From assembly GCA_903925275.1 (NCBI GenBank), contig CAIYES010000445.1, positions 1 to 37,346 on the forward strand: a stretch of 37,346 nt of DNA, read 5' to 3'. The first letter of the stretch is position 1. Each line of letters opens with the position of its first letter. Positions 1 to 37,346 of this stretch are shown in pieces. The position numbers and the translations under genes are program-made. This DNA is from an uncultured Bacteroidales bacterium (GTDB lineage: Bacteria; Bacteroidota; Bacteroidia; Bacteroidales; FEN-979). The notes beneath the pieces were generated by a model. It ran no database searches, was not told where the DNA came from, and saw only the letters and a list, made by a program, of their open reading frames with translations.

Positions 1-534
1 CCAGTTACTTTTAGTATGGTTAGGAAATATAACATGTTTGACACACTATCTATCAATGATTGTTTGAACCAAAACAAAACTTATATTTCAAACTTTGAAT
101 ACGGTAAATATCCCTATCCCTCTGTTGAATGGAATTCATTAGATAACTGGATATCCGGAGATCATTATATTGGGATTAGAAAAAAAATTAAGAACATAAA
201 TTATCTTGGATGGGTAAAAGTCGAAGTATTGAACTATTATGAAATAATAATAAAAGAATATGCCCTAAATATAAATTTATTAAATATAAACCAGTATAAG
301 AAACCATCTATTTTTCTTTTCCCAAACCCTGCAACTGACAGATTGACTATAGACTGTGCAAATAAACTGAATCTAAAATTGCAGATTTGCAACATTATCG
401 GAGATTGTGTTTTTCAAAGCGATTTGACTTCTGGGAAGAACGAGCTCGATATTAGTCATTTGTCTTCCGGTATTTACATTATTCGATTAACTGGTGTTGA
501 CGGTCTATTTCAGCAGAAATTAATAAAGAATTAA
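1..534 (+). CDS. C-terminal part of a T9SS-secreted protein (5' end outside window)
   Basis: The frame is open from base 1, so the true start lies upstream and only about 177 residues are visible. The last ~75 residues form a Por secretion system (type A) sorting domain: a FPNPATDRLTI-type opening at about 315-350, a central LQICNIIGDCVF-like strand, then an LSSGIYIIRL strand and a basic C-terminus ending LIKN. In Bacteroidota this tail directs proteins through the type IX secretion system to the cell surface or outside. The preceding part contains a GWVKVEV-like strand of the kind seen just before sorting tails in extracellular beta-rich proteins. No catalytic domain is visible. The base composition is markedly more AT-rich than most of the window. 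Confidence 0.8.
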   Translation, partial: PVTFSMVRKYNMFDTLSINDCLNQNKTYISNFEYGKYPYPSVEWNSLDNWISGDHYIGIRKKIKNINYLGWVKVEVLNYYEIIIKEYALNINLLNINQYKKPSIFLFPNPATDRLTIDCANKLNLKLQICNIIGDCVFQSDLTSGKNELDISHLSSGIYIIRLTGVDGLFQQKLIKN

Positions 535-969
535 TTTTAAAAGTTTTATAAAGCTGGCACCCCAAATGCGGGAAACAACGGGAGCAAACATAAACCGAAC
601 TTACCAACTGAACAACAAAAAGAAAACCCAAACCAGGTAACATCCGTACTATGCGGGCCGGCAGTATTTTTAACGTTCTCTGATGGAATAAATCTTATGT
701 TGCATCACCTTACTTTAAAAAAATAGCAAGATAAAAAATTAGGATATGACAGTCATAAATTTATTAGCATCATCACGAGGACTGAAAGGAAATGAAGCCA
801 ATATATCCTTGGCGCAAGAAATTTCTATTTCAAACAACAAAGTGGCCATAAAAGAGCTGATTGAAAATTTGTATAAAAAAAACAAGAATATCCAAAGCGA
901 TTAGATAAATCATTGAAACAAATAAATAAAATTTAAAGAGTATTACATTTCAAGTTAATACAAAAACAA
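535..969. other. AT-rich non-coding stretch with a gene remnant
   Basis: This 435-base gap between the T9SS tail gene and the C39-like lipoprotein gene holds only a 52-codon gene fragment (746-904, listed separately). I see no tRNA, clear hairpin terminator or repeat. A near-match to the Bacteroidota -7 element (TACATTTC, 944-951) lies just before the lipoprotein start but lacks the final G and a well-spaced TTG. Confidence 0.5.
746..904 (+). pseudogene. Truncated N-terminus of a HEAT-repeat-like protein
   Basis: A 52-codon open frame begins MTVINLLASS and ends KKNKNIQSD before TAG. From memory this matches the beginning of a Bacteroidota family of HEAT-repeat-like proteins, which normally open with a short N-terminal helix, an ALAKEIA-like segment, an AVKELxxxL helix and then IQSDCIKVLYE. 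Here the frame stops exactly after QSD, where the family continues for roughly another 150 or more residues. I therefore read it as a remnant of a deleted or interrupted gene. It could still be expressed as a small peptide. The family assignment rests on recall and is moderately certain; the short frame itself is directly visible. Confidence 0.45.
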
Positions 970-1620
970 ATGAAAAGAATTACTAAAAATTCAATGTTCC
1001 TTTCTCTTTTCCTGTTGCTGTTGTTCGCTTGTCAGAAAAGCGACAGCACTGATCCTGTACAGGAAAATCCAAAATCGAGTAACTATTATGTACTTAGTGT
1101 CAAAGGTGATCCGTTACCTGGCAAAACTCTTCTAACTGTCAATTCTTATCAGCAAACCACTGATTATACCTGTGGTCCTTCGGCAGTAGTATCCCTGTTG
1201 AACTACTATGGAAAAGAAGGTGTTGAGATGACCATTGCAGCGGAAATGGGTACAAGTACAACAAAGGGCACAACACCGGAACAAATGGCGGTTTGGTTAG
1301 ACAATCATGGATTTAATGCTTCATGGCATCAGGAAGGTACGCTTGAAATGCTCCGGGAGAATCTGAGCAACAATATTCCTACCCTGATAGAGTGGAGTGA
1401 CTGGGGAGGTCATTGGGTGCTTGTTGTTGGGTATGACACCCGCAATACTGACGCTCTGGCGGACGATGTTATCATCTTTGCAGATCCTTACGACCGTCAC
1501 GACGATAATCTGGATGGAATTACATGGTTCAATGCCGAGCGGTTTTATTACATGTGGTACGATGCACGTCTCTTCGGGACAATGATGACGAGACTATATA
1601 TTGATGCTTCTCCGATATAA
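970..1620 (+). CDS. Lipoprotein with C39-like (papain-fold) cysteine peptidase domain
   Basis: The 216-residue product begins with a basic N-terminus and a hydrophobic stretch ending in an LLFAC lipobox (Cys21), so it should be a lipid-anchored envelope protein. Residues ~55-210 look like a Peptidase_C39_2 (C39-like) domain. Cys68 sits in YTCGPSA, His148 in GGHWVLVVGYD and Asp172 in ADPYD, which is the expected Cys-His-Asp order. Family members cleave peptides, and the ABC-transporter-linked C39 relatives remove double-glycine leaders. This one has no transporter or ATPase domain and no bacteriocin gene nearby, so its substrate is unknown. It converges on the OstA-like gene with only five bases between the stops. 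Confidence 0.75.
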   Translation: MKRITKNSMFLSLFLLLLFACQKSDSTDPVQENPKSSNYYVLSVKGDPLPGKTLLTVNSYQQTTDYTCGPSAVVSLLNYYGKEGVEMTIAAEMGTSTTKGTTPEQMAVWLDNHGFNASWHQEGTLEMLRENLSNNIPTLIEWSDWGGHWVLVVGYDTRNTDALADDVIIFADPYDRHDDNLDGITWFNAERFYYMWYDARLFGTMMTRLYIDASPI

Positions 1621-1625
1621 AAAGA

Positions 1626-3140
1626 TCACCATTTGAAAATGTCCATTTTTTTCAATGGTCTGCGTTTTTCCTCCCATTTAAAATTTTTAAGTTTTCGCTC
1701 ATTCTGCGGCAAATCTTTTTCAGGATAAAGATGCTGGTCGGGCTTTTCGATGTAGGTGATACTTTTGATCTCGTTTTTGTCAAGAAAAATCAACATGTCG
1801 CTTGATACAGCCACGTTGATTCCGATCAGACTTTTATCCTCTTCCCTGACATAATATATGGTCTGGGCGTTTCCAATGACATTGATCTTATACAATTCGT
1901 TGTTGCGGAATTTAGCCAGAACATTTCTTCCTTTTACCTGGTTGAAACTGTTTGTATCATCTTTTGACACAATGAAGGCGGAATTGAACATTTTCAGCGA
2001 ATCGGCCTCGCCGTTGCGCATGATGAGTTTGATCGAATCGGCCGAAAGCTGATTCTGTTCCGACCACATTACCGGGTCATGATACATCGTCATGGTGGAA
2101 TCGCTGCTTAAATAGGCAAGCGAATCACACATCCCCTGCATATCGGGGCGGAAAAATTTAACCTTAAAGTAACAAAAAACAGCTCGGATATGCTGGAGGG
2201 TGTCGAAAGTGGCACGAACGGTATCGGAATGCATGAAGAGGGAGTCTTTTTTATCAACCATGATGGCCATTGCACTGTCGGTCATATAGGCATACCCTTC
2301 TTTCCGATGCATCTCTCCGTAATTACCCAACAGCAGGATGTTTTGTTCGGTATCGATAAGCTGTGCTTTACGGAATACCTGACCAAATCCATTGGTATAT
2401 TCGTAATAGATACTATCTCCGGTAAGGAAGGTTTTCTCATGGTAAATCCGGGCACGTTCACGGAAACGGGCAACATCGAGATGTGTATTGTACCAGCCGT
2501 TTTCGCAATAAATCGAATCCTGTTTGTCTTTGCTGATAATGTGTGTAGGGCCGAAAAAGAAGGCTGTTTCTGTTACCGTATTGTACATCAGGGTATCTGA
2601 ATTCATATTGTAATCAGGGTTGATCATCAATACCTTCTCTTTAAAGAAAAATTCCTTTTTATCAGTATAATAATACCCGTGATGGCTGACTAAGATATTC
2701 TTATCATTAACTATTTTTCCCCAGCAATCATATTGAGCAATCTGGGTGTTGCGGTTATAAACCAGCGTGTCGGTGGTCAGGGTGGTTTGGTTGTCGATCA
2801 GCCTGACATTGCTGTTTGCGTGGGCTATTTTCGTATTTCCGTCGTACTTCAGCGAATCGCTGTAAAGATTCAAGGTGTCGCTGAGTTTTATCCGGACATT
2901 GCCATACGCGATCACCTTATTTTCGGCTTCATTTACATAGGCGCTGTCGCAATACAGAAAGGCGCTGTCATGATTCATCACCACATTTCCCAGTATCCTC
3001 GGCCCAAACTCGTAAATATTTTTATTGAACTCCCAGTGATCTCCCGAATACAGAATCTTTGTCTTCTCCTGATCCTGGGGGAATGCGGTAATATTCAGTA
3101 CAACGGGAATAAGAAAAAGAAACCTGAGGATTCGCTTCAT
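1626..3140 (-). CDS. OstA/LptA-like LPS transport protein
   Basis: The product is 504 residues when started at the ATG whose codon ends at 3140. This gives a clean signal peptide (MKRILRFLFLIPVVLNITAF then PQDQ). The frame runs 21 codons further upstream, but a -7 promoter element lies inside that stretch, so the shorter start is preferred. The body has repeating beta-strands of the OstA type (YGNVRIKLSDTLNLYSDSL, DTLVYNRNTQIAQYDCWG, SDTLMYNTVTETAFFFG), as in LptA and the N-terminal part of LptD. Such proteins form a beta-jellyroll bridge that carries lipopolysaccharide across the periplasm. It is longer than proteobacterial LptA (~185 residues), as is usual for the Bacteroidota version. It is divergent from gatE. 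Confidence 0.8.
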   Translation of the reverse strand: MKRILRFLFLIPVVLNITAFPQDQEKTKILYSGDHWEFNKNIYEFGPRILGNVVMNHDSAFLYCDSAYVNEAENKVIAYGNVRIKLSDTLNLYSDSLKYDGNTKIAHANSNVRLIDNQTTLTTDTLVYNRNTQIAQYDCWGKIVNDKNILVSHHGYYYTDKKEFFFKEKVLMINPDYNMNSDTLMYNTVTETAFFFGPTHIISKDKQDSIYCENGWYNTHLDVARFRERARIYHEKTFLTGDSIYYEYTNGFGQVFRKAQLIDTEQNILLLGNYGEMHRKEGYAYMTDSAMAIMVDKKDSLFMHSDTVRATFDTLQHIRAVFCYFKVKFFRPDMQGMCDSLAYLSSDSTMTMYHDPVMWSEQNQLSADSIKLIMRNGEADSLKMFNSAFIVSKDDTNSFNQVKGRNVLAKFRNNELYKINVIGNAQTIYYVREEDKSLIGINVAVSSDMLIFLDKNEIKSITYIEKPDQHLYPEKDLPQNERKLKNFKWEEKRRPLKKMDIFKW

Positions 3141-3158
3141 GGGATTGAAATTGCGGAG

Positions 3159-3186
3159 CAAAGATACTAAAGTCAATGTTACCAAA
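3159..3186 (-). promoter_or_regulatory. Promoter candidate for the OstA-like gene
   Basis: On the minus strand a TATCTTTG -7 element (3166-3159) matches the Bacteroidota consensus TAnnTTTG, and TTTG at 3186-3183 can serve as the -33 box, with a slightly short 16-base gap. It lies 18 bases before the ATG ending at 3140 and supports that start over the longer frame. Confidence 0.5.
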
Positions 3187-3224
3187 AGTAATGAACATTT
3201 CATTCAGGATATCCACAAAATGGC

Positions 3225-3232
3225 TAATTTTG
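3225..3232 (+). promoter_or_regulatory. -7 promoter element for gatE
   Basis: TAATTTTG matches TAnnTTTG exactly and lies 28 bases before the gatE ATG. No convincing -33 TTG box is seen at the usual distance. It faces away from the OstA-like promoter, so this short region probably fires in both directions. Confidence 0.45.
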
Positions 3233-3260
3233 ATGACTTTTAACTATTTCTGCTGACACA

Positions 3261-5222
3261 ATGAAACAACATTTCGACCCCAGACGCAACCATGCTGAAA
3301 CAGAGCAAAAAATCGGTTACATACCACGTAAAAAAGCCACCCAGGCTGATTATGACCGCATCGGATTCATGTCGGGACTGGAAGTTCACCAACAGTTAAA
3401 AACCAAAGAGAAGCTCTTCTGCCATTGTCCTGCCGGGATTTTTCAGAAATCAGATGAATACGATGCCGAATTGATCCGCCATATGCGGCCTACCCTGAGT
3501 GAACTTGGCGAATACGATGGGACTGCGCTGATGGAGTTCAGAACCCGGAAAAATATCATTTACCGCATAAAAAATGAAACTGCCTGTACCTATGATGTGG
3601 ATGATACACCTCCATTTCCTTTAAACCGTGAGGCTCTTTCTCAGGCCATTGATATCTCATTGCTCTCAAAGCTCAAAGTAGTGGGTGAAGTGCACATCAC
3701 CCGCAAGCAATATCTTGATGGCTCAATCCCGACCGGATTTCAGCGTACCGCAATCATTGGGATTGAGGGGGAAATCCAACTGAAAAATAAAATAGTCCGG
3801 TTGATCCAACTCAGCCTGGAGGAAGATTCCTGCCGCGAAGTATCCGACATCGGTCATGTACGCATTTACCGCACCGACCGTCTTGGAATGCCCCTCATTG
3901 AAACCGTAACCTATCCTGAATTTAAAAACCCGGATGAGGTAAAAGAGGGCGCTGATTACATTCGCTTTCTGAATCGCAGCACGGGTAAAGTGCGTAATGG
4001 GATCGGCTCAACACGGGCCGACGTAAATGTAAGCTGTAAAGGCGGAACCCGCGTGGAAATCAAGGGAGTAGCACATACCGGCTGGATGCCCGAACTTACG
4101 CACAATGAATGTTATCGTCAGTGGTCGCTGCTGGCGATAAAAGACTTGCTTCTAAAAAAAGTTAAAGACCATGCCGATTGGAAAATTCAATCGAGAGAGG
4201 TCAAGTCCAAGGATTTTAAACTGGAAAACCTGGGTGTTCCAAAATATTCAATGGCCAAGGTTTACATTGTTAATCTGCCACAATTCAGAGGTATTCTGTC
4301 CCACTTCACACAGCCGGGTAAGATGTTTGCCGATGATCTGTCCGACCGGCTGAAAGTCATTGCCTGTATCGAAAAACCCAACATGGTTCATTCCGAGATG
4401 TTTGAGGATGCAGTAGGTGAAAAAGTATGGACAAAAGTCCGATCCTTACTGGGCAGCCAGGAGGAGGATGCTCAGATCATTTTCTGGGGTCCGGACGACG
4501 ATATTAAAACCGGCCTCGAAACGATTGAAGAACGTTGCCGGATGGCATTCAACGGGGTGCCAAACGAAACACGGAAGTCGTTTGAAGATGGCACTACCAT
4601 TTTCGAGCGCGTGTTACCCGGAGCCGACCGGATGTACCCCGATACCGACTCTGCTCCTATCCCGCTTGAAGATTCCGCGATCGATGAGGCCAGGGAAAGG
4701 CTTCCAAAACTTGTTTCGGAGCGCATTTTGCAGTTGATTGAATGGCATGTCCCGGAGGACACCTTTACCTACATCTTTAAAAACAACCTGGTTCCATTGA
4801 TTGAACGGGCGCAGACAGAATTAAATGTGCCTGCAAGATTTACCGGATCACTGCTGGCGCACACATTGAAGCATATCCAGGGTCAATACCCCGCACTTCC
4901 TGATTTTTCCAATGAAAACATCTTTGATTTGCTGAAGTACCTTGTCGACAGGAAACTGGATCTTGCCATTGCCAGAAAAATGTTGCTCCATCAGTACCAG
5001 CATCCCAAGATGGATTTCGATTCTATTCTGATCACCCTCAATTTTAAGGAACTTCCAAAAGAAGAGATCCTTGGAAAAATTCCTTTCCTGATTAAAAAAT
5101 ACAAGGAGATCAGGACTTCACCCGATAATTCGGCTGGAAAACGCTGGGTGATGGGCAACCTGAGCAGAATTGCCATGGGAAATATTTCCCTCAGGGAACT
5201 CAGTGACGGAATCAGATTTTAA
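3261..5222 (+). CDS. gatE: Glu-tRNA(Gln) amidotransferase subunit E (archaeal type)
   Basis: The 653-residue protein matches archaeal-type GatE, the tRNA-binding and kinase subunit of the GatDE heterotetramer, which converts Glu-tRNA(Gln) to Gln-tRNA(Gln). GatB/GatE cradle signatures are clear: GLEVHQQL at 39-46, LFCHCP near 52-57, RPTLSELGEYDG at 76-87, YLDGSIPTGFQRT at 151-163, LSLEEDSCRE at 184-193 and STRADVNVS with RVEIKGV at 250-270. The middle (~280-430) fits the AspRS-like insert that separates GatE from GatB, and the C-terminal ~150 residues fit the helical and YqeY-like tail domains. The length is normal for GatE (about 620-650), whereas GatB is about 480. There is an N-terminal extension of ~35 residues. 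gatD follows 81 bases downstream. Codon usage looks like the neighbours, so any transfer is not recent. Confidence 0.92.
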   Translation: MKQHFDPRRNHAETEQKIGYIPRKKATQADYDRIGFMSGLEVHQQLKTKEKLFCHCPAGIFQKSDEYDAELIRHMRPTLSELGEYDGTALMEFRTRKNIIYRIKNETACTYDVDDTPPFPLNREALSQAIDISLLSKLKVVGEVHITRKQYLDGSIPTGFQRTAIIGIEGEIQLKNKIVRLIQLSLEEDSCREVSDIGHVRIYRTDRLGMPLIETVTYPEFKNPDEVKEGADYIRFLNRSTGKVRNGIGSTRADVNVSCKGGTRVEIKGVAHTGWMPELTHNECYRQWSLLAIKDLLLKKVKDHADWKIQSREVKSKDFKLENLGVPKYSMAKVYIVNLPQFRGILSHFTQPGKMFADDLSDRLKVIACIEKPNMVHSEMFEDAVGEKVWTKVRSLLGSQEEDAQIIFWGPDDDIKTGLETIEERCRMAFNGVPNETRKSFEDGTTIFERVLPGADRMYPDTDSAPIPLEDSAIDEARERLPKLVSERILQLIEWHVPEDTFTYIFKNNLVPLIERAQTELNVPARFTGSLLAHTLKHIQGQYPALPDFSNENIFDLLKYLVDRKLDLAIARKMLLHQYQHPKMDFDSILITLNFKELPKEEILGKIPFLIKKYKEIRTSPDNSAGKRWVMGNLSRIAMGNISLRELSDGIRF

Positions 5223-5274
5223 ATTTTCGATTTGCACTTTTAAAAGTAACACCAAACCCATTATTTCATTTTTT

Positions 5275-5298
5275 CACCATTTCACCATTTCACTATTT
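5275..5298. repeat. Three copies of an 8-bp tandem repeat (reverse orientation)
   Basis: CACCATTT, CACCATTT and CACTATTT run head to tail. This is the reverse complement of the GAAATGGT-type unit found behind gatD and the LptD-like gene. It fills part of the gatE-gatD spacer just upstream of the gatD ATG, where no Shine-Dalgarno site is visible. Confidence 0.75.
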
Positions 5299-5303
5299 AA
5301 CTT

Positions 5304-6689
5304 ATGGCCGAAGATATTTTCCAGGGATACAAAGGACGGGCACTCGAAGTATTGCAAAATTTTAATGCCAGGGTTTGGGCTAAAGTCCGGATCGATAGCC
5401 GCAGAGGCATTTTTGAAGGCACCATTCTGCCCCGTGCTGAAAACACCGATGACAAGCACATCGTCATGAAATTTTTCACCGGTTACAACATCGGGGTGGA
5501 TATCGACGGTATTACCAATATTGAAGAACTCGGTTATAAAAAAGCTGTTTATAAAATACCGGAGAAGGAATTTCCCTATTCCAAAGATAAACCAAACGTG
5601 AAGCTCCTGGGTACCGGCGGCACCATTGCTTCGCGGCTCGATTACCGCACCGGCGCAGTGATTCCGGCCTTCTCACCAGGTGAGTTGTACGGCGCCGTGC
5701 CTGAATTGGCTGATATCTGCAACCTTACCACGGAAAAGCTCTTCGCGGTTTTCAGTGAAAACATGGGTCCTGATCAGTATAAAAAACTGGCTGTTGCCAT
5801 CGGCAATGAGATAGAAAAGGGTATCGACGGCATCATCATCGGCCATGGTACCGATACCCTGCATTACACCTCCGCTGCCCTGACCTTTATGGTGCAGAAT
5901 TCACCGGTTCCCATTGTGCTGGTTGGTTCACAGCGTTCATCCGACCGCCCAAGTTCCGACGCCGCCCTGAACCTGATGCATGCAGCCACTGCTGCCGCTC
6001 ATGGCGACATTGCCGAAGTGATGGTGTGTATGTTCGGGCCTACTTCTGATGAATATGGGTTTCTGCATAAAGGTACACGGGTAAGAAAGATGCATTCTTC
6101 CTACCGGTCTACTTTCCGTACCATCGGGGATACCCCTTTGGCCACCGTTACCCGGCAGGGGGTTGTTCCCATCAAACAGGATTACCACCGCAGACGCACC
6201 GACCGGAATGTAACGATCATGCCCTATTATGAAGAGAAGGTCACGATGCTCTATTACTACACCAACATGCAACCTGATGTGATTGATGCATTGGTTGATG
6301 CGGGGTACAAGGGAATTATCATCATCGGTACAGGGTTAGGCCATGTCAACAAGCCAATTTACCCGGCCATTGAACGCGCTATTGCCAAAGGTGTGGCTAT
6401 TTATATGACTGTTCAGACACTTTGGGGATATGTCCACATGTTTGTTTACGATACCGGCCGCGATCTGATGGCCAAAGGGATCATCCCGGCCGAGAATATG
6501 CTTCCTGAAACGGCTTTTATCAAACTCAGCTGGGCATTGGGACAAACCAGCGACCTTGCAAAGGTGAAAGAGATCATGCTGACCCCTATCAACGACGAAA
6601 TCACCAAGCGTGAACCGTACAACGGCTATCTGATCTATCAGGGCGGAGTGCCGGAGGTGGAAGAGTTTATAAGGAAGTTCCACAAATAA
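5304..6689 (+). CDS. gatD: Glu-tRNA(Gln) amidotransferase subunit D (archaeal type)
   Basis: The 461-residue product matches GatD, the asparaginase-like glutaminase of GatDE, which releases ammonia from glutamine for the GatE site. Residues ~5-85 form the N-terminal Tudor-like domain that type I asparaginases lack. The catalytic residues are all present: Thr107 in TGGTIASR, Thr183-Asp184 in GHGTDTLHYTS and Lys262 in GTRVRKMHSS. The segment VGSQRSSDRPSSDAA is characteristic of GatD rather than of AnsA/AnsB. With gatE immediately upstream, the assignment is secure. The order here is E then D. The stop codon runs straight into a ten-copy 8-bp repeat. Confidence 0.93.
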   Translation: MAEDIFQGYKGRALEVLQNFNARVWAKVRIDSRRGIFEGTILPRAENTDDKHIVMKFFTGYNIGVDIDGITNIEELGYKKAVYKIPEKEFPYSKDKPNVKLLGTGGTIASRLDYRTGAVIPAFSPGELYGAVPELADICNLTTEKLFAVFSENMGPDQYKKLAVAIGNEIEKGIDGIIIGHGTDTLHYTSAALTFMVQNSPVPIVLVGSQRSSDRPSSDAALNLMHAATAAAHGDIAEVMVCMFGPTSDEYGFLHKGTRVRKMHSSYRSTFRTIGDTPLATVTRQGVVPIKQDYHRRRTDRNVTIMPYYEEKVTMLYYYTNMQPDVIDALVDAGYKGIIIIGTGLGHVNKPIYPAIERAIAKGVAIYMTVQTLWGYVHMFVYDTGRDLMAKGIIPAENMLPETAFIKLSWALGQTSDLAKVKEIMLTPINDEITKREPYNGYLIYQGGVPEVEEFIRKFHK

Positions 6690-6768
6690 AATGGTGAAAT
6701 GGTGAAATGGTGAAATAGTGAAATGGTGAAATGTTGAAATGGTGAAATGGTGAAATAGTGGAATGGTG
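6689..6768. repeat. Ten-copy 8-bp tandem repeat after gatD
   Basis: Ten units in strict 8-bp register: AAATGGTG with variants AAATAGTG (copies 4 and 9), AAATGTTG (copy 6) and GAATGGTG (copy 10). The array begins on the last base of the gatD TAA stop. No hairpin is evident. It shares its unit with the arrays at 5275, 14948 and 26277. Confidence 0.9.
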
Positions 6769-6885
6769 AGCTATTTTGCTATTCACTTTTGATAAAAACC
6801 ACGACAGTCAAGCTGTTTCTGAATTCCGGAAGGTATTTTGTAAAGGCATGGATGCATGATCATTTTTCATGTGTGAATCTTTGCC

Positions 6886-6893
6886 TATCTTTG
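6886..6893 (+). promoter_or_regulatory. -7 promoter element for the M16 peptidase gene
   Basis: TATCTTTG matches TAnnTTTG exactly, 52 bases before the ATG. A second similar stretch (AATCTTTGCC) lies just upstream. The -33 box is not obvious. Confidence 0.4.
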
Positions 6894-6945
6894 CGAACAA
6901 ATTCATTTTCCCGGTTTATTTTCCAATCCAATTAATCAAATCCTT

Positions 6946-9858
6946 ATGAAAAAGATGATTGCGCGATTTACATTTATTTCGCTTTTGTATGTGCTGGCCG
7001 TCAGCACAATGGCACAGAATGTGGCCAAATATGATACAGTTCCCGGCGACCCGCTTAAAGCCAGGATTTATACATTGAAAAACGGATTAAAAGTGTACCT
7101 CACGGTGTACAAGGATGCCCCGCGCATTCAAACGGCCATTGCGGTACGTACCGGAAGCAAGAACGACCCATCCGACAACACAGGGATGTCGCATTATCTG
7201 GAACACATGATGTTCAAAGGCTCCGATGAATTTGGCACCAAAGATTTTACCAAAGAAAAGGTTTTTCTCGATCAGATCGAATATAAGTTCGAAGTGTACA
7301 AAAAAACAACAGATACGCTACAGCGGAAAAAAATATATCACGAAATCGACAGTTTGTCGGGGGTGGCGTCAACATACGCCATTGCCAATGAATATGATAA
7401 ACTGCTGTCGGTGATCGGCGCAAAGGGTACCAATGCTTTTACATCATTCGAAGAGACGGTTTACATCAATGATATCCCGTCGAACAAAATCAGTCAATGG
7501 CTTAAGATTGAAAAAGAACGCTTCCAGGATCCCATCTTCCGGCTGTTCCATACCGAATTGGAAACCGTATATGAAGAGAAGAATATGAGCCTTGATAATG
7601 ACGACGACAAAGTTTTTGAGGATTTATTCTCCGGATTATTCCCAACTAACACCTACGGAACCCAAACAACCATCGGAACCGTTGAACATCTGAAAAACCC
7701 GTCGCTAACCTCCCTGAGAAATTATTTTGCCGCTCGTTATGTCCCCAACAACATGGCCATTGTGCTTTCTGGCGATTTTAACCCCGACGAAGTGATCAAC
7801 CTGGTTGATGCCACCTTTGGTCAACTGGTCTCAAAACCGGTTACTGCCTATGTCCCGGCCATTGAGGCGCCTATCACCCAGCCCATTGTGAAGGAAGTGG
7901 TTGGTCCTGATGCCGAATCGGTGACCATCGGTTACCGGTTGGGTGGTGCTGCGACCAAAGATGCCGACCTGCTGACACTTTGCAACATGGTATTAAGTAA
8001 CAGTAACGCCGGTTTGATGGATCTGAACCTGAACCAGGCTCAAAAAGTGCTGGAAGCCAGTGCATTTTCCTATGTCCTGAAAGATTATTCAGTCAATATT
8101 TTTTCAGGCAAAGCAAAAGAGGGACAATCGCTTGAAGAGGTAAAAGACCTCATCATGGCACAGATCGAACTGGTCAGAAAAGGTGAATTTCCCGATTGGC
8201 TCCTCCCCGCCATCATCAATGATTTAAGATTGGCTGAGATAAAGAAGTATGAAGGCAATTTTGGCCGGACCATGGATCTGGTGGATGAATTCGTAAAAGA
8301 ACTTCCTCACGCCGAAGTCGTGAAAAATATAAACCGGCTTTCAAAGATCACCAAGAAAGACATCATTGATTTTGCCAATAAAAATTACGGCAACAACTAT
8401 GTGATCGTATACAAACGCAATGGACAGGCCAAAGAAACAAAAAAGGTTGTGAAACCCCAGATCACTCCGGTAACCATGAACCGCGATGAAGAGTCAGCCT
8501 TTCTGAAAAATATCGTTGCGGAACCCAGCCAGGAGATCAAGCCTGTGTTCATCGACTATTCCAAGGACATTAAACAGTTTAGTTTCAAAAACGACATTCC
8601 CGTTCTGTATAAGGCGAATACTGAAAATAAAACTTTTTCGCTCTACTATTTTTTTGAGATGGGGACAAACTCAAACCGTGAACTGGGTATTGCACTCGAT
8701 TACCTGAAATATTTAGGGACATCGAAGTATTCACCAAAGGAGATCCAGGAAGAGTTTTACAAAATGGGCTGTTCTTTCAATGTAAACAGTTCTGATGTGG
8801 AAGTTTGGATTTCGCTGAATGGATTGAGTGAATTTATGCCCAGTGCAATGTCGCTTTTTGAAAAGTTGCTTGCTGATGCCCAACCCAATGACGCAGCGCT
8901 GAAGAACCTCGTGGCCGACATCAAGAAACGTCGCAACGACGATAAACTCTCAAAGCAAAGCATACTTTGGGCAGCCATGTACAATTATGGCGTGTATGGC
9001 GAAAAATCGCCTTATACCAATGTTTTATCGTCTCAGGAACTCGAAACCCTCCAAGCTGGAGATCTTATTAACCTGATCAAAGGGTTGACTGGTTTTCAAC
9101 ATAAAATTCTGTATTACGGTCCCGAAAACGTCACGAACCTTACTGCAGTCCTTAACAAGGAACATCACACTCCTGCTGTGCTGAAACCGGTTCCTGAAGC
9201 GAAAAAATTCGAACAGAAGGCAACAGACGCATCGAAAGTTTATACCGTGGATTACGACATGAAGCAGGCAGAAATCATCATGCTGTCGAAGTCGGATGGT
9301 TACAACAAAGAAATGGTTCCGGTCGTCCGTCTTTTCAACGAATATTTCGGAGGTAGCATGAATTCGATCGTTTTTCAGGAAATCCGCGAATCGAAAGGAC
9401 TTGCTTACAGCGCATATGCCGGATATCGCACGCCGGTTCAGCCTTATCAGAATTATTATCTGTTCTCTTACATCGGAACACAGATGGATAAATTGCCCGA
9501 GGCCATGAAGGCTATGATGGGGCTTTTCAACAATATGCCCGAAAGCGAAAAAGCCTTTAATTCATCCAAAGAGGCGATCATCAATAAAATACGTACCGAA
9601 CGCATAACCAAAGCACAAGTGTTGTTTAATTACCTGAATGCTCGTAAGTTCGGTCTTACTTACGACATCCGTAAAGATGTTTATAACAAGGTGCCAAAGA
9701 TGAAATTTGCTGATCTGAAAACCTTCCAGGAAACATATATCAAGTCGAAAAACTTCACCATCATGGTGTTGGGGAAAAAATCCGAAATGGATAGAAATAC
9801 CCTTTCATCCTATGGTCCGGTGCAGGATCTGGATTTAAAAACTGTTTTCGGGTACTAA
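6946..9858 (+). CDS. Secreted M16 (insulinase/pitrilysin family) zinc metallopeptidase
   Basis: The product is 970 residues with a signal peptide (MKKMIARF, a hydrophobic stretch, then cleavage near STMAQ). The inverted zinc motif HxxEH is present as His83-Tyr-Leu-Glu86-His87, in GMSHYLEHMMF. The third zinc ligand should be a Glu in ELETVYEEK (about 203-211), further away than in minimal M16 enzymes because of an insert around residues 105-150. The second half (~550-960) is a degenerate M16 repeat carrying a QEIRESKGLAYSAYAGY segment, so both halves of the peptidase clamshell are in one chain. It probably degrades peptides in the periplasm or at the outer membrane. It is a single gene after gatD, with its own promoter, and it converges on the MCE gene. 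Confidence 0.9.
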   Translation: MKKMIARFTFISLLYVLAVSTMAQNVAKYDTVPGDPLKARIYTLKNGLKVYLTVYKDAPRIQTAIAVRTGSKNDPSDNTGMSHYLEHMMFKGSDEFGTKDFTKEKVFLDQIEYKFEVYKKTTDTLQRKKIYHEIDSLSGVASTYAIANEYDKLLSVIGAKGTNAFTSFEETVYINDIPSNKISQWLKIEKERFQDPIFRLFHTELETVYEEKNMSLDNDDDKVFEDLFSGLFPTNTYGTQTTIGTVEHLKNPSLTSLRNYFAARYVPNNMAIVLSGDFNPDEVINLVDATFGQLVSKPVTAYVPAIEAPITQPIVKEVVGPDAESVTIGYRLGGAATKDADLLTLCNMVLSNSNAGLMDLNLNQAQKVLEASAFSYVLKDYSVNIFSGKAKEGQSLEEVKDLIMAQIELVRKGEFPDWLLPAIINDLRLAEIKKYEGNFGRTMDLVDEFVKELPHAEVVKNINRLSKITKKDIIDFANKNYGNNYVIVYKRNGQAKETKKVVKPQITPVTMNRDEESAFLKNIVAEPSQEIKPVFIDYSKDIKQFSFKNDIPVLYKANTENKTFSLYYFFEMGTNSNRELGIALDYLKYLGTSKYSPKEIQEEFYKMGCSFNVNSSDVEVWISLNGLSEFMPSAMSLFEKLLADAQPNDAALKNLVADIKKRRNDDKLSKQSILWAAMYNYGVYGEKSPYTNVLSSQELETLQAGDLINLIKGLTGFQHKILYYGPENVTNLTAVLNKEHHTPAVLKPVPEAKKFEQKATDASKVYTVDYDMKQAEIIMLSKSDGYNKEMVPVVRLFNEYFGGSMNSIVFQEIRESKGLAYSAYAGYRTPVQPYQNYYLFSYIGTQMDKLPEAMKAMMGLFNNMPESEKAFNSSKEAIINKIRTERITKAQVLFNYLNARKFGLTYDIRKDVYNKVPKMKFADLKTFQETYIKSKNFTIMVLGKKSEMDRNTLSSYGPVQDLDLKTVFGY

Positions 9859-9888
9859 CCCGTCCTCCTTGATAGTATTAAGCCCTTC

Positions 9889-9927
9889 GACCTCCTTCCC
9901 CCTGCCCCAGGCTGGGGAAAGGAGGTC
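9889..9927. terminator. Hairpin between converging genes, probable bidirectional terminator
   Basis: GACCTCCTT (9889-9897) pairs with AAGGAGGTC (9919-9927), and the stem extends inward with CCCC/GGGG across a one-base bulge. The short AT-rich run after it on the plus strand (AATTATTTAAAA) is compatible with termination of the M16 transcript. The element sits exactly in the gap between convergent stops. Confidence 0.55.
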
Positions 9928-9933
9928 AATTAT

Positions 9934-10881
9934 TTAAAAAACTGACACTTTCACATATTTTGAAGGATTCTTCTTGATATCCTCAAGCAGAAGGTTCAGA
10001 TCGCGGGCCGCTTTTTCAACCTCTTTATAAAGTTGATCATTGTTAAGGAGTTGTCCAACAGAACCCTCTCCTTTGTTGATCTTCAGCAATACCGCATCAA
10101 GATCACCTATAGCTTTATTCATCTGGGATATGGTGTAAGGTATGCGGGCCTTTGCAAGTGAATCGCTAAGATTCGAAAAATTATTGAATATATTGGATAT
10201 CTTCCCGTTGCTTTGCTGCAGGTTGCTGCTGATTGACTCAACGTTAGTGATAATTTTACTAAGGTTCGATCGTTGCAAAATCATTAGCGTATCGAGGTTT
10301 TGGGTGGTATGCGCAATATTGGAAAGGGTTTGCTTGACGTGTTCAATGGCTTCGACAAGGTTGTCGCGTGTATTTTTATTCAAAACCTGTTGAATAATCG
10401 TTGCCACCGTATCGATGGAACTGATAAGGTTTTCAGCCTTGATTTTCAGCGGAAGAAGTTGTTTGTTTACCTCCTGTCCAAGCGTTGCTTCGGTCAACGA
10501 AATCAATGTATCACCATTTTTTGCCATTTCGGTTGAATTCCCCGGGATGATCTCCACCTCAGGCGAGCCGAGCAAACTGGAACTGAAAATCCGGGCGCTT
10601 GAATTTTTTGCGATGGGATAATCACCAAGAATATAAAGTTCTACGATAATATTTTTAGGATTTTTTTCATCGAAATACAGTTTTTTAACCTGTCCCACCT
10701 TCAACCCTTTAATTGAGATGGGATTAGCTGCTACCAGGCCATTTACCTGATCATATACTGCATAGAAGGTCCGGCTTGTTTTCAGCAATTCAAGTCCCTT
10801 CAGGAACATCAGTCCCCATATGAGGATTGCGGTAGCTACAACAAATACGACCCCGACTTTTATATCTTTCCTGATTTTCAC
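9934..10881 (-). CDS. MCE/MlaD family lipid-transport protein
   Basis: About 315 residues from a GTG codon ending at 10881 (VKIRKDIKVGVV...), which fits the usual family opening. The open frame extends six codons further to a TTG at 10899. A single transmembrane segment (~residues 9-28, VGVVFVVATAILIWGLMFL) precedes the MCE domain (~32-115), with NGLVAANPISIKGLKVGQV and SPEVEIIPG as recognisable strands. The C-terminal ~180 residues are a long helical, coiled-coil-like tail. MlaD-type proteins form rings that move phospholipids between the membranes with an MlaE/MlaF ABC transporter, which is not in the window. The gene follows the amidase closely and is probably co-transcribed with it. Confidence 0.85.
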   Translation of the reverse strand: MKIRKDIKVGVVFVVATAILIWGLMFLKGLELLKTSRTFYAVYDQVNGLVAANPISIKGLKVGQVKKLYFDEKNPKNIIVELYILGDYPIAKNSSARIFSSSLLGSPEVEIIPGNSTEMAKNGDTLISLTEATLGQEVNKQLLPLKIKAENLISSIDTVATIIQQVLNKNTRDNLVEAIEHVKQTLSNIAHTTQNLDTLMILQRSNLSKIITNVESISSNLQQSNGKISNIFNNFSNLSDSLAKARIPYTISQMNKAIGDLDAVLLKINKGEGSVGQLLNNDQLYKEVEKAARDLNLLLEDIKKNPSKYVKVSVF

Positions 10882-10914
10882 AACTACTGTTTTATGCAAA
10901 ATTAAAAATAAAAT

Positions 10915-12102
10915 TCATTTCTTATTCAAGAGCCTTTTTGCCTCATCCTGCGGGATGCGTGACCCATTCCTGAATATGACGATGAACGCATCAGCCGCCC
11001 CCTTACGCCATGCTTCATCAAGCAGTTTTTCCGCTGCACGCAAAGTTGATTCATCGCCAATTGTATATTTGTACATGCCGTTATGCCGGTAGATCTGTGG
11101 ATTGCTGAATTTGACCAAACGAGAGTCGTTGGCTTCAAGTTTGTCGATTGAAGCGGCAATCTGCACCTTATATGATAATTCTGAACCTGATGTTGGTTTT
11201 ACTGCAGATTTTACCTCTCTTTCAGGTTGTTTAATCACCGACGTGGTATCGACTACCTTAACATGTCCATCCGCAATGGTCTGGGGAGCAATTGAAGCAG
11301 GTTGTGCTGTATCCGTGTGTTGATTGGCCGGATTGGCAACGCTTTCCCTGAAATTTTTCAACGCCCTGCAAATAGCCGATACAATGTGATCCTGCCCCTG
11401 GTCGGACATTAAATAGAATTCCTCTTCCGGATTGCTGATATAACCGGTTTCAACCAAAACGCTCGGCATTGTTGTCTTATAAAGAACCATAAACCCAGCC
11501 TGCCTGACCCCATGGATCGATCCTTTCTGATGTTTCTCAAATTGTTCCTGGATGGCTGCAGCGAAATCGGTACTTTGGTCGAGATTTGAATTCTGAAAAA
11601 GAGAAAAAATGATGTACGATTCATCGGCATTGGGATCAAAACCATTGTAGGTCGACTGATAGTCGGATTCAAGGAGGATGGATGCATTTTCAACCTTTGC
11701 AATGTTGAGGTTCGCCTGCGATTTATCCAACCCCATTACATAGGTTTCAGCTCCCTTGCGTGCATGGTTTTTATTGGCATTGCAATGAATGCAGATGAAC
11801 ATATCTGCCTTGTTTTCATTGGCAATTTCAGCCCGGCGATACAATTCAACGAAGAAATCCTTGTCACGGGTATAAATCACACGAACATCCTTCATGGAGC
11901 GTTGAATCTGACTCCCAAGTTTAAGGGCTATGGCCAAATTGAGATTCTTCTCTCTGGCATGTTGCCCGATGGCACCGGGATCATGGCCTCCATGACCGGC
12001 ATCAATGACAATAGTTTGAATTGCACGATGTCGCTGTGCAACCAGGCTTAATGGCTGGATCATGATGAATATAACCGGCCAAAGCCATAAGTATCGCAGC
12101 AT
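10915..12102 (-). CDS. N-acetylmuramoyl-L-alanine amidase (Amidase_3) with C-terminal SPOR-like region
   Basis: 395 residues from the ATG ending at 12102, which gives a good signal peptide (MLRYLWLWPVIFIMIQPLSLVAQ). The open frame continues 45 codons upstream without a secretion signal. Zinc ligands are His37 in IDAGHGGHD, Glu51 in AREKNLNL and His106 in CIHCNAN, and the catalytic Glu218 lies in LVETGYISN. This is the AmiA/B/C-type catalytic core that cleaves the peptide side chain from muramic acid in cell separation. Residues ~305-395 (YKVQIAASIDKLEAND ... MYKYTIGDES) resemble a SPOR domain, which binds denuded septal glycan. It is divergent from the LptD-like gene and precedes the MCE gene. 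Confidence 0.9.
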   Translation of the reverse strand: MLRYLWLWPVIFIMIQPLSLVAQRHRAIQTIVIDAGHGGHDPGAIGQHAREKNLNLAIALKLGSQIQRSMKDVRVIYTRDKDFFVELYRRAEIANENKADMFICIHCNANKNHARKGAETYVMGLDKSQANLNIAKVENASILLESDYQSTYNGFDPNADESYIIFSLFQNSNLDQSTDFAAAIQEQFEKHQKGSIHGVRQAGFMVLYKTTMPSVLVETGYISNPEEEFYLMSDQGQDHIVSAICRALKNFRESVANPANQHTDTAQPASIAPQTIADGHVKVVDTTSVIKQPEREVKSAVKPTSGSELSYKVQIAASIDKLEANDSRLVKFSNPQIYRHNGMYKYTIGDESTLRAAEKLLDEAWRKGAADAFIVIFRNGSRIPQDEAKRLLNKK

Positions 12103-12144
12103 CCGTGGTGTTTGATTGTTAAAGTATCTTAAAAAACCAGCAGT

Positions 12145-12167
12145 CTCAAAAATTTTGAGTAGTTTTG
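12145..12167. promoter_or_regulatory. 15-bp palindrome and -7-like element in the amidase/LptD divergent region
   Basis: CTCAAAAATTTTGAG (12145-12159) is a perfect palindrome around a central base. It abuts TAGTTTTG (12160-12167), which matches TAnnTTTG on the plus strand towards the LptD-like gene, about 94 bases before its start. The palindrome could be an operator or chance in AT-rich DNA. Confidence 0.3.
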
Positions 12168-12223
12168 AAACCTGAAGAATAACGGTCTTCAACGCCTTTT
12201 TATTCTGAATTTTTACACATAAA

Positions 12224-12231
12224 CAAAGATA
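12224..12231 (-). promoter_or_regulatory. -7 promoter element candidate for the amidase gene
   Basis: Read on the minus strand this is TATCTTTG, an exact TAnnTTTG match. It would give a leader of roughly 115 bases to the ATG at 12102. No clear -33 box is present. Confidence 0.35.
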
Positions 12232-12261
12232 GAACATTAACCTCAGAATTCAGAAAAGAAG

Positions 12262-14949
12262 TTGTTAACGAAAATATTAACACGGTCTTTCATATACACT
12301 CTTTTTTTGATCCTTTTTTTCCTGCAAATCACGTATGTGGTCGCTCAGGATACGATTCGGCAAAAGAAAGGAGACAGTGCCTTAATGCCTGAAGGTCAGA
12401 TTAAAGTTATCCGGAAAGATTCAATCTCCATTGATTCCATTCGCCACGATTCCATCAATGTTGACACAACGCTTGCAGATACCCTCCGCAACAAACCACT
12501 GAAAAAAAACAGATTGGATGCCGTTGTCGATTATGCCGCCAAGGATTCCATCCGGTTTGAGATTAAAGGGCAAAAAGTCTTTCTTTACCAGGATGCAGTT
12601 ATCAAGTACACGAATATCAGCCTGAAAGCTGCATACGTCGAGATCAATTTTCCAAAAAATCTTGTATACGCAACCGGGGTGAAAGATACGACCGGAAAGT
12701 TGGTTGGTACGCCTGAATTCCAGGAAGGTTCACAGACCTTTAAGTCAAAAATCATCAATTACAATTATACTACCAAAAGGGGATTCATCAACACGGTGTT
12801 TACCAAGCAGGATGACAGTTACCTGCATGGCACCATCGTGAAGAAGATGGAAAATAATGTAACCTATATGAAATCGGGTTCATATACAACCTGCGATCTG
12901 GAAGAGAATCCGCACTTTGCCTTTAATTTCAGTAAAGGAAAGGTAATCCCTGGAAAACGGATCATTACCGGCCCGGCCTATATGGATATTGCAGGTGTGG
13001 CAACTCCCCTGTTTATCCCTTTTGGTTTTTTCCCAAACCGTACGGGACAACGTAACGGAATAATCATTCCAACTTACAACGAATCACCAAACCGGGGGTT
13101 TTATTTTGAAAATATGGGCTATTACTGGGGGATAAGCCAGTACATGGACCTGACTTTGCTGGCCGATATTTACACCCGTGGAAGCTGGGCTGTCAAACCA
13201 GCCCTGAGGTACAACAAACGATATCATTTCAACGGTAATTTCAATTTCAGTTATGCCGTGAACCTGATCGGGGAGGCAGGTACACCCGATTATCAAAAAA
13301 AGACAGATTTCCAGGTGAGGTGGGTGCACAACCAGGATGCGAAAGCCCGCCCCCACAGCACATTTTCAGCAAATGTGAACATTGTCAGCAATAGCTTTAA
13401 TAAAAACACTATTACCACAAGCGCACAAACTTACCTCTCAAATACATTCCAGTCGAGCATCAACTATGCTACCAACTTTGCCGGAAAATACTATTTGAAC
13501 CTTAATTTCAACCACAGTCAGAACACACTTAATAAAACCATCAACATCACACTGCCGCAACTCTCATTTGCAGTAAATCAGTTTTATCCGTTCCGCAAAC
13601 AAAACCATGCCGGAAAGATACGATGGTATGAACAAATCAGTATGAAGTATAACCTTGACATGGAAAACCGGTATAATACTGTTGATTCCAACTTCATGAA
13701 AGGGAAATGGGCGGATTCCATGCAAAATGGCATGCGGCATTCCTTCCCTATCAACGGCACATTTCGCATCCTGAAGTTTATCAACTGGTCCAATTCATTC
13801 AACATCAACGACAGGATGTACCTTAAAACCATCCGGAAATATTATCAGTCCTATACCTATATCAATGGTTCGGATACAATTTTACCCGGTTATAAAACCA
13901 GGAATGTTTCCGGGTTCGTAAATGAATTTGATTTTTCGCTCTCCACTTCCATGAGCACTACCATTTACGGCATGTACCAGTTTAAAAGCAAGCTGATCAA
14001 GGCTATCCGGCATATGGTAAAACCCTCGGTGAGCTTTAGCTATGTTCCCAATTGGGGTGCGGAGGGATTGGGTTATTACCGGCCAATCGCATATGATACA
14101 AACACTAATAACCCTGGTGTTTATTCGATTTTTCAGAATACGGTCTATGGCGGACCACCAGGGCAAAAATCCGGGACGGTCTCCTTTACCATCAGCAACA
14201 ATCTGGAGATGAAAGTAAGGAACCGAAAAGACACCATTACAGGAATAAAAAAAATCCCGTTGATCGATGATCTGACCATCGGCTGTTCCTATGATGTTGC
14301 CCGCGATTCGGTGAACTGGTCGCCGATCAACCTCAGTGGCCGAACCACCATCATAAAAGGACTGGCTATACAATATCGCAGTTCCTGGGACATGTATGCC
14401 CTTGATTCGCTCAGAAGACGCACCAATACTACTGAATGGAAAGCCCATCACAGGTTGCTCCGGCTCGATAATACATCATGGAGCACGGGATTCAACTACA
14501 GTTTGTCGTCAGACAAGGTAAAGAAGAAAACCACCACCAAAGGAACAACCATGGAGCGACAGGATGTTGTCGATTACTACGACTATTATGTGGATTTCGA
14601 TATTCCGTGGAGTTTCTCGCTGAGTTATACCTTCTCCTACAACAAAGCCTATAACTACACTTCAAAAAAACGGGTAGCAGTGATCAACCAAACCCTGGGG
14701 TTTAGCGGACAACTTAACATTACTCCCAAATGGAAAATCGGAGTGCAAACCGGATGGGATTTTGTAAACAAACAACTATCGTACACATCCATTGATGTTT
14801 ACCGTGACCTCCATTGCTGGGAAATGCGTTTCGGCTGGGTTCCGAAAGGAGGTCAGCAAAGCTGGAATTTTTCAATCAACGTAAAGGCTCCGATGTTGCA
14901 GGATCTGAAGTTGAATAAGAAAAAAGATTTCAGGGACTATGCAAATTAA
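12262..14949 (+). CDS. lptD: LptD-like outer-membrane LPS assembly protein
   Basis: 895 residues. Only a TTG codon is available as start in this region; it is preceded by a purine-rich GAAAAGAAG and followed by a good signal peptide (ILTRSFIYTLFLILFFLQITYVVAQ). Residues ~75-200 carry OstA-like strands (DYAAKDSIRFEIKGQKVFLYQDAVIKY), and the remainder is a long beta-barrel with many alternating aromatic strands (GNFNFSYAVNLIGEAG, YYLNLNFNHSQNTLN, WSFSLSYTFSYNKAYN). This corresponds to the Bacteroidota form of LptD, the outer-membrane translocon that inserts LPS into the outer leaflet. An LptE partner is not visible. RidA follows 85 bases downstream. An 8-bp repeat array begins in the stop codon. 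Confidence 0.82.
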   Translation: MLTKILTRSFIYTLFLILFFLQITYVVAQDTIRQKKGDSALMPEGQIKVIRKDSISIDSIRHDSINVDTTLADTLRNKPLKKNRLDAVVDYAAKDSIRFEIKGQKVFLYQDAVIKYTNISLKAAYVEINFPKNLVYATGVKDTTGKLVGTPEFQEGSQTFKSKIINYNYTTKRGFINTVFTKQDDSYLHGTIVKKMENNVTYMKSGSYTTCDLEENPHFAFNFSKGKVIPGKRIITGPAYMDIAGVATPLFIPFGFFPNRTGQRNGIIIPTYNESPNRGFYFENMGYYWGISQYMDLTLLADIYTRGSWAVKPALRYNKRYHFNGNFNFSYAVNLIGEAGTPDYQKKTDFQVRWVHNQDAKARPHSTFSANVNIVSNSFNKNTITTSAQTYLSNTFQSSINYATNFAGKYYLNLNFNHSQNTLNKTINITLPQLSFAVNQFYPFRKQNHAGKIRWYEQISMKYNLDMENRYNTVDSNFMKGKWADSMQNGMRHSFPINGTFRILKFINWSNSFNINDRMYLKTIRKYYQSYTYINGSDTILPGYKTRNVSGFVNEFDFSLSTSMSTTIYGMYQFKSKLIKAIRHMVKPSVSFSYVPNWGAEGLGYYRPIAYDTNTNNPGVYSIFQNTVYGGPPGQKSGTVSFTISNNLEMKVRNRKDTITGIKKIPLIDDLTIGCSYDVARDSVNWSPINLSGRTTIIKGLAIQYRSSWDMYALDSLRRRTNTTEWKAHHRLLRLDNTSWSTGFNYSLSSDKVKKKTTTKGTTMERQDVVDYYDYYVDFDIPWSFSLSYTFSYNKAYNYTSKKRVAVINQTLGFSGQLNITPKWKIGVQTGWDFVNKQLSYTSIDVYRDLHCWEMRFGWVPKGGQQSWNFSINVKAPMLQDLKLNKKKDFRDYAN

Positions 14950-14987
14950 ATGGTGAAATGGTGAAATGGTGAAATGGTGAAATAGTG
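14948..14987. repeat. Five-copy 8-bp tandem repeat after the LptD-like gene
   Basis: Four AAATGGTG units followed by AAATAGTG, in exact 8-bp register. The first unit overlaps the last two bases of the TAA stop, as in the gatD array. It occupies about half of the spacer to ridA. Confidence 0.9.
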
Positions 14988-15034
14988 ACTCGTGCTTCTG
15001 TAACTTTTTGTAATGCACTTTAAAAACCGTATTT

Positions 15035-15412
15035 ATGAAAAAAATTATCAACACCCCCGATGCGCCGAAGGCAATCGGCCCATACAGCCAGGCTGTTGAG
15101 GCTAATGGCATGTTATTCATTTCAGGTCAGATCCCGCTTGATCCTGCAACCGGAAAATTTGTGGATGGCGGCATCACTGAACAAACCGACCAGGTGATAA
15201 AAAATATTGGGGCCATACTCACCGCTGCTGGTCTCAAATTCAGTGATGTTGTTAAATCAACCTGCCTGCTGAGTGATATGGACAATTTTGCAGCAATGAA
15301 TGCAGTTTACGGGAAGTATTATCCCGAAAACCCACCGGCACGGGCAGCTTACGCAGTAGTTAAACTACCCTTGGGAGCTATGGTTGAAATTGAAACGATT
15401 GCAGTAAGGTGA
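15035..15412 (+). CDS. ridA: RidA family reactive-intermediate deaminase
   Basis: 125 residues, the standard RidA (YjgF/YER057c/UK114) length. Family signatures are IGPYSQAV at 14-21, ISGQIPLDP near 29-37, Arg103 in PPARAAYAVVKLP and Glu118 in MVEIETIAVR, the two residues that bind the carboxylate and activate water in the enamine/imine deaminase site. The enzyme hydrolyses reactive 2-aminoacrylate and related imines in the cytoplasm, protecting PLP enzymes. It lies 85 bases after the LptD-like gene and may be read through from it. TAACTTTT at 15001 is one base off a -7 element. Confidence 0.93.
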   Translation: MKKIINTPDAPKAIGPYSQAVEANGMLFISGQIPLDPATGKFVDGGITEQTDQVIKNIGAILTAAGLKFSDVVKSTCLLSDMDNFAAMNAVYGKYYPENPPARAAYAVVKLPLGAMVEIETIAVR

Positions 15413-15504
15413 ACCAGATGTATAAGTAAACAAGCGGACAGGGAAGAGATATTGCGCTTCTGTTTCGCTGCTTTGCAAAATCACTGCCTCACATTTTCCT
15501 GAAA

Positions 15505-16704
15505 TTAATGTCCCGTTAGAACATAGGGTGCCCATATAGTCGGCATGGCAGTTCCTGGGCAATGGATCATCTGTAATTTCACTTCCCGCAGGGCTTCAGA
15601 GTAGCTTTTTCCCGATAGCCACTGGCGGTAGAATGAAACCATAAAGTCGCCGGCCAGGTTGTCATTCACACTCCAGAGTGTTGACACGATATTCTTTGCG
15701 CCTGCCATAAAAAAAACACATGGCAACGAGCTAACAGAGTCACCCGATCTCTGTAATTCAATTCCGGAGGAACAGGCATTTAAAACGAGCAGATCGGCTT
15801 GCAGCTTCAATTTGGTGATTTCATCAATTGATAGAATCCCGTCATCAGACACTTTTTTTTTCCCGGAAGAATCATACCCCCAGAAAAGGAAGCCTTCGCG
15901 TGTGGGATCATTTACATCATGGATATAATGTGTTGCCAGGTGAACAATTTTTCCCCGGCAAGCGACCGATTTAAAGTATTCTTTTTCAGAATATTGTTCA
16001 CTGACGAGCCAGTTGGATAATCCCTTTTGATGAAATAATGAACCTATTTCAGCAATTTCAATTTTTGAACCGGGCAGAGCACTCAGCCCCGGGTAATTTG
16101 AAAATACGGGTGAAAAGCCCATAAATGCAAATTGGTAGTCATCAGGTGAATCAGCATGTTCATTCTGTTTCAATTCTGCCAGTTTGGACCAGAATTCAGG
16201 AGAGCAATGGTAAACAACTTCATAATCATTTATCAGATAATGGATATTGCAAATATTATAAGGTGGTGAGGAGTTATCGTTCAAAACGAAAGCCTCAAAA
16301 GGGAGTCCCGCTAATCTAACATCCGGAATAATTATTAATCGCCTTTTTCCCATTAAAAAATCCTCAACTGGTTTAATTAAAAAAAGATAGAGTACCTGTC
16401 CGAGAATCGAAAATTCGTTTGGATCAGCCGATTTAAGTTTTTTCTGAAACGATTTCAAGGATACCCAGAACAAGGAATTCAGCGATTGGCTGGCAAATAA
16501 GGTTGAATCAACTGCAATTGCGTTTACCACAACGGATGAATCGGTGAGAAAATACTCCAGCATCACCTCATCCTGTTTCAGATTTTGCTGAACATTTTCA
16601 GAACCTTCCGGCAAATGGCCAGGTTGGGCTTGTGCAACTCCCTGGAGTACAAAGATTAATATTCCAGGCAACAAAAATGCTTTCCAAGAAATCAAAGGCC
16701 CCAT
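15505..16704 (-). CDS. Secreted CHAT-domain (caspase-like) protein
   Basis: 399 residues with an N-terminal signal peptide or anchor (ISWKAFLLPGILIFVLQGVAQAQ). Residues ~120-399 form a CHAT domain. The candidate catalytic dyad is His259 in HLATHYIHD and Cys311 in LVLNACSSG, a spacing of about 50 residues as in caspase-fold peptidases. Later motifs include FFMAGAKNIVSTLWSVND, YSEALREVKLQMI and the terminal WAPYVLTG. Unlike most CHAT proteins it has no long TPR array, only ~100 residues before the domain. It is the last gene of a tight operon behind an ECF sigma factor and a membrane anti-sigma-like protein (19-base gap), so a regulatory protease role is inferred. Its substrate is unknown. Confidence 0.85.
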   Translation of the reverse strand: MGPLISWKAFLLPGILIFVLQGVAQAQPGHLPEGSENVQQNLKQDEVMLEYFLTDSSVVVNAIAVDSTLFASQSLNSLFWVSLKSFQKKLKSADPNEFSILGQVLYLFLIKPVEDFLMGKRRLIIIPDVRLAGLPFEAFVLNDNSSPPYNICNIHYLINDYEVVYHCSPEFWSKLAELKQNEHADSPDDYQFAFMGFSPVFSNYPGLSALPGSKIEIAEIGSLFHQKGLSNWLVSEQYSEKEYFKSVACRGKIVHLATHYIHDVNDPTREGFLFWGYDSSGKKKVSDDGILSIDEITKLKLQADLLVLNACSSGIELQRSGDSVSSLPCVFFMAGAKNIVSTLWSVNDNLAGDFMVSFYRQWLSGKSYSEALREVKLQMIHCPGTAMPTIWAPYVLTGH

Positions 16705-16723
16705 AATTTCCGTATAAGAAATA

Positions 16724-17509
16724 CTAATATAAGGTTAACTTCCCCATCATAACTAATTCATCCTCATCCATAATTTTCCAATAATACAATCCCTGCGATA
16801 GCATTTTCGTTTGAAGAAGATATTCACTTGCATGAAGAGATGGCGCTTCAAAAATCAGATTTCCAAGGTTATTCATTATAACAATTGAGACCGGATGCTG
16901 GTTGTTTTGTGAAATCCATGAAAATCGGACAGGGATTCCTGCCTGAATTTGAATTTTGGCAGCAGGTGTAATCAACCTGATCTGAGTTGAGCGGGTTACC
17001 GAACCTACCAGTAGTTCAAACTCTGCCAAAGGTTTATATTTTTCGGCCAGAAGTGTTGTCCCGGATATTTCACGAGGATTAACAGAGGTGTTTTCCTTTG
17101 TAGGTTGAGTTGATTTCAGATCATTACGTGAGAAAATGTCGTGTGTCTGTTTTTTTACAGGAATTATGTGTTGTTGTCGCGCATAGGCCGGTAAGGACAC
17201 TGGCCTTTTTTCGACCAGAAAGAGTATTGCTCCCAGAACGATTAGAGAAATTACAGTTGCCGCTATTACGAGGTAGCTCATCATACCGCTGTTTTGATTA
17301 TGTTTTTTGGTCACAGATTGAACTTTCTGCATGAGTTCCAGAACATCTTCATCACTGAGGAGGCGATTCAGGCGGGCATCGATATAGACTTCAGCGCGGA
17401 GCATTGGATTGTTAAGCATCTGTTGCTGAAAATAACTCTTTTCAAATTCGTCAAGTTCATCATCATTATAGCGATCAATCCAATCGCTGGTGATTTCGAA
17501 ATCTTTCAT
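16724..17509 (-). CDS. Single-pass membrane anti-sigma-like protein
   Basis: 261 residues from an ATG ending at 17509, whose last two bases overlap the sigma factor stop (ATGA overlap). That overlap decides the start over an upstream codon at 17530. Residues ~1-70 are acidic and helical (WIDRYNDDELDEFE), resembling the cytoplasmic N-termini of Bacteroidota anti-sigma factors but without a zinc HxxxCxxC motif. A transmembrane segment (~77-100, MSYLVIAATVISLIVLGAILFLVE) is followed by a linker and a C-terminal beta-sandwich-like domain (~160-261). It should face the cytoplasm with its N-terminus and the periplasm with its C-terminus. Function is inferred mainly from coupling to the sigma gene. 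Confidence 0.65.
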   Translation of the reverse strand: MKDFEITSDWIDRYNDDELDEFEKSYFQQQMLNNPMLRAEVYIDARLNRLLSDEDVLELMQKVQSVTKKHNQNSGMMSYLVIAATVISLIVLGAILFLVEKRPVSLPAYARQQHIIPVKKQTHDIFSRNDLKSTQPTKENTSVNPREISGTTLLAEKYKPLAEFELLVGSVTRSTQIRLITPAAKIQIQAGIPVRFSWISQNNQHPVSIVIMNNLGNLIFEAPSLHASEYLLQTKMLSQGLYYWKIMDEDELVMMGKLTLY

Positions 17510-18090
17510 GTGAAAAAAAATTGGTAACATTCGGGATCATTCAATATCTTTTTTCTTAATAAATTCTTACACAAGTATTTACGTGATTTTACAGAACTTA
17601 TATCCTTGTAGTTCATAAGCCTGGCGATATCTTTGTATGGGATTTTCAGACAATAGAGTCTTATCAACCGCTGGCAATCAGTAGGTAATGATAGCAGATT
17701 TTTAAAAAACAACCTTTGCTGATCCAGACTTTTCTCTCCTGGTTCCATTTCGTCAATTACATAACTTTCCTCCGTGTCGTTGACTTCGTACTCGGCCTGA
17801 TAAAGCAATCTGAATTTTCGCTCAAGCCGCTGTAGCCAAAGGTTTTTACAAATCGACATAAAATAGGTCTTCAGGCTGCATTCCAGTTTAAATGGTTGAA
17901 CCAAACTGCGTGTGTACAAGATAATGAGCGTATCCTGAAAAAGATCCTCCACATCTTGCTGGTTTCCCGAGTTCTTGCTAACCCAATGCCGTACAATCGG
18001 ACCAAATTCTTCATACAGGTAAGCGATATAGCTGCTTTTCTTTTGCCGCAGCCCTTCAATAATCTTATCATCGGAATAGCGAAGTGTCAT
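17506..18090 (-). CDS. ECF-type RNA polymerase sigma factor
   Basis: 194 residues with sigma-2 and sigma-4 regions. Region 2 contains DVEDLFQDTLIILY and SLKTYFMSICKNLWLQRLER. Region 4 ends with LPTDCQRLIRLYCLKIPYKDIARLMNY and a DNA-recognition helix around ISSVKSRKYLCKNLLRKKI. It lacks a region 3, as expected for ECF factors. It is the first gene of the sigma/anti-sigma-like/CHAT operon, and its stop overlaps the next ATG, so translation is probably coupled. Such operons usually autoregulate, but no second, ECF-specific promoter could be recognised. Confidence 0.88.
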   Translation of the reverse strand: MTLRYSDDKIIEGLRQKKSSYIAYLYEEFGPIVRHWVSKNSGNQQDVEDLFQDTLIILYTRSLVQPFKLECSLKTYFMSICKNLWLQRLERKFRLLYQAEYEVNDTEESYVIDEMEPGEKSLDQQRLFFKNLLSLPTDCQRLIRLYCLKIPYKDIARLMNYKDISSVKSRKYLCKNLLRKKILNDPECYQFFFT

Positions 18091-18185
18091 ACATGTAATT
18101 CTATTGCTTAATCCGGCAGAATAATAAAAGTAAGGCTTATGTTAATAACTTTTTAATAACCATAAATAGCATGTCAAAAAACGGC

Positions 18186-18193
18186 CAAAATTA
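18186..18193 (-). promoter_or_regulatory. -7 element candidate for the sigma/CHAT operon
   Basis: Minus-strand TAATTTTG matches TAnnTTTG, about 95 bases before the sigma factor ATG. GTTTC lies some 20 bases further upstream in place of a TTTG -33 box, so the match is partial. Confidence 0.3.
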
Positions 18194-18384
18194 CCCCACA
18201 CTAAATCCTTCACCGAAACATTAATGGACTCTACCACTCTTCTCCCGGTGAGTAAGGGAGTTATGCGGACAGGCAAAATTGAAGATATTTTCAGATTTAT
18301 ACCGGTAAAGCGATGGCACTTAGCAATATTTACAGTAAATTTATGCATTATTTCAAAAAAGCCACTCACAACCACCATATTTTA

Positions 18385-19092
18385 ATGGATAACAGGATCA
18401 AGGGCATAACGATTACACAGTTTGACTATGTCATCAGGAATATTAACGATGAAGAGTTGGATATTCAGGGTCATCCGCACCATTACAGTGAATTTGACCT
18501 CAACGGCAATTTGTTAAAGGAGATCAGGTACAACCGATATGGTGAATTCGAAGAGATGTTTGATTATGGCTACGATCAATCAGGAAATGTAATCAGGGAG
18601 TCCTATTATCCTGAAGAAAATGAACTAGCTGAAGAGAAAATTTTTACGCGCAATGATTCGGGACAGATAGTTCTTGCCTTGAAAAATTATCAGGATGGGT
18701 CGATCGATACAACTACTTTTCTGTATGATGATTCGAACCATTTGATTGAAAAGAAAACCACAACGGATGAGGACGAAGTTGAACAGATCGAAAAGTTCGA
18801 ATGGGATAATGGTATCCTTATCAACCATGAGATTTTAAATGGTGAAGGCGAACTAATTTCCGAGCAGGAGGAACACCCCGCCCGGCCAAATCAAACACGG
18901 ATCACGCATAATGAACTGAATCAGGTAGTAAGTGAAGAAGAGTTGGATGATAACGGGGAAGTGTTCATGACTGTAAACCGTACCTACGATGAGCAAGGTC
19001 GCGCTGATGAAGTTGAGGTGTTCATCGATGGCAGGGGGCAAGCCATCAGCCGACATTATTTTCTTAAATACGACTATACTTTTTTTGAATAA
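18385..19092 (+). CDS. Acidic YD-like repeat protein of unknown function
   Basis: About 235 residues from the ATG at 18385; an in-frame ATG at 18313 would add 24 residues (MALSNIYSKF...). There is no signal peptide or membrane segment, so it is probably cytoplasmic. It consists of repeated short beta units with the pattern FDLNGNLLKEIRY, YDQSGNVIRESYY, RNDSGQIVLALKN, YDDSNHLIEKKTT, LDDNGEVFMTVNR and YDEQGRADEVEVF, resembling the YD/RHS-type beta-hairpin repeat of wound or shell-forming proteins. It is very acidic (DEDEVEQIEKFE). It has no RHS core boundary motif or toxin tip. I do not recognise a function. The next gene begins 46 bases after its stop. Confidence 0.6.
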   Translation: MDNRIKGITITQFDYVIRNINDEELDIQGHPHHYSEFDLNGNLLKEIRYNRYGEFEEMFDYGYDQSGNVIRESYYPEENELAEEKIFTRNDSGQIVLALKNYQDGSIDTTTFLYDDSNHLIEKKTTTDEDEVEQIEKFEWDNGILINHEILNGEGELISEQEEHPARPNQTRITHNELNQVVSEEELDDNGEVFMTVNRTYDEQGRADEVEVFIDGRGQAISRHYFLKYDYTFFE

Positions 19093-19097
19093 TTTTG
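19090..19097 (+). promoter_or_regulatory. -7 element for the lipoprotein gene at 19139
   Basis: TAATTTTG, an exact TAnnTTTG match, overlaps the stop codon of the preceding gene and lies 41 bases before the lipoprotein ATG. No -33 TTG at normal spacing. Confidence 0.4.
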
Positions 19098-19138
19098 CTT
19101 TTTCTGCCAGTATACAAACAATTAATATTTCGAACAAT

Positions 19139-20125
19139 ATGAAAAGGTATCTGCTTTTAGTGGCTTGCGTTGTTATGATGATCCCATTTTCAGGATGTAA
19201 AAAGAAGCAGAGCTTCGATCCGACAACCAAAAGTCAAGACGAATTTATCGGAACCTGGAGAGGTACCATCTCAACGTTTAAGAACAACAGATTGATGAAA
19301 GAGAGCAGTGAAGTAGTGATTTATCGCGTGTCGGAAGAATATCTGTCGGGTATTATCTTTATGAATAGCACCCTCGTTTTTAGCGAATTTCAGTTCCTGA
19401 ATGGCACATTGTATTTCAGGGTTCCATGCAATGATCCTTCCAATCCCAATTGCCAAACCTGGAACCTGGGTGGTTATGCAGTATTTTCGGAGACAGGTAA
19501 AATTGACTTCCGCATTTCAGGCAATGAATGCGGGCCATTCGGCAGTGAATTTGTTGACTGGAATGGTATGCTGGCTCAAATACAGGTTGACCCTGATTCA
19601 ATAATGTATTACAATTTTGCTAAAGCCGGGAACTCATGGGACTATAAAATTACCCTGAAAAATGGAGATACATGCCAGGTTCAGAAACAGATAAACGAGA
19701 GTCCTTCTGACTATTTCTTTCAGGGTGTTTCAACTCAAAACTGTGGATGGAGTGGAACAAATATGAGCCTAAAATGGAGTGTTGCCCCATCGAATTTCAC
19801 AATTGGAAATGACTCAACCCTCTGCCAGAATTCATTTACTTTTCCGATCAATGCCAAACAAGGCGTGGTTTACACATACATCATCCATAATGATACGACA
19901 ACCATTACCATGGTAGATTCAAACCTGGTGGTAACTACACCGGCTGGAAATTTTAACTGTGCACGGTTCAGATATACTGAACCTGTTATGGCAGGAGCTA
20001 TCAAGATTACGAAAACAGCCTGGTTGTGGCTGAATAACCGGTACGGGGTTATCAAACAAGAGGTAGACAATCCTGTTGACTCTCTTGATATTAAAACCCA
20101 GGTGCTTTCTTCGAAAAATTTTTAA
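19139..20125 (+). CDS. Predicted lipoprotein of unknown function
   Basis: 328 residues from the ATG at 19139. The start gives a textbook lipoprotein signal (MKRYLLLVACVVMMIPFSGC, Cys20); the longer open frame overlapping the previous gene is rejected. The mature protein is rich in beta strands and aromatic residues, with Cys pairs such as CNDPSNPNC and CQNSFTFP. The first half (EFIGTWRGTISTFKNNRL) resembles a lipocalin-like barrel opening. The second half (YNFAKAGNSWDYKITLKNGD ... FNCARFRYTE) resembles a DUF3108-like or envelope carbohydrate-associated fold. No catalytic motif is recognised. Its stop codon overlaps that of hutU head-on: the two TAA codons share bases 20123-20124. Confidence 0.75.
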   Translation: MKRYLLLVACVVMMIPFSGCKKKQSFDPTTKSQDEFIGTWRGTISTFKNNRLMKESSEVVIYRVSEEYLSGIIFMNSTLVFSEFQFLNGTLYFRVPCNDPSNPNCQTWNLGGYAVFSETGKIDFRISGNECGPFGSEFVDWNGMLAQIQVDPDSIMYYNFAKAGNSWDYKITLKNGDTCQVQKQINESPSDYFFQGVSTQNCGWSGTNMSLKWSVAPSNFTIGNDSTLCQNSFTFPINAKQGVVYTYIIHNDTTTITMVDSNLVVTTPAGNFNCARFRYTEPVMAGAIKITKTAWLWLNNRYGVIKQEVDNPVDSLDIKTQVLSSKNF

Positions 20126-22128
20126 ACGTTAAACAGATTGCTTAATACCGAATCTTCAACAAGGTTGGGTAGGGTAACTTCCAGTTTTGATTCCGTCTGC
20201 ATTGCGCGTTTAATAGTCACAATGGCTTCGTCGTTCCTTGCCCATGCACGGCGGGCAATGCCATTGTTCACATCCCAATGAAGCATGAGGTGCAGGTGCC
20301 TGTCAGCATCGGCAGTGCCATCGAGCAACATGCCAAAGCCTCCATTGATCACTTCTCCCCACCCCACTCCCCCACCATTGTGGATGGAAACCCATGTGGC
20401 TCCACGGAAGCTGTCACCAATCACATTCTGAATAGCCATATCGGCTGTAAAACCTGATCCATCGTATATGTTTGATGTTTCCCGGTACGGGGAATCAGTA
20501 CCTGACACGTCGTGGTGATCGCGTCCCAGAACGATAGGAGCAGAAATAAGTCCCTTGCTGATGGCTTCGTTGAATGCAGCAGCAATCTTTGTACGCCCTT
20601 CACAATCGGCATAAAGGATGCGTGCCTGGGACCCTACAACCAGTTTGTTTTTTCCTGCTTCCCTTATCCAATGAATGTTGTCGCGCATCTGCATTTCGAT
20701 CTCCCTGGGTGATGTTGCAGCAATCTGCTCCAAAACAGAAACAGCAATCTGGTCTGAGACCATCAGATCTTCAGGTTTCCCGGAGGTACAAACCCATCGA
20801 AAAGGGCCGAAACCATAATCGAAAAAAAGAGGTCCCATTATATCCTGCACATACGACGGGTAGATAAAAGTTCCATCGGAATTCATCACCTCGGCACCGG
20901 CACGTGATGCTTCCAGCAGAAAAGCATTGCCGTAATCCCAGAAATACATGCCATTGGCGGTCATTTTGTTGATTGCAATCACTTGACGACAAAGTGATTC
21001 CTGCACTGCAACCTTGAATTTTTCAGGATCTTTTACCATCATTACCCTGGATTCGTTAAACGTGAGCCCTGCCGGGTAATACCCACCTGACCAGGGATTA
21101 TGCAATGAGGTTTGGTCAGATCCCAGTTCGATCTGCAGTTTATTTTCTGCAAAATACTCCCACAAATCGACAATGTTCCCCTGGTATGCCAGCGAAACTG
21201 CTTCCCTGTTGCAAACGGCCTGCATCATGCGGCGTACCAGTTCGTCGAGATGGGTAAACACTTCATCGACCCAGCCCTGTTCATGGCGTTTTTTTACTAC
21301 ACTTGGGTTAATCTCGGCAACCACACCAATAGCGCCTGCAATAACAGCCGCTTTTGCCTGGGCACCCGACATCCCCCCCAAACCAGAGGTCACAAATACC
21401 GTTCCTCCAATGCTGTCGGCCGAAACTTTGCGTGCTGCATTAAGAATTGTGATGGTTGTACCATGAACAATACCCTGGGGACCAATGTACATGTAGGAGC
21501 CGGCTGTCATCTGGCCATATTGTGTAACGCCCAGTGCATTGAACCGTTCCCAGTCGTCGGGTTTGGAATAGTTGGGGATCATCATGCCGTTGGTAACCAC
21601 TACACGGGGGGCATCAGGATGAGAAGGAAACAGGCCTAGCGGATGTCCCGAATACATCACCAGGGTTTGTTCGTTTGTCATCGTTGCAAGGTATTTCATG
21701 GTAAGCAGATATTGCGCCCAATTCTGAAATACGGCTCCATTTCCCCCATAGGTGATCAGTTCATGGGGATGTTGCGCCACAATAGGGTCGAGATTATTCT
21801 GAATCATCAGCATCACGGCTGCCGCCTGAAGCGACCTGTAAGGGTATTCATTGATATTCCTGGCATGCATCGAATACGAAGGCCGGAAACGATGCATATA
21901 AATACGACCGAACTTTGTCAGCTCTTCAGCAAATTCGGCAGACAGAACAACATGGTGCGTTGGATCAAAATACCGCAGTGCATTTTTCAACGCAAGTTTT
22001 TTCTCTTCCCTTGACAGGATATCTTTGCGTACAGGCGCATGGTTTGCTGCAGGATCGTAGGGCACCGGATCAGGCAGCTCCAATGGAATGCCTTGCAGAA
22101 TGTCAGATTTAAAATCGGTCATGACCAT
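20122..22128 (-). CDS. hutU: Urocanate hydratase (urocanase)
   Basis: 668 residues, matching the long urocanase form (bacterial Pseudomonas/Bacillus-type enzymes are ~555). It converts urocanate to 4-imidazolone-5-propionate, step two of histidine degradation, using tightly bound NAD. Conserved segments are YGGNGAVFQNWAQY, GMMIPNYSKPDDWE, GQMTAGSYMYIGPQGIVHGT, FVTSGLGGMSGAQAKAA (nucleotide-binding glycine-rich loop), ADCEGRTKIAAAFN and NGGGVGWGEVINGGFGM. The ATG ends at 22128; a second ATG two codons later is equally possible. None of hutH, hutI, hutG or ftcD is in the window, so the pathway must be split or its other genes lie elsewhere. Confidence 0.95.
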   Translation of the reverse strand: MVMTDFKSDILQGIPLELPDPVPYDPAANHAPVRKDILSREEKKLALKNALRYFDPTHHVVLSAEFAEELTKFGRIYMHRFRPSYSMHARNINEYPYRSLQAAAVMLMIQNNLDPIVAQHPHELITYGGNGAVFQNWAQYLLTMKYLATMTNEQTLVMYSGHPLGLFPSHPDAPRVVVTNGMMIPNYSKPDDWERFNALGVTQYGQMTAGSYMYIGPQGIVHGTTITILNAARKVSADSIGGTVFVTSGLGGMSGAQAKAAVIAGAIGVVAEINPSVVKKRHEQGWVDEVFTHLDELVRRMMQAVCNREAVSLAYQGNIVDLWEYFAENKLQIELGSDQTSLHNPWSGGYYPAGLTFNESRVMMVKDPEKFKVAVQESLCRQVIAINKMTANGMYFWDYGNAFLLEASRAGAEVMNSDGTFIYPSYVQDIMGPLFFDYGFGPFRWVCTSGKPEDLMVSDQIAVSVLEQIAATSPREIEMQMRDNIHWIREAGKNKLVVGSQARILYADCEGRTKIAAAFNEAISKGLISAPIVLGRDHHDVSGTDSPYRETSNIYDGSGFTADMAIQNVIGDSFRGATWVSIHNGGGVGWGEVINGGFGMLLDGTADADRHLHLMLHWDVNNGIARRAWARNDEAIVTIKRAMQTESKLEVTLPNLVEDSVLSNLFNV

Positions 22129-22171
22129 GAGATTAGGGTGTTTTTATCAAAATAAAGTTATCAAATTTCGC

Positions 22172-22777
22172 TTAAATTATCTCCTGCGAGTTTCGCAATA
22201 TCTGAAAAAGAAATTCCCGTGCCCTGAAAAGCTGTGCTTTTACTGTTCCCAGCGGAAGATTGAGTTCGGTGGCAATTTCATCATACGACCACTGCTTAAA
22301 ATATTGCAATTCTATCAGTTGCCGATAATGAGGTTTCAACTTCTCCACCACTTCGTGCATCAATTGAATTTTCTGTTTCTCAATGATCTTTTCTTCGGGA
22401 TCGAGGGTCCCTGAAGGGATGTTGGCAGGTAAATCGGTAGATTCGCCATCATCGTCAAAATTATCGGCGAACTGAATCCGTTTGTTTTTACGTAAAAAAT
22501 CGATGCAGTTGTTAGCGGCAATTTTAAACAGCCAGGTACTGAACGCAAAATCAGGGGTGTACTGGTTCAGGTTTTTAAATGCTTTACCAAAGGCCTCAAT
22601 GGTGAGGTCATCAGCATCCGTAGCATTGCTGGTCATCTTCAGCATCATGAAATAGAGCGAATCGCGGTATTTGTTGAGTAATTCGGCATAAGCATGCTGA
22701 TCCCCGTGGTGCAGCGCCAATTGTACCAGAATTAAATCACGTTTGGCTTTCTCAGTCAGATGTTCAGCTATTTCCAT
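22172..22777 (-). CDS. RNA polymerase ECF sigma factor (RpoE-like)
   Basis: 201 residues. Region 2 reads YFMMLKMTSNATDADDLTIEAFGKAF with FSTWLFKIAANNCIDFLRK. Region 4 has YRQLIELQYFKQWSYDEIATELNLP followed by the recognition helix GTVKAQLFRAREFLFQIL. This is a standard Bacteroidota ECF factor and, unlike the one at 17506, has a canonical GTVKxxLxRA helix. No anti-sigma gene follows; the downstream neighbour is hutU. Its start lies inside the last codons of the glycosyltransferase gene (10-base overlap), implying one transcript. Confidence 0.9.
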   Translation of the reverse strand: MEIAEHLTEKAKRDLILVQLALHHGDQHAYAELLNKYRDSLYFMMLKMTSNATDADDLTIEAFGKAFKNLNQYTPDFAFSTWLFKIAANNCIDFLRKNKRIQFADNFDDDGESTDLPANIPSGTLDPEEKIIEKQKIQLMHEVVEKLKPHYRQLIELQYFKQWSYDEIATELNLPLGTVKAQLFRAREFLFQILRNSQEII

Positions 22778-23901
22778 CGGGTTGGTTTATGGAAAAAGTT
22801 GGAGACCATCGTACCTGTATTGATCAATAAAAGTAGAATTTCGTAAAATGGCAGAAATAAGACTAAATCTCTTTCATTCAACTGCTTCATACAACGGGCA
22901 AAGACAAAATATTGGGAAACAAGCCTCAGCAGAAAAAAACCAAGAACCGGAATAACAGACCAGTTCAGGGATAAAAGCAGAATGAACAAAATATAAAATG
23001 AAATTAAGCTGAATGCATACAAGCCCAACAGCAGTTTATGTTTGAATTTATAGAGGTTACTGGTCGAAAGATGCCGTTTTTTCTGGGTGATCCATTGCCC
23101 CAGGGTTTGTTTTGGATCAGAGAAGGTAAAGCTGTCAGGATGGGTCATTATTGCGGTATTCGACCGGTTTCCCACCCTGTTAATAAAAAGGTCGTCATCA
23201 CCTGAACGGATGTGATAATGGGATATAAAACCTTTGTTTTTGTAGAACAACTGTTTCAGGTAAGAAAGGTTGCGGCCAACGCCCATGTAAGGCAAACCGG
23301 CCAAAGCATACGAAAGGTACTGGATGGCAATATGGACAGTATCAAAACGAATCAACTTGTTGATTAAACCCTTGCTGCGATAATAGGGTCCATATCCGAG
23401 CACCAACTCGGTTTTTGGCGTGAAGGCAGATTGCATGTGCCGGATCCAATCTTTCGAGGCGGGCTTGCAATCGGCGTCGGTGAGGAGTACCAGGTTGTAC
23501 TTTGCCGATTTTATGCCAATGGAAAGCGGAAATTTTTTTCCCGAAAAAAAATTGAGATCCTGCTGGATGTCAATGGTTTTCAGATGTGGATACTTTTTTT
23601 CATAATTTGCGAGCAGGTATCGGGTATCGTCGTCGGATGAGTGGTTCACCACCAACACCTCGTATTCGGGATAATCCTGTTCCAGGATCATCGGAAGATT
23701 ATCTTTGAGATGATGGCATTCATTGCGGGCACAGATGACAACTGAAACACCCTGAGGCTGTTCCGCAACTTCATGTTTCTTGTATCTGGCAAGTCTCCAG
23801 AAAAAAATCCAGTAAAAAAACAGTTGCAGTAAAAAGGCCAGGGAAAATATCCCCAGCAGAATAAGTGGTAACAATTGTGTATTGACCAGAAGATCAATCA
23901 T
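22768..23901 (-). CDS. Membrane-anchored family 2 glycosyltransferase
   Basis: 377 residues. An N-terminal transmembrane helix (~10-36) precedes a GT-A domain with VSVVICARNE, DYPEYEVLVVNHSSDDD, the metal-binding TDADC (DxD-type) and SGDDDLFINR with a QKKRH motif in place of QxxRW. Three hydrophobic helices follow (~290-365). This layout is typical of processive or lipid-linked GT2 enzymes that build surface polysaccharide from nucleotide sugars at the inner membrane. The exact acceptor cannot be told. The gene overlaps the downstream sigma factor by ten bases and is divergent from tgt. Confidence 0.88.
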   Translation of the reverse strand: MIDLLVNTQLLPLILLGIFSLAFLLQLFFYWIFFWRLARYKKHEVAEQPQGVSVVICARNECHHLKDNLPMILEQDYPEYEVLVVNHSSDDDTRYLLANYEKKYPHLKTIDIQQDLNFFSGKKFPLSIGIKSAKYNLVLLTDADCKPASKDWIRHMQSAFTPKTELVLGYGPYYRSKGLINKLIRFDTVHIAIQYLSYALAGLPYMGVGRNLSYLKQLFYKNKGFISHYHIRSGDDDLFINRVGNRSNTAIMTHPDSFTFSDPKQTLGQWITQKKRHLSTSNLYKFKHKLLLGLYAFSLISFYILFILLLSLNWSVIPVLGFFLLRLVSQYFVFARCMKQLNERDLVLFLPFYEILLLLINTGTMVSNFFHKPTRWK

Positions 23902-23927
23902 TTAAAAATAGTTAGATTTTTAACGGG

Positions 23928-23935
23928 CAAAGTTA
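23928..23935 (-). promoter_or_regulatory. -7 element for the glycosyltransferase-sigma operon
   Basis: On the minus strand TAACTTTG matches TAnnTTTG, 26 bases before the ATG at 23901. A TTTG (23954-23951) lies upstream but only 15 bases away, closer than normal. Confidence 0.45.
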
Positions 23936-23985
23936 TTCATAAAGCCTATACAAAATTCATGAATGTGTAAAAATTGACAGGATGG

Positions 23986-24014
23986 TTGAAAAACAGGAAG
24001 AACCCTTACCTTTG
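23986..24014 (+). promoter_or_regulatory. Promoter of tgt
   Basis: TTG (23986-23988), an 18-base spacer, then TACCTTTG (24007-24014). Both boxes and the spacing fit the Bacteroidota housekeeping consensus (TTG-N17-23-TAnnTTTG). Transcription would begin near 24021, downstream of the ATG at 23974, which argues that translation begins at the TTG at 24040. Confidence 0.6.
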
Positions 24015-24039
24015 CCTGAAGTTTTCTAAAACAGCCCAT

Positions 24040-25170
24040 TTGCAATTCGACATTTTTCATCGCGACAGCCACACTTCGGCCAGGGCCGGTGTACTTGCTA
24101 CAGATCACGGATCAATTGAAACCCCTTTTTTTATGCCGGTTGGTACGGCAGGAGTTGTTAAGGCCTTACACATAAAAGATTTGCGTGAAGAGGTAAAGGC
24201 TCAGATCATGCTGTCAAACACCTATCATCTTTACCTCCGGCCGGGAGTGGATATTATTACAAGAGCGGGTGGGTTGCATAAATTTAACGGTTGGGAAAAA
24301 CCTATCCTGACCGACAGTGGCGGGTATCAGATATATTCGCTGGGAGATATCCGTAAATTCACTGATGACGGTGTGGTCTTTCAATCGCACATCGATGGTT
24401 CAAAGCATGTTTTTACACCTGAAAAGGCCATCGAAGTGCAACGTGCACTGGGCGCCGACATCATCATGGCGTTTGATGAATGTACGCCTTATCCTTGCGA
24501 TGAAACCTATGCCCGAAAGTCGATGAAACGTACCCACCATTGGCTGCAACGATGTGTAACCCATTTTGAGCAAACTGTTTGTCCGCATGGATATATCCAA
24601 AGCCTGTTCCCCATCGTGCAAGGCAGCGTTTATCCTGAACTGCGTACAGAATCGGCCAGGTTTATTACCAGTATTGGCGCACCTGGAAACGCCATTGGCG
24701 GATTATCTGTCGGAGAACCTGCCAGTATGATGTACGACATTACCGGATTGGTTTGCGGCATTCTCCCTGATAACAGGCCACGTTACCTGATGGGAGTGGG
24801 CACTCCTGCCAACATCCTCGAATGTATCGCCCTTGGCATCGACATGTTCGATTGCGTTATACCCACACGAAATGGTCGCAATGGGATGCTTTTTACGAGA
24901 AATGGCATCATCAATATTAAAAATGAAAAATGGAAGGATAATTTTTCTCCTTTGGAGGCGGATGGAGAGGTATTTGCAGATCTGCAATACACCAAAGCAT
25001 TCCTCCGGCATTTGTTTATCTCCAAAGAAATACTCAGTTCAATGATTGCAACCATGCACAACCTTGGATTTTATATATGGCTTATGAAAGAGGCCAGAAA
25101 ACAGATATTTCTGGGAACTTTTTCAGGTTGGAAAGAGAAAATGGTTAAACAACTGATGCAACGTTTGTAA
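24040..25170 (+). CDS. tgt: Queuine tRNA-ribosyltransferase
   Basis: 376 residues from a TTG at 24040 (MQFDIFHRDSHTSARAG), which fits the family N-terminus and length; the ATG at 23974 lies upstream of the likely transcription start. Tgt swaps guanine 34 for preQ1 in GUN-anticodon tRNAs. Asp92 in LTDSGGYQ is the proton acceptor and Asp271 in FDCVIPTRNGRNG the nucleophile; GGLSVGEP and AFDECTPYP are also present. The canonical zinc motif CxCxxC before AYLRHL is absent: residues ~305-317 read LEADGEVFADLQY with no cysteine. The downstream histidine in ATMHNLGFY remains. A permease gene begins 21 bases later. Confidence 0.92.
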   Translation: MQFDIFHRDSHTSARAGVLATDHGSIETPFFMPVGTAGVVKALHIKDLREEVKAQIMLSNTYHLYLRPGVDIITRAGGLHKFNGWEKPILTDSGGYQIYSLGDIRKFTDDGVVFQSHIDGSKHVFTPEKAIEVQRALGADIIMAFDECTPYPCDETYARKSMKRTHHWLQRCVTHFEQTVCPHGYIQSLFPIVQGSVYPELRTESARFITSIGAPGNAIGGLSVGEPASMMYDITGLVCGILPDNRPRYLMGVGTPANILECIALGIDMFDCVIPTRNGRNGMLFTRNGIINIKNEKWKDNFSPLEADGEVFADLQYTKAFLRHLFISKEILSSMIATMHNLGFYIWLMKEARKQIFLGTFSGWKEKMVKQLMQRL

Positions 25171-25191
25171 TATTTTTACGTTTATCCGATA

Positions 25192-26271
25192 ATGCGTACC
25201 ATTGACCGTTATATCATTAAAAAATTTCTGGGGACATTTTTCTTCACCCTGGTACTGCTCATTTTCATCGTGATCGTCTTTGACATTTCTGAAAAAATTG
25301 ATGATTTTTTGCGTCATGAGGCACCGCTCAGAGCAATCATTTTTGTGTATTACCTCAACTTCGTACCCTTCTTTATTAACCAGTTCAGTTATCTGCTTAC
25401 ATTTATCGCCGTCATTTTTTTCACCTCACGGATGGCCTCTGATTCGGAAATTATAGCCATCCTGAGCAGCGGTATAAGCTTCTGGCGGATGTTGTACCCC
25501 TATTTCATTTCAGCAGTGGCGCTTGGATTGCTCTCTTTTTTCCTGGCCAACTTTATTATTCCCTATACCAACAGAAGCATGTTCGCTTTTGAAAATCAAT
25601 ACATTCGCGATCCCAGAGGAGAATACACCGCTCAGAATATTCACAAACAGATCAGTCCGCAAACCTTTATTTATCTGGAAAACTTTAACAGACACACCAG
25701 TGTTGGATGGAAGTTCACTCTTGAAAAATTTAAAAACAGGGAGATGATATATAAACTGAAGGGAGAGGATTTTGAATGGGACAGTTTGCGTTCGCGCTGG
25801 CAGATTAAAAACTATTACATCAGGCATATCAATGGCATGAATGAATCGATCACAAAAGGCAAGAAGCTCGACACGATCCTGCCCTTCACTCCTGCTGATT
25901 TTACCGAAGATATTGAAGAAGTGAAAATCATGAACTATTTTGTACTACGAAAGCACATAAAAGACAAGGAGTTGCGTGGCGATCCCGATGTAATTAAATA
26001 CAAGGTGAAAAAATACGAACGGATCGCATTTCCTTTTGCCACATTAATTCTCACAGTGATAGGCGTTTCCGTATCAAGCAGAAAAGTACGCGGAGGGATT
26101 GGATTTCATTTAGGACTTGGTTTGGCGCTAACATTCATCTATATCCTTTTCATGCAGATTTTTACGGTTTTTGCCACCTTTGGTGATCTTCCGCCTTTGA
26201 TCGCTGTTTGGATCCCTAACCTGATTTTTGGCGTAATTGCATTCTTTCTCATTAAAATTGCCCCGAAATAA
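25192..26271 (+). CDS. LptF/LptG family permease (YjgP/YjgQ)
   Basis: 359 residues. One N-terminal transmembrane helix (~12-35) is followed by two more (~55-120), a large periplasmic beta domain (~130-270) and three C-terminal helices (~280-355), the LptF/LptG topology. The opening MRTIDRYIIKKFLGTFFFTLVLL and the segment SSGISFWRMLYPYFI are characteristic. With LptB ATPase such permeases extract LPS from the inner membrane and pass it to LptC/LptA. Only one permease is present here; the second is usually elsewhere in Bacteroidota. It is probably co-transcribed with tgt. A long 8-bp repeat array starts six bases after the stop. Confidence 0.88.
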   Translation: MRTIDRYIIKKFLGTFFFTLVLLIFIVIVFDISEKIDDFLRHEAPLRAIIFVYYLNFVPFFINQFSYLLTFIAVIFFTSRMASDSEIIAILSSGISFWRMLYPYFISAVALGLLSFFLANFIIPYTNRSMFAFENQYIRDPRGEYTAQNIHKQISPQTFIYLENFNRHTSVGWKFTLEKFKNREMIYKLKGEDFEWDSLRSRWQIKNYYIRHINGMNESITKGKKLDTILPFTPADFTEDIEEVKIMNYFVLRKHIKDKELRGDPDVIKYKVKKYERIAFPFATLILTVIGVSVSSRKVRGGIGFHLGLGLALTFIYILFMQIFTVFATFGDLPPLIAVWIPNLIFGVIAFFLIKIAPK

Positions 26272-26276
26272 GAAGC

Positions 26277-26427
26277 GAAATGGTGAAATGGTAAACGGGT
26301 GAACTTGTGAACGGGTGAGAGGGTGAGAGGGTAAACGGGTAAACGGGTGAGCGGGTAATAGGGTGAGAGGGTAAACGGGTGAGAGGGTAAACGGGTGAAC
26401 GGGTGAACGGGTAAGCGGGTGGCGGGT
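26277..26427. repeat. Long 8-bp tandem repeat array (about 19 units)
   Basis: Eighteen 8-bp units in register and a final 7-bp unit. The first two are GAAATGGT, identical to the unit behind gatD and the LptD-like gene. The rest drift to AAACGGGT, GAACGGGT and GAGAGGGT. Every unit keeps the G(G)GT end. It fills the gap between convergent permease and ispE stops. In the minus direction it produces long but meaningless Pro/Ser/Thr-rich reading frames. Confidence 0.9.
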
Positions 26428-26441
26428 GAAAACAGGATTGG

Positions 26442-27257
26442 TTAAAGACGAGCGGATACCCACACAAAATATTCAGAAAACTGGTTTTCAAGAGCAGGAA
26501 TTTCTTTAAACAGGCTGTAAACGGTTGATCCACTGCCTGACATTGCCGTGTAAATTGCGCCCATTTTACTAAGGGATGATTTAATCTCCCTGATCACAGG
26601 ATACTTTTCAAAAACCGGTTTTTCAAAATCATTTACCAAATTGTCTTTCCATTGCGAAACCGGCATAAGGATCAAATCCTTAATCGATTGATCCGGCATG
26701 GCTGGAGTGATTGCATTATAAGCATCTGCAGTATTTACATGCACATCCGGGTTGACCATTACGAGGGTTAACCCCGAAAGATCAACAGGAATATGTATAA
26801 ACTGATCGCCTTTTTCATAGGCAAAGCAGGGTTGATTTTCGATAAAAAAAGCACAATCGCTACCCAGCATCCGGGCATAATTTTCAAGCTGCTCTTTATT
26901 CAACCCGATGTTAAACAGATCGTTAAGTAATTTCAGCGTAAATGCGCCATCGGAGGAGCCACCACCAAGTCCGGCTCCCATGGGGATTACCTTGTGCAGG
27001 TGCATTTTTACCGCCGGCAGTTTAAATTCGGCTTGTAACAATTGATATGCCCTGAAACAAAGATTTTTATCAGCCTCACCGGGAATAAACAATCCGGAAA
27101 AATGGAATTCAAAAATTTCATCGGGGGCAGGAATAACCTCAAGGATATCGTTTAGCGCGACGGGATAAAAAATAGTTTCAATGTCGTGATACCCGTCATT
27201 CCGCTTACTGATGATGTTCAGCCCGAGGTTGATTTTACAATTTGGAAATACAATCAT
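26442..27257 (-). CDS. ispE: 4-diphosphocytidyl-2-C-methyl-D-erythritol kinase
   Basis: 271 residues from the ATG ending at 27257 (MIVFPNCKINLGLNI), two codons inside the longest frame, whose first codon is TTG. IspE phosphorylates CDP-ME in the MEP isoprenoid pathway. The GHMP-kinase signatures are Lys8 in NCKINLGL, the ATP-binding loop PMGAGLGGGSSDGAF at 92-106, the catalytic Asp in LGSDCAFFIE (~140), and the C-terminal glycine-rich MSGSGSTVYSLF. Length is normal. It lies 42 bases after the di-heme peroxidase gene with its own -7 element between them. Confidence 0.95.
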   Translation of the reverse strand: MIVFPNCKINLGLNIISKRNDGYHDIETIFYPVALNDILEVIPAPDEIFEFHFSGLFIPGEADKNLCFRAYQLLQAEFKLPAVKMHLHKVIPMGAGLGGGSSDGAFTLKLLNDLFNIGLNKEQLENYARMLGSDCAFFIENQPCFAYEKGDQFIHIPVDLSGLTLVMVNPDVHVNTADAYNAITPAMPDQSIKDLILMPVSQWKDNLVNDFEKPVFEKYPVIREIKSSLSKMGAIYTAMSGSGSTVYSLFKEIPALENQFSEYFVWVSARL

Positions 27258-27274
27258 ACCCAATGGAATCCTAT

Positions 27275-27282
27275 CAAAGTTA
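27275..27282 (-). promoter_or_regulatory. -7 element for ispE
   Basis: Minus-strand TAACTTTG matches TAnnTTTG, 17 bases before the ispE ATG, implying a very short leader. No -33 TTG is seen at normal spacing. Confidence 0.4.
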
Positions 27283-27299
27283 CCGGGATAAAGTTACCA

Positions 27300-28439
27300 C
27301 TATTTCCCATCCGGAAAACCTGCCGGTTTTGAAAAAGCAGGATTACTGATAAAGGAACTGTCGGTCAATGCAAGCAGAAAAGATTTCAGATCGGTGAGTT
27401 GGTTTGGCGTTAAACGGATGCCATGGGTTCCGATATGGTGCATCAACGGGCTTATAGAAGGTGACCAAACAAGTTCAGCATTGTAAAACGTGAGTACTTC
27501 ATCAAGGGTTTTAAAACGACCATCATGCATATACGGCGCCCTGAAGATCAGATTCCGTAATGTGGGGGCTTTGTAAGCACCGAGATCCTGCGAATTTCCG
27601 GTAACCGAGTAACGGTCGCCCGGATCGTTGAAAACAGAATCTGTTCCATTGTTATAAAAGAGGTTTGTTGTAAACAACGGGTTTCCATCGCCTCCATGGC
27701 AATGGAAACAATCACCTCCCTGTTCGGTCATAAACAGGACATAACCACTACGTTCAGAGTTGGTCAGCTGATATTCTCCACGCAAAAACCGGTCGAATTT
27801 CGAGTTGGCAGAAATGAGTGTCCTGACAAATTGTGCGATGGCACGTCCCATGTTCTTCACCGTGATATGATCGGATCCAAAGGCCTTTTTGAAGAGTTCA
27901 GGATAACCGGGAATCGACTGAAACAATGCTGCAACTTGTGCCGTATCGCCATGCATTTCGTGCGGAGCCATGATGGCCATCCAGGCAAAGTCCTCCAGAT
28001 TTTTCATTCCATCGAGTGGATTTTCAGATGAAATTCTGCCATTCCACAAATATCCATGGATTGTCCACAGCAGATTGATCATGGGCATCATGAAATGGGG
28101 CGTAAATATTCCCGTTAACCCATAAGGATGCCCATCAGAAAACCTGGGATCACCAACACCACACTCAAACGAATGGGTTTGAACATGACAGGTAGCGCAA
28201 CTCATGAGGGAATCGGGCTGGGTACGTCCCGACAACCGTCCATCATAAAACAGGTATCGGCCCAGGGCAACACCTTCAACAGTCATAGGATTATCGGATG
28301 GAATATTCAATTCGGTCGGAAAAAACCGGGGAATGGTTATTTCATATGGTGTTGGCTTGAAGGCTGAAGATTCAGGATGTTTTTTTTCACACCCGGAAAG
28401 CGCAAGAAGACAAACAGCGACAAAAAGCCAGCATTTCAT
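27300..28439 (-). CDS. Di-heme cytochrome c peroxidase/MauG-like lipoprotein
   Basis: 379 residues from the ATG ending at 28439, which overlaps the ung stop (ATGA overlap). The N-terminus is a lipoprotein signal with Cys17 in ALSGC. Two c-type heme sites are visible: CATCH at 81-85 and CFHCH at 244-248, plus GRYLFYDGRLSG, the APTLRNLIFRAPYMHDGRF segment (a conserved methionine/heme-pocket region) and a final TDLKSFLLALTD. This is the bacterial di-heme CCP/MauG family, which reduces peroxide or oxidises partner proteins in the periplasm. The lipid anchor replaces the usual soluble form. The translational overlap with a DNA-repair gene is unexpected. Confidence 0.92.
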   Translation of the reverse strand: MKCWLFVAVCLLALSGCEKKHPESSAFKPTPYEITIPRFFPTELNIPSDNPMTVEGVALGRYLFYDGRLSGRTQPDSLMSCATCHVQTHSFECGVGDPRFSDGHPYGLTGIFTPHFMMPMINLLWTIHGYLWNGRISSENPLDGMKNLEDFAWMAIMAPHEMHGDTAQVAALFQSIPGYPELFKKAFGSDHITVKNMGRAIAQFVRTLISANSKFDRFLRGEYQLTNSERSGYVLFMTEQGGDCFHCHGGDGNPLFTTNLFYNNGTDSVFNDPGDRYSVTGNSQDLGAYKAPTLRNLIFRAPYMHDGRFKTLDEVLTFYNAELVWSPSISPLMHHIGTHGIRLTPNQLTDLKSFLLALTDSSFISNPAFSKPAGFPDGK

Positions 28440-29116
28440 GACAGGTTCCAATCAATCTCATTAACGCCTTGTTGCCGTAATAAATTGTTAATCTGCGAAA
28501 AATGGTTGCATCCGAAAAAACCCCGATGTGCCGACAAAGGAGAGGGATGTACTGAAGTGAGGATAAAATGACGCGATGCATCGATCAACGACCTTTTTGC
28601 CAACGCATAATTTCCCCAAAGAACAAATACCAGGTTGTTTCGGCGAAGAGAGAGTTGGGTAATGGCGGCATCGGTAAAAGTTTCCCAGCCATGGTGCTGG
28701 TGCGAACCAGCCTGATTTTCGCGAACCGTCAGCGTTGCATTGAGCAACAACACGCCCTGGTCGGCCCATTTTGTAAGATTTCCATGAACAGGGGGTTCGA
28801 ATCCAAGATCAGCTTGCAGTTCCTTGAAAATATTGATCAGAGAGGGCGGTTTTTGTACACCATCAGGAACGGAAAAGCACAATCCATGTGCCTGTCCGGG
28901 GCCATGATATGGATCCTGACCCAACAAAACAACCTTTACTTTGTCGAAGGGGGTATGGTCAAATGCATTGAATAACAATTTTCCTGGTGGGAATATTCGA
29001 TATTTTCGTTTTTCTTCAAGTAAAAATGCTTTTAATTCCAGGAAATACTTCTTCTCAAACTCCTCTTTCAAAACTGCTTTCCAGCTTTCATCGATTACAG
29101 GATTGATTTGTCCCAT
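28436..29116 (-). CDS. ung: Uracil-DNA glycosylase
   Basis: 226 residues, normal for family 1 UDG. It removes uracil from DNA to start base-excision repair. The water-activating motif GQDPYHGPGQAHGLCFS has catalytic Asp68, and HPSPLSAHRGFFG carries His190, matching E. coli Asp64 and His187. VLLLNATLTVRENQAGSH is the uracil-recognition segment. Its TGA stop overlaps the ATG of the downstream heme peroxidase gene. I see no exact TAnnTTTG element directly upstream. Confidence 0.96.
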   Translation of the reverse strand: MGQINPVIDESWKAVLKEEFEKKYFLELKAFLLEEKRKYRIFPPGKLLFNAFDHTPFDKVKVVLLGQDPYHGPGQAHGLCFSVPDGVQKPPSLINIFKELQADLGFEPPVHGNLTKWADQGVLLLNATLTVRENQAGSHQHHGWETFTDAAITQLSLRRNNLVFVLWGNYALAKRSLIDASRHFILTSVHPSPLSAHRGFFGCNHFSQINNLLRQQGVNEIDWNLS

Positions 29117-29169
29117 CGGTTTATTAACTTTGTGCCGTTGATAACTTTACACAATAAATGATGAAATTA

Positions 29170-29201
29170 TTTGTTCATTATCTCACTTAGCTGTACTTTT
29201 G
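29170..29201 (+). promoter_or_regulatory. Promoter of the small lipoprotein gene
   Basis: TTTG (29170-29173), a 20-base spacer and TACTTTTG followed by C (29194-29201). This is a full match to the Bacteroidota -33/-7 consensus with normal spacing, 33 bases before the ATG. Confidence 0.65.
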
Positions 29202-29234
29202 CAGCGTATTTCAATTAACCCTGAGGCAGACACC

Positions 29235-29357
29235 ATGAAAAAAATACTTTTTGTTTTATTAGCCACTGTTCTTTTAGGTATCGTTTCGTCTTGCACATCG
29301 AACCAACATTGTGCTGCATATGGTGAAAAACAAAGGTACCAAATTGAGCGTCACTAA
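29235..29357 (+). CDS. Small (40-residue) predicted lipoprotein
   Basis: ATG at 29235 to TAA at 29357. The product has a lysine-rich start, a hydrophobic core and a lipobox ending SSC at Cys20 (MKKILFVLLATVLLGIVSSC), then only 20 mature residues, CTSNQHCAAYGEKQRYQIERH-like, with a second cysteine at position 26. It is bracketed by a consensus promoter and a strong terminator hairpin, so it looks like a genuine single-gene unit and not a chance frame. Small lipoproteins of this kind are common and uncharacterised in Bacteroidota. No function can be assigned. Confidence 0.65.
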   Translation: MKKILFVLLATVLLGIVSSCTSNQHCAAYGEKQRYQIERH

Positions 29358-29383
29358 AAAGCTTTTCCATTTTTTTTATTATG

Positions 29384-29420
29384 AATGGGAGGCCACGGCT
29401 TCCCATTTCTTTTTTCTTTT
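29384..29420 (+). terminator. Rho-independent terminator of the small lipoprotein unit
   Basis: AATGGGAGGC (29384-29393) pairs with GCTTCCCATT (29398-29407), one pair being a G-U wobble, around a CACG loop. A TCTTTTTTCTTTT tract follows to 29420. It lies 27 bases after the stop. Confidence 0.8.
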
Positions 29421-29421
29421 G

Positions 29422-29429
29422 TATCTTTG
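29422..29429 (+). promoter_or_regulatory. -7 element for the gene at 29454
   Basis: TATCTTTG, an exact TAnnTTTG match, starts two bases after the terminator U-tract and lies 24 bases before the ATG. It excludes the in-frame ATG at 29385, which would sit inside the terminator stem. Confidence 0.5.
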
Positions 29430-29453
29430 TTTCATATCAGATTTTCCTTTAAA

Positions 29454-30215
29454 ATGAAACGATTTATACTCCTGCTATGCATTTTTTTTCTTACCGGCGG
29501 AGGATATGTTGCACTTGCACAATCTGAGACCTTACCTGATTCTCCTTCCGAAAATATTTTGCTGGAAAACCAATGGAGCCTTGGTGCCGTACTTCATACA
29601 AACGGATGGGGATTAACATTCCGGAAGGGACACAATGCTACAGCCTTGCGTCAATTCATGTGGGAAGTCGAATTCTCAACGTATAAATCATCCAAGGAGG
29701 TACGGAGCATAAACCCCAATTATTCTGACTCACGTTCGTTTTTTTATGGCAAGCTCAACTATGTATGGTTTTTACGCGGAGGGATAGGCCAGCAATATAT
29801 CCTTAACCGGAAACCATACTGGGGTGGCGTTCAGCTTAGCTGGCTCTATTATGGCGGGCTTTCACTTGTTGTCACCAAACCGGTTTTTCTTTACATTATT
29901 TATAAAAAAGACGGTTATCCCGACGAATTCAAGGAAGAAAAATACAACCCGGACAGGCAGCAAATCTACGATATCTTTGGAAGGGGTTCTTTTCTGTCGG
30001 GGATTAACCAGTTAGGATTCCATCCCGGAATTTATTGCAGAACCGGACTGAATTTTGAGTATGGCGCGAAGAACAGGCTGATAAGTTCACTGGAAATCGG
30101 AGGCGTTTTAGACTACTCCCCCCTTCCCGTTGCGATTATGGCCTTCAATCCAAGACAAAGTTTTTTCCTTACACTTTACCTTAGTATTATGTTTGGGAAA
30201 AGGTACAACAAATAA
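29454..30215 (+). CDS. Predicted secreted outer-membrane beta-barrel-like protein
   Basis: 253 residues from the ATG at 29454, with a signal peptide (MKRFILLLCIFFLTGGGYVALAQ). The mature chain has alternating amphipathic strands rich in Tyr, Trp and Gly (WSLGAVLHTNGWGLTFRKG, RSFFYGKLNYVWFLRGGIGQ, GVQLSWLYYGGLSLVVTKP, RTGLNFEYGAKNRLISSLE) and ends FFLTLYLSIMFGKRYNK with a terminal beta strand, as in small outer-membrane barrels. No enzymatic motif is seen. I recognise the general type, a Bacteroidota outer-membrane hypothetical, but not a named function. Confidence 0.65.
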   Translation: MKRFILLLCIFFLTGGGYVALAQSETLPDSPSENILLENQWSLGAVLHTNGWGLTFRKGHNATALRQFMWEVEFSTYKSSKEVRSINPNYSDSRSFFYGKLNYVWFLRGGIGQQYILNRKPYWGGVQLSWLYYGGLSLVVTKPVFLYIIYKKDGYPDEFKEEKYNPDRQQIYDIFGRGSFLSGINQLGFHPGIYCRTGLNFEYGAKNRLISSLEIGGVLDYSPLPVAIMAFNPRQSFFLTLYLSIMFGKRYNK

Positions 30216-30217
30216 AA

Positions 30218-30252
30218 AAGTGTTAAGTGTTAAGTGTTAAGTGTTAATTGTT
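30218..30252. repeat. Five-copy 7-bp tandem repeat
   Basis: AAGTGTT repeated four times, then AATTGTT, with another isolated AAGTGTT at about 30260. It starts two bases after the stop at 30215 and lies between that gene and the converging birA. Unit length and sequence differ from the 8-bp arrays, but the position is the same. Confidence 0.85.
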
Positions 30253-30301
30253 AGGTGATTAAGTGTTTGGTGATTTTGGTCTATTTCAATCTTTCAGTCT
30301 T

Positions 30302-31114
30302 TCACACAGTTTCTTTTAGTATATATTCAATTTCACTATGATTGAATTCCAGGATTTCACCTTTTTGGGTTTCGATCAGAAGTTGTCCGAGGCTGTTTAC
30401 TCCTCTGATTTTTCCCTCTAAAGTATCTTCAAGGCAGGTGAATTTCCGCCATTTCCCAAACCCCAGAAGATGCTGATTGAAATCAAAATCAAGACTTTCC
30501 GGACCCGATTCTTTTAATGTATTATATCGCAGATCAAGATACCTGCAAACCAATAGCAACGAATCTTTCAGCGATGTTTCCCGGTGCAGAAACTGAATCA
30601 GGGAACCAGGGTTGGGAATATCCGGAGTAAAATGCGTTTGATTGATGTTCACACCAATGCCGGCCAGTGTGGTTTCAAGCCTATTTCCCATGATTTTGTG
30701 TTCAATCAGGATCCCGCCAATTTTCAGGTCGCCTACATAAATATCGTTGGGCCATTTGATGGAGACAGATGGATTTATGATTCCTGAGCTGCCCGGAGAT
30801 TCCGCTCTCACAGGGCTGACTGCGGAAACATTGGCCACGGATGTCCCAATGAAATCGATCACGGCGAGTGCAACGACTTTGTTCAAAAGAAACTGACGGT
30901 CGGGTGGCAAAAACACAGGCCGGAAAATTACCGTGAAAGTCAGGTTCTTACCAGTTTCACTCACCCAAATATGGTCAAGCTGTCCGCGTCCGGCAAATTG
31001 TTCATGGGCCCAAATGACAACGCCATCCTCCAACGGATTATGCAACAAAAGTTTGTTGGCATAAGCGTTGGTTGAGTCAATGCTTTCGAGTTCGACTATT
31101 TTTTTTCCAATCAA
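30302..31114 (-). CDS. birA: Biotin--[acetyl-CoA-carboxylase] ligase
   Basis: 270 residues. It joins biotin, via biotinyl-AMP, to the carrier lysine of biotin-dependent carboxylases. Family motifs are ESIDSTNAYAN at 10-20, the adenylate loop AGRGQLDHIW at 41-50, and SIKWPNDIYVGDLKIGGILIE at 118-138 with the essential lysine. There is no N-terminal helix-turn-helix, so it is the monofunctional type without repressor activity. The first possible start is a TTG (codon ending 31114), with a stop two codons upstream. Residues ~95-115 are a Ser/Ala/Pro-rich insert before the KWPND motif, longer than usual. Confidence 0.93.
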   Translation of the reverse strand: MIGKKIVELESIDSTNAYANKLLLHNPLEDGVVIWAHEQFAGRGQLDHIWVSETGKNLTFTVIFRPVFLPPDRQFLLNKVVALAVIDFIGTSVANVSAVSPVRAESPGSSGIINPSVSIKWPNDIYVGDLKIGGILIEHKIMGNRLETTLAGIGVNINQTHFTPDIPNPGSLIQFLHRETSLKDSLLLVCRYLDLRYNTLKESGPESLDFDFNQHLLGFGKWRKFTCLEDTLEGKIRGVNSLGQLLIETQKGEILEFNHSEIEYILKETV

Positions 31115-31291
31115 AGGCTCAGGTAAATTAAATCAGCTGCCCAAACAGATCATATGGCTGGCTGATCGCTCTATTTCAATATATAACGGGAAGTATGAAT
31201 CTTTTAGTGCTATCCTAAAAATGAATTTTGAAAAAAAAATTATCATTCCGCGATTTACCTTTTCCTTTTTTTCTGATTAAGCATAAAAAAG

Positions 31292-31990
31292 ATGGAAACA
31301 TATTCAAATCATCATCCGATCAGGAACTGGGCTGAGGATGACCGTCCCCGTGAAAAACTTTTATTGAAAGGCCGACAAAGCCTTAGCGATGCAGAATTGC
31401 TCGCCATTCTTCTTGTTTCGGGTACCCGGAATGAATCAGCCGTTGACCTGGCAAAAACAATATTAAAACATGCCCATGACAACCTGGGTGAATTGTCTAA
31501 AATGAGCGTCACCGACCTCATTGCCATAAAGGGGATAGGAAAGGCACGGGCCATTGCTATCATAGCCTCTATAGAACTGGGGCGCCGAAGGAATGAATCG
31601 GAGGTGTTATCCCGTGAAAAAATCTCCAGTAGCAGGGATGCCTATGAGATATTCCGAAGTATAATCGGCGACCGCCCTTATGAGGAGTTTTGGATTATCC
31701 TGCTCAACAAAGCCAATAAAGTACTGCGTAAATGCAATATCAGCGAAGGTGGTATTTCAGGCACGGTAGTGGATCCAAAGAAAATTTTTAAAATCAGTCT
31801 CGACCACCATGCATCCTCCATCATTCTCGGGCACAATCATCCATCGGGAGTAGTTACGCCGAGTGAAGCCGATAACCGTATTACAAAAAAAATCCGTGAC
31901 GCAGGCATTCTCCTTGATGTGGCTGTACTCGACCATCTTATCATTGGTGAAGACACTTATTATAGTTTTGCGGATGAAGGAACGCTTTAA
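31292..31990 (+). CDS. radC: RadC family JAMM-domain protein
   Basis: 232 residues. An N-terminal helix-hairpin-helix (LIAIKGIGKARAIAIIASIELG, ~76-97) precedes a JAB/MPN-type domain whose metal motif is His181-x-His183 ... Asp194 in LGHNHPSGVVTPSEAD, with Glu131/132 upstream. The family was named for DNA repair, but its biochemical role remains unsettled. This is the chromosomal, full-length form. A weak TACCTTTT -7-like sequence lies ~30 bases upstream. The TAA stop is followed directly by ATG of a 25-codon repeat-encoded frame. Confidence 0.92.
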   Translation: METYSNHHPIRNWAEDDRPREKLLLKGRQSLSDAELLAILLVSGTRNESAVDLAKTILKHAHDNLGELSKMSVTDLIAIKGIGKARAIAIIASIELGRRRNESEVLSREKISSSRDAYEIFRSIIGDRPYEEFWIILLNKANKVLRKCNISEGGISGTVVDPKKIFKISLDHHASSIILGHNHPSGVVTPSEADNRITKKIRDAGILLDVAVLDHLIIGEDTYYSFADEGTL

Positions 31991-31993
31991 ATG

Positions 31994-32047
31994 AATGCAG
32001 ACAATGCAAACAATGCAGACAATGCAGACAATGCAGGCAATGCAAGC
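31994..32047. repeat. Six-copy 9-bp tandem repeat after radC
   Basis: Units AATGCAGAC, AATGCAAAC, AATGCAGAC, AATGCAGAC, AATGCAGGC and AATGCAAGC. Because the period is nine, the frame starting at the ATG 31991 stays open and reads Asn-Ala-Asp/Asn/Gly/Ser for 25 codons. The array lies between the converging radC and PKD genes. Confidence 0.9.
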
Positions 32048-32135
32048 AATGTTGTAAAAAGGGGTTGAGGGGAGGAATGTAGTCGTGGAAAACTACGCAG
32101 ATATCTTTAAGTTTTATTAAACGCTGAAAACCGGT

Positions 32136-34082
32136 TTACAATCGGATAAGGATATTTCTCAAAAGAGCGTTTTTTTCAGAAAGAATGGTTATAATGTAAG
32201 TCCCTTTTTCAATGTTCACAAGAGGAAATGACAGCGTGTTCTTTCCTTTTTCCAGAATGACCGGGTCTGAACTAACTGTTCTCCCGGCCAGGTCAGTAAC
32301 TATTACCAAAGCATTCAATGCAATGCGCATGAAAACAGATATACTGACAAATTCGCCTGCCGGATTTGGAAAGATCACACAGGGTCCGGCTATGATCCCG
32401 GGCAAGTCAAATCCTTCAATCCGGCCGTTGGAGTATGACAACTTTATTTCCACATCGGGGGATGCCTGTGCAATCCCGACTGTGACCTGCTCCGCCTCGC
32501 ACCCGGGAAGTTCAGGAACCAGGAAATATGTCCCGAAGGCTAGTCCGGAAAAGCTGAACACGCCGTCGCTTCCGACCGTTGAAAAGCCAATCTCAGCTCC
32601 CGATCCATTCCTGATGATGATCCTGATACTGCCGATATATGAATCCGGGGTTTTACCTCCTGAGATCAGCCCGTGGATGCTCCCATTGCCGGCAACCTGT
32701 TTTGTACAAGCCAGAAGGTTGATATCTTTCGGATCGCCCGGATGGCCCGGATCAGCAATTATGTCATTTTCCCATGACAGCACATCCCCAAAATAGGTCG
32801 GAAGATAACCCGGAATTGAAGGCACAGCCCACAAATGATACTTCCCCGGAGGAACGTCCACGAGATAATTCCCGGACAAATCCAATTCAGTTTCTGCGAT
32901 GAATGGTGCATAATTCGACGAAGTATCCGCCTCGAAAGCATATACTTTTCCGGAAGTTGCCTGCTGGTTGCCTGCAAATACTTTCCCATGGAGGTAATAA
33001 TGTGCTGAATCGATGATGCTTATCGTTTTTAACAGGGTCTCCTGGCAATCGGGACCCGTGAGCGATAGCGTGACATCATAGTCAGCCAGTGCAGCGTAAA
33101 AATGAACCGGGCTCAGTTGCGAGGAGGTCGCCCCGTCACCGAAATTCCAGGCCGTGGTGTCAAAATTCCCCAACGACTGATTATTGAAGGTTACTGTCAG
33201 GGGATCCTGGGAATTATTCCAGATATTGAAATCAGGAAAGCAGTCGCTGTCGGAAACCATGACGGATTCGGTCTTTGTGCTGTTGCATAGGCTGCTTGGA
33301 CCTTTCACGGTAAGCGTAACCTGATAGGTTCCCGGGAGGGCATAGAGATGTTGCGGATGAACTTCATGGCTGTGGGTGCTGTCACCAAAATCCCAGTAAC
33401 TCTGGGTTATTTTTCCAAGTGAAATGTTTAAAAACGAAATTTCCATCAGGTTATTCCACTCGGGATGGTGAACGAAATCAGCCTGGCAGTGGTACGGATC
33501 CTCCATCGCATCGACATAATGATTCTTCGAAGCGTAGCAACTTGAGTCGGCATTCCGGATGGTCAGGTTAATGGAATAGGTTCCGGGTCCGGGAAAAGCA
33601 TACTGCGGGTTTTGGAGCGTGCTGGTCTGCCCCTGTTCAAATGTCCAGCGCCAGGATTCAACATTTCCCACCGACCGGTCGGTAAAAAAGATCACATTGT
33701 TACTGTCCTGTTCATAACTGAAGGCGGCGGTACAGGCCCCCGGCGTATCCGGCAGAAAGATTGCGACAGTGAGGGAACTGTAGGCTGAACTATCGGCATT
33801 CCAGACATACAATGTCACATCAACCGAATAATTGTAACCAGTGTAATGATGAACGGGTGACGGCAGGGTTGAGAAGGTGCCATCGCTGAAATCCCATTTC
33901 CAGTTTGCAATATCTCCGGTTGACTGGTCAATAAATGATATCCAGTTGGTATTGGTAGGATTAACTGAAAAAGTAAAGGCGGCAACACAATTACCAGCCT
34001 TGCTGTGGATGGTCAAGCCGGCTGAAAGGATAAACAGCGTGACCAAAAACAGAAAACACGATGATTTGAGAACAGTTTTCAT
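32136..34082 (-). CDS. Secreted PKD-repeat protein with T9SS sorting domain
   Basis: 648 residues from the ATG ending at 34082, chosen because it gives a signal peptide (MKTVLKSSCFLFLVTLFILSAG). Four PKD domains follow, each with a W-x-F-D/G-DG-like core: WKWDFSDGTFST, WRWTFEQGQTST, YWDFGDSTHSHEVHP and AWNFGDGATSSQLSP. After them come a prealbumin-like beta domain (FAGNQQATSGKVYAFEAD), a second SpaA/CNA-B-like domain (GSIHGLISGGKTPDSYIG ... GVFSFSGLAFGTYFL) and a C-terminal Por-type sorting domain (FPNPAGEFVSISV ... IEKGTYIITIL). It is predicted to be exported by T9SS and displayed on the surface as a binding or structural protein; no enzyme domain is present. Confidence 0.9.
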   Translation of the reverse strand: MKTVLKSSCFLFLVTLFILSAGLTIHSKAGNCVAAFTFSVNPTNTNWISFIDQSTGDIANWKWDFSDGTFSTLPSPVHHYTGYNYSVDVTLYVWNADSSAYSSLTVAIFLPDTPGACTAAFSYEQDSNNVIFFTDRSVGNVESWRWTFEQGQTSTLQNPQYAFPGPGTYSINLTIRNADSSCYASKNHYVDAMEDPYHCQADFVHHPEWNNLMEISFLNISLGKITQSYWDFGDSTHSHEVHPQHLYALPGTYQVTLTVKGPSSLCNSTKTESVMVSDSDCFPDFNIWNNSQDPLTVTFNNQSLGNFDTTAWNFGDGATSSQLSPVHFYAALADYDVTLSLTGPDCQETLLKTISIIDSAHYYLHGKVFAGNQQATSGKVYAFEADTSSNYAPFIAETELDLSGNYLVDVPPGKYHLWAVPSIPGYLPTYFGDVLSWENDIIADPGHPGDPKDINLLACTKQVAGNGSIHGLISGGKTPDSYIGSIRIIIRNGSGAEIGFSTVGSDGVFSFSGLAFGTYFLVPELPGCEAEQVTVGIAQASPDVEIKLSYSNGRIEGFDLPGIIAGPCVIFPNPAGEFVSISVFMRIALNALVIVTDLAGRTVSSDPVILEKGKNTLSFPLVNIEKGTYIITILSEKNALLRNILIRL

Positions 34083-34100
34083 AGTTCCGCGATGTTTACA

Positions 34101-34108
34101 CAAAAATA
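34101..34108 (-). promoter_or_regulatory. -7 element for the PKD protein gene
   Basis: Minus-strand TATTTTTG matches TAnnTTTG, 18 bases before the ATG at 34082. It overlaps the longer reading frame and so supports the shorter start. Confidence 0.4.
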
Positions 34109-34146
34109 ATAAAATTGTCGGCTGATTACATTATAAGCTTGAGTCC

Positions 34147-34256
34147 ACTCCGAATCCTATTTTCACCGCGAAAACGCTAAAATTTGCATACTTGAATTTA
34201 AAACGTTTGACTCTTTGCGCCTTCGCAGTTTAAATATTTTTTTAACTTTTCGGAGT
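34147..34256. repeat. Imperfect inverted-repeat element (~110 bp)
   Basis: The outer arms ACTCCGAA (34147-34154) and TTCGGAGT (34249-34256) are perfect complements. The inner arms, around 34162-34185 (TTCACCGCGAAAACGCTAAA) and 34210-34234 (CTCTTTGCGCCTTCGCAGTT), are imperfect complements. It lies between the deacetylase stop and the PKD gene promoter. It could be a terminator, a REP-like element or a small non-autonomous mobile element. Confidence 0.5.
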
Positions 34257-34305
34257 AGGCGCATCTATAAATACATTTTAGCCGCCTGTCCACCTGTTTT
34301 TCATT

Positions 34306-34932
34306 TTACTTCAGATATTGGTCAATTCCCTGAAACCTGTATCCCAAATCAATAAAATGCTGAAGGAATGTGGGCAGTGCGAATCTTACCTTTTCAATTG
34401 ATTTCAGGTTGTCGTGAAAAACAACGATAGAACCACGCTTGGTATGGTCAAGTGCGTGTTGAAGGCATTGTTGTGGAGTAGTTTTCCTGTTAAAATCGTA
34501 TGTAAGCACCGACCATAAAATGAAATGAAAATCCTTTCGGAGTAGAAAGTACTGTGTTGGAGTAAACCGTCCATAAGGCGGCCGGAATAAGCGGGTTCCG
34601 AAATAATCACTGCAGTGCTTTACATCCTCAATGTATGCTCCGGGTGAAGTTTTCCATCCATCCAGGTGGTGAAATGAGTGGTTTCCAACGGAATGACCAT
34701 CCCGTTTGATCATCTCAAAAATATCCGGGTACTTTTTCACATTTTCACCAACAACGAAGAAAGTGGCAGTGGCGTGGTATTGCTTCAGGATGGAGAGAAC
34801 TTCCGGGGTAACCTCCGGGGTTGGACCATCATCAAACGTGAGGAAAATAACCTTTTCATCAACGAAAAGATCACAAACGATGTATTTCGGACTTAACCAC
34901 CTGAAAAAAAAAGGTGGGCGTACCGTGCTCAT
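34306..34932 (-). CDS. Polysaccharide deacetylase (NodB domain)
   Basis: 208 residues. The NodB fold of carbohydrate esterase family 4 is clear: motif 1 LTFDDGPTPEV (catalytic Asp34, metal Asp35), motif 2 GNHSFHHLD with His85 and His89, motif 3 RPPYGRFTP (~117-125), motif 4 LWSVLTYDFNRK and motif 5 IVVFHDN. Such enzymes remove N-acetyl groups from chitin oligomers, peptidoglycan or poly-N-acetylglucosamine. No signal peptide is evident, so it may act in the cytoplasm or on a membrane-linked precursor. Its ATG overlaps the TGA of the upstream DUF2723 gene, so the two are translationally coupled. Confidence 0.93.
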   Translation of the reverse strand: MSTVRPPFFFRWLSPKYIVCDLFVDEKVIFLTFDDGPTPEVTPEVLSILKQYHATATFFVVGENVKKYPDIFEMIKRDGHSVGNHSFHHLDGWKTSPGAYIEDVKHCSDYFGTRLFRPPYGRFTPTQYFLLRKDFHFILWSVLTYDFNRKTTPQQCLQHALDHTKRGSIVVFHDNLKSIEKVRFALPTFLQHFIDLGYRFQGIDQYLK

Positions 34933-37346
34933 TGATTAGCGGGTTGATAAACCTTTTCTACATAAAGGTCATAATACTTTTTCAACGCAGCCTCTGTTTC
35001 ATCAGCCAGTTTATCCTGTTTTGCATCCCTGACGGCCACACTCAAACGCTGCAGCGTGAATACAGCTTCCTGCATGTTCATATCCATCGATTTGAGATCT
35101 TTGTCGGGAAAAGAAAAGAAATAGGATAATTCGCTGGTTGTGTTCCTTGTAAGTTCAGCAGCAATGGCGTTTGCTTTGGCTGTTTCACCAATTTTATAGT
35201 AACCGTCAATGAGCGGAACAGTGAAAAAATCGTAATTCACCGCAGCTTTAGGGAATACCTCGAAACAGCGATCGATGACCCGTTTTGCAGAATCCGCTTT
35301 TCCTTCCCGGATCAATGCATTGGCAAGCCTGCCAAACATACCGCGCATGTTCATAACCATCCGGGAATTGGTTTCGTCGATATACACCCCGGGTTTGCTA
35401 ATATTTCCCCATTTAAACCTGTTCATGATATTGTCGTACATCACGCTGGTATTCACCTCCCCGATTTGTCCGTCACTCTCTTTTGCCTTTACCGGAAGCA
35501 GATGATAAGCAAGTCCTTCAAGGTGAAAATATTTATCCAGACCGATATAAGTATCAAGTCCGGTGGTCATCACGAAGTATACCGGACGCTTCCAATTATT
35601 TGTGGCCAGCAGATCCATGATCATCAGGTTTGCTTTTTCAACTGCCTGGGCTTTTATTTCCCAACGGATGGTATCGAGGCGAGCAGTCATGGCAGGAGGA
35701 ATTGCTCCACTCGCTATAATCGTTGCCGGATCATAAGTTACCATGAACTTTTTTGTCGGGAAATAATCAATCATTCCTATTTGCGAAGTATTCATTTTCA
35801 GCTTGCTATCGTCCTGGGCAATGATCCCAAACAGGGTGTTCACATCTACGTATGTATCTTTAAGTCCTTCATCTTCAAACAAATAAGTAACATCATGACT
35901 TCCCTGGCGGTATTTATCTTTTGTGAGTGAGAAAGGAACCGGATCTGAATTGTAGGCTTTACGCTTCATCTGGTCGATATACCACTCCGTGTTCAGCAGG
36001 CTTAGGTTAACCACGCGGACATCGGTACGGATACCTTCCACCTCCTGGGCGTACCATAAAGGAAAAGTGTCATTATCCCCGTTGGTAAACAAGATTGCAT
36101 TCGGAGCGCACGAATTGAGATAATTTTCTGCCACTGACAGGGCTGTGTAGCGGTTTGAGCGGTCGTGGTCATCCCAACCCTGTTGTGCCATCAGGGTAAC
36201 TACCCCTAATCCGAATACCATAGATACAATGAGGGCTATGTTGTTTCCTGTATACTTCCCGATCCACCTCACGAGCTGTATGATCCCCAAACCGATCCAG
36301 ATGGCAAAGGCGTAAAAGGACCCGGCAAAGGAATAGTCGCGTTCGCGGGGTTGGGGCGAATGTGAATTAAGGTAGAGTACAATAGCAACACCCGTCATCA
36401 GAAAGAGGAGAAAAATGACCCATGCGTTTTGTTTATCATTTCGTATTGTAAAGTAAACCCCTATTAACCCCAGAAGAAGCGGCAGGAAATAGAAGCTGTT
36501 GTCGCCTTTGCTTTTACGACATTCAGGAATTACCTGGGTACCAAGTCGCATCGAATCGATGAATTTGATCCCGCTCTTCCAGTTACCATCAATTTTGTTA
36601 CCCATTCCCTGTGTATCATTCTGTTTACCAGCGAAATTCCACATAAAATAGCGGTAATACATATGAACCAACTGGTAATTCCAGAAAAAAGCAAGATTTT
36701 CAGAAAAGGTAGGAACATTGCGCGTTTCGGTGCGATCACCCGATTGAAGTTCAATCGGTATGCCCTTCACATTTCCCCATCGGATATATTCATTTTCAAA
36801 GCGGGATTCCGATTGGTCCCACATACGCGGAAAGATCGTGGTAAAGCGGCTGTCGTAGACAGGTATTGCCTTTTCACGTTTATCGGTGATGACATATTTG
36901 CCTGATTTTACATCTTTTGCATATACCGGATTTCCATCGAAACGCTCAACAACGGGAGCGTTGTAATATTGTCCCGATAAGAGAGGCCAATCGCCATATT
37001 GTTCGCGGTTGAGGTAAGCCAGCAGATTAATGGCATTTTCAGGGTTGTTTTCATCAATGGGGGTATCGGCGTTGCTGCGTATTACCAGCATCAGGAATGA
37101 GGAATATCCAATGACGATAAAGGTAAGCGCCAGGACGATGGCATTCCACACAGGTTTTCTTTTTTTCCAGGTATAATGAAGCCCCCATAGGATCAACCCG
37201 ATCAGCAGGATAAAATAAATGGCTGTTCCGGAATTGAACGGGAGACCGAAAGAATTGACAAAGAAAAGCTCAAAGAGGCCGGCCAGCTTGATGATCCATG
37301 GGATAATGAGATACATCACTATAGCCAGGATGACGATGGAGATCAC
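34929..37346 (-). CDS. DUF2723 (protein O-mannosyltransferase-like) membrane protein, partial
   Basis: 805 codons are visible; the 5' end lies beyond the window. This is the C-terminal part of a DUF2723 protein, a Bacteroidota membrane glycosyltransferase-like family related to eukaryotic TMEM260. Several hydrophobic helices occupy the first ~100 visible residues and again ~275-390 (LPLLLGLIGVYFTI, WVIFLLFLMTGVAIVLYLN, FAIWIGLGIIQLV). Conserved soluble segments include NSHSPQPRERDYSFAGSFYAFAIW, NAILFTNGDNDTFPLWYAQE and DVRVVNLSLLNTEWYIDQM. The last ~200 residues look helical and TPR-like. Members are proposed to attach mannose to exported proteins. Confidence 0.9.
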   Translation of the reverse strand: MISIVILAIVMYLIIPWIIKLAGLFELFFVNSFGLPFNSGTAIYFILLIGLILWGLHYTWKKRKPVWNAIVLALTFIVIGYSSFLMLVIRSNADTPIDENNPENAINLLAYLNREQYGDWPLLSGQYYNAPVVERFDGNPVYAKDVKSGKYVITDKREKAIPVYDSRFTTIFPRMWDQSESRFENEYIRWGNVKGIPIELQSGDRTETRNVPTFSENLAFFWNYQLVHMYYRYFMWNFAGKQNDTQGMGNKIDGNWKSGIKFIDSMRLGTQVIPECRKSKGDNSFYFLPLLLGLIGVYFTIRNDKQNAWVIFLLFLMTGVAIVLYLNSHSPQPRERDYSFAGSFYAFAIWIGLGIIQLVRWIGKYTGNNIALIVSMVFGLGVVTLMAQQGWDDHDRSNRYTALSVAENYLNSCAPNAILFTNGDNDTFPLWYAQEVEGIRTDVRVVNLSLLNTEWYIDQMKRKAYNSDPVPFSLTKDKYRQGSHDVTYLFEDEGLKDTYVDVNTLFGIIAQDDSKLKMNTSQIGMIDYFPTKKFMVTYDPATIIASGAIPPAMTARLDTIRWEIKAQAVEKANLMIMDLLATNNWKRPVYFVMTTGLDTYIGLDKYFHLEGLAYHLLPVKAKESDGQIGEVNTSVMYDNIMNRFKWGNISKPGVYIDETNSRMVMNMRGMFGRLANALIREGKADSAKRVIDRCFEVFPKAAVNYDFFTVPLIDGYYKIGETAKANAIAAELTRNTTSELSYFFSFPDKDLKSMDMNMQEAVFTLQRLSVAVRDAKQDKLADETEAALKKYYDLYVEKVYQPANQ

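Follow-up and report, generated by a model that had tools for sequence, protein, structure and literature searches.

Introduction

Two adjacent genes in an uncultured Bacteroidales bacterium raise the question of whether GatDE, an amidotransferase regarded as archaeal, works in a bacterium and, if so, whether it provides the host's Gln-tRNA(Gln). In the available text of one review GatDE is placed in archaea only (PMC9499178), and in the accessible part of another it is confined to archaea without AsnRS (PMC8007984). GatDE goes unmentioned in the available portion of a survey of 366 bacterial genomes, which reads the absence of gatCAB as evidence of a defunct indirect route, Bacteroidetes included (PMC3927822). 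An initial annotation of the locus described an intact gatDE pair, suggested an old transfer from archaea and asked whether the host lacks GlnRS. Here, we analyze the locus in its window, i.e. the whole stretch of 37,346 nucleotides, together with the host genome and the genomes of its relatives.

Results

The two genes encode a GatDE pair

gatE precedes gatD on the same strand (Table 1), and the two genes are probably co-transcribed. GatE scores 401 bits against TIGR00134 (cut-off 319.55) and 450.5 bits against NF003107, 5.5 bits short of the cut-off of 456; its best score against the GatB models is 110 bits (cut-offs 314.8 and 338), which does not support membership in GatB. GatD passes both of its family models, scoring 497.5 bits against TIGR02153 (cut-off 324) and 502.4 bits against NF003217 (cut-off 310), and the Pfam domains Asparaginase, Asparaginase_C and GatD_N are each above cut-off in it (GatD_N with 47.2 bits vs 25.7). 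By sequence, the two proteins come closest, among solved structures, to the GatE and GatD chains of 2d6f, which we take to be the Methanothermobacter enzyme, and of 1zq1 (for GatE, 2d6f_C and 1zq1_C), and GatD scores 390 and 381 bits to the archaeal GatD chains vs at most 133 bits to asparaginase chains. In the GatE tree GatB forms a separate clade. At the level of sequence, these comparisons confirm that the two genes are to be read as GatDE and as neither GatB nor AnsA/AnsB.

Table 1. Features of the gatE-gatD locus and its flanks (window positions, or residues of GatE where aa is given)
Feature	Position	Strand	Description
OstA-like gene	1626-3203	-	Pfam OstA_2; divergent neighbour of gatE; context, outside the enzyme
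gatE	3261-5222	+	653 aa, intact ORF; TIGR00134
GatE cradle	aa ~30-318 and ~441-474		limits set on alignment
GatE AspRS-like insert	aa ~319-440		limits set on alignment
GatE helical region	aa ~475-580		limits set on alignment
GatE tail	aa ~581-653		limits set on alignment
gatE-gatD spacer	5223-5303		81 bases, from sequence
gatD	5304-6689	+	461 aa, intact ORF; GatD_N domain and asparaginase-type amidase; TIGR02153
M16 peptidase gene	6946-9858	+	Pfam M16, M16_C; downstream of gatD; context

The initial annotation had also stated that GatD retains Thr107, Thr183, Asp184 and Lys262 together with the Tudor-like N-domain. These four are its catalytic residues, and indeed each of the 48 bacterial GatD proteins aligned has all of them unchanged, as have both archaeal GatD proteins. 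The picture for GatE, to which a cradle, an AspRS-like insert and a tail had been ascribed, is mixed. In fold, its AlphaFold model (mean pLDDT 82.9) most resembles 2d6f and 1zq1, with E values between 1.6e-35 and 1.8e-33. Of 101 positions that are near-invariant across the bacterial and two archaeal rows, the cradle accounts for 91 and the insert for 10, and the active-site positions of the cradle appear to be kept in common with archaea. The insert and the helical/tail parts match their archaeal counterparts in length and are modelled with good confidence, but they are much diverged, with only 14-34% likeness between two bacterial GatE groups (helical region 16.0%, tail 14.1%, cradle 60.6%), and a Pfam search of GatE (E 0.001) returned no insert or tail domain. 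When two archaeal GatE proteins are compared part by part, conservation among the four parts is also lowest in the helical region (36.6% vs 56.6% for the cradle).

gatDE lies in a bacterial context and is common to many relatives

The base composition of gatE (46.6% GC) and gatD (49.6%) is close to that of the neighbouring genes, the window as a whole having 43.2% GC. The host genome is an assembly of 574 contigs with 3.6% estimated contamination, as might be expected if archaeal DNA had entered the metagenome bin by contamination or misassembly. However, bacterial genes, including one matching Pfam LptD_2, flank gatE and gatD on the same 37 kb contig, the OstA, M16 and LptD neighbours recur within the host's group, and gatE is found in four single-contig genomes (G124, G132, G294 and G667). 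The OstA neighbour adjoins gatE in 11 other loci, which argues against misassembly as the initial annotation had held for the flanking genes, and an M16 homologue lies downstream of gatD in six. We therefore regard an artefact as next to impossible.

gatE is present in all 19 sampled genomes of the host's genus, in 40 of 43 of its family, in 124 of 295 of its order and in 30 of 395 of its phylum, counts that include a few duplicates, since some genomes occur twice (G403/G419 and G406/G522 have the same coordinates). Thus, GatDE is not peculiar to the host but common to many relatives in its genus and order; at the same time, its absence from 171 of the 295 genomes of the order implies that it is dispensable in many of them. 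gatD lies directly 3' of gatE in 44 of the 48 loci showing gatD, and in the loci compared no other neighbour is common to the whole phylum, so gene neighbourhood was rejected as a functional clue. In family f17, two other neighbouring genes recur, putatively a PhoH-like gene and an aldehyde dehydrogenase gene.

gatE and gatD are under apparent purifying selection

In the comparisons that yielded a ratio, dN/dS was 0.012-0.041, with a high dS of 1.4 to 2.6. Across five relatives the likeness of GatD amounts to 97/88/80/78/80%, compared with 87/80/71/68/69% for GlnRS, and GatE, at 87/74/66/65/64%, is nearly as well conserved as GlnRS. These values indicate that selection is purifying and that GatD is more conserved than GlnRS. 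The existence of a direct GlnRS route and the patchy occurrence in the order could be taken to mean that GatDE survives from an older indirect pathway as a relic or neutral left-over; given these ratios, the invariant GatD residues and the near-universal presence of gatE in the genus and family, there is only a very slight chance that this is so.

The host has GlnRS and AsnRS

The initial annotation raised the possibility that GatDE replaced GlnRS, which would leave the host with the indirect route alone, a route that requires just a non-discriminating GluRS and an amidotransferase. Unless the host GlnRS is inactive, the genome search contradicts this for the host: an intact GlnRS (TIGR00440, 744.7 bits, cut-off 425.8; at G000:C95:20794) with HIGH- and KMSKR-type motifs, as read by eye, is present beside a single, bacterial GluRS. 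In the order sample GlnRS occurs in 113 of 124 genomes with gatE and in 158 of 171 without it. Replacement would accord with the lack of a GlnRS match in the other 11 carriers of that sample, and with G287 and G314 (99% complete), where gatE is present and GlnRS gave no match, but G287 and G314 also have GatB, so that GatDE need not be the sole route there. Replacement of GlnRS in the host is, in our judgement, extremely unlikely.

At the position of Arg358 of the Thermus thermophilus enzyme, where Arg is a mark of a discriminating GluRS, the host enzyme likewise carries Arg. The same residue is found at all 23 GluRS loci aligned with that enzyme, some of which are counted twice, including those of the host, G287 and G314. 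Because genomes without a GlnRS match share it, GluRS specificity cannot be read from this position, and it was rejected as a test of discrimination.

GatB was not detected in the host genome, which is 94.9% complete, and is absent from all but one of 22 named relatives plus the host. Together with a U1-A72 pair in the host tRNA-Asn, read by eye, this would be consistent with GatDE forming Asn-tRNA(Asn) from Asp-tRNA(Asn) in place of GatCAB. AsnRS, however, passes its cut-off in the host as well as in 60 of the 61 carriers examined for it (the exception being G602), and archaeal GatDE forms Gln-tRNA(Gln) according to the available text of two reviews (PMC9499178, PMC8007984); we consider formation of Asn-tRNA(Asn) highly improbable.

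tRNA-Gln lacks the archaeal identity pair

According to the accessible part of one paper, archaeal GatDE uses the A1:U72 pair of tRNA-Gln (PMC9499178). The host has at least two tRNA-Gln genes (among 150 of 264 candidates, which were scored), and both that were found have the bacterial U1-A72 pair instead of A1-U72, contrary to what would be expected for archaeal-type identity elements. A D-arm pattern, which would miss a tRNA-Gln with an archaeal D stem, matched 69 places in 47 of 64 genomes and none in the other 17; one place (L245) was dropped as it had no T arm. In 27 genomes with gatE, each of the 40 tRNA-Gln that were read shows U1-A72. The A73 discriminator was rejected as an archaeal mark, being present in 28 of 28 tRNA-Gln from genomes without gatE as well. 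The lack of A1:U72 implies either that the specificity of GatDE has changed or that its substrate differs.

Discussion

Our data suggest that GatDE in this host is an extra part of the translation machinery beside an ordinary bacterial GlnRS, with a role that would be as follows: (i) GluRS misacylates tRNA-Gln to give Glu-tRNA(Gln), (ii) GatD releases ammonia, with glutamine or asparagine as the donor, and (iii) GatE activates the glutamate of Glu-tRNA(Gln) with ATP and amidates it to Gln-tRNA(Gln). Because the host has GlnRS, we infer that misacylated Glu-tRNA(Gln) is the substrate and that GatDE would be a second or corrective route to Gln-tRNA(Gln) and not the sole one. The diverged insert, helical and tail parts of GatE may be adapted to the U1-A72 pair of bacterial tRNA-Gln. 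We consider the case for a working enzyme of this kind to be evenly balanced. Counting against it are the missing A1:U72 pair, the narrowly missed NF003107 cut-off, the absence of gatE from much of the order sample and the Arg in the host GluRS, although the latter is not diagnostic here.

Alternatively, GatDE could act with the same ATP/ammonia chemistry on another misacylated tRNA or on a non-tRNA carboxylate. The direct GlnRS and AsnRS routes, the missing archaeal identity pair and the low likeness of the helical and tail parts between bacterial groups would all fit such a substrate. By contrast, GatE appears to keep cradle active-site positions in common with archaea, the archaeal proteins also show their lowest conservation in the helical region, and no phylum-wide neighbour hints at another pathway. 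On balance, we regard a different substrate as rather unlikely, if well worth considering.

Returning to action on Glu-tRNA(Gln), we tentatively propose, at less than even confidence, that across the lineage GatDE is no substitute for GlnRS but either a corrective enzyme that amidates Glu-tRNA(Gln) rather than hydrolysing it, in that way setting the frequency of Glu at CAA/CAG codons, or a second, condition-dependent source of Gln-tRNA. A corrective GatDE would break the rules that the enzyme is archaeal only and never shares a genome with GlnRS. The occurrence of GatDE in a group of Bacteroidota with GlnRS, many of them metagenome-assembled, already cuts across the split between archaeal GatDE and bacterial GlnRS/GatCAB, and the carriers are natural hosts in which both routes to Gln-tRNA can be compared.

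The finding also bears on the age of GatDE, i.e. on whether the enzyme was already present in the last common ancestor or passed from one domain to another. In the GatE tree the bacterial sequences group in a single clade, separate from the archaeal ones, of which there are three, too few to tell whether bacterial GatE nests inside archaea, and this pattern fits an old transfer and an older shared inheritance equally well. The transfer put forward initially is thus possible, and an archaeal origin is plausible but unproven. Among viral contigs scanned, no archaeal or viral relative was confirmed; a plasmid search matched 16 records, all with less than 80% of the query covered and one of them an archaeal GatE (Natrinema), and a phage search gave five weak records (23-32% identity) taken to be GatB.

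The situation can be compared with that of known systems. In the available text on Bdellovibrio, Deinococcus and Thermus, a tRNA-dependent amidotransferase is likewise found next to both GlnRS and AsnRS (PMC4206432); in those bacteria it is GatCAB that has been kept, with a link to Asn-tRNA(Asn) and the supply of asparagine, whereas our host, in which GatB was not found, has GatDE next to AsnRS. Archaeal GatDE (2d6f; 1zq1 from Pyrococcus abyssi) resembles the window proteins in both subunits, in the catalytic residues of GatD, in the cradle core of GatE and apparently also in its insert plus helical/tail layout, with identities of 44-47% for GatD, 39-40% for the cradle, 25-28% for the insert and 14-24% for the helical region; it differs in that the window host combines GatDE with GlnRS and with U1-A72 in tRNA-Gln, and in that bacterial GatE forms a clade of its own. 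Finally, the type I/II L-asparaginases AnsA and AnsB share the amidase fold (Pfam Asparaginase) and the catalytic set with GatD, but the window GatD additionally has a GatD_N domain, adjoins gatE and is far closer in score to the GatD chains of archaea.

Identity and genomic context of gatE and gatD

Two ORFs on the plus strand score above the curated cut-offs of the GatE model TIGR00134 (401 bits, cut-off 319.55, in the family-model search) and the GatD model TIGR02153 (497.5 bits, cut-off 324), confirming the initial annotation, which had described both subunits as intact and adjacent and whose coordinates and named residues were correct; gatE precedes gatD. GatE reaches 450.5 bits against a second GatE model, NF003107, under its cut-off of 456, and 110 bits against the top GatB model. 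By Pfam, GatE contains GatB_N, and GatD contains Asparaginase, Asparaginase_C and GatD_N. Given that curated family models match both proteins, they should show up in annotation. Among solved structures, both proteins come closest to chains of the archaeal GatDE entries 2d6f and 1zq1, and an AlphaFold model of GatE (built from 47 bacterial sequences; mean pLDDT 82.9, some core loops being of low confidence) has GatE chains of these structures as its three best fold matches (E 1.6e-35 to 1.8e-33), with GatB behind them at E 4.5e-17.

Features of the gatE-gatD region
Feature	Position	Strand	Remarks
gatE	3261-5222	+	653 aa, intact ORF; TIGR00134
gatD	5304-6689	+	461 aa, intact ORF, adjoins gatE; TIGR02153
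ORF	9934-10899		outside inverted block; compared with L004, L011, L012
ORF	10915-12237		outside inverted block; compared with L004, L011, L012
LptD	12262-14949		outside inverted block; compared with L004, L011, L012

The possibility that the contig is an archaeal misassembly is ruled out by its OstA-like, M16 peptidase and LptD genes (Pfam), by the recurrence of an OstA gene next to gatE in 11 further loci, and by gatE in the single-contig genomes G124, G132, G294 and G667. In comparison with loci of relatives such as L004, L011 and L012, the OstA-gatE-gatD-M16 block has the reverse orientation with respect to its adjoining genes (window 1626-14949).

Distribution and constraint

A scan of genome contigs found GatE at 55-88% identity in 22 loci, most of them from records titled Bacteroidales or Bacteroidetes. 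Scored by TIGR00134, gatE is present in all 19 genomes of the genus (one as a contig-end fragment under the cut-off), 40/43 of the family (one more under the cut-off), 124/295 of the order sample (two under the cut-off), 69/120 relatives (66 over the cut-off) and, at E 1e-60, 30/395 of the phylum sample, i.e. the host and 29 genomes of other classes. The four archaea were the only ones of the 14 named control genomes to give matches. In 48 of the 52 loci examined gatD lies downstream of gatE on the same strand, directly next to it in 44; at L024 (4995-6950) two ORFs separate the genes. Three of the four loci without a visible gatD end just past gatE, and in L023 (3399-5339; Bacteroidales MAG titled Tb.RUG.202) no gatD was found within 5 kb downstream.

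The four GatD catalytic residues (Thr107, Thr183, Asp184 and Lys262) are identical in 48/48 bacterial rows. Where a ratio was obtained, comparison with close relatives gives a dN/dS of 0.012-0.041, with synonymous sites near saturation (dS 1.4-2.6) and 4 of 12 comparisons fully saturated, giving no ratio. Across five relatives, conservation is higher in GatD than in GlnRS, and that of GatE comes close to that of GlnRS. Between the host's group and other classes the GatE cradle is 60.6% alike (about 40% against archaea), compared with 33.6% for the AspRS-like insert, 16.0% for the helical region and 14.1% for the tail; two archaeal GatE proteins share 56.6%, 61.5% and 36.6% in cradle, insert and helical region. 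Measured against the core, divergence in the insert and helical region is thus greater among bacterial than among archaeal GatE, from which we infer a change in the putative tRNA-binding parts.

Evolutionary history

A tree of 46 rows (seven GatB, three archaeal GatE and 36 bacterial GatE) separates GatB, archaeal GatE (support 100/99) and bacterial GatE (99/96). An archaeal transfer, which is a plausible origin, and older inheritance fit this tree alike, since it holds three archaeal rows and carries long-branch warnings. The host's group forms one clade (100/100) that includes L172, a locus from a genome of another class (G156), and the GatD of L172 is 80.7% identical to the host's versus about 57-71% for other loci of those classes. 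Together, these data suggest that the gatE-gatD pair seems to have moved jointly within the phylum at least once. In the Natrinema thermotolerans plasmid record CP031304.1 (L145), a GatE coding stretch lies in two reading frames with no gene listed there, which may reflect either an error in sequencing or a broken gene.

Synthetases in the host and in other gatE carriers

That GatDE replaced GlnRS, a possibility raised in the initial annotation, is not borne out for the host. Its genome (94.9% complete) encodes two class Ic synthetases, a GlnRS of 567 aa (TIGR00440, 744.7 bits, cut-off 425.8) and a single bacterial GluRS (TIGR00464, 476 bits, cut-off 289.95), as well as AsnRS, and contains no GatB/GatE-family match besides the window gene. 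Judged by this gene content, the host does not depend on GatDE for Gln-tRNA synthesis. The glnS and gltX genes share a contig, with roughly 2 kb between them, and because the pair is likewise linked within a few kb in several close relatives (e.g. G396, G399, G400, G401 and G403), this contig is not foreign to the host. A tRNA-Gln(CUG) gene sits immediately behind glnS, ahead of gltX (host contig C95; loci L176, contig 16000-32000, and L133), a linkage that coordinates also indicate in relatives such as G398, G400 and G403.

Of 52 genomes carrying gatE, 47 gave two or more synthetase matches; the exceptions are G251, with nothing but a contig-end fragment, G287 and G314, where the sole match is GluRS-sized, and G397 and G404, with no match. 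The order sample has GlnRS in 271/295 genomes (266 over the cut-off), and this divides into 113/124 with gatE versus 158/171 without, a split derived from genome lists in which GlnRS-less G701, G703, G706 and G738 were assigned by elimination over the handle range; gatE presence is therefore not tied to GlnRS loss. Of 61 carriers tested, 60 have an AsnRS match above the cut-off. GatB accompanies gatE in 22/29 carriers of other classes and in only 1/22 genomes of the contig scan.

G287 (loci L150, L246, L270) and G314 (L149, L247, L271), both 99% complete and of one family, have gatE, GatB, GluRS and AsnRS with no GlnRS match; gatA and gatC were not recognized by eye among their GatB neighbours. 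An Arg position in GluRS serves elsewhere to separate discriminating from non-discriminating enzymes; it is Arg in the host and also in these two genomes, and was rejected as uninformative. In the gatE-bearing relative G402 (C57:176540-177468) the GlnRS catalytic domain is divided between two frames, which may reflect either an assembly error or a real loss.

tRNA-Gln and the proposed role of GatDE

Both host tRNA-Gln, the UUG species on contig C317 and the CUG species behind glnS, carry U1-A72 and A73. A pattern search of 64 chosen genomes (36 with gatE, 28 without) gave matches in 47, and of the 68 tRNA-Gln read U1-A72 occurs in 40/40 from gatE carriers and 27/28 from the others. Of the archaeal-type identity elements that the initial annotation suggested looking for, the A1:U72 pair, which archaeal GatDE is reported to use in the consulted part of PMC9499178, was thus seen in none of the 40 carrier tRNA-Gln. 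The sole A1-U72 case is a tRNA-Gln(UUG) (L208) of G037, which belongs to the host's class and has no gatE. A73 was discarded as a GatDE mark, being present in 34/40 and 28/28, respectively.

In this enzyme family, ammonia that GatD takes from an amide donor is used by GatE, which activates the glutamate on Glu-tRNA(Gln) and amidates it. By analogy, host GatD would release the ammonia and GatE would activate, then amidate, the glutamate of Glu-tRNA(Gln) arising by GluRS error or leakiness. Given that the host has GlnRS, this is the likely substrate, and we suggest that GatDE likely constitutes a second or corrective route to Gln-tRNA beside GlnRS; the main alternative is that it acts on a different substrate.

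The overall GatDE reaction is given in PMC9499178, and the portions consulted of that paper and of PMC8007984 confine GatDE to archaea. PMC3927822, in corresponding portions, takes the absence of gatCAB as a defunct indirect route, Bacteroidetes included, with no occurrence of GatDE there. Searches of an open-access library returned nothing that describes bacterial GatDE in its title or opening abstract lines, subscription papers and preprints being outside this scope. Some bacteria, according to part of PMC4206432, retain GatCAB next to both direct synthetases. There, as here, an amidotransferase is kept beside GlnRS, but the enzyme type differs, and these bacteria provide a precedent, of another type, for the arrangement in the host.
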